Assembly: GCF_000346505.1 (NCBI RefSeq)
Contig: NZ_ANOH01000188.1
Span: 1 to 45,019 of the forward strand
Reading direction: 5' to 3'
From: Aporhodopirellula sallentina SM41
Lineage (GTDB): Bacteria; Planctomycetota; Planctomycetia; Pirellulales; Pirellulaceae
DNA length: 45,019 nucleotides
Shown here: piece after piece, positions 1 through 45,019 of the stretch
Layout: every line of letters starts with the position of its first letter
Position numbering within the stretch: the stretch's first letter is position 1
Translations under genes and position numbers: made by a program
Notes under the pieces: generated by a model
The model's database searches: none
Seen by the model: only the letters and a program-made list of their open reading frames with translations
What the model was told of the DNA's origin: nothing

Positions 1-106
1 GACAAATCGCCAAGGCTTTCGGTTTCCCTTGTTTCCCCCAAAGGCTCCGCGCGTTTCGCTACGACAGTAAGCTTCCGTACGGTCCCTTAGTAACCAATTC
101 TCGCCT

Positions 107-286
107 TCAGTCATCGTCGTGTGGCTGACTGTTCGCGATCGTGAGGTTGTCTCTTGTTTGGATTTCCTCGGCGCTCATGCCGTCGGTAACCACTTTTGGC
201 TCTTCGCCACCGCAACCAGGCAAGCAAAACAATGTTCCGAGAAGGAAACAAACTAGAAAGGATGAGTACGCGCGATGAAACTTCAT
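107..286 (-). CDS. Small putative lipoprotein
   Basis: This 59-residue protein starts at the ATG at 286. A longer reading exists upstream, but only this start places a signal peptide at the N-terminus. Residues 1-24 have a basic start (MKFHRAYSS), a hydrophobic core and a lipobox ending LPGC, so Cys25 would be lipidated. The mature part is short, acidic and hydrophilic, ending in three Asp. No enzyme domain is visible. It lies 242 bases downstream of the DUF1559 gene on the same strand. Small lipoproteins next to DUF1559 genes are common in planctomycetes, so the two may be co-expressed (inference). No strong Shine-Dalgarno site precedes the ATG. The function is unknown; the lipoprotein call rests on the lipobox alone. 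Confidence 0.6.
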   Translation of the reverse strand: MKFHRAYSSFLVCFLLGTLFCLPGCGGEEPKVVTDGMSAEEIQTRDNLTIANSQPHDDD

Positions 287-528
287 GTTATTAGGCTCAT
301 AGATAGTGCGAAGATGTTTAAGACTCTTTCGCCGTCGGACGTTCTGATTGTCCTTACGCTTTGCGTCGGCGGATTTGCTGATTGCTGGTAATCCCAACCC
401 AAATGGGCGTGAATTAGTCAGACCAACAGGATTCTGATTAATCGTTTGAAGGCGGGAGTCGTAGAGACAAGCTTTTCCACGAACTCCCGTCTTGATAAAA
501 TACAGGCTGAAACGTCTGCGAAACTCTT

Positions 529-1758
529 TTAGAATTCGCTGTCGATAATTTCGCGTGATGCTCCGGTGCCGAGTGCTCCCCAGAGGCCGTAAGGACTTCC
601 TGCACCTGGGTTGTTGCTCAGGTAAATATTGCCCGCGCTAATATCTCCTGCCTCGATTGAATCGGTGACAAATCGAACGGCACCGTCACCCATCAATACA
701 TGGCACCCACCCGGGTGTTGGCTGGACATGGTTGCTTGCACGCTGAATTCTTTGAACAATGCATGGCCACAAAGCTCCGCGTTCGGCGGCAGGATGGTGA
801 AGCAAGCGGATTGCATTGTGTGGCAGTCCGCCCACTGGAAGCCGCGTGAAGCGCTGGTGTATCGTCCGGTGGCCGAGAAGTCATAGATCGTGGCGGTCGG
901 GCTCCAGAAGTTAGGCCGCTCGGTATCAATGAGACCTTGATCACGACAATACTTCGGATTATCACGCATCGCTTTCATCCATTTCTCACCTCCACTGGTG
1001 GTGGTGTTTGCAATGCTCGTTCGCTTGTCTCCGTCACCGAGATAGGTCGCAAACTCACCCATTGCGATGGTGTTGGACAAGCCATCGAGGCAATCGCGAA
1101 ACTTCAGCTTGTTGTTGCCGAACTTAAAGAAGCCGCGCTGAGAGGCTCGGTTTTGTTCGGAAGCTTTTTCGGGAGTATTAAACTCAGCGGTGCGGCGAAG
1201 CATTGTCGCCCAGAGAGAGTCTCCCAAACATGCTCCGTAATTGGTGCGACCGAGCGAAGGCAATCCTTCACCAGGATCACTGGGGCAGCGGAAGGTTGGG
1301 AACTCGGTGGCCCAAGGATCGTAAGCCGCCAAGTCTGGTGTCGTGCCCATTGGCGGGTAGTCAAGCGTTCCATCACCATTGTCATCGCGGGGGTTGCTGA
1401 TTTGTTCCCACGCCGCTTGTTGCTCGACGAAAGGGAGGATTGCCACCAAGGCACTGAGTCGCGAATTGTTGTGCTTCGTCGTCGCACTGTTTCGCCAGTG
1501 AATGGCCGTAATTGGCGTCGTCGTGTTTCCACCGGAGGTTCCTCCTCCGTGTGTCGGAAGCATCTTATAGGCAGAGTGATAGTTGTGAACGGCTAGGCCG
1601 AGTTGCTTAAAATTGTTGCTGCAGCTCATTCGGCGGGCCGCTTCCCTTGCCGCTTGAACAGCAGGTAACAAGAGACCGACAAGTACACCGATAATCGCGA
1701 TCACCACGAGCAGTTCCACCAACGTGAAACCACCATCTCGTTTTTCCCTAAACATCAT
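529..1758 (-). CDS. DUF1559 protein with type IV pilin-like N-terminus
   Basis: This 409-residue protein belongs to the DUF1559 family, which is greatly expanded in planctomycetes. The N-terminus carries a prepilin cleavage/methylation motif, [16 protein letters not shown], at residues 9-24, with cleavage expected after Gly10 before Phe11, followed by [14 protein letters not shown] and [11 protein letters not shown], typical of the family. Near the C-terminus [18 protein letters not shown] fits the family's H-X9-DG signature. I chose the ATG at 1758 because AAAGAGAGA lies directly upstream and the prepilin leader is then short; the longer in-frame reading to 1893 adds a non-leader-like segment. 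Prepilin peptidase processing and assembly into pseudopilin-like surface structures are inferred from the family; the exact role is not known. A small lipoprotein gene follows on the same strand. Confidence 0.9.
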
Positions 1759-2026
1759 TCTCTCTTTGTTTGCACAGAAGCTAAATAGAATATGAGCAAT
1801 TGCTCTTTCTGACGCGAACGCTTGTGATGCCTGCGAGCGACCATACAACTCGTGGGGCGAAGTATTGAGTCGCAATAACACAGAACCCTCCAATTCGCGT
1901 CTGAGACCAATAATAGGGGGACGCTATCGAGGCCTATTGGCCGAAACCCTTGCGATCAGAGACGGATGCGCACAACAGGGAAGAACGCCACATTAAGCAG
2001 CCCCTCACGGCCATCAAGGGAATGTG

Positions 2027-2071
2027 AGCCCCCGTAGGGCGAGTCCCGGTTTCGCCGTTCCGATGGGGGCT
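2027..2071. repeat. Inverted repeat in spacer
   Basis: AGCCCCC at 2027-2033 is the exact reverse complement of GGGGGCT at 2065-2071, with a 31-base interval that itself contains GC-rich complementary patches. It may be a dispersed intergenic element; only a genome search could tell. There is no T-run on either side, so a terminator is not supported. Confidence 0.35.
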
Positions 2072-2350
2072 GAGGCCTGGTGTTTTTCTTCAATAGCACG
2101 CTTGGGGCGGGATAACGGCTTTGCACGCAGTTACCGGGCCGTACCCCGACGCAGGTGGTGTCCTTTTGTCCAAGAAAAATTCCTCGAAAAAATTGAAACC
2201 CAATGGGCCAATCGCACGTGGTCCGCTGACATTCGTTCAAAAACTCGGCGTTCTTCATCCTCCGACCTGCTTCATTGATCTCGGAACTATGGTGGTGATA
2301 TCATCCACCCGCGGTCGGTCGACTCACTTAGGCTCTTTCATATTTGTCGA

Positions 2351-2408
2351 CCGTGCTGTTAATTGTGCCACCCGTGCTGTTAATCACCTGTTAATTGTGC
2401 CACCCACC
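2351..2408. repeat. Direct-repeat cluster at left edge of transposase region
   Basis: The 18-base word CTGTTAATTGTGCCACCC occurs at 2356-2373 and again at 2388-2405. The 13-base word CCGTGCTGTTAAT occurs at 2351-2363 and 2372-2384. The terminal GTGCCACCCACC at 2397-2408 is the exact reverse complement of GGTGGGTGGCAC at 3923-3934, on the other side of the transposase gene. Because REP-associated HUH transposases act on short palindromic extragenic repeats, this cluster may be a substrate or end of the element (inference). Confidence 0.6.
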
Positions 2409-2694
2409 TTCCGGCAACGATTCATTAGTGAGGAAGAATAGCGAAAACGCGGCCTGATGCGGATTCCCGAACCGGTTCATTGGTTTTATTTATCCAGGCC
2501 AACGGGCAGTAGGCTAGAACGCCCTATTATCGTTGTGAGGGCAAAGTGCTGAGACGCTCATCAATACGTTGAATTCGCGTCCAACTTGCACTTTGAAGCA
2601 ATGATGTGTTTTGAGGTGACGGTCGGCGCAGCAGACAACCTTCACCGTGCGTTATTTCGAGACGTTATTTCACGACAGAGAACACACGGTGAAC

Positions 2695-3855
2695 CTACGC
2701 GAAGCAGCACGCTGTGCTGGCTTGGCCTCGGTAGTGATGGCGACCGGATGTTGCCGCGTGTTCCTTAATGGACTCCGGTCGGCCTATGCAGGAGTTATTG
2801 CCGAAGTATCTCTGCCAGTCCCACACTAAGTCCCGCCACATCGACACATCAATGCCGACTTTCGTCAGCACGTCACGCACTACCGGAGGCATCTCGGTCT
2901 TGCTGTCTTTGGTTGCTCGCTGGGCTGTCCAACGAAGCAGAGCCCAGTAGTTCTTCCATGAAAGGTGTAGGAATCCCTTGTCGCTGCTACGAACACCGTC
3001 GCTATGAACCTCCGGTTCATCGGCCAGCTTGTCGGTCGCCATGGTCAACGGACTGAGCCAACCATCTCTTAGGATCTTTCGACCGGTTGGGTTCCTGCGT
3101 TTCTTCTTTCGCTGTTCGCGAAGTTCGTCGACGGGCGTCTCGCGAAGCTTCCGCCCGGCTTCGTCCGTTGGGATTGGCTTGAGGTCAAACGCTGCCGAGT
3201 TAAGCTTTTCACCTCGGCGTGCCTTAGCACGATCGTAAGCACTCGTGTGCATCGCCTCCTCAGGAGTCTCCGCCATCGCCGCACGAACCGGATTGAGATC
3301 GACGTACATGCTGCACGCGAGCAACCCAGCCTCGTCAACGATTCGCTGGGCCTTGAAGCGTCCTTCCCAAAAGCGGCCAGTGCATTCGTCTTGCTTGTTG
3401 GCCATTCGGGCAATCGGTTCCGCCAAAGCTCGCATGAACCACGAGATGTCTGACAGACGCTTTCGGACCTCGGCGAGTCGTTCCTTGTCACGAGTCAGCA
3501 TCTTGACGTCATTTCCCGTCGGTTCAGCCAGATGCTCCTCCAACCTGCGACCAGGAAAGACACGCAGCCAGCGGATCGCAACCTCTTCGTCGGTCCACTC
3601 TGCACAGACATCCGGTCGATTTCGCAGAATTTGATGCATGTGATTGCTCATCACCGCGTAGGAAAGCACGTCGACGGCAAAAACCGACGCCAGAGCCTCC
3701 ATCCGCCTGCGAATCCATTCCTTTCGAAACGAAAAATCTTTGCCCGACTGGTGATCGACTCCGGCCAAGAACGCCCGCCGCACACAACGCTGGACGACAT
3801 GCACGACGCAAACTTCAGCGGGATCAAACTGTTCGGATCGTTGAGGACGAGGCAT
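2695..3855 (-). CDS. REP-associated (IS200-like) HUH transposase
   Basis: This 386-residue protein resembles the Y1 transposase family, in the REP-associated branch (RAYT). The HUH metal-binding motif is visible as AVMSNHMHQIL, with His72 and His74 flanking Met. CTGRFWEGRFKAQ (about 158-170) and YVDLNPVRAAMAETP (about 184-198) follow, the latter matching the conserved YxxLNPVRA segment of RAYT proteins. These enzymes cut and join single-stranded DNA at hairpins through a catalytic tyrosine; I cannot assign that tyrosine with certainty. Beyond about residue 215 is a basic C-terminal extension that makes this protein longer than classical IS200 transposases. The ATG at 3855 is preferred because GGAG lies 8 bases upstream; an in-frame TTG at 3867 is the alternative. 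Short inverted repeats flank the gene (2397-2408 and 3923-3934). The frame is intact. Confidence 0.87.
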   Translation of the reverse strand: MPRPQRSEQFDPAEVCVVHVVQRCVRRAFLAGVDHQSGKDFSFRKEWIRRRMEALASVFAVDVLSYAVMSNHMHQILRNRPDVCAEWTDEEVAIRWLRVFPGRRLEEHLAEPTGNDVKMLTRDKERLAEVRKRLSDISWFMRALAEPIARMANKQDECTGRFWEGRFKAQRIVDEAGLLACSMYVDLNPVRAAMAETPEEAMHTSAYDRAKARRGEKLNSAAFDLKPIPTDEAGRKLRETPVDELREQRKKKRRNPTGRKILRDGWLSPLTMATDKLADEPEVHSDGVRSSDKGFLHLSWKNYWALLRWTAQRATKDSKTEMPPVVRDVLTKVGIDVSMWRDLVWDWQRYFGNNSCIGRPESIKEHAATSGRHHYRGQASTACCFA

Positions 3856-3918
3856 CTGAGGCTCCAAATACGTAACAGCGACCCACCCAATCTATCCCCA
3901 TCCGGACGAAGCGTCAAT

Positions 3919-3939
3919 GGATGGTGGGTGGCACCATCC
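3919..3939. repeat. REP-like hairpin upstream of transposase
   Basis: GGATGGTG at 3919-3926 pairs perfectly with CACCATCC at 3932-3939 around a GGTGG loop. It lies 63 bases upstream of the transposase start. Short palindromes with a G-rich flank or loop are the known substrates of RAYT proteins, so this may be an in-cis recognition site; that role is inference. Confidence 0.55.
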
Positions 3940-4097
3940 AGAGAGGATGTGGAATTGTTTGAACGAACTGTCCGATGAATTTGTTCGTTTCGCATTAGAT
4001 AAGCGGTCGATGTGTTTGTTCGCTTGGATATTCGCAAGCGGCCTGCTATCCGCCGCCTTCGAGACCTGATAGACGTTTTCTGCGAAAGAGCCTCGTC

Positions 4098-4577
4098 ATG
4101 AGCACTGTTAGCCCCAATCATCGCATTAATCCGTATCAACCTAACGCCACTCGTACTGCCACTCCGCAGTCGCAGGAATGCTCTGACGTTGTGTTGTTCA
4201 ATGAAAATCACGTCGCGATGGCTAGCTTTTTAGGGACACCGCTCGCCGGTGCCGCGTTACTCGCCTTTAACGCGCAACAATGCGGCCACAGGGGACAAGC
4301 AGTTTTTGTCCTTCTGTGCGGCTTTTCGTTCAGCATCGCAGTCCTGGTGCTCGCAGCAGCAGTCGGCGAATTGATCCCGGGGCATTTTGGTGTTTTGATC
4401 GGCGCGGGCTATGCGTTCGCCATGAAATCGATCACGACCAACATGTTTGGTAGCGAACTAGAAAAATCCACCCCACCACGCCTCGCCGGCCTGCGGGTTA
4501 TTGGGGTCACCGTTTGCTCCATCGTCACTCTCATTTCTCTCATGTATATCGGAGCGATCTCGTTGAGCGTTGTCTAA
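4098..4577 (+). CDS. Hypothetical multi-pass membrane protein
   Basis: This 159-residue protein belongs to no family I recognise. It begins with a hydrophilic, Asn/Pro/Thr-rich stretch of about 38 residues (containing NPYQPNAT), then has about four hydrophobic segments: roughly 42-59, 68-90, 96-112 and 131-156. A predicted inner-membrane location follows from these. GAAAGAG at 4084-4090 precedes the ATG at 4098 with suitable spacing. No charged or metal-binding motif stands out in the membrane segments. The next gene, a secreted caspase-like protein, is 227 bases downstream on the same strand; that distance does not argue for tight coupling. Many planctomycete genomes carry small proteins of this architecture (NPYxxP start followed by membrane helices), but I cannot name a function. 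Confidence 0.7.
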   Translation: MSTVSPNHRINPYQPNATRTATPQSQECSDVVLFNENHVAMASFLGTPLAGAALLAFNAQQCGHRGQAVFVLLCGFSFSIAVLVLAAAVGELIPGHFGVLIGAGYAFAMKSITTNMFGSELEKSTPPRLAGLRVIGVTVCSIVTLISLMYIGAISLSVV

Positions 4578-4804
4578 CCACAACGTCCTCGATCGTTCGT
4601 CTAAACCGAAATATCACGCCACCGGTTTCGTCACCTTCGGTGTCCGCGGAAACGGAAGCTCATCTCGCGCCCAAGCAAACCTGCAATGCACTGCGGTTCG
4701 AGCATGGCCGCGTCGACAGGGAATGCCGCTTGCACGCCCCCTCCCTCGACGGGTACGATAGAGACTATTGAAGGACTAGATCGTATCCCAGAGAAAGCGT
4801 TCCC

Positions 4805-7012
4805 ATGGCTAAACACGTTGGAATGTTAACCTTGCCGCTGTCAGTTTTCGCCATCGCGGCCTCCGCCGTTTGCGGGCAAGAAGCCACTCCAAATCCGCAG
4901 GTCGCCCTGGATCAAGCGGCACCCGCGATCGAACAATCCATGTCCCCGCAGGCGGGTGATTCCACGCGAGCGATCGGAATCATAGATCCTGCCGGCGACG
5001 TCATTGAGGAAGAACGGCACCAGCCCGAACCGCTCGCCAAAGCGATCAAAGAGTCACAACAATCGGCTGAATTGACACGCGAAGCCAAAACGAGTTCGGT
5101 TGTTCAATCTGCCAAGCTACCGCGTCATGCCCTCGTCATCGGAAACGCCAACTACAAAGTCGGCGCTCTTCGCAACCCGCTCAATGACGCAAACGCGATC
5201 AGCCATGTGCTTACTGCGTTGGAGTTCCAGGTCACCAAGCATGAAAATTTGAATCACCAGGAAATGATGGACGCCGTTTCCAAGTTCTCCTACGAACTGC
5301 CCAAAGAGAGTCTGGCGTTCTTCTTCTTTGCCGGCCACGGGATGCAGCTCGACAAGAACAATTATCTCATTCCGGTTGACGCAAAATTGAAAACCGCAGC
5401 CGATGTTCGGTATCGCACGTTGCCACTGGACTATGTCTTGGATTCGCTTGGCGACTCGTTGAGCAAGGCGAAATGTGTCGCGTTGGATTGCTGCCAGAAC
5501 AACCCGTTCACCCGCAGCGTGCAAACACACCGCGGCACAATCCAACGTGGACTGGCGGAAACTCGAGGCGGCACACGTGAAAACATGGTGATCTTTCATG
5601 CTACGCACGAAGGCTTGACCGCATTGGACGGTCGTGGCGACAACTCGCCCTACACGAAAGCTCTCGTCGAGACCATGTCCAAGCGACCACGCACTGGGTT
5701 GTTGCTCCGCGACGTGATCTTCGACACTGGCAAACTATTAGAACAAGCAACCGGCCAACGACCGTGGCTCAACATCGACGTCGCGATGCCGGAAATCTAC
5801 CTGGTTCCACCAGCGAACGACGAAACAACATCCCAAATGGCATCCGTCGGTGGGCCTCAACCGACGATTGCAAACGAAACGCCTCAGATGCAGTCGACCG
5901 ATCTAGGTGCAATCAAGATGCCGGCTGAGTCATCCCCGTCGACCGATCCATCCGATCACTCAATGAACTGTGTCGAGTTACTCCGGCAGGCGAGCACGTA
6001 TGAGAACAACGGTGCGTTCGATGACGCGATGGATATCTGCAGCACGATCCTGACGCTCGATCGTGCCACCACCTACGACAAACGTTCCGCACGGCTCAAG
6101 CGAGCGAGTATCTGCCTCACTCGCGGACGAGTCGAAGACCTCAAAATGGCGTTGATGGACAAGTTAGCGTGCGGCGAAAAGGACATGCAGATCTCCGTCC
6201 GAGTCGACCAATCTTCGTTAATGGACGGCAAGAAAAAACAGGGAACCATCCGGCGAAATCAAGTCGCAACGGTGGATCGAATTAACGGCAAGTGGATTTG
6301 GGTCAAAGCGGTCCAGGGCGACAGTTCTCGGCATGGCTGGACAAAACTGACCGCATTCGTCGAACCGGCACCTACCAAGGTCGAGCCAGCTAAAGCGCCA
6401 AAGGAGTCTCGGCCCGTAGCCGAAGAGAAAAACGGGACGATCGTCGACAACTCCGCTCAGCCTTGGAATGGTTCTACCGCAACACCTCAACCGACCAACG
6501 TTTCCCCGACGCCGTCCGGGACGGTCATGCCGTACCAAGTCCAAACAGGCCAAATGACACCGCACATCCCATCGAGCTCAATACAACAAACGCCGTATAA
6601 CACCAACACAGCGCAGCCCATTTACCCTTCGTCCCAACAGCCCATCCAGCAAACGCAATCACCCTATCAGCAATCTCAACGCACGTACCCACAACCGCGA
6701 ACAGTTCAATCGGGTCAGTCAGGCCAGTATTACCAAGGCCAGACCAGGAACAATTCCGGACGGAACTATTCCAACCAAAACAACACCAACCAGCGTTATT
6801 CGAACCAGTATCAATCGTCTCGAAACAATTCGTCCAGTTCGAACAACTATTCCGATGTTCGCAACATGACATTGGGTCAGTCGCAGAAACTGATCGATCG
6901 AAACAATGCCCGTCGATGGCTGCCTGGCGCGGATCAACAAGCGATCACCCGCGAGAACAATCAGATCCGAGAACAGCGACAACGGCGCTGGAATGATTTC
7001 TTCGGGAAGTGA
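4805..7012 (+). CDS. Secreted caspase-like (peptidase C14) protein with Q/N-rich tail
   Basis: This 735-residue protein begins with a signal peptide (about 1-24, cleavage near VCG-QE). Residues 106-335 form a caspase/metacaspase-type p20 domain: ALVIGNANYK opens the fold, the catalytic His178 lies in FFFFAGHGMQ, and the catalytic Cys230 lies in ALDCCQNNPF. In many bacterial members the Cys segment reads DACRNNPF, so Gln replaces the usual Arg after Cys. Family knowledge suggests a cysteine endopeptidase cutting after basic or acidic residues; the substrate is unknown. Residues 390-455 look TPR-like, 460-518 resemble an SH3-like fold (ATVDRINGKWIWVKAV), and 545-682 are strongly enriched in Gln, Asn, Ser, Pro and Tyr. 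The C-terminus is charged (REQRQRRWNDFFGK). GAGAAAG upstream supports the ATG at 4805. The signal peptide places it outside the cytoplasmic membrane. Confidence 0.87.
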   Translation: MAKHVGMLTLPLSVFAIAASAVCGQEATPNPQVALDQAAPAIEQSMSPQAGDSTRAIGIIDPAGDVIEEERHQPEPLAKAIKESQQSAELTREAKTSSVVQSAKLPRHALVIGNANYKVGALRNPLNDANAISHVLTALEFQVTKHENLNHQEMMDAVSKFSYELPKESLAFFFFAGHGMQLDKNNYLIPVDAKLKTAADVRYRTLPLDYVLDSLGDSLSKAKCVALDCCQNNPFTRSVQTHRGTIQRGLAETRGGTRENMVIFHATHEGLTALDGRGDNSPYTKALVETMSKRPRTGLLLRDVIFDTGKLLEQATGQRPWLNIDVAMPEIYLVPPANDETTSQMASVGGPQPTIANETPQMQSTDLGAIKMPAESSPSTDPSDHSMNCVELLRQASTYENNGAFDDAMDICSTILTLDRATTYDKRSARLKRASICLTRGRVEDLKMALMDKLACGEKDMQISVRVDQSSLMDGKKKQGTIRRNQVATVDRINGKWIWVKAVQGDSSRHGWTKLTAFVEPAPTKVEPAKAPKESRPVAEEKNGTIVDNSAQPWNGSTATPQPTNVSPTPSGTVMPYQVQTGQMTPHIPSSSIQQTPYNTNTAQPIYPSSQQPIQQTQSPYQQSQRTYPQPRTVQSGQSGQYYQGQTRNNSGRNYSNQNNTNQRYSNQYQSSRNNSSSSNNYSDVRNMTLGQSQKLIDRNNARRWLPGADQQAITRENNQIREQRQRRWNDFFGK

Positions 7013-7330
7013 CACCAGGAAAGACGGGGCATGTGTGAACGAGTTTACTCCGCAGGCTCATTAAATGGCTCGGCGGAGTGCGGCGACACTGACCGGTTCA
7101 TTTCGCAGTGAGAGCGAGAGGTCTCCACAGAAACCGCACTCAATCACGCATTTTCAGGGGGCATCTCGTTGTAAAGACGCAAGAGCCCATTAGAACTCAT
7201 CAGCCGAATGGCGTTAGCCGCGGTTTCGTTGTGGCAACCCGGGCTGCCGCCTTCCGGCTAATTGGTTTGCCGACGTTTTCTTGTTGGTTCTAGGTCTTTG
7301 GACGTGCGGGCTTCGAACCATTTAGCTTTG
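7013..7330. other. Convergent spacer without supported gene
   Basis: These 318 bases separate the end of the caspase-like gene from the end of the peroxidase gene, which converge. I found no credible gene and no classical hairpin-plus-T terminator. AGCCGAATGGCGTTAGCCGCGG near 7201-7223 contains a small imperfect dyad (GGC-GTTA-GCC) of a type that may be a dispersed planctomycete intergenic repeat; that is from memory and needs a genome search. Confidence 0.4.
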
Positions 7331-10300
7331 TTAAACTAGGCTTGAAACCAATTGGAAGTCGACTTCTTCTAAGACTTGGTTTCCTTCGAAGAACCACACG
7401 TCTTGGTAGGTTCCGCCGCTGAGTGCTGTCCCGCCGTGATAGCGTACCTGGACGCGGTAGGCGCCGGTCTTGGTAATTTGCGTGAACTCGTAACTGCCGT
7501 CACTCGCGAGCGACGACGTGGCGACGAGTTGTCCGCCGCCGTTGTACAGTTCGACATCGAGATCACTCAGTATGGCCGGAGACAAACTGCCGCCGTCGAC
7601 AACAACCTGCCCACGCACCACACCCCACATATGAAAGACATCCTCTTGCAGTGCGTGGAGTCCTGTGTTGCGCGATATGATGTCGCTCAAGGAAGTCGCA
7701 TGAACGACATTGATGACATCCTCGGGAAGTGAATTCTCGTACCACAAGCGATCTCCATCACGTGTTCGCGTGAACTGATCGGCGATGATGGTCGTGAACG
7801 TTTCTCCGATCGAACGATTCTCACCGGCGTCTTCGGCGAGGCCGCCAACCCAGAGATCGATCTGATCAACACTGCCGTAAAGGTTCCGCAGCGTGTTTTG
7901 GAGTTCGACGTTGCTGGTGATATCCGCAAAGTCATCGACGCGTGCGAGACCGTAGGCTTCACGTGTGGAATTGTAGTCGGCGAGCCCGTGATCTCGGCCG
8001 CGATTGATGTTCAATGAAGCTAGGTCAAAACCGCCACTGCCGGGTGCACCGAAGAGGAAATTTCGCAGCGAGTCAACGATCTGATTGTCGATCGTCTGGG
8101 TTTGCGTCGAAGCGACAAACTTCAGCGATGAATCAATCCCGTACTGCTGCAGAACGGACGGATTGAAAAACGCCTCGGCCAACGTGATCTCGTCGTGGAC
8201 CGGATTGCTATACGTGTCCATGAATTCGAGCGAGTCGTTGATCATCGTGTGCCCCACCCGATACGCGGCGGTGGAAAACTCCGTCGCGATTCCCGGATTC
8301 ACCTCGGGGCGATACCCGGTATAGGCGTCGATAAAATCTCCGCCGAGCAACGCAGGCAAGAACTCATTGAACGTAATCGATTGAACTTCCGCGATGACAA
8401 TCTCGCGGGCCCGTTGGTAGAGTTCCTCGTCGATGAGTTCAGGTGCATTCGCCTGCAACAGGCCTGCCCAATAGTTGTGTTCGCGAACAAACAAGGTATG
8501 CATGGCTGTCAGGCTGACGTTTTCCATCGCACGAATATCGCCGGCGAGGAACCCGCCGTCTTCGTCAACCGGCAGCAAATCGTCGCCGCTGACTCGCATC
8601 CTGCCCCCGGAAAACTCCCGCAACGATCGGGCTTGTTCGACCGAACTGCCATAGATCATCGATCCGTCGATATAGGCGGAGATCATGTTCGGATGCTGCA
8701 ACGGGTTTGACGTGTCGGTGCCTGTCCCAGGAACAGTTTGAGACCGCGTCATGCCGATCGTCGCATTTCCGGTACCCGCCGGATCGAAGAAGGGGTCACC
8801 CAATGGAACTTCGATCGGCATCGCTTCGCCGCCGTGTTCAGGAGGCTCGGTCAGATCCATGTCATGGTCGATGAACTGTCCCCAAACGTGAACGAGCGCC
8901 GACATGGCTTCGGGGTTTCCATACGAATCGGCTGCCTGCGACACAACCGCATTGCTGATTTCTCGAGCCCCCGGCAGCCCGTCGCTCACCGGAGTTGAGA
9001 CACCGTCGGCATAGCGAGCGTCTGCCATCCGCAACAACTGGGAATCGTTCGCTCCCCAATCAAGATGCTGCAAATGATTGTTGGCCCCATCATAAGTTCG
9101 CGTCGTGGCGGCAAATTGGAAATAGCCGACCGCGTGCAACCATTCGTCGCCGCGATACCCCGTTACGATTCCGTCTTCCGACTTCCACGTGCCCGTTGAA
9201 AGCACATCGGAAGCCTCCGTTTCGTAGGCGGTCCCATCGATCATGATCTTGTCGACAATCAGATTCTTGTCGAATTGGTCGGTGACGCTGCCGTCGAGCA
9301 AATGTACACGAACCTGATTCGCATCCACGGCTGTCTCGGACGCGTAAACGAACGTGCCGAAGTCTCGTGACGCGACGTCGCCGCCGGTGTTCTGCCACTC
9401 CTGCACGACTTCGCCATTGATCGACAACTGCATCGTTTCGGTGCCGGTGTGACCCGCCGCGTAAATGGTGACGAAGTGATCGGCACTGCGAGCGGACTCG
9501 GAGTATTGGAAATATCCGTTGGCGTGCAACCACTCCGATTGCGGATTGCCGGGCTCGATGCCGACACCTTCACGCCATGTACCGGTGGAGAACACCGAGT
9601 CCGATTCGGTTTGATACTCTACCCCGTCAACGACCAACCGATCGACGACAAGGTTGCGATCGAGTTGACCGGGTAGGTAGAGGTCGTTGTTGAAAACGAC
9701 TCGAATTCGATCGGCCGATACCGGTGAGTCGTTTTCGTATTGGTAGGCCGCGAACTCATTGTTTTGAACGTCGCCGCCAATGTTCGACCACTCTGCGACA
9801 GTGTTGCCATCGATTTGCAATTGCATGGATTCACTGCCGGTGTGCCCGGCGGCGAAGACCGTGATCGGAAGAACCGCTGCGTACCGCGTTTGAAACTCTT
9901 TAGACAGCACGACGCTCGTTTCAATGTCGCCGACCTGCGTCTCCATCACCCAATCGCCGCCACGTTGACGATTGCCAGTCACATCGTTGGACGCAGCCAC
10001 ATCGGCAGCGGTGAGTTCCGCGAGCGTGGCAACCAATCGGTTGCCCTCATCGCCCGAGGCCACATTGCAACCATAAAGCAATATGTCCGAATCCTCGGTC
10101 AGCGACATGGCCCAACGACGAACGCTCGCCGCGTTCTGCCGCAACGCGTCACGGTCAACGATCCGGTTGCCGATCTCGATGCGTCCGTCGTCACCATGGC
10201 TGATGATATGCACACTGGAAACATCGCGGCGCTGACTCAACGCATCGGTAATTTGAGCCAACCCGTCCTCGTCCGCAGACAACAGCACCACGTCGGCGTC

Positions 10301-10621
10301 CGCGGAAACAGCCTCTTCGATCAGTGAGACGTCTTCCACGCGGCTATCGATAAACACGACCTGCCGCGCGACAAAATCAACCGTAGTCCCCGCGCTATCT
10401 CCACCATCGGTAATTGAACCGGTCGTCGAAGCCGGCTCGCCGTGTATCGCCGCGTCGACGGCGACACCCGCATCACCGGCGAGCATCAGACGAGGCTCCA
10501 ATGCAATCGGCGGCTCAAGCGGGTACGAATTCGACCGGGGCGTGCCCGAACGTTTTTTGCCTGCCTGTTTGCGACTCGAGCGGTTCGCTATCGCGGCGTG
10601 CCTACGGAAACTTTGAAACAT
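7331..10621 (-). CDS. LEPR-XLL / DUF4347 / CBM60-like / animal-type haem peroxidase protein
   Basis: This 1096-residue secreted protein is modular. A basic N-terminus leads into IALEPRLMLAGDA (40-52), the LEPR-XLL motif of large planctomycete surface proteins. Residues 87-247 fit DUF4347 (FIDSRVED, HIISHGDDG, LLYGCNVASGD). Residues 255-373 and 385-503 are two copies of a module resembling calcium-dependent CBM60 domains (FAAGHTGSESMQLQ; YAAGHTGTETMQLS; EWLHANGYFQ). Residues 508-990 are an animal-type haem peroxidase: distal Gln582, Asp585 and His586 in WGQFIDHDMDL, Arg697 and Glu700 in GDIRAMEN, proximal His791 in RVGHTMI, and NINRGRDHGL. Asp585 and Glu700 match the residues that link covalently to haem in myeloperoxidase. 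Residues 1005-1090 look like a carboxypeptidase-regulatory or SdrD B-type repeat. All active-site positions are present, so peroxidase or halide oxidation is likely. The ATG at 10621 lacks a strong ribosome site. It converges with the caspase-like gene. Confidence 0.9.
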   Translation of the reverse strand: MFQSFRRHAAIANRSSRKQAGKKRSGTPRSNSYPLEPPIALEPRLMLAGDAGVAVDAAIHGEPASTTGSITDGGDSAGTTVDFVARQVVFIDSRVEDVSLIEEAVSADADVVLLSADEDGLAQITDALSQRRDVSSVHIISHGDDGRIEIGNRIVDRDALRQNAASVRRWAMSLTEDSDILLYGCNVASGDEGNRLVATLAELTAADVAASNDVTGNRQRGGDWVMETQVGDIETSVVLSKEFQTRYAAVLPITVFAAGHTGSESMQLQIDGNTVAEWSNIGGDVQNNEFAAYQYENDSPVSADRIRVVFNNDLYLPGQLDRNLVVDRLVVDGVEYQTESDSVFSTGTWREGVGIEPGNPQSEWLHANGYFQYSESARSADHFVTIYAAGHTGTETMQLSINGEVVQEWQNTGGDVASRDFGTFVYASETAVDANQVRVHLLDGSVTDQFDKNLIVDKIMIDGTAYETEASDVLSTGTWKSEDGIVTGYRGDEWLHAVGYFQFAATTRTYDGANNHLQHLDWGANDSQLLRMADARYADGVSTPVSDGLPGAREISNAVVSQAADSYGNPEAMSALVHVWGQFIDHDMDLTEPPEHGGEAMPIEVPLGDPFFDPAGTGNATIGMTRSQTVPGTGTDTSNPLQHPNMISAYIDGSMIYGSSVEQARSLREFSGGRMRVSGDDLLPVDEDGGFLAGDIRAMENVSLTAMHTLFVREHNYWAGLLQANAPELIDEELYQRAREIVIAEVQSITFNEFLPALLGGDFIDAYTGYRPEVNPGIATEFSTAAYRVGHTMINDSLEFMDTYSNPVHDEITLAEAFFNPSVLQQYGIDSSLKFVASTQTQTIDNQIVDSLRNFLFGAPGSGGFDLASLNINRGRDHGLADYNSTREAYGLARVDDFADITSNVELQNTLRNLYGSVDQIDLWVGGLAEDAGENRSIGETFTTIIADQFTRTRDGDRLWYENSLPEDVINVVHATSLSDIISRNTGLHALQEDVFHMWGVVRGQVVVDGGSLSPAILSDLDVELYNGGGQLVATSSLASDGSYEFTQITKTGAYRVQVRYHGGTALSGGTYQDVWFFEGNQVLEEVDFQLVSSLV

Positions 10622-10857
10622 GAGAGTTCGTCGTGTGGAGTGGAGGTCAGACTCCCGGGCGGGAGCCCCTCAATATAGTCGCCCACAAAGCAGGGGGCGT
10701 TGATTTTCACCGCCCCGAGCACACGCAACCTCAACACCTCGTGCGTCACGCATACGCAAAATCTGCGATTTGGCGTGTCCGTTCCTTGTTGCTGAATTCG
10801 CCCGATTCCCGGTCACCGAATTCTGGCGTCATCGACAACCATCGTCGGGAACATACC

Positions 10858-11922
10858 TTAGCGGGCCGGTGGTGGTGGCAGGTTCAACGTCGAAGCGTCT
10901 GCCGTGAGAGCCACCTGGTAGTGCTTCAGCAGGCCGAAAACCGATTGAAACGCCGGTTGCGACGACAAATCTTTGTAGCGTACGTCGCTCGCGACGGTTT
11001 GGAAACGCAACACAACCTCCTGCAACTCCTCCGCAGACGGATGGGGACCGCCGACAAACAGACTCGGCGGCAACGCGAGATACGATCGCCACTGCGGATC
11101 GAGCAGCACGTCGAGTTGCGGGGCGAGTTGTTCGAGCTGGTTCCGCAGGACGTCGGTCTCCTGCGCACCATACTGTTGAGCCAACGCGCCTGGGTTGGAC
11201 GCGTGAGGCGTACTCGGGACCGCGTTTGCGTTGTCGACCGGCGGCACCGTCGTGGGCGGCGTCGCTAGCGATGCGACCGCGAAAGTCAATTGCTGGGCCA
11301 ATTCCGGCACGACAACTGGGCCACCCGGGACCGCAGGCCGGTAGTAATCCCCCGTCGCCAATTGGTCCACACTTAGCACCGATCCGTCGATCGACACACC
11401 GGCGAACAACCCACGGCTGCGCGAGTAAGAATAGATCTCCGCCTTCAACATCGCATCGGTCGCGACGGCACCTTGGCGACCGACCGGGCCCGCCGCCGCG
11501 GCCACATCAGCACCGAGGGTCATCTTGCCCTCCAAGATGTTCTGCACGCTGCGTTCAGTCTTGAATACCAGAACGATGTCCGACGACTGCACGCCCGCCT
11601 GCCAGCCCACGTTTCCTCCCGTAAGGGTGATGAATACCGGGGCGTGCCAGACACCGTCCTTTTCTCGCACGAACAGCAACCCACGGCCGTGTCGTGCCCC
11701 GACGATGAAGCCGCCTTTGATCACGTCCGGAATAATCGCCACGCCATGAGCATCATTCAACATCGCATGCGGCACTTTGCTCAGCGGACCGACGAGCACC
11801 TCGTTGAGAACCACCGAAGCGGCTTGAACGGTTTGCTCCTGAACGACCTGCGCCGAAGCCGGTTTCGGCGTGACCGCGATGGCGAAAGCAAACATAATCA
11901 AACAAAAACCAGCACGATCCAT
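10858..11922 (-). CDS. SYLF-domain (Ysc84/DUF500) lipid-binding protein, exported
   Basis: This 354-residue protein starts with a signal peptide (1-25, cleavage after PASA) and a SYLF domain over about residues 27-195. Diagnostic segments are VPHAMLNDAHGVAIIPDVIKGG (46-67, with KGGFIVGARHGRGL following), FITLTGGNVGWQAGVQSSDIVLVF, LGADVAAAAGPVGR and YSYSRSRGLFAGVSIDGS. SYLF domains bind phosphoinositides in eukaryotes; in bacteria the ligand is not settled. The region after about 200 is Pro/Ala-rich and then helical, without a domain I recognise. AAGGAAAG lies just upstream of the ATG at 11922, supporting the start. The peroxidase gene lies 236 bases downstream on the same strand, far enough that co-transcription is uncertain. 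An outer-membrane or periplasmic location follows from the signal peptide. Confidence 0.88.
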   Translation of the reverse strand: MDRAGFCLIMFAFAIAVTPKPASAQVVQEQTVQAASVVLNEVLVGPLSKVPHAMLNDAHGVAIIPDVIKGGFIVGARHGRGLLFVREKDGVWHAPVFITLTGGNVGWQAGVQSSDIVLVFKTERSVQNILEGKMTLGADVAAAAGPVGRQGAVATDAMLKAEIYSYSRSRGLFAGVSIDGSVLSVDQLATGDYYRPAVPGGPVVVPELAQQLTFAVASLATPPTTVPPVDNANAVPSTPHASNPGALAQQYGAQETDVLRNQLEQLAPQLDVLLDPQWRSYLALPPSLFVGGPHPSAEELQEVVLRFQTVASDVRYKDLSSQPAFQSVFGLLKHYQVALTADASTLNLPPPPAR

Positions 11923-12340
11923 CGGACTTTCCTTATATCATTCAAAAACAAACGCAGCGGGCGCGAACGAGCAGTCTATGGGCAATCGGGAAACGACAGA
12001 AGACCGATCCGCCCCTACGCAAATCTCGCATCCAAGAGGATCTCGCGAGTCACGCAGATTCGAACCGGTCTGGACACGATCGAACCAAATTAGCGAAAGA
12101 CAAAACCTACCAAAACAAAGCACCTCTCCACGAATTGCTCAACCGGCCCGCATTCGCCACGGTCTTAGTAAAACACGAGACCGAGGCCAGCCAGCAAGTC
12201 CAAGGCTCGCCAGCAAAGCCAAGGCCCGCCCCCAAACTCAACGCCCGAGGCAGAAACCCGGGGCGACCATGGGCGTCCGAGGCACGACGGGAAGTCGGAT
12301 CGAGTCGCGGAAAGTGCCTCAAAAATACCGGGATGCGATC
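11923..12340. other. Divergent intergenic region
   Basis: These 418 bases separate the SYLF gene (leftward) and the coiled-coil gene (rightward), so both promoters should lie here. An open frame crosses the region in phase with the downstream gene, but its composition is Arg/Pro/Gln-rich junk-like and no ribosome site supports an earlier start. It contains a 19-base tandem repeat at 12190-12227. No clear promoter hexamers were seen. Confidence 0.45.
12190..12227. repeat. Imperfect 19-bp tandem repeat
   Basis: Two adjacent copies are seen: GCCAGCAAGTCCAAGGCTC at 12190-12208 and GCCAGCAAAGCCAAGGCCC at 12209-12227, differing at three positions. The repeat lies upstream of the coiled-coil gene and has no known role. 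Confidence 0.6.
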
Positions 12341-12862
12341 ATGTCCGAACCCGTCGACGACAAAAATTCATCTGTCAACGCGATCACATCAATCCGTGAC
12401 GCGTTCACGGCGATCCGTGAGATCATGTTGGTAGTCGCTTTACTCGTTCTCTTGTTCAGCCCCACGACCGTCCGCGATGTCTTGCAGGACGCAGGCATCC
12501 GGTCGTTTGCGGGCGTGGAGTTTGACGAAGATACTTTGGTCGAAGTCGAAAACGCGGGCGACCGGGTTGCCCAGCTCGAACAACAACTGCTCGCCGCGCA
12601 AACTCAGCTCGAAGCCCTAACGCAACAGAACACCTTCCAAGCCGATCCACGTCTGAACTCCGTTTCACGTTTGCTCGCCGACGCCCAACGCAACGCGACC
12701 GAGATGGGCGAGAGTCTCGACGAAGCGAAAGAGAAACAGATCGAGCTGTGGAACCGCTCCGGAAAGCCGCCCCGCCGGTACGGCGGACAACCGCACACCA
12801 GCCTGCCCGAACCCGCCGTCGAACAAGCACTCGTCGTGCCCTCGGAACTCTTCCAGCGGTAG
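12341..12862 (+). CDS. Membrane-anchored coiled-coil protein, function unknown
   Basis: This 173-residue protein has one transmembrane helix at about residues 27-43 (EIMLVVALLVLLFSPTTV) after a short hydrophilic N-terminus. The remainder is soluble and rich in Gln, Glu, Ala and Leu, with a likely coiled coil at about 65-96 (VAQLEQQLLAAQTQLEALTQQ) and a second helical stretch to about 135, ending in a Pro-rich tail. I recognise no family. The ATG at 12341 is chosen because it gives a short N-terminus before the membrane helix; the open frame continues far upstream but with non-protein-like composition. The gene converges on arsJ, with 93 bases between the stops. Topology (large domain outside or inside) cannot be decided by eye. 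Confidence 0.65.
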   Translation: MSEPVDDKNSSVNAITSIRDAFTAIREIMLVVALLVLLFSPTTVRDVLQDAGIRSFAGVEFDEDTLVEVENAGDRVAQLEQQLLAAQTQLEALTQQNTFQADPRLNSVSRLLADAQRNATEMGESLDEAKEKQIELWNRSGKPPRRYGGQPHTSLPEPAVEQALVVPSELFQR

Positions 12863-12955
12863 CCAACCCGTAGCGTTGTCCTTCGTAGACCGATCAAGAC
12901 TCAGCGGCTACATGCCCATCGGCTTCACTCCCAACCGCCTCATGCCCCGGCCGTC

Positions 12956-14229
12956 TCATGCTCCGGCCGCTTCCACCGCGAGATCACCGGCGGTTGTTTC
13001 TTGCTCGCTACTGCCCTGCTCTTCTTTCGTAGGCAGCCACAACGTTGAGATCACCGCAGCCACCACCAACGCGGTCGATGTCCACATGCATCCCGGCAAG
13101 CCCGCGTACAAATACGTCACGCCGGAGAGCAACGTTCCCAACAAGCGTCCGCACGCGTTGGCCATGTAATAGAAACCCACGTTCAATGCGACTTGGTCGG
13201 AATCGGTGTACGCCAAAATCAAATACGAGTGCACCGACGAGTTCACTGCAAAGACGATCCCGAACAACGCCAAACCGATCAGGATACTCGTCGTCGGATA
13301 GAAGTCGGTTTGAATCGCCAACGCCATCGCCGCGGAGACGATCACGAGAGCGAATCCCCACATCTGAGCCGCTCGTGCTTTCGTTGCGACGCCACCATCC
13401 CTGCGAATCATCCGCGGCGCGAAGGCTTGCACGAATCCATACCCGATCACCCATGCGGCGAGAAACGCCCCCACACCGGTGAAGCCCCACTCTAGCTGCG
13501 AGGCCAGGAAGATCGGCAATCCGACGACGAACCAGACATCGCGTGAACTGAACAAGAAAAACCGTGCGATCGAAAGCACGTTGATCTCGCGACTCTTGGC
13601 GAACAACTGAGTGAACTTCGTCTTCGCCTTCGAACGTCCCATGTCCGCATCGAGCATGAACAAGGCGAGCAACAGGATCACCGCGAGCACACCCGCCATC
13701 GCCCATAGCGACATCACGAAACCGAGCCCGGTCAACATCACACCACCGAGCAGAAAGCCGAGCCCTTTCAAAGCGTTTTTTGATCCCGTCAGAATCGCGA
13801 CCCATTTAAACAACGCCGTTTCGTTTTCCGCATCCGAGCCTCCTTTGACCAGCAACTTGACGGCGCTCTTGGAACTCATCTTTGTCAGGTCTTTCGCGAT
13901 CCCCGACAACGCTTGGCTCGTCATCACATACGCGACCGACAACCCGGCCGCCCAGGTCGGCTGAACGAACGACAACATCACCAACGCAACGATCTGTGTT
14001 GCGAGACCCGCGAACAACGTGATGCGAAGCCCGATCCGCGATCCGATCCAACCGCCGAACAGGTTCGTCAAAATGCCGCAAAACTCATACAGCAAAAACA
14101 GAAACGCGAGGCTAACCGGTGTGTATCCCAGTTCATGGAAATACAACAGCACCAACATTCGCAACGCGCCATCACTCAGCGTAAAGCCCAGTAGGCTGCC
14201 GTTACGAGAGCGTAGTTTCGAACGTCCAT
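12956..14229 (-). CDS. arsJ: ArsJ organoarsenical (1-arseno-3-phosphoglycerate) efflux MFS permease, apparent frameshift
   Basis: The product matches ArsJ, the major-facilitator permease that exports 1-arseno-3-phosphoglycerate made by the partner GAPDH. Diagnostic stretches are MLVLLYFHELGYTPVSLAFL, LFGGWIGSRIGLRITLFAGL, TKMSSKSAVKLL and VALNVGFYYMANACGRLLGT; about twelve hydrophobic segments are present. The gene should start at the ATG at 14229, preceded by AGGAGA, and reads MDVRNYALVTAAYW. The next bases give a stop four codons later, whereas adding one G in the run at 14187-14189 restores GFTLSDGALRMLVLL, the expected ArsJ continuation. Without that base only the part from about 14164 (TTG) reads through, lacking much of helix 1. 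It is either a sequencing error or a real inactivating deletion. It lies 175 bases after the gapdh gene in an arsR-gapdh-arsJ operon. Confidence 0.87.
14187..14189 (-). other. Site of apparent one-base deletion in arsJ
   Basis: On the coding (minus) strand the sequence reads GCC TAC TGG GCT TTA CGC TGA from Ala12. Family sequence at this place is YWGFTLSDGALRML. Inserting one G into the GGG run gives TAC TGG GGC TTT ACG CTG, which restores that sequence exactly. The deletion is therefore placed in this short G run. Confidence 0.8.
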
Positions 14230-14404
14230 CTCATTCTCCTAAACCCGATCCGCAAACCCTGCAGATACGACTGAGACCCAATCATTTTTCATAACAGTCG
14301 GTCGACGCTGCAGCGATCACAGCGACGCGCAAGTACTTCGCGAGACATACCACGCAGCACACAATGCAACCCACCACGCAACCACGCGTCCCGGAGATAC
14401 CGAA

Positions 14405-15418
14405 TTACGCGGGAAGCGACGTCGCGACCTTCTGGACCAACTCCATCATTCGGTTGGCGTAGCCGACCTCGTTGTCGTACCAAGCGAGGATCTTCACCTG
14501 CGTATCATTGACGACCATCGTGGACGGTCCGTCGACGATGCCCGAGCGAATGTCGTTGGTGTAGTCAGCCGATACGAGTGGCTTTTCTTCGAAACCCAAG
14601 ATGCCTTTGAGCGGACCATCGGCGGCCGATTTCAGCATTGCGTTGATCTCTTCAACGGTCGTCTTCTTCTTCAGCTCGAAGACGCAGTCGGTGAGCGATG
14701 CGTTGAGCAAAGGAATGCGAACAGCGAGCCCGTTCAGCTTGCCTTGCAGTTCCGGGTAGATCATCGTGATCGCCTTTGCCGATCCGGTCGTCGTCGGAAT
14801 CAGCGAGTTCAGGCACGACCGGGCACGACGCAGGTCTTTATGCGGAGCGTCCACAACGACTTGCGTGTTGGTCACATCATGCAGCGTCGTGATCACACCG
14901 TGTTCGATGCCGATTCCCTCATGGATCACCTTCACGACCGGCGCGAGACAGTTCGTGGTGCAGGATGCGGCGGTGACGATATGGTTCGTGTCGGGATCGT
15001 ACAGGTCGTCGTTACACCCCATGACGACATTCAACGCACCATCCTTCACCGGCGCGGCCACGACGACTTTCTTGACGCCGTGATCGAAATAAGGATTGAG
15101 CGTTTCGGGCGTTCGAAACTTGCCGGACGATTCGACAACGATGTCAACGCCCATCTCTTTCCAAGGGACGTCCTGCGGCGCTGCGAAGCCACTGACGGTT
15201 ACCTTCGATCCGCCTACCGAGATCGCGTCATCATGCGATTCAATGCCACGGTCCCAACGCCCATGAACGGTGTCGAATTCTAACAAGTGAGCGCATGTTG
15301 CCGCGTCACCTTTGACTTCATTGATGTGAACAATCTCGATCTCAGGCGAATCCCAGGCTGCCCGCATCCCGAGCCTGCCCATTCGACCAAAGCCATTGAT
15401 TCCGACTCGAACCGTCAT
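14405..15418 (-). CDS. ArsJ-associated glyceraldehyde-3-phosphate dehydrogenase
   Basis: This 337-residue protein is a full-length GAPDH. The Rossmann NAD-binding start is [19 protein letters not shown] (3-21). The catalytic Cys153 lies in [10 protein letters not shown] and the partner His180 in [22 protein letters not shown] near the C-terminus is also classical. In ArsJ systems this enzyme uses arsenate in place of phosphate, forming the unstable 1-arseno-3-phosphoglycerate that ArsJ exports. The assignment to that role, rather than to central glycolysis, comes from its position: 5 bases after arsR and upstream of arsJ on the same strand. The ATG at 15418 is confirmed by the family N-terminus. 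Translation is probably coupled to arsR. A general gap gene would be expected elsewhere in the genome. Confidence 0.95.
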
Positions 15419-15423
15419 CCGAT

Positions 15424-15795
15424 TTACTTTCTTTTCGTGTCCGGGGGTTTGTTCTGCCGTTTGGACGCTTTCACGTCTTCACAACACTCTGCCGTAATGC
15501 ACAATTCGGTTTGTCCCTGACAACAATCTTCGATCAAGAACCCCATCAGACAATTGATGCCTCGGGGGTTCATTGAATAGATGATCGAGCGACCGTCCTT
15601 CCTCGATGTCACCAAACCAGCGTTGGCGAGCTCTTTGAGATGAAAGGATAAAGTCGCCGCAGGGATGCCCAGTTGCTCCGCGATCTCTCCCGCAGGAAAT
15701 CCCTCTTCGCCCGCCTTGACGAGCATCCGAAAGACCATCAACCGCGATTCCTGTGCAAGCGCCGAAAGCGCCACAACGGCCTCGTTTATTTCCAT
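15424..15795 (-). CDS. arsR: ArsR-family arsenic-responsive repressor
   Basis: This 123-residue winged-helix protein matches ArsR/SmtB regulators: [20 protein letters not shown] (13-32), then the recognition helix region [20 protein letters not shown] and the wing [13 protein letters not shown]. The As(III) ligands are probably Cys91, Cys92 and Cys99 at the C-terminal end of the fold (CCQGQTELC). This resembles the C-terminal Cys-Cys plus Cys arrangement of the Acidithiobacillus ferrooxidans type rather than the CVC site in the DNA-binding helix. Cys104-Cys105 lie further on. The ATG at 15795 gives the normal family start ([15 protein letters not shown]). It is the first gene of the arsR-gapdh-arsJ operon and should repress that operon until arsenite or a related species binds. 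Confidence 0.92.
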
Positions 15796-15799
15796 GCTT

Positions 15800-15814
15800 C
15801 TAAAACTATCTAAG
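15800..15814 (-). promoter_or_regulatory. Possible ArsR operator
   Basis: An AT-rich imperfect dyad, CTAAAACTATCTAAG on the plus strand, lies five bases upstream of the arsR start. TAGACA sits further upstream on the coding strand as a possible -35, with the dyad overlapping the likely -10 position. An autoregulatory ArsR site is expected here, but the symmetry is weak. Confidence 0.25.
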
Positions 15815-15993
15815 TGTTTCTGAATTGTCTACCGGTATCGGCAGTCTCTGAATACAGCAAGAGTCCGATCCTGACGAAAATCAAATTTCGCCGAAAAGCC
15901 CGCGTTTTACGATCGTTTCTGCGAGGTTCGCGGCTCTCGATCGCCGAACGTCCGGCGTCATCGCATGTTAAATTAACGTGAAGACGGGCGAGA

Positions 15994-16905
15994 TCACAGC
16001 AGCCCGAGGTCACGCAGGATCGCGGCGACCTGTTCACGCTCGGGCGGCAGAAACCGATGGAAGGGCAACGCCGGCAGGTCACTGCAGATCCCCATCAACG
16101 ACGCCGCCGACTTGGTCGCCTTGATGTGACGCGACGCGTATTTGCCGATCTCATAGATGGATTGAAATGCGTGGATCTTTGCCTGGCACCTTGCATGTTC
16201 CTGCTCGTCTCCGGACTGCAACGCACGATAGCAATCGACAAACAACGTCGGTGCCACGTTGGCTCCTCCGTTGACACCGCCGTCGCCTCCCAACGCGTGG
16301 GCTTCCGCCAACAAAGCCTCCGGTCCGATCAGAACCGACCAATCCGGCCGCACCGACTTCAATTCACACAGACGTTTGAAATAGTCCAAATCACCGCTGC
16401 TGTCTTTCACCCCGATCACGCGATCTAACTCTGCGAGGCGTTGCAGCGTATCGATCTCAAACCAAACCTTGGTGAGCTGCGGCATGTTGTAGAGAACGAC
16501 CGGCAAGTCTACCGACTCGACAACCTTCCGCACGTAACCGAGTAACTCTGTCTGCCCGGCCGGAAAATAGTAAGGCGTGGTCAGCACCAAAGCTTGAGCA
16601 CCACACTCCTTCGCGTGCCGCGCCAACTCCACCGTTTCAACAAACGCGGTGTCCGTGATCCCAACAAGAATCGGAATGCGGCCGTCGATGATCCGAACGG
16701 AGCGTTCAATCAATTCACGGCGTAACCGGTAACTCAAACTCGGCGCTTCGCCTGTCGTCCCAAGCAGAAACACGCCAGAGACACCACCTTCGATCACATG
16801 CGTCAGCAAACGCTGCAGCCCGTCATGGTCGAGTTGATCGTGATCGGACAGCGGAGTGATCAGCGGGGGAACGATCCCGCGTAAAGAGAGAGTCGGTGTG
16901 AGCAC
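15994..16905 (-). CDS. DapA/N-acetylneuraminate lyase family aldolase
   Basis: This 303-residue protein is a class I aldolase of the dihydrodipicolinate synthase / N-acetylneuraminate lyase family (TIM barrel). The pyruvate-binding GTTGE motif is at 49-53, the catalytic Tyr139 is in VVLYNMPQ, and the Schiff-base Lys167 is in [10 protein letters not shown]. Length is normal. Family members condense or cleave pyruvate-containing substrates; the substrate cannot be read from the motifs. Divergence from housekeeping DapA (for example VLYNMPQ instead of the usual YNVPxRT) suggests a catabolic sugar-acid or sialic-acid-type lyase rather than lysine synthesis (inference). The start is a GTG at 16905 without an obvious ribosome site; the frame gives a normal N-terminus from [12 protein letters not shown]. 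The ars operon follows 198 bases downstream; no functional link is evident. Confidence 0.88.
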
Positions 16906-17223
16906 GTGTAAGAATCGACATGAGAGGCGGCGGAAGAATTCAACGCGAACGTCAGAATCGAACGTTATCGCGCATTCTGCCCAGCCGATCTACCGGTGAA
17001 TGAAATACACCGATCTTGAGAAACGACTGCTAGGGACCGGCACGGTCAACGTGATCGCTCATGTGATTGGCGTTCGAACGCCGTAATCCCGTTGCCGGAT
17101 CCCCTAACAGTCTGTCGGCTTTCCCACCGCACCTCTCGCGAAGCACAAACAATTGCCGAGCGGCCTGGATTCGCTCGCCAATTGTTCACCGCAAGATACC
17201 GACGGTGGGCTCCATGCCGACAC
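16906..17223. other. Spacer without supported gene
   Basis: These 318 bases lie between the end of the large hybrid kinase gene and the start of the DapA-family gene, both on the minus strand. I see no credible gene and no hairpin-T terminator. The promoter of the DapA-family gene should be near 16910-16990 but no clear hexamers are visible. Confidence 0.4.
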
Positions 17224-20200
17224 TCAGTGATGAACCGTTCTGTCCTCCACCGGATGATCCTGATGGATCGCATTTGAGCCGGATGCAACCTCGGTGTCGT
17301 CGATCGGTGGCGGCATTTCCTTTTGCTCGCTACGCGCCCTGGCGAGAAAACCGTTGATTTCTTGAAGCGTATCCAACAACTGTTCGGCATCGGAGTTCGC
17401 CACCGCCAACTCGCCATTGCGGGCCAGTTGCGAGAGTGGATCGAGCCCGACCGAACCGCCTGTTCCTTTGATCCAGTGCAAACTCCGTGAAACCTCGTCG
17501 AGGTCTCCGGCGTCGTTAGCCTGCAGAATCTCGGGAAGTTTTTCGGACACGCGGTCCACGAATTCACACGCAAAGCTACGCAACCAATCGTCCGGCAACA
17601 CTGTTTCGCTGAATCGCCAGTCGCGTTGAGGCGTTTTCTCGATCGATTCGAATTTCGGCGAATGCATCATCGGGGCCATGCTCATCGGCACGTCGCTACC
17701 GTCCGATCCGAACGACGCGACACTCTCACAGTTGTCCACGCCCGCCGATGCGTCGTGAACCAGGTTCAACAAGGCGTTCAGGTCAATCGGTTTGGCGAGG
17801 TATCCCGTGCAGCCTGCTTCACGGCAACGTGCCTCGTCGGCTTGCATAGCGTTTGCGGTGATCGCGATGATGGGTTTGCTAAATCCGATCGCACGCAGTT
17901 GGCTCGTTGCGGTGTAGCCGTCCATGACCGGCATCTGCATATCCATCAAAACCACGTCCACCTCGAGTTGATCTGAGACCAACTGATCGATCGCCTCGTG
18001 CCCGTTGGCTGCGGTAAAGACAACTCCGCCGGAATCTTCCAGCAACAGCGTGATCAGATTACGGTTGGTCTCACTATCGTCGACGACGAGAACTCGTGTG
18101 GCAGGCAACGCAACGCGAGCGAACTCTTTCTTGACTCCCTCTTTGGCCATCACCATCGCTTCGTTAGGCGACAACATTTCGGCTCCTTCGGCAGCCTCGA
18201 GCGGCAACAGCAAACTAAACCGCGTGCCGACATCGAGTTGGCTCCAAACCGTCAATTCCCCGCCGAGCGCGTCAGCGAGTCGTTTGCTGATCGCCAGACC
18301 GAGACCGGTGCCGCCGTACTTGCGAGTCGTCGATGTGTCGGCCTGAGTGAACGGTTCAAAGATCTTCTGCAACTGCGTCGGGGTCATGCCGGTTCCGGTA
18401 TCGTTGACCGACACGACAAGGTGCGTGGGCGATTCCGCCGAGCCTTGGGTATCGAGCACGATCGAAACGCCGCCCTCATCGGTAAACTTGATCGCGTTGC
18501 TGACGAGGTTGCTGATGATTTGTCGGAATCGCGTCGGATCGCTGATCATCTCCGAAGGCAATGGAGCGTCGACTTGGATTTGCAGGTCGATTTCTTTTTG
18601 AATCGCTTTGGATTGCAGCGATGTCACGACTTCACCGACCAAGTTCGACGGGTTGCATGGCACATACTCGGGAACAATCTTGTCGGCTTCGATCTTCGAG
18701 ATATCAAGAATGTCGTTGAGCAGGTTGAGCAGGTGCGTTCCGTTGGAGTGAATCGTTTGCAGATGCGAATTCCGGCTTTCTTCGTCGGTGACGACGCCAC
18801 GCAGCAGCAACTCGGCAAAGCCCAGGATGCCGGTAATTGGTGTTCGAATCTCATGGCTCATTCTTGCCAGGAATTCGCTCTTGGTCGCGTTCGCCTCCTC
18901 GGCCGCTTCCTTGGCGAGTTCGAGTTTGTCTTTCGTCGCCCGCAACTGACTCGCGGTTCGCTCGAGTTCCCTCGAACGCTGCACGACCGTCATTGTCCGT
19001 TCATGGATTCGGGCTTCGAGAGTCTGGTTGAGGTCTTGCAGTTTCTGAAAACTGTCCGCCTTTTCCAACGCAGCACCGGCGGCGGACGTCAGGTAGTCGG
19101 CAATGCGAACTTCGTCGTCGTCGAACAAACCCGAGAAGCGTTGGTTCGTCAGATACAGGTACGCGACGACCTCACCGTTGATGTCGATCGGGCTGCACAG
19201 GAACGTGCCTTCGCGAACCGACGTCACTCCTCGTTCGGAAATGTTCTCGACGTCACGGATCACGGTCGCGTGGGTAGTACGCGATTCGGCGACGAGCTTC
19301 TCGTCATAGAGCTGCCCGGGCGGGCTCGTCAACGGTGCTTCGTGGGGTGCCGTTTCAAAGACAATGAACACGTTCTCACCGCGGAGAATGCGTTTCGCCG
19401 CATTGCAAACCTCGACGTGAATATCATCCGGCACGACGGTGGTTGCAATCCGTCGTCCTGATGCGAGCAGAGAGTCGAATCGGTCGATCAGCGAGAGTGA
19501 TGCCTGTTCGTTAACGAGCTCTTTGGATTGACGCACACCGGCGAGCAAATCCAACGCGGCCTTGTAATCGGCATCGTCGTATGGCAATGACTGCTCGATG
19601 CAGAACTCGCACATTTTGACGACCGACAAAGCGCGTTCGACCGTCGCGTCCTGCCGGCTCGCTTCCTCGACGCTGCGATGATAATAGGCCAACGCCAATT
19701 TTGGTTTTTCCGCAATCGCATAGGCCGCCGCCAACTCACGCAGTGCATGTGGCAGTTCGTTCGTGTAACGATTTCCGATCGCGACCGCCTTCTTCGCGGC
19801 TTTGATGAGCGCAATGATATGTTGCCGTCGCGCTTTTCGCGTTCGACACGGTTTCGTTTCGAACACACGCCGCATCGCTGAACACAACCATGCGTAGCAC
19901 GGACTGATGTACGTGTTCTCGACGGAGGCTTCTTCGGCGGTCAGGATCGCTTTTTCAAACAGCCCCACCGCGTTCGTGTAACGGTCTTGGTAGAATTCCC
20001 GAACGCCTTTTGCAAGCAGCACTTCGCAGCTTCGTTGAGGATCGAACACGTCACGTTCGAGTTCCGTTTGGATGACATCGTAGGGAATGTCGCCCATCGC
20101 CGCGCGAGCCCAGACATCGACGATGTTCCCGGTCGCCTGGAAGTCACCGCGTTTGACGGCGGATTGATAATTGATTTTGGCGAGCCGGACAGCTTCACCG

Positions 20201-23200
20201 AGATTGCCCAACCGGTAGTGCGACGCGGCCAATTGGTAACGCGCGATGTGCACTTCCCAGTAGTCGCCGGTCCGTTCCAAAACATCGACGGCCTGTCGAG
20301 CCTGGTCGACGCACTCCTCGAAACGCGAGAACGAATACAACAGGATGCTGAGGAAGTTACGCGATTGCCCTTGGCCCCAAACGTCATCGAGTTCACGACG
20401 CATTTCGAGTGAGCGTTTGGCATAGCTGACACCGCGGCTCTCCCACCGCAGCAACGTCATCACCGGAGCGTGTTCGGAATACGACTGAGCAACGTAGCGG
20501 TTGACCGGATAGTTCTCCGACCGGTTCATGCCGCGGAGGTGTGCCCACAGCGTGTAGTATTTGTCGCGGGTGTACCAGTACGCGTGAGCGATCTGGCTAT
20601 ACAGCGACAAGGACATCTTTTCCGCTTCGGTCAGCGGCTGGTGATTGCGGCCGCAGCGTTTCGGAAAAACACTGTTACGTGTTTGACGAAGCACCTCCAC
20701 CACGAGGTTCCACCACAACTGCAAACGCGAATCGCAGACAGGTTGACCGAGCTGCGTCAGAGCGGCTTCGAAATACGAGACCGCTTGGTCCTTGTTGCCA
20801 CGTTTGAACGACAGTTCGCCACGTTTCAATGCGACCTTGGCGTTCGCAGTGTCATCGCCGGCGGTACGCGACGCACGATCCAACCAAACGTCAGTATGGT
20901 CATAGCGGCCCTGCAGGATCAAAACGTCGGCCATCATCATTTGGATGTGATGGCGTGTCGTAACGTCCGCAAACGCGATCGCACGTTCTGCGATGCGGAG
21001 CTGCGTTTCGGCGCTCTCGTGTGAGAAACTTTTCCGTGCCGCCTCGGCGGCTTTGAGTGCGTAAGGCAGAGCCTGCTGATGCAACTGTGCCGCATCGAAG
21101 TGATACGCGAGTTCGAAATACTTCGTCGGTGTGTTTGTTTCGAGATAGCGTCCCATTTGTCCGTGCATCGACCGAACCGCTTGGTCGGACAGATTGCTCA
21201 GCACCGCTTCGCGAATCTTATCATGCACGAACGAAACGACGTTGTTGGGACGGCTCCAAACGAGTCGATGGTGACGCACCGGTTTGATCGCAGCCTGTGC
21301 CTCGACCATGGTAACGCCGGCCAAGTCCGCGGCCGCGTCGAGACTGAAATCCTTCCCGATCACCGCGGCGGCAGAGAGTAGTTTTCGTGCCTCGGCGGGC
21401 AACTGCGACAACCGACTGACGAGAATTTCGCTCGCATCGTCGGCCGCTTGGAAGCTAGACAGTTTCTCGTTGTCGATTTCCCACCCATCGCCGTCGACCG
21501 TGAGAATGTTCGACTCAACCATTCCCCGCAAAACAGCCGCCGCCATGAACGGGCTGCCTTCGGCGTACTTTGTCACCACGTTGATTGCGACATCGGGCAA
21601 CTGCCCGCCCATCGATTCGGCGAGTTGACGAACCGCCGCATCAGTCAACGGTTCGAACGTCAACGTCTCTGAAACAAGCAGATCATCGAGTTCGGCAGAG
21701 GTGCTGTTTCCTTCAGGCCGCGCGACGGCGAAAAGGAACAAGTGTTTTGTTTCACTCTCGCAGATACCGGCGAGGATTCGCATCGATTGGTCGTCAATCC
21801 ACTGGCAATCATCGAGCGTCACCATCACGCAGCGATCTTCCGTACCCAGCCCCGTGATCAGGGTGCGGAACGCCATGATGACCCGTTTCTGCCCGAGCTC
21901 TTCGGGGCCAGAAATTTGTACGCTCGACCATCCGAGTGTTTTGGCCAGTTCGGGCATTGCCGTCGCGACTTCTTCGCGATAGCCCTCCATGCGGGCCGCC
22001 GTTTCAGCGCGAAGCTGCTCGTCGGTGGCGATCATTTTGGACAACTGATCGATCATCTGCAGCCACGGTGCGTTGGGCTGCTGCGCGGCGTGTTGCGAAG
22101 ACCGACCGCCGAGCAACAAGAAGCCCTTGCGGGCCGCGATCCGCGAAATCTCATTGAGCAAACGTGTCTTGCCCATCCCCGATTCGCTACGCAGCAGGAT
22201 CTTGCTCGATTGGCCGGCGATCGTTCGATCCAAGCCGTTCTCGAGCACCATCAGTTGATCGTCACGACCGACGAAAGCGGGGTCGGTCAACTCGGTTCGT
22301 TTGTCTGCACTTCCGATCACGAACCCGTGCGAATCGGAGCCGGACTCTAGATAGCCGAGGATCTGCTCGACGTCATGGAGAGCAGCGTGAACGGATTGAT
22401 AACGTTCGCGAGGTTCTTTCCGGATCATCTTTTCGACAAACCGGATGATCACCTCCGGCATGTCCTTCGGATACAAACCGAATTCCGGATCCGCCGTCAT
22501 GTGCTGGTAGAGAATCTCGCTGATCTCGCCGTCGAACGCGGGCTGGCCCGTGATCGCCGCGTGCAAGACATAACCGACCGAGTAGATGTCGGAGGCTTCG
22601 CCGATGTCGTGGTCGATGATCCCAGAGAGTTCCGGCGAGGTGTATGAGGCGCATTCGCGTCCCAACCGTGAATCACTCCCAAAAACATCGGGACACCAAA
22701 GCGGAACGTAGCCGCAGAGAACCGCTCGTCCGTCGGGCCGCATGATGATATTCGATGGACGAATATCCTTTTGGATGCAGCCGAGTTCATGAACGTGCGC
22801 CAGCGCGGTCAACAAATCTTTTGCCAACAGCATCGCTTTTCGCGCATCAAATCCGTTGCGTCGAAATTGCTGGCCGAGAGGTTCACCTTCGACGTATTCG
22901 TAAACGACCCGCAACTTCTCGTCGCGGACCTCGTATTCGATCGGGCTGGAGTAGGTTTCGCACCGGATACTCGCTGTTTGCCGGGCTTCGTTTTCAAAAC
23001 GCGTCAAACCGCCGTGATGAAAAAAGCTTTTTGGAACCTCACGCAGGATCACACGACCGAGCGAGAGCTGATCCACGGCGAGATAGCATGACACTATCGA
23101 CGCATCGGAAAGCTCTCTTAGAACGCGAAAGCGATCATCGCCGTTCGGTTCTTCGACAGGTGTGACAACGGGTTTCAAAAATACGCCCTCTTGAGTAACG

Positions 23201-23274
23201 CCGTGGAAACCTGTCCTAGTTTCAACGGCTTGGTAAGTGACCGCAGCGCTCCGGAGGGGCAAACCGAAACGCAA
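17224..23274 (-). CDS. Giant hybrid histidine kinase with N-terminal pseudokinase, AAA ATPase, TPR, GAF, REC and Hpt
   Basis: This protein of up to 2016 residues combines: a Ser/Thr-kinase-like fold (49-310); a large AAA/STAND-type ATPase (333-700; P-loop SESGMGKT 363-370, Walker B VMVTLDDCQWIDD); a long TPR-like helical region (720-1240); a GAF domain (1280-1405); a coiled coil; a HisKA domain with His1474 in ARMSHEIRTP; an HATPase domain (VSNAIKFTDEGG, NDTGTGM, GGTGLGLAIS); a receiver with Asp1778 in VVLMDMQMP; and an Hpt domain with His1933 in SLHWIKGTGG. The kinase-like part lacks key residues: no glycine loop, Arg78 for the VAIK Lys, QKDIRPSN for HRDxKxxN and CGY for DFG, so it is probably a pseudokinase. 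The phosphorelay residues are intact. No membrane helix is evident. The start is uncertain: TTG at 23274 is the longest, while TTG at 23178 has GAGGG upstream. It is divergent from the methyltransferase gene. Confidence 0.9.
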   Translation of the reverse strand: MRFGLPLRSAAVTYQAVETRTGFHGVTQEGVFLKPVVTPVEEPNGDDRFRVLRELSDASIVSCYLAVDQLSLGRVILREVPKSFFHHGGLTRFENEARQTASIRCETYSSPIEYEVRDEKLRVVYEYVEGEPLGQQFRRNGFDARKAMLLAKDLLTALAHVHELGCIQKDIRPSNIIMRPDGRAVLCGYVPLWCPDVFGSDSRLGRECASYTSPELSGIIDHDIGEASDIYSVGYVLHAAITGQPAFDGEISEILYQHMTADPEFGLYPKDMPEVIIRFVEKMIRKEPRERYQSVHAALHDVEQILGYLESGSDSHGFVIGSADKRTELTDPAFVGRDDQLMVLENGLDRTIAGQSSKILLRSESGMGKTRLLNEISRIAARKGFLLLGGRSSQHAAQQPNAPWLQMIDQLSKMIATDEQLRAETAARMEGYREEVATAMPELAKTLGWSSVQISGPEELGQKRVIMAFRTLITGLGTEDRCVMVTLDDCQWIDDQSMRILAGICESETKHLFLFAVARPEGNSTSAELDDLLVSETLTFEPLTDAAVRQLAESMGGQLPDVAINVVTKYAEGSPFMAAAVLRGMVESNILTVDGDGWEIDNEKLSSFQAADDASEILVSRLSQLPAEARKLLSAAAVIGKDFSLDAAADLAGVTMVEAQAAIKPVRHHRLVWSRPNNVVSFVHDKIREAVLSNLSDQAVRSMHGQMGRYLETNTPTKYFELAYHFDAAQLHQQALPYALKAAEAARKSFSHESAETQLRIAERAIAFADVTTRHHIQMMMADVLILQGRYDHTDVWLDRASRTAGDDTANAKVALKRGELSFKRGNKDQAVSYFEAALTQLGQPVCDSRLQLWWNLVVEVLRQTRNSVFPKRCGRNHQPLTEAEKMSLSLYSQIAHAYWYTRDKYYTLWAHLRGMNRSENYPVNRYVAQSYSEHAPVMTLLRWESRGVSYAKRSLEMRRELDDVWGQGQSRNFLSILLYSFSRFEECVDQARQAVDVLERTGDYWEVHIARYQLAASHYRLGNLGEAVRLAKINYQSAVKRGDFQATGNIVDVWARAAMGDIPYDVIQTELERDVFDPQRSCEVLLAKGVREFYQDRYTNAVGLFEKAILTAEEASVENTYISPCYAWLCSAMRRVFETKPCRTRKARRQHIIALIKAAKKAVAIGNRYTNELPHALRELAAAYAIAEKPKLALAYYHRSVEEASRQDATVERALSVVKMCEFCIEQSLPYDDADYKAALDLLAGVRQSKELVNEQASLSLIDRFDSLLASGRRIATTVVPDDIHVEVCNAAKRILRGENVFIVFETAPHEAPLTSPPGQLYDEKLVAESRTTHATVIRDVENISERGVTSVREGTFLCSPIDINGEVVAYLYLTNQRFSGLFDDDEVRIADYLTSAAGAALEKADSFQKLQDLNQTLEARIHERTMTVVQRSRELERTASQLRATKDKLELAKEAAEEANATKSEFLARMSHEIRTPITGILGFAELLLRGVVTDEESRNSHLQTIHSNGTHLLNLLNDILDISKIEADKIVPEYVPCNPSNLVGEVVTSLQSKAIQKEIDLQIQVDAPLPSEMISDPTRFRQIISNLVSNAIKFTDEGGVSIVLDTQGSAESPTHLVVSVNDTGTGMTPTQLQKIFEPFTQADTSTTRKYGGTGLGLAISKRLADALGGELTVWSQLDVGTRFSLLLPLEAAEGAEMLSPNEAMVMAKEGVKKEFARVALPATRVLVVDDSETNRNLITLLLEDSGGVVFTAANGHEAIDQLVSDQLEVDVVLMDMQMPVMDGYTATSQLRAIGFSKPIIAITANAMQADEARCREAGCTGYLAKPIDLNALLNLVHDASAGVDNCESVASFGSDGSDVPMSMAPMMHSPKFESIEKTPQRDWRFSETVLPDDWLRSFACEFVDRVSEKLPEILQANDAGDLDEVSRSLHWIKGTGGSVGLDPLSQLARNGELAVANSDAEQLLDTLQEINGFLARARSEQKEMPPPIDDTEVASGSNAIHQDHPVEDRTVHH

Positions 23275-23487
23275 GGTGTGTGATGGACATTTTCATCGAG
23301 TAAATGCGACTATGTAGCGTCCGGCAAACACTAGGTTGCTCTATTCTACCTGACCGAAACTTTGCGAACTTTTCTGCCAAGAAATTCATTGACCCAATCA
23401 GAATTTGCTTTGCGACATATCGCACACAGCATAGAAACTCCCGCAGGTTTCAATTTCTTTTCTTGCGTTTACTAGTTGGGGCAAGAC
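23275..23487. promoter_or_regulatory. Divergent promoter region
   Basis: These bases lie between the start of the giant kinase (leftward) and the hotdog-methyltransferase gene (rightward), so promoters for both should be here. The sequence is more AT-rich than its surroundings around 23330-23470. I cannot assign specific hexamers. Confidence 0.35.
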
Positions 23488-24885
23488 ATGGTAGCGTCAC
23501 AATACAAAGATCTTTCTATCAGTTGGGAAGAAGACTACAGCACCCGGGTTAACCCGGAACTCATGACAGGTTTGCTGCATGATGCGATTCCGGTGCTCAA
23601 GTCAGTCGATTGGCGAGTAACGGAAGTCAGCGAGGGAGTCTGCACGTCGGTGCTTCCTCTGTGTTTCGAATCGACAAATCAACACGGCACTCATCAAGCC
23701 GCACTCATTTCGCTTTCTGCCGATTATACCGGTGGTTTGGCGTTGGCCACTTTGCTGCGGGGGATTCCGCTCGCGGGTGTCCACCGATGCAAGGAAGAGA
23801 ACTCAGCTTCGTTGTGGCTCGCCGCGATGGACGTGAAGTATCGCAGTCCGAGCACGGGACACCTCAAAGCAACCTGTGAGGTGCCGGAGAATCTCCGGCA
23901 GACAATTCAGCAGCGTTACTTTGCGGGTAAACGGGTGCTCGTCACGTTGAAGGTGACCTTCACGTCCAATGACGACGTGGTTGCCGAAGCCGAGATGAAG
24001 TACTTCGCTCAACCGTCGAAGCAATTGCTACCGACGAAACAGCAACCGCGAATCTCGCCGTTGTTTGCTCACAAACTGAAAGCCTCTGCCCGGATGATCG
24101 CCGGCCTGCGTGCTTCGTTTGACGATCGTGGCATGCGTGTCGACGTATCGCATGAACGCGAAGCCGCCGGACCGCACGGTGCCCTGCTCGCCAACCGGCT
24201 CAAAGGCGTTTTGCCACAGTTGCAAAACATGGTCAAAGCCAGAACGGCTCACATCGATCAAACGATCGAAAGCGTTCCGGACTTGGCACAGGTGGTGATC
24301 CTCGGCGTCGGGCTCGACATGCGTCCATTCCGCATGTTCGAAACGCTCGGACATCCGACCTTCTTTGAACTCGATCTTCCCGAGATGCTCGAAGAGCGAA
24401 CGCGGGTGATCTCTCAGATGACCGACCGGCCCATGGTCAGTCGGCGGATGATCGCGGCCGACTTCAAGACCGACGATATCTCTCGTTTATTGCTCGAGCA
24501 TCCGGACTTTGATCCGACCGTTCCGACGGTGATCGTTTACGAAGGCTGCTCGATGTATTTCACAGACGCGGAGAACCGTGAAATCTTGACGATGGCGAGA
24601 AGCCTCTGCCAACATCCTGAGAGCCGTTTGTGGTGCGACATCGTCACTCGAAGTGTCGTCGACGGAACGTCCGAACACGAAGAGATTTTGAAGTTCGTCG
24701 AAGGGATGGAGGAGCTCGGTGAGCGATTCATCTTCGGTGACGATGATCCGACCGAATTTATGAAGAGTTGCGGGTTTGATGATTCGCAATCGATCACCGC
24801 CGGCGAGCATCTCAGCCTGTCCGACCGATCGTTCTCGACTTATCAGTTCACGGTCAGCCAAGCTTCGGCACCAGTGCGTCGATGA
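23488..24885 (+). CDS. Hotdog (DUF4442-like) - LCM-type SAM methyltransferase fusion
   Basis: This 465-residue protein has two parts. The first 185 residues or so resemble the hotdog-fold DUF4442/thioesterase-like family (HQAALISLSADYTGGLALATLL; VKYRSPSTGHLKATCEV; VLVTLKVTFTSNDDVVAEAEMKYF). From about 190 a methyltransferase of the leucine carboxyl methyltransferase (LCM/TIGR00027) type follows: VVILGVGLDMRPFRM binds SAM, FFELDLPEMLEER and VIVYEGCSMYFT match the later family motifs. LCM relatives in bacteria methylate carboxylates or polyketide and other secondary metabolites; the substrate here is unknown. The ATG at 23488 has TTGGGG upstream at good spacing; the TTG at 23476 is an alternative. 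A strong intrinsic terminator follows at 24970-25007, so the gene is probably monocistronic. Confidence 0.83.
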   Translation: MVASQYKDLSISWEEDYSTRVNPELMTGLLHDAIPVLKSVDWRVTEVSEGVCTSVLPLCFESTNQHGTHQAALISLSADYTGGLALATLLRGIPLAGVHRCKEENSASLWLAAMDVKYRSPSTGHLKATCEVPENLRQTIQQRYFAGKRVLVTLKVTFTSNDDVVAEAEMKYFAQPSKQLLPTKQQPRISPLFAHKLKASARMIAGLRASFDDRGMRVDVSHEREAAGPHGALLANRLKGVLPQLQNMVKARTAHIDQTIESVPDLAQVVILGVGLDMRPFRMFETLGHPTFFELDLPEMLEERTRVISQMTDRPMVSRRMIAADFKTDDISRLLLEHPDFDPTVPTVIVYEGCSMYFTDAENREILTMARSLCQHPESRLWCDIVTRSVVDGTSEHEEILKFVEGMEELGERFIFGDDDPTEFMKSCGFDDSQSITAGEHLSLSDRSFSTYQFTVSQASAPVRR

Positions 24886-25242
24886 TTAACATCTGACAAG
24901 AACTAACGGCAACAGGTCTGCCATTTGGTATGACATTTTGAACGCGCCAGTCCTTCCGCCGCGTTGCCAACGGTGCGTAAGGGATTCCCTTACCGCACCG
25001 TTTTTTTGTGTATAGGTTTCAGGTAGGTGAAAGCCAAAACGGGAAACCGATATGGCGGTGTCCACCGCATGCAGTACCGCTCTTTTTGATACCTGTGTTG
25101 ATCTGTCACAGCCGGTGAGCCAATGCTGAATCGATTGCCAGGGACTTGCGAAAATAGGTATTGCGCAAAAACAAGATTGCAGTCGTGGTGCGAAGCAAGG
25201 CAGGATCGCGACGGAGTGCTGATCGTGAAAGGAGGGCGTCAA
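24886..25242. other. Spacer with terminator
   Basis: These 357 bases lie between the methyltransferase fusion and the small ORF upstream of the solute-binding protein. They hold the terminator at 24970-25007. The remainder shows no gene; a promoter for the downstream genes is expected between 25010 and 25230 but I see no clear hexamers. Confidence 0.4.
24970..25007 (+). terminator. Rho-independent terminator
   Basis: ACGGTGCG (24970-24977) pairs with CGCACCGT (24994-25001), and TAAGGG (24978-24983) pairs with CCCTTA (24987-24992) around an ATT loop, leaving one bulged C. Seven T (25001-25007) follow directly. It lies 85 bases after the methyltransferase stop and is the clearest intrinsic terminator in the window. 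Confidence 0.9.
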
Positions 25243-25380
25243 ATGAGCAAACAAACGTGCACTGTTTGTGATGCTCAGATTTCCAATGGTCGCGAAAGTG
25301 ACACAGCCCTATTATCCCTGCTCCCACCGAGAGACACCTCCCTCCTCCCTTCTCGCCGGACATTCTCATTCGAATGTTAG
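25243..25380 (+). CDS. Possible 45-residue leader ORF with a strong ribosome site
   Basis: An ATG at 25243 is preceded by AAAGGAGGG, the best Shine-Dalgarno match in the window, at ideal spacing. The frame encodes 45 residues starting MSKQTCTVCDAQIS and ending in SFEC, and its TAG at 25378-25380 overlaps the AGGA that serves the solute-binding protein gene, whose ATG is 8 bases further on. The CTVC motif suggests a metal-binding or redox-active pair, but the rest is low-information sequence. It could be a translationally coupled leader peptide, a genuine small protein, or a decayed gene. Coding content alone would not justify calling it; the ribosome site does. Confidence 0.4.
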   Translation: MSKQTCTVCDAQISNGRESDTALLSLLPPRDTSLLPSRRTFSFEC

Positions 25381-25388
25381 GACGTCCC

Positions 25389-26666
25389 ATGAAACTCAGC
25401 CGTCGCGAATGCCTCCAAGGTGCCGCTGCACTCGGTGCGAGTTTCTGCGCAAAGCCGAACGTCGGACACTCCGCGGGACCGGTGATCCATGTGAAGCGTC
25501 GGACGACGGTCCGCGTGTTGGGGACGCACGTCACACTACAGGAACAGATCCGCGAGCGGGCGCAGAAAGAACTCGGCATTGAACTGGTCTTCTCACCCGG
25601 AGGCAGCGCCGAGGTTCTTCACAAAGCATCCACGCATCCGGAGTCCTTCGATCTCTACGAACAGTGGTCCAACAGTATTCGGGTTCTTTGGCAGGCCAAT
25701 GCGATTCAGTCGATCGACGTCAATCGAATCCGCTACTGGGACGAGATCAATCCGCTGACGAAAAACGGACGCTTGTCGCCCCAAGCCAAACTCGGCGCAG
25801 GCGACGCCCCTAACAAGATTCTTTACGTGCAGTCGGATGGTAAACTGGGCCCTCAGACCACGCCAAACGTGAGCTTCCTTCCCTACGTTCACAACGTCGA
25901 TTCGTTCGGCTACAACCCGAACATCGTTCCGAAAGGGGAACCGTATCAGACGGAGAGCTGGGCATGGTTGCTCGATCCGAAGTGGTCGGGGAAGGTCGCC
26001 ATTGTCAATGAACCGACCATCGGCTTGTTCGATCTCGCGCTCGCACTGCAAGGCAAAGGACTCATGCAGTTTGAAGATATCGGAAGCCTGACACGCACCG
26101 AACTGGACAAGATGTTTTCGATCTTGGGCCAGTACCGCAGGGAAGGACATTTCCGCGGCGTGTGGAGCAGCGTTCCTCGGTCGGTCGAATTGATGCAGCG
26201 CGGCGAAACGGTCATCGAGAGCATGTTCTCTCCGGCCGTTTACGACCTCAACGCGAAAGGCATCCCCTGCATCTACGCGTCACCCAAGGAAGGCTATCGC
26301 GCCTGGCACGGTGTGATGTGTTTGTCGTCGGCAACGACCGGCCCGGTCAAGGACGCAGCATACGAATACATGAATTGGTGGCTATCGGGATGGCCGGGGG
26401 CATTCATCGCTCGCCAAGGATATTACATTTCAAACCCCGAACGTTCGAAATCGGAATTGTCCGAGGCCGAATGGGATTACTGGTACCGTGGGAAGCCCGC
26501 CGCAACGGACTTGAGTGGAACGAGCGGGGCCCGAGTCGTTGCCAAGGGACGCGTCCGGGACGGTGGGTCGTACATGAAACGGTTCAGTAACATCGCGGTA
26601 TGGAACACCGTCATGAACACCTATGAATACAGCCTGCGAAGATGGAACGATTTCCTTTCCGCGTAA
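25389..26666 (+). CDS. Tat-exported extracellular solute-binding protein (PotD-like)
   Basis: This 425-residue protein begins with a twin-arginine signal (MKLSRRECLQGAAALGASF), so it should be exported folded. The mature part has the layout of group 1/8 extracellular solute-binding proteins of the PotD/PotF kind: VRVLGTHVTLQEQIRERAQKE, SFDLYEQWSNSIRVLW, SWAWLLDPKWSGKVAIVNEP, GETVIESMFSPAVYDLNAKG and PVKDAAYEYMNWWLSGWPGAF. Such proteins bind polyamines or other small solutes in the periplasm; the ligand is not readable here. I chose the ATG at 25389, which has AGGA upstream; the in-frame ATG at 25374 lacks a ribosome site. There are no permease or ATPase genes nearby. Instead a membrane histidine kinase and a response regulator follow on the same strand, so the protein may deliver a ligand signal rather than feed a transporter (inference). 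Confidence 0.85.
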   Translation: MKLSRRECLQGAAALGASFCAKPNVGHSAGPVIHVKRRTTVRVLGTHVTLQEQIRERAQKELGIELVFSPGGSAEVLHKASTHPESFDLYEQWSNSIRVLWQANAIQSIDVNRIRYWDEINPLTKNGRLSPQAKLGAGDAPNKILYVQSDGKLGPQTTPNVSFLPYVHNVDSFGYNPNIVPKGEPYQTESWAWLLDPKWSGKVAIVNEPTIGLFDLALALQGKGLMQFEDIGSLTRTELDKMFSILGQYRREGHFRGVWSSVPRSVELMQRGETVIESMFSPAVYDLNAKGIPCIYASPKEGYRAWHGVMCLSSATTGPVKDAAYEYMNWWLSGWPGAFIARQGYYISNPERSKSELSEAEWDYWYRGKPAATDLSGTSGARVVAKGRVRDGGSYMKRFSNIAVWNTVMNTYEYSLRRWNDFLSA

Positions 26667-26929
26667 GACAACTCGACGATACCGACAACTCTGCCAAACA
26701 GACATCACGACGATACCACCAAAGCTCGATAGGCACCTACGCTCGATAAGACTGCTCCTTTGATTCTACACACGTTCCCTTCAACGCGATTTTGCATTGG
26801 GTGCCACGACACCTTTGCGGGATACTCGCTGACGCCCTCGAATCAGATCGAGTGTTGGGGCGTACGAACGTGCATGACGCGATGGAACGGAACACCGACA
26901 ACACGGTCGACTTCCATGAGATCAACATC

Positions 26930-28822
26930 ATGATCCAAACGAGCAAGGGAAGTTCCCTCAAACGGCGATTGCACATTGGCACCGGTTTGCTGGTCGCGAT
27001 CTGTCTATTGAGCAATGTGATCGGGTGGATCGGACAGGAAGTGTTGCTGTCGAACTTTCGTTCGATGGAGTCCGCCGATCAAATCGCGACATCGGTGCTC
27101 CAGATTAACCAGGGTGCGTTGCAACTGAAGGCTCGGTCGGAGAACTACGCTCAAACCGGAGCCGAGTCACAATTCACCGCCGCCGAGGAATTGCAGTCGA
27201 ACCTTATCCATGAAATCGATGTGGTTCGAGGCACCGTCGACACCGACGATCCGCTGCACGGAATGCTGGACCAGATGCACGATCTGATTGCCGCATTCGG
27301 TGATCAATTGGAGTTGGCCTCTGCCGAACGAAACGTGCGAACGGATTTGTTGCAGAACAAACTCCTCGCGCAGGAAGCGGAGGTCGACGCGTCACTCGCC
27401 GCGTTTGAAGACGCACTCGGTGACAACGACGAAGCATCTCGCGCGTTGTTGATGGCGGTCAGCGGCTACGCGACAGCTCGGCAAAGGATGCTCCGATATT
27501 TCATCCAACCGAGCTCGGAACTGTACGAGCAGATGCTCGACAACCTCACCCAAGCTCGAGGTGAAATCCGCCGCATTGAGCTGGCGGAGAACAACGACAG
27601 TCAGCGGACCGCCAAACAGCGTGTTCAATCCGCGCTGAAAGACTTCCAGTCGCTCGGAGTGCGTGCGATTCAGGCGACGCGGGGATACATGTTTTATGTC
27701 AACGTCGTGATGGCCGGACAAATCTCCGAGTTCGTGCATTACTCCAATGAAATCAAATCACTCGTCGACCGTCGCAGAGAATCCAACCGAGTCGACCGGC
27801 AATGGGCAGTCACGCAGGGCCGAATGCTCGCGATCGCATCCGCTGTGCTCGCGGTCCTGATCGCGGCGGTGTTGGCGTTTCGTTTGACGAAGGTGATTTT
27901 CGGACCGATTTCGAGCCTGACGAAAACCTTCTTGCGTTTGGCTGAGGGTGAAACGATCGACTCGATTCCCGCGGTCGATCGCAATGACGAAATTGGCCGG
28001 ATGGCCCGCGCGGCGGAGGTCTTCAGCCGAAAGAACCAACAGACCGAGGAATTGCTCGAACGTTCGCAAACTCTTTCCGATGAGTTGTCGCAAAAGGCAA
28101 CGATGCTCGAGGAATCCAACCAGGAGCTCGATAACTTCGCCTACGTCGCCTCCCACGACCTGAAGTCACCTCTACGGGGACTTCGATGCCTCGCCGAATG
28201 GGTGCAGGAAGACTGCGAAGGACTTCTTAGCGACGAGTCGCAAAAGCACCTCGAGCAGATGCAGGGCCGGGTCAACAAGATGGAGTCGCTGCTCGACGAC
28301 TTGCTGAGCTACTCACGTGTCGGTCGCACCGAGCAACATGTTGAAAAAGTCAACGTTGAAGAATTAGTCCGCTCCGTGATCGATCTGATGGATCTCTCCA
28401 GCGGCATCAAGGTCGACATGCAATGCGATGTTGCCGAGATAGAGACGTACAAAACGCCACTGCAACAGGTGCTTCTCAACCTGATCGCCAACGCGATCAA
28501 GTACAACGACAAAGGCGCCGACGGCCGCGTCCTGGTTACATGCAGCCCGAATGGTGGTATGGTGGAGTTTTCTATCATCGACAACGGAATCGGAGTCGCA
28601 CCGCGTTTCCACGAGCGTATCTTCCAAATGTATCAACGCGCCTCCTCCCTCGCCGTCGAGGGCAGCGGCATGGGACTCGCCATTGTTAAAAAACAGGTCG
28701 AGGTGGTCGGCGGGGAGATTCGGCTCGAATCCACCGAGGGTCAAGGCAGCACATTCCAATTCACATGGCCGAGCCGGGTCACCACAAAAGCACGTAGTGC
28801 TAGCGTCCCAACCAGTGCTTGA
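26930..28822 (+). CDS. Membrane sensor histidine kinase with HAMP domain
   Basis: This 630-residue kinase has two transmembrane helices, about 15-34 and 299-321, around a largely helical periplasmic sensor of about 260 residues of the four-helix-bundle type. A HAMP domain follows (322-375; FGPISSLTKTFLRLAEGE, DEIGRMARAAEVF), then a coiled coil, HisKA with His409 in YVASHDLKSPLRG, and HATPase with LLNLIANAIKYNDKG, SIIDNGIGVAP and GSGMGLAIVKKQVE. The SHDLKSPLRG type is common in kinases paired with single-domain response regulators of the Rcp1 class. The ATG at 26930 is preferred because the first helix then begins near residue 15; ATG 26882 and TTG 26792 are in-frame alternatives. Its stop overlaps the region of the next gene's start, so the kinase and response regulator are translationally linked. 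Confidence 0.88.
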   Translation: MIQTSKGSSLKRRLHIGTGLLVAICLLSNVIGWIGQEVLLSNFRSMESADQIATSVLQINQGALQLKARSENYAQTGAESQFTAAEELQSNLIHEIDVVRGTVDTDDPLHGMLDQMHDLIAAFGDQLELASAERNVRTDLLQNKLLAQEAEVDASLAAFEDALGDNDEASRALLMAVSGYATARQRMLRYFIQPSSELYEQMLDNLTQARGEIRRIELAENNDSQRTAKQRVQSALKDFQSLGVRAIQATRGYMFYVNVVMAGQISEFVHYSNEIKSLVDRRRESNRVDRQWAVTQGRMLAIASAVLAVLIAAVLAFRLTKVIFGPISSLTKTFLRLAEGETIDSIPAVDRNDEIGRMARAAEVFSRKNQQTEELLERSQTLSDELSQKATMLEESNQELDNFAYVASHDLKSPLRGLRCLAEWVQEDCEGLLSDESQKHLEQMQGRVNKMESLLDDLLSYSRVGRTEQHVEKVNVEELVRSVIDLMDLSSGIKVDMQCDVAEIETYKTPLQQVLLNLIANAIKYNDKGADGRVLVTCSPNGGMVEFSIIDNGIGVAPRFHERIFQMYQRASSLAVEGSGMGLAIVKKQVEVVGGEIRLESTEGQGSTFQFTWPSRVTTKARSASVPTSA

Positions 28823-28833
28823 ATTCAGAAATT

Positions 28834-29283
28834 ATGGAAAGCAAGGAAATGACCTTCGTATTAGTTGAAGATGATGAACTGGACATGGAGGTGTTCCGTC
28901 GCGCGTTGCGAAAGCACGAGATCGAACAGGAGATGCGTTTCGCGCGTGATGGCAACGAAGCGATTCGCCTCCTGCGAGACGAGTTCGTCGACGGATCACG
29001 CAGCGACTACATCGTGTTTCTCGATCTGAACATGACCGGCATGAACGGGCATGAGTTCCTCGAGGAGATCCGCTCCGACCCCGATTTGAAGTCAGCGGTC
29101 GTGTTTATCCTGACGACGTCAGAACACGAACGCGATCTCCGCCTCGCGTACGCCAAAAACGTTGCCGGCTACTTCACCAAATCGAACATCGACTACTTGA
29201 TGCAAGCCATCAAACCCTACGTCTCAGGTGTGGCCCTGCCTCCGGTCGCACCAGAAGACAAGAAACGCACCGACACGAAGTAG
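28834..29283 (+). CDS. Single-domain response regulator (Rcp1-like)
   Basis: This 149-residue protein consists of one receiver domain: the acidic pocket VEDDELD, phospho-acceptor Asp64 in VFLDLNMTGMNG, Thr in FILTTSEHERD and Lys in YFTKSN. There is no output domain. The closest class by motif is the Rcp1/phytochrome-associated response regulators, which pair with SHDLKSPLRG-type kinases such as the one immediately upstream. The start is uncertain: ATG 28834 is used; a TTG at 28819 overlaps the kinase stop, and ATG 28849 is also in frame. The gene follows the kinase with essentially no gap, so the two form one operon. It probably passes phosphate to other partners or acts by protein contact. 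Confidence 0.9.
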   Translation: MESKEMTFVLVEDDELDMEVFRRALRKHEIEQEMRFARDGNEAIRLLRDEFVDGSRSDYIVFLDLNMTGMNGHEFLEEIRSDPDLKSAVVFILTTSEHERDLRLAYAKNVAGYFTKSNIDYLMQAIKPYVSGVALPPVAPEDKKRTDTK

Positions 29284-29426
29284 CTCGCCACGTTCCCTCG
29301 TGGCACGGTCACGCACAAAAACACGATCACGCGTTCCAGTCACACTGCTTAGTCAGGCAACACAGCCATCTAGCGCTGCACAATCACCCCACATAACAAC
29401 ACAGCACAGGCGAAAAGAATCAACCG

Positions 29427-30149
29427 ATGGGTAGAAGCTTCGAAGTCCGCAAGGTATCGATGGCCAAAACGGCCGGCCAGAAAACGAAAGTCTATTCGAA
29501 GTACGGCAAACAGATCTATGTGATGGCGAAGAACAGCGGTGCCGATCCCGTCAACAACTCGTCGCTGCGTGCTCTGATCGATAAAGCCAAACGGGATCAA
29601 GTCCCGGCGCACGTGATCGAACGAGCGTTAGAGAAAGCCAAAGGTGTCGGCGGCGAAGACTACGTCGCGGCGAGGTACGAAGGATACGGACCGGGCGGAT
29701 GCGCAGTCATCATCGACTGCCTCACCGACAACAACATGCGAACGATCACGGACGTGAAGAACTGCTTCACCAAGACCGGTTCCAAATTCGGAGCCCCCGG
29801 ATCGGTTGCTCACTCGTTCGATCACTTGGCCGTGTTCGCGTTCGAAGGTTCGTCAGTGGACGATGTGCTCGAGGCGCTTTTGATGGCGGACGTCGACGTG
29901 ACGGATGTCGAAGAACAGAACGGTCAAATCCTCGTCTTCTCGCCAACGACCGAGTACGCCAAAACGAAGCAGGCAATTCTCGATGCGTTTCCGGGCACCA
30001 CGTTGGCCGTCGATGAAATTTCATTCATCCCACAAACGAGCGCCGACGTTCCGGAAGATGATGTTCCCATGTTCGAGAAATTCATCAGCATGCTGAATGA
30101 CTGCGACGACGTGCAGGAAATCTATCACAACGCGAAACTGCCTGCCTAA
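29427..30149 (+). CDS. YebC/PmpR-family transcriptional or translational regulator
   Basis: This 240-residue protein matches the YebC/PmpR/TACO1 family over its whole length. The N-terminus MGRSFEVRK and [19 protein letters not shown] correspond to the YebC2-like branch that starts MGRxFExRK; further motifs are [46 protein letters not shown] and [20 protein letters not shown]. Family members bind DNA as regulators or act in translation of difficult sequences such as polyproline; which applies here is not known. The ATG at 29427 gives the expected family N-terminus, so the inner ATG at 29460 is unlikely. It lies 143 bases after the response regulator on the same strand. It converges with the following minus-strand gene. 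Confidence 0.93.
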
Positions 30150-30251
30150 GGCTGCGTCTGGTCGCGATCCCAAAGCCATCGGGTGCTGGCACGGCATACG
30201 GGGCAAGCAGTGCCGCCACCAACACCCTCCGGCGTTTCCAGTAGAAGGTAG

Positions 30252-30827
30252 CTAAGCGGTGGCGTCGAGATTGCCGCCGCCACGCTTGATGTAAATCCCC
30301 GGAAAGATGTCGGCTTGAGAGTTCTGCCCGACCGAACCACTCTCGCTGCTCTGTTCTTCGAGCAGCTCCATCAACGCTTCGATGTCGGTCAGCTCTGACG
30401 TCGATGAGGTTTCCGAAGTTTCATCGGAAGGAGGTGGGCCGCCACCGGGAGGAGGGCCGCCCGCACCGCGAGGACCACGCCCCGACCCGCCCTCGACGCC
30501 CTGCCCCTGTCCGCCGCCGGAACCGGGGGTCCCGAGTTGGCTGACGAAGCTTTCGCCGTCGAGGCCGCGACTGGACAAGATCTCGCTGAGCGCCGATTTG
30601 ACGTCGCTCGGGCTGACTTGGCTTCCCGAACTCGCTAACTCGGCGACGGCGTCACTGAGTTCTGATTTGATCGCGGTTTGGTCGTCACTCGATACGCCTT
30701 GTTCATCGAGAAACGATGTCAGCGATTGCTCGAGACGCTCCGCCGGGCTTTGCCGCGCCTGGGATCGTCCCGCCGACGAGGTGGCATAGCTTTGCGACGA
30801 TGCCGCTGTGGATGAAATGGATGTCAT
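30252..30827 (-). CDS. Hypothetical Ser/Gly-rich protein
   Basis: This 191-residue protein has no domain I recognise. It starts with a Ser/Ala/Thr-rich stretch (MTSISSTAASSQSY), then a helical acidic part (about 28-100) containing LEQSLTSFLDEQGVSSDDQTAIKSEL, followed by a Gly/Pro-rich linker (about 105-140) with GGPPPGGGPPP, and an acidic Ser-rich end. AAAGGAA precedes the ATG at 30827 at good spacing; the frame extends to 30878 without a better start. There is no signal peptide or membrane helix. The helical part has the look of a calcium-binding or EF-hand-like pair (repeated LxxxLxxxG plus acidic loops), but no complete EF-hand loop is present, so I do not claim one. It is divergent from the sigma factor gene. 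Confidence 0.7.
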   Translation of the reverse strand: MTSISSTAASSQSYATSSAGRSQARQSPAERLEQSLTSFLDEQGVSSDDQTAIKSELSDAVAELASSGSQVSPSDVKSALSEILSSRGLDGESFVSQLGTPGSGGGQGQGVEGGSGRGPRGAGGPPPGGGPPPSDETSETSSTSELTDIEALMELLEEQSSESGSVGQNSQADIFPGIYIKRGGGNLDATA

Positions 30828-31169
30828 TGGAAATTCCTTTTCCTGAAAGGTTTGAGTAGAAACGCTTACGAAATTCAATGCGTCGCCACGACGTTCGAAG
30901 GGCCAAAGAATTACAAACTTGGCGTGGCAGATCGCACGTCATGAGACGCGTCGAACGGTGTATCGAGCGATTTGGCGACACAAAACCCTGCCATACAGGG
31001 CGATCCTCGGAGGCTGTGTCACAGAAATTGTCAAAAATTTGTCCCCATTTCCTCGGATTTCACGCATTACGGTGTGACACTGCGACAGAAAATCGCTCTT
31101 TCGATATAGCGACCCTGCTCGCCGATCGTCCTGGACGGTTGCTCTTTTCTCTTTCTCGAAGGTTCCCGC
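30828..31169. promoter_or_regulatory. Divergent promoter region upstream of sigma factor operon
   Basis: These 342 bases lie between two divergent genes and should contain promoters for the Ser/Gly-rich protein and for the sigma-kinase-surface protein operon. An AT-rich patch with TTGTCAAAAATTTGTCC lies at 31029-31045. Whether the sigma factor controls its own promoter cannot be judged from one copy. No gene is supported. Confidence 0.35.
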
Positions 31170-31829
31170 ATGTCTTCCGCCCCCGCCGAAGCCGCGTCCG
31201 CCAATGTCTCCATCTCGGAACTGATTCTGCAGATCCGAAGTGGGCAACGACAATCACTCGGGGAACTACTGCAGCTCTACCGCAACTATCTCAACGTGCT
31301 CGCGACGACGCAGCTCGACGCACGCCTTCGTCGTCGGATGAGCACGTCGGACCTCGTGCAAGAGACGATGCTCGCCGCCCATCGTGACTTTGACCAATTT
31401 CGAGGTCGCAGCGAAGGCGAACTGCTCGCGTGGCTGCGTCAAATCCTCAGCCATCATCTCAGTCATGCGATTGAGCGAAACGTCTACGCGCAAAAGCGAG
31501 ACATTCGCCGGGAAGTGTCATTCGACCGGGTCGCCAAACGAATCGACGACAGCATCGCGGGATTGTCCAACTTGCTTCCCGATCCCATGGCGACGCCGAG
31601 CGAGATCGCCTGCCGACGGGAATTGGCGACGGAACTCTCTGACCAACTCGCCAAATTGAAAACCCGGTATCACGATGTGATCGTCTACCGGAATTTGCAA
31701 GGATACTCGTTCGACGAGATCGCGCAAAAGATGGATATCAAACCCGGTGCCGCGCGCATGCTGTGGTTGCGAGCGATTGCTAAGTTCAAAGAAGTTTGCG
31801 ATATCAACATCGCGGGTGACTTGTCGTGA
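31170..31829 (+). CDS. Planctomycete ECF-type RNA polymerase sigma factor
   Basis: This 219-residue protein is a sigma-70 family ECF-type factor. Region 2 spans about 25-95 (SLGELLQLYRNYLNVLAT; STSDLVQETMLAAHRDFDQF; GELLAWLRQILSHHL), and region 4 about 150-210 (LAKLKTRYHDVIVYRNLQGY; SFDEIAQKMDIKPGAARMLW). Factors of this kind, with a DLVQETMLAAHRDFxxFRG signature and a linked Ser/Thr kinase, are typical of planctomycetes. GAAGG precedes the ATG at 31170. The stop overlaps the GTG start of the kinase gene by 4 bases (GTGA at 31826-31829), so synthesis of the two is coupled. No anti-sigma factor gene is adjacent; the kinase may control the factor by phosphorylation, as proposed for planctomycete ECF groups (inference). 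Confidence 0.93.
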   Translation: MSSAPAEAASANVSISELILQIRSGQRQSLGELLQLYRNYLNVLATTQLDARLRRRMSTSDLVQETMLAAHRDFDQFRGRSEGELLAWLRQILSHHLSHAIERNVYAQKRDIRREVSFDRVAKRIDDSIAGLSNLLPDPMATPSEIACRRELATELSDQLAKLKTRYHDVIVYRNLQGYSFDEIAQKMDIKPGAARMLWLRAIAKFKEVCDINIAGDLS

Positions 31830-34387
31830 TCTCGCCACTCCCTCGCTTCGATACAGTGCCTCGCTCCGATACAGTGTCACCATCCGAACACGAGTCTTCG
31901 TTCGAAACCGACAGCAGCGATTGGTCGGACGATGAGCCGTTGGTGATGCGGCGTTTATCGCATCAGCAAAAAGACCGTCTTGCTGAGATGCTCGAGCAGT
32001 ACATGGCCGAGATGGAACGCGGTGTCGCTCCGTCGGTCGAATCACTCACGCGAGCCAATCCGGAACTGCGTGAGGCGCTGCGTGAGTGCGTTGATGGACT
32101 GCAGAACCTGCATCAACTCGCCTTCGATCAACCGGTCGCAACGACGAACGAACGGTTTGTCGATGACGCCAACCTGCTCGGCGACTTTGAACTGCACGAG
32201 GAAATCGGACGAGGTGGGATGGGGGTCGTCTACCGCGCGACTCAGCGTTCGCTGCGACGCGACGTTGCCATCAAACTGCTGCCTCTCGGATCGATGCTCG
32301 ATGAGCAAAAGCTAACGCGATTTCGTCACGAAGCCGAAGCCGCCGCGTGCCTGCAGCATCCTCACATCGTGCCCATCTTCGCGGTCGGATGCGAAAAAGG
32401 GACACACTACTATGCGATGCAATTCATTGCCGGCGACTCTCTCGATCAGGTCATTCACCGCGTCAACCGTGGACGTGCGTCGAGTTCCTGGCGAACCGTC
32501 GTCAAACAAGCGATCGCCGTCGCCGACGGTTTGCATGCGGCACACGAACTCGGCATCGTTCACCGTGACATCAAACCATCGAACCTGATCGTTGACCAGG
32601 ATGGCAAGGTTTGGATCAGCGACTTCGGGCTCGCTCGTGTGCAGAATAATGTTTCGTTGACTCAGTCGGGTGACGTTATCGGCACGATGCGTTACATGAG
32701 TCCCGAGCAAACGCGTGGAGAATCCGCACTCGTTGACGGCCGCGCCGACGTCTATTCGCTCGGCGCGACGCTCTACGAAGTCCTCTGCGGCCATCCCGCT
32801 CACGACGGCGAAGACGCTCCCGCGATCCTGCGGCAGATCGACGAGGATGCGGTAGTTCCGCTGCGAAACCGGTTCCGCGAAATCCCGCGAGACCTCGACA
32901 CCGTGATCGCAAAGGCGATGTCGAAACGTCGCGACGACCGATACGAAACTGCTCGTGACTTTGCCGACGATCTGCAACGTGTTTTGGATGGCGAACCAAC
33001 CGTCGCTCGGCCACCGTCGCTGCTCGATCACTGTGTCCGCTACGCCGTGCGTTATCGCGGCTGGGTGGCTATCGCGAGCGTGATTGGCATGTTGACCATC
33101 GCCGGTTTCGCCATCGGTACGTTCCTGCTCGCTGCTGAGAAGAGTGTCTCGGACGTGAACGCGCTGCGTGCCATGGCGAACGAAAGGACCGCTCGCGAAG
33201 CCGTTTTCGGACTCGGGTCCCAGGTTGCGGAATTGCTCGCTGACATCCCTGCGGCAAGTTCCGAACGGCAGCAACTGCTGATGCAGGCGCTTCTCTACTA
33301 CGAACGACTCGCCGCACAAACCGACACGGGCGACGATCAAAATTTCGAAAGACGGATCGACTTGGCAACCACGTACGGAAAGATCGGTGAACTCCAAGGC
33401 GACCTCGGCGAGAACGATCGAGCGATCGAATCACTACGGCGTTCCGAACGACTCTTCTCTACCATCGCGGCATCCCGTCCGGGTGACGCCGACGTCGTGT
33501 TGCAGTGGACGATCAGTCAAAACAATTTGGCCCAGCAATACGCAGTCAGTGGTGATTTAAAAGAAGCAGCGGACTGGTTCGGCAAGGCGATCATCAACCA
33601 AACCCGAATCCAGGCCGATGGCAACGTTCGTGTGACCAAAGAACTCGCGACAACGCTGAACAACCTCGGACAACTGCTCAGCGACACCGAGAACGTCGAA
33701 CAAGCCGAGTCGGTTTACCGGCGTGCGATCGATTTGCTCGATGGGCACGCCGAACTCGCTGAACTACGAGGAACCATTCAATCCAACCTCGCCGGTGTGA
33801 TCAGCAAACGAGATCCGGCACAGGCCTGTATCCTCGCCCGACGTTCTCTCGACGCGCAAATCGCTCGACTCGAGAAAAACCCAGGCGACGCTGAGGCAGC
33901 CACGCGTGTTATCCTCACGCTCAACACGCTCGCGACGTCGCAAGCCAAACAATCCAAGCACCGCGAAGCGATCGAGACGCTGCGGCAGGCGATCGACGTT
34001 TCGCAGCAGTTGCGGGCACGATGGCCGGAACAACCGATCTACCGACGCGACCTAGGGATTAGCTTGAACCATCTCGGCCTCTCGCTCGCCGCGATTGGGA
34101 AACTGCAGTACGCACTCGAAGCGTTCGACAGGGCCAATGAACACGCGGTCGTGCTGCAGCAATCGTTTCCCAACGATGCAGAAATTCGCAGTATGAGCGG
34201 CGGCATACTGAACAATCTCGGCTTCCTGAGCGAACAACTCGGAGAACGACAGAATGCTCGCGACTATTTCGCTCGGGCGATCGAACAACAAAAGAAAGCG
34301 GTCTCGTTGGCTCCTCAGGTTCCCCGATACCAAGCATTCTTACAAAAACACCAAACCAACCTGCACGACCTAGGAGGCGAATCATGA
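31826..34387 (+). CDS. Transmembrane Ser/Thr protein kinase with TPR repeats
   Basis: This 853-residue kinase has an acidic N-terminal region of about 120 residues, a catalytic domain (121-388), one transmembrane helix (411-437) and a C-terminal TPR region of about 400 residues that would face outward. All catalytic motifs are intact: glycine loop GRGGMGVVYRA, Lys150 in DVAIKLL, HRDIKPSN (246-253), DFG (266-268), MSPEQ and RADVYSLG. The TPR part contains several recognisable repeats such as LATTYGKIGELQGDLGENDRAIESLR (33360s) and LNHLGLSLAAIGKLQYALEAFDRA. The GTG at 31826 overlaps the sigma factor stop, and the ATGA at 34384-34387 overlaps the next gene, so three genes form one coupled operon. 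It is a Hanks-type sensor kinase likely to act on the sigma factor (inference). Confidence 0.93.
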   Translation: MISPLPRFDTVPRSDTVSPSEHESSFETDSSDWSDDEPLVMRRLSHQQKDRLAEMLEQYMAEMERGVAPSVESLTRANPELREALRECVDGLQNLHQLAFDQPVATTNERFVDDANLLGDFELHEEIGRGGMGVVYRATQRSLRRDVAIKLLPLGSMLDEQKLTRFRHEAEAAACLQHPHIVPIFAVGCEKGTHYYAMQFIAGDSLDQVIHRVNRGRASSSWRTVVKQAIAVADGLHAAHELGIVHRDIKPSNLIVDQDGKVWISDFGLARVQNNVSLTQSGDVIGTMRYMSPEQTRGESALVDGRADVYSLGATLYEVLCGHPAHDGEDAPAILRQIDEDAVVPLRNRFREIPRDLDTVIAKAMSKRRDDRYETARDFADDLQRVLDGEPTVARPPSLLDHCVRYAVRYRGWVAIASVIGMLTIAGFAIGTFLLAAEKSVSDVNALRAMANERTAREAVFGLGSQVAELLADIPAASSERQQLLMQALLYYERLAAQTDTGDDQNFERRIDLATTYGKIGELQGDLGENDRAIESLRRSERLFSTIAASRPGDADVVLQWTISQNNLAQQYAVSGDLKEAADWFGKAIINQTRIQADGNVRVTKELATTLNNLGQLLSDTENVEQAESVYRRAIDLLDGHAELAELRGTIQSNLAGVISKRDPAQACILARRSLDAQIARLEKNPGDAEAATRVILTLNTLATSQAKQSKHREAIETLRQAIDVSQQLRARWPEQPIYRRDLGISLNHLGLSLAAIGKLQYALEAFDRANEHAVVLQQSFPNDAEIRSMSGGILNNLGFLSEQLGERQNARDYFARAIEQQKKAVSLAPQVPRYQAFLQKHQTNLHDLGGES

Positions 34388-35787
34388 GCACGCAAGACGA
34401 CTCGCGGATACTGCGACTCGAGCGATTGGAATCGCGTACCCTGTTCGCAGGCGACCTGGTCAGCTTTGATTCCGGTTTGGACTCCGTTGATCGCACGCAA
34501 TCGTCGGACGATGCAACTGCGATCGAATCCAGTTCATCTCGTCAGACCGCAGACAACAACGATGCCGCGTCGCGATCCGCTGAGGGGCGTCGCGTATCGA
34601 ACAATCAAGCCGCACGGTCCAACGACCGCGGTACCGATCGGTCGACCAACGATCAAATCCGCAGTTTCGATGGGCAACAATCACGTCCATCACAGGAACG
34701 TGAGGCCGGCGAACGAAGCCCACGCGGCGTCCAAGGACGTAGTAGTCACGACCCGGTGCAGCGTTCCGGCGATCGCCGTTCGGGAACCAATGATCGCGGG
34801 ACAGCGGAATCCATCTCCGACAATTTAACGGTCGGCGATAGCACGACGTCGAGCACGTCGGCATCCGGTTCTACGGGCAACTCACTGCAAAGCAACCCGT
34901 CGGATTCGGTTTCTGAGACTCCTTCGACGAGCGACAACCGACTCACATTCACCGTCGCGACGGGAGGCAACAGCGGTGGCGGCACGGTGTTCAACAGCCC
35001 CGCAGCGTCTGAGCCGATCGCTCAACAGACGCCGCTCGTTAACGAACGCGTACTCGCGGCGACCGATGCGGCGATCAGTTCATTGACAAACGCCGAATCG
35101 TCTGCGGGGACAAACATCGTTTCTTCGCAGGACTCGGTAACGACCGTCGACGAAGAAGCAATCGTTACCGATCAAACGGTTGAGAACAACGATCAGAACA
35201 CGTCCGAGTATTCCTTTTACGAAAACAACGAAGAGGATTCGCAGGGCGAAAGTGGATGGCAACCGTGGGTACCGCTTTGGAGCTTCGGTCAATCCGACAC
35301 AAGCGATCCCGTCGATCAATCGCCCTGGCAACTGCGACGTGCCACGCTGCCGCTGCTGCGCAGCATTGTCGAAGCGTCTCCGAGCGAGCGAGTCGAAATT
35401 GCGGACGATTTGATGAGAAACTGGTTCAGCGGTCCGGGTGGATTGATCTCGCTCGACCGAGTCCTTCTGCCGACACCATCGGTTTCCGTTGAAAACCTTT
35501 CGATCGACGTGCAGTTGGAATCCGCAGTGATGCTACACCGGTCGCTCGCAATGGTCGCCACGGGTTCGGTACCACCTTTATCGGGGCCAGTCCTCGATGC
35601 GATCATGGCATCGATCGACGCGGCCGCTGAATTGCCACAGCAACCAATCGCGGACGCCATCCCAACGCGCATTCGAATTTCGGGTTACTCGGCGATCGCG
35701 GCCGCCGTGTCGATCGCAACCGCGGTCGCAGCGAGACAACGTTTCAAACACCGTACTCAAAGCGAAGCAACAGCAACTCGGTCGTAA
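34384..35787 (+). CDS. LEPR-type surface protein with C-terminal hydrophobic segment
   Basis: This 467-residue protein carries LERLESRTLFAGD at residues 12-24, a match to the LEPR-XLL-type N-terminal motif of planctomycete surface proteins (here LESR-TLF). A long disordered region rich in Ser, Thr, Asn, Asp and Arg covers about 25-285. Residues 290-425 look folded (WQPWVPLWSFGQ; LLRSIVEASPSERVEIADDL; LDRVLLPTPSVSVENL). A hydrophobic segment at about 432-452 (SAIAAAVSIATAVAA) is followed by a basic tail, like a C-terminal membrane anchor or sorting signal. No enzyme domain is seen. The ATG at 34384 overlaps the kinase stop by 4 bases, and the gene is the last of the sigma-kinase operon, so it may be the controlled output or the sensed partner of the kinase (inference). 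Confidence 0.8.
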   Translation: MSTQDDSRILRLERLESRTLFAGDLVSFDSGLDSVDRTQSSDDATAIESSSSRQTADNNDAASRSAEGRRVSNNQAARSNDRGTDRSTNDQIRSFDGQQSRPSQEREAGERSPRGVQGRSSHDPVQRSGDRRSGTNDRGTAESISDNLTVGDSTTSSTSASGSTGNSLQSNPSDSVSETPSTSDNRLTFTVATGGNSGGGTVFNSPAASEPIAQQTPLVNERVLAATDAAISSLTNAESSAGTNIVSSQDSVTTVDEEAIVTDQTVENNDQNTSEYSFYENNEEDSQGESGWQPWVPLWSFGQSDTSDPVDQSPWQLRRATLPLLRSIVEASPSERVEIADDLMRNWFSGPGGLISLDRVLLPTPSVSVENLSIDVQLESAVMLHRSLAMVATGSVPPLSGPVLDAIMASIDAAAELPQQPIADAIPTRIRISGYSAIAAAVSIATAVAARQRFKHRTQSEATATRS

Positions 35788-36109
35788 ACGGTCGCCCACG
35801 ATCTGTGGCGGATCTTGTTAAAGATCCTCATGCTGCGGGATCTTTGACAAACGATCGATTGCCCATAGGTGGGTGTTTATCCCGGAGGGATTTCACGCCA
35901 TTCGCCCCAGGTCGCGTCAACGCACCCGGGGAGATCGAACATACGCAGTTCTGACGGCCCCGAAGGTGATCGCTTCGCTCGACCGCCTGCCAGTTGCGAA
36001 AATGCCCTCGGCGTAAAGAGACTTGTGGGTAACCAGGATTTTTCACAAGATCCACTACCGCCTACCCGGACACAGAGCTGATATCGGCTACGTTGTTTTT
36101 CAAATCGAT
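35788..36109. other. Convergent spacer with a hairpin
   Basis: These 322 bases separate the end of the LEPR-type gene from the end of a minus-strand histidine kinase. Apart from the hairpin at 35820-35845 I see no gene and no second terminator. Confidence 0.4.
35820..35845. terminator. Possible bidirectional terminator hairpin
   Basis: AAAGATCC (35820-35827) pairs perfectly with GGATCTTT (35838-35845) around a 10-base loop. It lies 33 bases after the LEPR-type gene stop. A long T-run is missing on both strands (only TTT), so it is at best a weak terminator; an mRNA 3'-end stabiliser or a dispersed repeat is also possible. Confidence 0.35.
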
Positions 36110-38068
36110 CTAGGCATTGACCAATCGATCAATCATCCCGATCAACTTTTGACTGTTGAGTGGTTTGGTCGTGTAGTCCGTGCACCCCGCAGCGAGACAT
36201 GCGTCACGGTCGCTTTTCATCGCGTTGGCCGTCAGGGCGATGATTGGCAGGTCGCAGCCGCGTCGGCGTAGTTCGCTCGTCGCGTCGTAGCCATCCATGA
36301 TGGGCATTTGCATATCCATCACGATCAAATCGACATCGGGTTTCGATTCGTTCGAGATAAAGTCGACCGCTTCCCTGCCGTTGGTGGCTGTTAAAACTTC
36401 GCCGCCCGCTTTTTCGATGAAGTGCTGAGCCAGGTATCGAATATCACGCCGATCATCAACAACCAACACCTTCGCCGACAGTTCGATTTCGTCGCCCCGT
36501 TCCTCCGATGTCATGTCGAGCGACAGATCAGGTTGAATCAGAGGAACCCCATTGGCGACCTCAATCGACAACGTGAACACGCTGCCCACACCCGGTGAAC
36601 TTTCCACCGTTACCTCACCGCCGAGTGCGTTGGCGAGTCGTTGGCAAATCGCCAGCCCCAATCCGGTACCGCCGAATGATCGTGTTGAGGTATTGTCGGC
36701 CTGCACGAACGGGTTGAACAAAGTCTCGTGATCTTCCTCATGGATTCCGATGCCCGTGTCGGCCACCGCGAAATGCAGACGGTTGGTTTTCTGGTCAAAA
36801 TCCACCGTCAACTTCACGTGACCTTCATCCGTGAACTTGATCGCGTTGCCCACGAGGTTGACTAGGATTTGACGAATTCGAATCGCATCGGTGTTCACAC
36901 TGGCCGGCACCGGACCGTTGAACGCCACCCGCAGCGGCAGCTTCTTTTCGGCCGCACGGACGTCCATCAGGGAACGGACTTCCGCGACAATCGCCTCCGG
37001 ACGAACGGGCTGTCGCTCGATTTCGAGTTTGCCGGCATCGATCTTTGAAAGATCCAAAATGTCGTTGATGATACCGAGCAGAAAATTGCCGTTTCTGCGT
37101 ATCGTCTCAACCACCTGCAGGTTATCAGGATCTTTCAAGTGATCTCGCAGGATGTCCGCGTGGCCAATGATCGCCGCCATCGGAGTTCGGATCTCATGCG
37201 ACATGTTCGCCAAGAACTCACCTCGGGATCGGTTCGCCGCCTCTGCCGCCCGCTTCGCACGCTGCAACGATTGTTCGAACAGCTTTCGATCGGTGATGTC
37301 TTGCATCGTCCCGATCACCCGCGACGGCAAACGATTCGACTGACCTTGCCCGAAAATCACACACCCCGAGTTCACGACCCACCGGATCTCGCCACTCGGT
37401 CGAATGACTCGATGTTCGAGTTTGAAAGTTTTGGGTGCGTCAGTACACAGCAAACTCTGAAACAGATCTCGATAGCGGTCACGATCGTGGGGATGGATCA
37501 GTTCGAACATGTCGGCACGCGTGAACACGTCGGCGCTGTCGACACCAAAGATCTGATAGATTTCATCCGACCAAACCGTTTCGCTGGTCCGGGCGTCGAG
37601 ATCGTATGTTCCAAACTCGGCAGCCTTGGCGGCGACGTTCAACCGGTATTCTTTCGATCGAATCTCTTCCTCGGCGATCTGTTGCTCGGTGATGTCCACC
37701 GCCGCAACCATCCCGCTGACCGGGACTCGTTTGCCATCCACGGTTTCGAAGAAGATTCGTTTGCGAACGTTCACCCACTTGACGTTCCCGTCACGGTGTA
37801 CGACCCGGTGCTGCATCGTGAACTCACCGGTTCCGTCCGCACGCAGCGATTCTTTGACACGGTGCTCCACCTCGGCGACGTCCTCTGGGTGAATCCGCTG
37901 ATGGACCTCTTCGCGAGTCAGTCTGGTATCCGGGATGATGTCAAACAGTTCGCCCGCCTTGGCGTCCGCGACGGCGGTGTTGTCGTCGTAGTCGATCTCG
38001 ATGATGCCGAATTCGGCGACCGAAACGGCGAGCCGTAAACGTTCTTCGCTCGTGTTATTGGATCTCAC
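36110..38068 (-). CDS. PAS-PAS hybrid histidine kinase with receiver
   Basis: This 652-residue protein has no membrane helix and is probably cytoplasmic. Two PAS/PAC pairs cover about 8-132 (VAEFGIIEIDYDDN; HRDGNVKWVNVRKR) and 140-262 (AAEFGTYDLDAR; RPSGEIRWVVNSG; GTMQDITDRK). HisKA follows with His291 in LANMSHEIRTPMAAIIGHADIL, then HATPase (NLVGNAIKFTDEGH; ADTGIGI; GGTGLGLAICQRLANALGGE) and a receiver with Asp585 in LIVMDMQMPIMDGYDAT and Lys635 in YTTKPLN. Neither PAS shows the cysteine motif of LOV domains. The start is a GTG at 38068 with only a weak ribosome site. It is divergent from the CheB-CheR-LOV kinase, 703 bases away, and both proteins have similar kinase-receiver halves; a functional link is possible but unproven. 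Confidence 0.92.
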   Translation of the reverse strand: MRSNNTSEERLRLAVSVAEFGIIEIDYDDNTAVADAKAGELFDIIPDTRLTREEVHQRIHPEDVAEVEHRVKESLRADGTGEFTMQHRVVHRDGNVKWVNVRKRIFFETVDGKRVPVSGMVAAVDITEQQIAEEEIRSKEYRLNVAAKAAEFGTYDLDARTSETVWSDEIYQIFGVDSADVFTRADMFELIHPHDRDRYRDLFQSLLCTDAPKTFKLEHRVIRPSGEIRWVVNSGCVIFGQGQSNRLPSRVIGTMQDITDRKLFEQSLQRAKRAAEAANRSRGEFLANMSHEIRTPMAAIIGHADILRDHLKDPDNLQVVETIRRNGNFLLGIINDILDLSKIDAGKLEIERQPVRPEAIVAEVRSLMDVRAAEKKLPLRVAFNGPVPASVNTDAIRIRQILVNLVGNAIKFTDEGHVKLTVDFDQKTNRLHFAVADTGIGIHEEDHETLFNPFVQADNTSTRSFGGTGLGLAICQRLANALGGEVTVESSPGVGSVFTLSIEVANGVPLIQPDLSLDMTSEERGDEIELSAKVLVVDDRRDIRYLAQHFIEKAGGEVLTATNGREAVDFISNESKPDVDLIVMDMQMPIMDGYDATSELRRRGCDLPIIALTANAMKSDRDACLAAGCTDYTTKPLNSQKLIGMIDRLVNA

Positions 38069-38322
38069 GAATATGGCCTAGATCTGATCGGAACTCAAAG
38101 CGATTGCGAAGTTGCCCGATCCGACCACACAATCGATCAGAACCGGAGCGAAAACACGACGGGGCAGACGAGTCGCCAAAGGGAAAACAAACACATGGAA
38201 GAATATGCGACGACCATCATTCAGCAATGCCACTCAAAACAATCGCTGAGCACGTCCCGCCGCAGACCTGCATCGACACGGACAATTGCCCGAAAGCCAC
38301 ACTGGCATCGAGTTTGCTAAGC

Positions 38323-38466
38323 CTACGACGCGAGGTACCGGCACGGCGCAGACACACGTGTTTTCCCAATGCTGCGAACATCTTGTTCGATGTCCGGCAG
38401 TGTTTCAATGGTGTCTAGATTTTCGCCGGAATCATCCCCTATCGACAGTTCCCGCATGAAAAACAT
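38323..38466 (-). CDS. Weak candidate small protein
   Basis: An ATG at 38466 is preceded by GGAG six bases upstream and opens a 47-residue frame starting MFFMRELSIGDDSGENLD with an acidic middle and basic end. No family is recognised. The ribosome site is the only positive sign; composition is inconclusive, so this may well be chance. Confidence 0.2.
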   Translation of the reverse strand: MFFMRELSIGDDSGENLDTIETLPDIEQDVRSIGKTRVSAPCRYLAS

Positions 38467-38541
38467 CGTTTTCTCCAACCCAACCGTTGTACAATCGCAG
38501 GGACGATCGCTAATCCACCAAACTGCTCGGCGAACGATCAG

Positions 38542-38550
38542 CCCCCCCCC
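38542..38550. repeat. Nine-base poly-C tract
   Basis: Nine consecutive C lie 221 bases upstream of the CheB-CheR-LOV kinase start. Runs of this length are prone to slippage and can vary promoter spacing, but no function is shown. Confidence 0.75.
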
Positions 38551-38771
38551 TTGCGGTGGCAACGTGCCAAGACGCGATCGCGTCTTCCTAGTGTCGTTGC
38601 AACGATTCGCGAGATCCACGCGGAACCAGCGAAACGAACAGGTGTCTAGCTTGTTCACCGAATGGCTCGCCTGTTTCCCGATTCATTGTTTACCTGTAAA
38701 TTTTTCAACTAACTCACCCGCTGATCATAGATACGTCTCGCCGACGCGCAGAGACGCCGAAGTCACCGCCC

Positions 38772-41700
38772 ATGGCAGATTCCAGCACGATCGATGCTTC
38801 CATCACCGCCCCGGAAACCGAGGGCGGCAATGATCAGACGCCCGTGAAAATTCCCATCGTTGGCATCGGTGCCTCGGCTGGCGGTTTGAACGCATTGGAA
38901 ACCCTGTTCGAGCAGTTGCCGGCGACCACAGGCGGCGCGTTCGTCGTGGTCCAGCATCTATCGCCGGCATACCAAAGCCACATGAGCGAGCTGCTCGGCC
39001 GGCGCACCAAAATGAACACGTGCCAGGTGGCCGAGCGAACCATCCCCGAACCGAACACGGTTTACCTGCTGCCGCCCGGCAAGCACGTGGTGTTGCAGAA
39101 CGGGATGTTGCGTTTGCAGGAACGGGAAGATGACGGCGAGTTGAACTTGCCAATCGACAAGTTCTTCCATTCACTCGCCGCCGAAGACAAGCGACGAATC
39201 GCAGCCGTCGTGCTATCCGGCACCGGCAGCGACGGCAGCGAAGGAATTGTCAGCGTTGGCAAGGCAGGTGGACTGGTCATCTCGCAGGACGAGGACAGTG
39301 CTCAGTTCAACAGCATGCCACTCAACGCGATCAGGACTGGGTCCGTTCACGTCGTCGCACCGGTCCCCGAGCTCGCCGATTCACTGGTGCAGTATCTCGG
39401 CGGCGCTGCGGTGGATTCGGTGGTCGCGCAAACCGCCCCATCGATCGAACGCAATGATCTCGCACCGGTTTACAAACAACTCGAGAAAGCATGCGGCATC
39501 GACTTCGGCCAGTACAAACACGGCACGTTCACGCGTCGGCTGTCGCGGCGGATGATGTTATCGAAGATCGACCAACTCGATCAGTATGTCGATTACCTCG
39601 AACGTGAACCGGCGGAGCTTTCGCGTTTGGCGGACGACCTGATGATCGGTGTGACGCGGTTCTTTCGTGACCCCGACGGCTACCATCGCCTTGCCAACCG
39701 CTGCATCCGAACCGCGGCGAGCAGCAAAGCCGAGGGCGACGAATTCCGGGCGTGGATCGCGGGATGCGCAACCGGGCAGGAAGCCTACAGCATCGCGATG
39801 TTGATCCATCATGAACGCGAGAAACTGGGAATCGATTTCGCAATCAAAATCTTTGCCACCGATGTGCATCCCGACGCCATCCGATTCGCTCAGCGAGGGA
39901 TTTTCCCCGACAGTTCTCTCGCGGAAATCCCCATCGAGTTTCGCGACAAGTATTTGGTGCAACTCGACGAGGGTTTTGAGATCGAATCAACAATTCGCAA
40001 TTCGATCGTCTTCGCCCGGCACGATGTTTTGCAGGATGCGCCGTTCACCAACATGGACCTGATTTCGTGTCGGAACCTGCTGATCTATTTGGTCGACGAC
40101 GCACAGTCTCGGGTACTGAACATGTTCACCCATGCGATGCGGTCGCGTGGGGTTCTATGGCTCGGACCGAGCGAAACGCCCGGCGACCTGGACGATGACT
40201 TCGCGGTGTTGGACAAACAATGGCGGATCTTTCAAAAAGAGCGCGAGACACGTCTGCCGCTCGACCTCCGACTGCGGAAACGTCCGCCGACGAACGCATC
40301 GTTGTCGTTGCGGACACGGTCCTCGCGAGCACCGTCGGCGGCGTTGATCAGTTCGTACGACCGCCTGCTCGAACAGTATGCCCCGGCGGGCATTTTGATC
40401 GACGATTCGATGCGGCCGTTGCAAATTTTTGGAGACGTTTCGCGGTTCACCAAAACACGTGCCGGGCGACTCAATGGAACGATCGACGATTTGCTGATCG
40501 AATCGCTCCGCCTTCCCGTTGCAGTCACGGTGCAACGTCTTCGGTTCCAGCAAGCTGCGATGATGACCGAGAGCGGTGTCGTTGACGGCGAGCGGGTAAC
40601 GGTATCGGTTCGTTCGATGCATCACCCGACACAGTCGGAGACTCACTACTTCATCTCGTTCACCGAGGAGTCGCGTCAGCTTCCGGCGGCGGTGCAAACA
40701 ATCCGGCCAGTTGCGAATTTGCCGGCCGAAGGCGATCCCACGCCGGAAGCAAACGGCGAAGGCAAGATCGACTCGGCCGCGTTTCAACGCAGCACGTTGT
40801 CAGAAGAACGGATCCGCATGCTGGAAATGGATCTCGATTTCACTCGAGAAAACCTGCAGGCAACGATCGAAGAAGTTGAGACCACCAACGAAGAACTGCA
40901 ATCGAGCAACGAGGAACTCACCAGCAGCAACGAAGAACTGCAGAGCACGAACGAGGAACTACACAGCCTCAACGAGGAACTGCACACGACCAACGCCGAA
41001 AGCAGCCGGCGACTGCAGTTGCTGACCGAAATGACCCGCGATCTCGAGAACGTGATGCGGGAAAGTGACATCGGGATCGTTCTAATCGACGGCGAATTGA
41101 ATATCCGCCGTGTGACTCCCGCAGCCGCCGACATTCTTCTCATCCGGCGCAACGAAGTCGACGGCGAGAAACTCTCTGACTACGCACGCGCGTTTGAGGG
41201 CATCAATCTGGTCGAAATGATTCGCAGGGTTGAGACCGAGAACCGACCGGTCGAGTGTGAGGCAGTCGATCGACGCAATGACCCAATCCTCGTGCGTGCA
41301 GCCCCGTACCGAGAGCGTGAGGGATTCATCTTGACGATGACGAATCTCAAGAGCGTTCGGGAAACGGCCGACAAACTTCGAAAACTCACGTCGATCGTCC
41401 AAGACAGCACCGACGCGATCATCGGTGTCGACTTGAAATCCACGATCACCAGTTGGAACCGGGGAGCCAGTCGTCTGTTCAACGTCGATCTCGACCTGGA
41501 CGCTCAGGTATCCCATCAGATGCAACTCAGCGATGTGTTGCCCGAAGACGTGAGCGACGTTTGCGAGGCTTTGCTTCGTGAACTTTTGCGCAAGGGTGTA
41601 ACCGGCGAAAGGGAACTAAACACGAAAGTCGGTGACCGCCAACTCACCCTGCAAATTCGTGCGACGCCCATCCTGGATGATTACGAACGGGTTTCCGGCG

Positions 41701-44030
41701 CCGCGATCACGCTCTACGACATCACCAAAATGCGAATGGCGGAAGAGCAACTGCGGCTGCGTACTCGCGCAATCGATGCCGCTAGCAACGGGTTCCTGAT
41801 CGTTGACGCGCAGCGTGATGACATGCCGATCGTGTACGCCAACCAAGGGTTCGAAACCCTGACGGGTTACCGACTCGAAGACATCACGGGACGGAACTGC
41901 CGCTTCCTTCAAGGGCCCATAACCGACCCTGCCGACGTTCAGAAGATTCGCGATGCGATCGCGAATCAGGAGAGTTGTCGCGTGACAATTCTGAATTATC
42001 GTCGCAACGGAGAGCCGTTCTACAACGACTTGATCGTCACCCCGGTTTGCGATGTCAACGATCGCGTCACGCACTTCGTTGGCATCCAAAGCGACGTTAC
42101 GGAAGTCGTCGAAGCAAACATCGCGCTGCGAAACAGCGAGATCGAATATCGCACCACTTTCGAGAACGCCGCGATCGGTATTGCCCACGTGGGTCTCGAT
42201 GGAGAATGGATCCACGCAAACGAGAAACTCTGTCAAATCCTCGGCCGCCCGCTCGAGGAACTGAAGTCGAAGACGTTTCAAGACATCACGCATCCCGACG
42301 ATCTTCAAAAAGACATGCATCTGTTCGCACAGATGAAGCGTGGCGACATCCCAGGCTACACGCTCGAGAAACGCTACATCCGGGCTGACGGCGAAACCGT
42401 CTGGACCAATCTGACCACGTCGCTGCGCCGTGACGTCGAAGGCAAACTCGAATGCTGCATCTCGTTGGTCGAGGACATCACCGAGCGCAAACTGACCGAA
42501 CAGAAACTCGCCGCGTCGCGTGCGATCATTACCGAGGTGATCGAACAAAGCCACGACCCGTTCATCAGTTTCGACAAAGAAGGCGTGATTCAGTTCGCCA
42601 ACCATGCCGCGCGGCAACTCTCGGGCGTCGAGAGAGACCTCGTCGGCATGCAATATTCCGAGCTCTTTTCCAATCACGCCGAAGCACCGTTGGTCGCAGC
42701 CCTCGCGCGAGTTCACCTGTCTCAGAAGGGCGAAACCACGGAGTACTATTCACGCGAACTGCAGCGTTGGTACGACGCTCGCGTGTTCCCGGTCGACGAC
42801 GGTGCCGCGGTTTACATGACCGACGTCACCGGACGCAAGGAAACGGAGGCCTACCTGGAAGCCGCACGCATCGCGGCGGAAGAAGCCAGCCAAGCGAAGA
42901 GCAATTTCCTGACCAATATGAGTCATGAGATCCGGTCTCCGATGTCCGCGATTCTCGGATTTGCCGACCTCTCGCTCCGCGACCTCCGCGAAGGAAAACC
43001 GGTCGACGCGATGCACTTGGAAACCGTTATCCGAAACGGCCGTTTCTTGTTGCGGATCATCAACGACATTCTTGACCTGTCGAAAGTCGAGGCGGGCAAG
43101 CTCGACGTACGACGTTCTCGCTTCAAACTCGTCCCGATGCTGGCCGACATCAACGAGCTGATGCGGCACCGCAGCGAATCGTCTGGCGTTCCGCTCCATT
43201 TTGAATTCGTTGCCGAGATCCCACAACGGCTGCGGAGCGATCGATCGCGTGTCGAACAGATCCTCGTCAACTTGATCGGCAACGCGCTGAAATTTACCCC
43301 GCAAGGGAGCGTCCGGGTCGTCACCGAAATGGACCAGGACGACCCGACAACGGTCTGCTTCCGCGTCATCGATACCGGAATCGGCATCTCGCCCGCGAAC
43401 GTCGAACGTCTCTTCCAAACCTTCACTCAGGTGCACGATCGAAAGATCGTCGGCATGGAGGGAACCGGGCTGGGATTGGTGATCAGCCAACGGCTCGCGA
43501 ACCTTCTCGGCGGAAACATTACGGTGACCAGCGTCGAAGGTCGCGGCAGCGAATTCACGCTCTCCTTACCGGTCGACGAATCCGAAGAGATGGTCCGACC
43601 CACCGAAGCGGACTTGCGACCTCGCCGCGCCGGTGGCATGAACCTCGACAGGATCAACGCTCGCATCCTCGTTGCCGATGACGCACGTGACATTCGGCTC
43701 GTGACGACACGATTCCTGGCACGCGCCGGCGCGGACGTTTCCGAAGTCGTCAACGGTGCCGAGGCCATCAAAGCGGTACGCGATGCTGAACGAGAAGGGC
43801 GTCCGTTTGCTTGTGTCTTGATGGACATGCAAATGCCCGAACTCGACGGACGACAAGCGACGCAGCAGATTCGCAACCACGGAATCACCATCCCGATCAT
43901 CGCACTCACCGCGGGTGCGACGTCGGAGGAAATCAACGACGCCCTCGCATCGGGTTGCACCGAGTTCGTCGCCAAACCGGTCGATGCGGTCGATTTGGTC
44001 AGCCGCGTGGCCAAACTGACCGGCGGTTAG
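38772..44030 (+). CDS. CheB-CheR-PAS/LOV hybrid histidine kinase (probable blue-light sensor)
   Basis: This 1752-residue soluble protein fuses: CheB methylesterase (28-210; triad Ser35 in GASAGG, His62 in VVQHLS, Asp154 in GTGSDG); CheR methyltransferase (235-490; GCATGQEAYS, FATDVHPDAI, SCRNLLIYL); a coiled coil of repeated SSNEEL units (690-745); about five PAS modules; HisKA with His1385 in TNMSHEIRSP; HATPase (LIGNALKFTPQG; DTGIGIS; GTGLGLVISQR); and a receiver with Asp1685. The PAS at 996-1115 is a LOV domain: GRNCRFLQG with photoactive Cys1043, then Asn1042, Gln1047, Arg1060, Asn1075, Asn1085 and Gln1106. The spacing from Cys to Gln (+4), Arg (+17), Asn (+32) and Asn (+42) equals that of Bacillus YtvA. 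Flavin binding and blue-light sensing are therefore likely, with output through the phosphorelay or the Che domains. The ATG at 38772 has a weak ribosome site. Confidence 0.93.
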   Translation: MADSSTIDASITAPETEGGNDQTPVKIPIVGIGASAGGLNALETLFEQLPATTGGAFVVVQHLSPAYQSHMSELLGRRTKMNTCQVAERTIPEPNTVYLLPPGKHVVLQNGMLRLQEREDDGELNLPIDKFFHSLAAEDKRRIAAVVLSGTGSDGSEGIVSVGKAGGLVISQDEDSAQFNSMPLNAIRTGSVHVVAPVPELADSLVQYLGGAAVDSVVAQTAPSIERNDLAPVYKQLEKACGIDFGQYKHGTFTRRLSRRMMLSKIDQLDQYVDYLEREPAELSRLADDLMIGVTRFFRDPDGYHRLANRCIRTAASSKAEGDEFRAWIAGCATGQEAYSIAMLIHHEREKLGIDFAIKIFATDVHPDAIRFAQRGIFPDSSLAEIPIEFRDKYLVQLDEGFEIESTIRNSIVFARHDVLQDAPFTNMDLISCRNLLIYLVDDAQSRVLNMFTHAMRSRGVLWLGPSETPGDLDDDFAVLDKQWRIFQKERETRLPLDLRLRKRPPTNASLSLRTRSSRAPSAALISSYDRLLEQYAPAGILIDDSMRPLQIFGDVSRFTKTRAGRLNGTIDDLLIESLRLPVAVTVQRLRFQQAAMMTESGVVDGERVTVSVRSMHHPTQSETHYFISFTEESRQLPAAVQTIRPVANLPAEGDPTPEANGEGKIDSAAFQRSTLSEERIRMLEMDLDFTRENLQATIEEVETTNEELQSSNEELTSSNEELQSTNEELHSLNEELHTTNAESSRRLQLLTEMTRDLENVMRESDIGIVLIDGELNIRRVTPAAADILLIRRNEVDGEKLSDYARAFEGINLVEMIRRVETENRPVECEAVDRRNDPILVRAAPYREREGFILTMTNLKSVRETADKLRKLTSIVQDSTDAIIGVDLKSTITSWNRGASRLFNVDLDLDAQVSHQMQLSDVLPEDVSDVCEALLRELLRKGVTGERELNTKVGDRQLTLQIRATPILDDYERVSGAAITLYDITKMRMAEEQLRLRTRAIDAASNGFLIVDAQRDDMPIVYANQGFETLTGYRLEDITGRNCRFLQGPITDPADVQKIRDAIANQESCRVTILNYRRNGEPFYNDLIVTPVCDVNDRVTHFVGIQSDVTEVVEANIALRNSEIEYRTTFENAAIGIAHVGLDGEWIHANEKLCQILGRPLEELKSKTFQDITHPDDLQKDMHLFAQMKRGDIPGYTLEKRYIRADGETVWTNLTTSLRRDVEGKLECCISLVEDITERKLTEQKLAASRAIITEVIEQSHDPFISFDKEGVIQFANHAARQLSGVERDLVGMQYSELFSNHAEAPLVAALARVHLSQKGETTEYYSRELQRWYDARVFPVDDGAAVYMTDVTGRKETEAYLEAARIAAEEASQAKSNFLTNMSHEIRSPMSAILGFADLSLRDLREGKPVDAMHLETVIRNGRFLLRIINDILDLSKVEAGKLDVRRSRFKLVPMLADINELMRHRSESSGVPLHFEFVAEIPQRLRSDRSRVEQILVNLIGNALKFTPQGSVRVVTEMDQDDPTTVCFRVIDTGIGISPANVERLFQTFTQVHDRKIVGMEGTGLGLVISQRLANLLGGNITVTSVEGRGSEFTLSLPVDESEEMVRPTEADLRPRRAGGMNLDRINARILVADDARDIRLVTTRFLARAGADVSEVVNGAEAIKAVRDAEREGRPFACVLMDMQMPELDGRQATQQIRNHGITIPIIALTAGATSEEINDALASGCTEFVAKPVDAVDLVSRVAKLTGG

Positions 44031-44454
44031 ATTTCTTTACAAACGGTGCGTTTGAGACCGCTAGGGCGCGCCCCGGTGGCACACATTCGTGACACATCGC
44101 CCTGATGCAGCGTTTGGATGCGGCGGTACAACGTTTGCATAGACCAGATGCATAACGAAGATTTGCCTTTCGCTCACGCGACGGCAACAATGCATATAGG
44201 GGCGGCGAACACTCGCTACCCTCGCACAAACCCGCGATGGACACCTTTAACGGCGGACTCGGCGACAACCCCCGTTGTCGACGAACAGCCAAGGTACTCC
44301 GGCGGACGTGCCAATATGCCCAATCGGAGACAACCGCATCGGTCTCTCGTTTGGTTTGTGTCAAACCGCACACACCCTCGACTGCATCGTCGGTTGACTT
44401 CTGTATCGCCCGAATAAGGCGAACGAGGCCAAACTCTCACTCGAGGGAAACGTC
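44031..44454. other. Spacer upstream of HhH gene
   Basis: These 424 bases lie between the LOV kinase stop and the start of the HhH gene, on the same strand. An open frame from 44237 crosses the region but in a different frame from the real gene. No terminator with a T-run and no clear promoter was seen. Confidence 0.4.
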
Positions 44455-45019
44455 ATGGCGGTCATTAACTCCTCCGACCCGTTGCACGCGGGAACCGAGA
44501 TCGAGTCGCTTCACGAAAATCAGAACGTGGCGAAAGCGCTCGACGAAACGGCCCAACTGCTGCACGACCAAAAGGCGAATGAGTTTCGCGTGCGTGCCTA
44601 TCACGCCGCCGCAAACACGATTCGCAGTTTGCCCACCTCGCTCAGAGCGATGGTCGAACACGACGGCATCGAAGGATTGATCGCATTGCCAACCATCGGC
44701 AAATCAATCGCGAACCTGATTCATCAGTACCTCCAAACCGGACACATGTCTCTGTTGGATCGGCTGCGTGGCGAATCGCACTGCGAGGCCTTGTTCACTA
44801 CCGTGCCGGGGATCGGCCGTGAATTGGCCCACCGCATTCACGAACACCTGCACATCGAAACATTGTGTGAACTCGACGCCGCGGCCTGGGAAGGCAAACT
44901 CGAACAGGTTCCCGGGATCGGCGCCAAACGCGTCCAATCAATCAAAGACGCATTGGCGATCAGGTTCGCCAAAGGCATGTCCGACGCCGCAACTGAGAAA
45001 GACACGAAAACGAATGCCG
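44455..45019 (+). CDS. Helix-hairpin-helix protein, PolX-like N-terminus (partial)
   Basis: The gene starts at the ATG at 44455, preceded by GAGGG at good spacing, and runs off the window with 188 codons visible. The product has the layout of the N-terminal 8-kDa-type and helix-hairpin-helix region of family X DNA polymerases: NVAKALDETAQLLHDQKANEFRVRAY, then LIALPTIGKSIANLIHQY, TVPGIGRELAHRIHEHL and QVPGIGAKRVQSIKDAL, giving three HhH-like hairpins (LPTIG, VPGIG, VPGIG). Such motifs bind the DNA backbone. If the polymerase and PHP exonuclease domains follow beyond the window it would be a PolX; if the protein ends soon it would be one of the stand-alone HhH proteins found in many bacteria. 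It is separate from the upstream kinase by 424 bases. Confidence 0.8.
   Translation, partial: MAVINSSDPLHAGTEIESLHENQNVAKALDETAQLLHDQKANEFRVRAYHAAANTIRSLPTSLRAMVEHDGIEGLIALPTIGKSIANLIHQYLQTGHMSLLDRLRGESHCEALFTTVPGIGRELAHRIHEHLHIETLCELDAAAWEGKLEQVPGIGAKRVQSIKDALAIRFAKGMSDAATEKDTKTNA

Follow-up and report, generated by a model that had tools for sequence, protein, structure and literature searches.

In bacteria, CheB and CheR normally serve as the enzymes that tune chemotaxis receptors. Within these receptors (MCPs), Glu/Gln pairs occupy heptad positions b and c at intervals of seven residues, with small residues close by, and the strict methylation consensus reads small-small-x-x-E/Q-E/Q-x-x-small-small; Gln residues in MCPs are deamidated by CheB, and the methylation helices sit in antiparallel bundles. 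LOV domains require their adduct Cys for photochemistry, and those that bind flavin can also respond to redox state. A study on R. centenum (PMC2890560) reports a CheB-CheR hybrid, RC1_3878, and, separately, a LOV kinase; cheBR fusions are counted in a Geobacter table in PMC8396549. Section 2.2 of PMC4844311 reports 1390 bacterial LOV proteins, about half of them kinases, and names no CheB-CheR class. The accessible parts of PMC8508746, PMC5812497, PMC6532209, PMC12826048, PMC1183210 and PMC3543383 do not describe a CheB-CheR-LOV kinase, and the open literature that we covered, which stops short of the large LOV censuses, yielded no description of such a kinase or of a methylated coil in such fusions.

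The window analysed here, a stretch of 45,019 nucleotides that makes up the whole of contig C188 of Aporhodopirellula sallentina SM41, contains an open reading frame of 1752 amino acids (38772-44030, plus strand, as are all its features below) whose domain order is certain: CheB-CheR-coil-PAS-PAS-LOV-PAS-PAS-HisKA-HATPase-REC. CheB, CheR_N, CheR, HisKA, HATPase_c and Response_reg all passed the Pfam cut-offs, as did PAS_10, PAS_9, PAS_3 and PAS_4; the Pfam models PAS_9, PAS_4 and PAS each counted four stretches, and MCPsignal was absent from the Pfam matches of the protein. Like Brucella LOV-HK, YtvA and Meiothermus ruber Mrub_1259, the protein has a LOV core with adduct Cys and contact residues and a HisKA-type kinase output, and its LOV-PAS tandem resembles that of Brucella construct 6pps. 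Unlike these, it fuses CheB, CheR and a coil, and places two PAS domains between LOV and kinase.

Just upstream of the fusion gene lies a divergent PAS-PAS-HisKA-HATPase-REC hybrid kinase (36110-38068, minus strand). Further away are a 2016-aa protein with a Ser/Thr kinase domain, an AAA ATPase, a histidine kinase, a receiver and an Hpt domain (17224-23274, minus strand), a 735-aa protein with a caspase-like (Peptidase_C14) domain (4805-7012, plus strand), and a protein that combines DUF4347 and CBM60 with a haem peroxidase domain of the animal type (7331-10621, minus strand). A second CheB-CheR hybrid kinase of the same genome seems to be split between contigs (L056, 6927-7916 at the end of C82; L053, 3-5459 at the start of C444); its C444 frame contains the coil and lacks the LOV motif. 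Where neighbour families recur in at least three loci, the large families consist mostly of kinase genes or of frames that overlap the fusion gene itself.

The preliminary description had placed a LOV photosensor inside a CheB-CheR hybrid histidine kinase. This was borne out, and all of the tested catalytic and flavin-site residues are present. Both sequence and fold identify residues 999-1111 (41766-42104; PAS_9 best at 1006-1111) as a canonical LOV domain. Direct reading found GRNCRFLQ with the adduct Cys1043 encoded at 41898-41900, and the flavin-contact residues at Cys+4 (Gln), +17 (Arg), +32 (Asn), +42 (Asn) and +63 (Gln). Compared with the distances that we take to hold in Bacillus YtvA, the last Gln lies two residues later, as had been proposed; consistent with this, phmmer aligned query residues 20-131 to residues 5-114 of 2pr5, a span two residues shorter. 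The printed phmmer alignments to 9vf7 and 8qi9 are gap-free. A profile search of the isolated segment returned PAS_9 at E 1.6e-22, and a search of the PDB returned 155 sequences at E≤0.001; of the 60 matches listed, 9vf7 (Meiothermus LOV) was best at 2.4e-37, with phototropin LOV1 and YtvA near behind. The NCBIfam model YtvA_fam scored 152.7 bits on residues 998-1125, under its whole-protein cut-off of 250. A structure model built from 19 aligned sequences had a pLDDT of 88.2 and a pTM of 0.76. In this model, made without flavin, Cys1043 (model residue 59) begins a short helix, and all 50 Foldseek matches listed are LOV or LOV-derived structures, including 9vf7, YF1 (4gcz) and YtvA. Together, the PDB sequence matches and the Foldseek matches ruled out a chance PAS similarity.

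The two enzymes that precede the LOV domain are likewise well preserved. The CheB methylesterase domain (residues 30-205, 38859-39386; Pfam E 1.7e-50) has the triad Ser35, His62 and Asp154 in an alignment to 1chd. Pfam found no receiver domain ahead of it in the window protein, the CheB domain starting at residue 30, and what is present is therefore the CheB catalytic domain, not a whole CheB. The CheR portion comprises an N-terminal helical domain (CheR_N, residues 235-280, 39474-39611) and a SAM-binding methyltransferase domain with its conserved residues (residues 294-485, 39651-40226; Pfam E 1.8e-45), for which 5ftw was the top match by sequence and by fold. The CheB triad is kept in all 95 aligned rows, in which the window gene is counted twice (as itself and as L010). 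Four of the five CheR positions are also kept in 95/95 of these rows; at the fifth, Gly331, 33 rows have Ala and one has Cys.

Is the fusion confined to this locus? A search for the same CheB-CheR-LOV-HK order in other genomes, as the preliminary description had suggested, yielded 20 proteins, the window's included (the window, L042, L043, L060, L061 and 15 loci of its family). The 19 further proteins, of which L162 and L163 are near copies and L061 is cut off within the kinase, show that the fusion is neither peculiar to one genome nor an artefact of assembly. All 20 share the Cys and the residues at the five flavin-contact positions. In a sample of the phylum, 60 of 392 genomes matched at E≤1e-15 (78 rows listed, two from the own genome); two of the 13 rows fetched, out of 76 non-self, are CheB-CheR-LOV fusions (L042 and L043), and the phylum count is at least two because several unfetched rows lie in fusion-length frames. 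Of 119 genomes from the family to which the window belongs, 25 gave matches at E≤1e-20 (35 rows listed). CheB, CheR, LOV, HisKA, HATPase and REC share one frame in 15 of the 20 loci fetched from 34 non-self rows, the 14 unfetched rows lying in frames of at most 1011 aa, and the fusion order thus occurs in at least 16 of the 119 genomes sampled, counting the window's.

We scanned genome contigs with a coil-to-LOV alignment and took the best 80 loci among the matches listed. CheB, CheR and coil share one frame in 75 of these 80, and CheR and coil in 77, features in which the window protein resembles these CheB-CheR fusion sensors of many phyla. Unlike those sensors, it has a LOV domain with the Cys motif, found in only two of the 80 CheB- or CheR-bearing frames of at least 500 aa (L060 and L061, both planctomycetes); other frames carry a LOV-like PAS without the Cys. 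One of these, a Burkholderiales CheB-CheR protein (L063, 3949-9033), has Pro at the adduct Cys position. LOV matches occurred in 63 of 398 Pseudomonadota genomes (E≤1e-24) and 56 of 194 Cyanobacteriota genomes (E≤1e-20). Among these 592 genomes, none of the 39 listed LOV matches in frames of at least 1250 aa is a CheB/CheR fusion, and the coil pattern, CheB and CheR are absent from all 39, although misses are possible given that at most 10 (Pseudomonadota) or 21 (Cyanobacteriota) candidates were scored per genome. At L169, in a pseudomonadotal genome (G904), a gene with a LOV match (4278-8324, minus strand) lies beside a divergent CheB-CheR-coil gene (8559-11585, plus strand), the two being neighbours and unfused.

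A CheB-CheR tree of the 95 rows, built by a quick method, places the LOV fusions in two groups and needs two LOV changes after relabelling of L010, which is the window gene truncated ahead of its LOV domain. Holding the 20 LOV rows as one clade was not rejected (p-AU 0.826) and the constrained tree scored higher, with a single origin remaining unproven. Many independent gains of the LOV domain were discarded as an account, since two changes suffice on the quick tree and a single clade was not rejected.

On either side of the LOV domain the window protein carries further PAS domains: PAS_10 (residues 758-853, 41043-41330) and a second PAS read from the sequence with approximate bounds (about residues 873-980, 41388-41711) before it, and PAS_3 (residues 1147-1231, 42210-42464) and a kinase-proximal PAS_4 (residues 1258-1356, 42543-42839) after it. 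These lead into HisKA (residues 1375-1442, 42894-43097; phospho-acceptor His1385, codon 42924-42926), HATPase_c with DTGIG and GTGLG boxes (residues 1490-1602, 43239-43577) and the receiver (Response_reg, residues 1632-1746, 43665-44009; Asp1685, codon 43824-43826), the His, G boxes and Asp of a hybrid histidine kinase all being present. The distance from the Asp of the LOV D-x-T motif to the phospho-acceptor His is 34 residues in all nine proteins where LOV abuts HisKA, 277 in all five with the window-type two-PAS insert, and 158 (n=1), 166 (n=4) or 167 (n=1) in the remaining fusions. In the window protein it is the last PAS that lies 34 residues from His1385 (Asp1351). A PAS Asp stands at 34 from the His in nine of the 11 fusions with a PAS between LOV and kinase; the motif search found none at this distance in the other two, L152 and L156. 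Because 34 is the usual spacing in hybrid kinases of this kind, it indicates ordinary coupling and not a special feature.

Between CheR and the first PAS lies a coil of six heptads (residues 699-740, 40866-40991), mostly N-E-E-L-x-S-S/T, with Glu-Glu at b and c. Judged from sequence, these pairs at exposed heptad positions appear to resemble MCP methylation helices, as do the small residues nearby. Unlike MCPs, the fusion has no MCPsignal domain, carries the enzymes in the same chain, is expected to form a parallel coil, and has an e position that is mostly not small. Anchoring on STNEEL lost four of the 95 rows and left 83 distinct coil segments, some of the rows being shifted by whole heptads (L152, for example). 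With the retrieval and anchor columns left out, the b and c cells of these segments hold Glu in 493 of 498, Gln in four and Ala in one. Entropies range over 0.00-0.28 at b and c, 0.28-2.41 at e, f and g, and 0.00-1.04 at a and d. In the tested columns b and c are more conserved than e, f and g (Mann-Whitney p 3.5e-4) and than a and d (p 0.02), values that are optimistic owing to the relatedness of the rows and to the selection of coils by a pattern that asks for Glu at b in at least three consecutive heptads and thereby favours it there.

Most rows were retrieved through the coil pattern, which makes its presence in them circular; among the 22 rows found otherwise it is present in 20 (window gene counted twice), and the two that lack it, L012 and L056, represent the same gene, truncated where its contig stops. 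The pattern is missing from four of 99 CheB+CheR frames, all of them either truncated at the end of a contig or locus or split. The strict MCP-type consensus matches the window protein once, at 717 inside the coil (TSSNEELQST), and the MCP of the own genome at 629 and 769. Of the 95 rows, with the window gene counted twice, 14 carry it in the coil, against two matches in 125,343 residues elsewhere; the other 81 miss it because e is seldom a small residue, a point against the coil as a methylation site. A relaxed form, defined once the coil had been inspected, matched 366 times within coils and 77 times outside them. L161 and L164 have Gln at one b position of the coil.

Coiled coils that join signalling domains are common (the signalling helix), and a role in assembly or in signal transfer might by itself explain the conservation of the coil. 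On this account it would be only a signalling or dimerisation helix whose Glu pairs bind partners, with CheB and CheR scaffold-like or acting on other proteins. The coil is the most conserved segment in six of seven compared pairs, at 94-98% identity, which fits any structural role too; in the exception, L155/L158, the receiver and the short LOV-HisKA linker exceed it. The fusion coil is probably a parallel dimer, whereas MCP methylation helices are antiparallel, a point against self-methylation. However, a purely structural role does not readily account for b and c being conserved above e, f, g and a, d (by those same optimistic p values from related rows), for the far greater variability, at most positions, of the helix that links PAS to HisKA in 34 of these proteins, or for a CheB triad unbroken in 95/95 rows. 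We consider a coil with no methylation role somewhat unlikely.

The preliminary description had also stated that the window lacks chemoreceptor genes. This holds for the window, an MCPsignal search of the whole of contig C188 being negative, but not for the genome: a genome-wide search located an MCP on C121, along with a partial one on C406. CheB and CheR genes stand beside the C121 MCP, and CheW matched on C121 and C81. Searches of 19 of the 20 fusion genomes (all but that of L061) found an MCPsignal match in 14, the window's included (13 of 18 others), and a CheW match in 14. Both were without a match in the same five genomes, G499, G432, G476, G427 and G266, which are listed as 97-99% complete; as controls, the same models matched in seven of 14 genomes, E. 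coli and B. subtilis included. G499 is a single contig of 7,145,576 bases.

In two of these five genomes all CheB and CheR matches are confined to fusion frames: both in G499 (frames of 1647 and 1770 aa holding both) and all three in G266 (1561, 1716 and 1836 aa). In G427, two frames (1771 and 1623 aa) combine CheB and CheR, and two shorter ones, 160 and 99 aa long, match CheR. G432 has CheR frames of 1390, 1389, 375 and 297 aa and CheB frames of 2098, 1390, 1389 and 189 aa, and G476 has CheR frames of 1446, 1380, 1374 and 326 aa and CheB frames of 1446, 1380, 1374, 189 and 59 aa. The short CheR and CheB frames besides the fusions in G432 and G476, and the two short CheR matches in G427, speak against MCP independence. 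The CheB and CheR motifs in the LOV fusions of the five MCP-free genomes are as intact as in the others. In the comparison of L161 with L164, whose genomes are both MCP-free, dN is 0.11 for CheB and 0.17 for CheR while synonymous sites are saturated or nearly so, a pattern indicative of purifying selection on the two domains; dS is saturated or close to it in most pairs, which makes dN/dS ratios rough. That MCP-free genomes keep the module, and that the coil has Glu pairs, goes beyond the preliminary description.

These genomes bear on whether ordinary chemoreceptors are the substrates of CheB and CheR in trans, with light tuning chemotaxis through MCP methylation. The module could serve MCPs in the window genome and in the 13 of 18 others where they are present; counted together, MCP and CheW both matched in 14 of the 19 fusion genomes. 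The active-site residues tested in CheB and CheR remain intact, which also counts in favour. Against it, the residues are still kept in the five of 19 fusion genomes without MCP and CheW, and the own genome (G000) has separate CheB and CheR genes beside its MCP. Action in trans on chemoreceptors is improbable in our estimate. Since the fusion enzymes are kept where no chemotaxis receptor was found, they probably act on something other than MCPs. The five genomes without an MCP or CheW match mean that the methylation target need not be an MCP, and we predict MCP-independent methylation with somewhat better than even confidence. That the LOV domain, since flavin LOV domains can respond to redox state, is a flavin-bound redox sensor, or else a structural PAS, rather than a light sensor is very improbable given an adduct Cys kept in 20/20 proteins.

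We slightly favour reading the protein as a hybrid histidine kinase for blue light that contains its own methylation module, one independent of chemoreceptors. Blue light would form a flavin-Cys1043 adduct, as the residues and fold suggest. The resulting change would pass through helices of fixed spacing and the two PAS domains to the HisKA helix; the spacing is observed, the flow of signal predicted from it. Kinase output would be altered, with transfer to the C-terminal receiver and then an onward relay. That the protein is a LOV-gated kinase is the part that we predict with high confidence. CheB and CheR, with their tested active-site residues kept, could adapt the sensor by reversible glutamate methylation, for which the likeliest targets would be the protein's own Glu-Glu coil or a partner kinase; the own coil is a candidate that we put forward tentatively. 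More generally, it is possible, though somewhat doubtful, that in CheB-CheR fusion sensors, light-sensing or not, the adjacent coil is methylated by CheR and demethylated by CheB in cis, a one-protein adaptation circuit that the planctomycete LOV domain would turn into a self-adapting blue-light sensor without a chemoreceptor.

Fusion genomes without a detected chemoreceptor remove the textbook substrate of CheB and CheR and leave a small set of testable targets, of which the conserved Glu-pair helix in the same chain is the first candidate. Because the LOV domain offers a clean on/off input, light could be used to control the system in vitro while kinase state and methylation are monitored.
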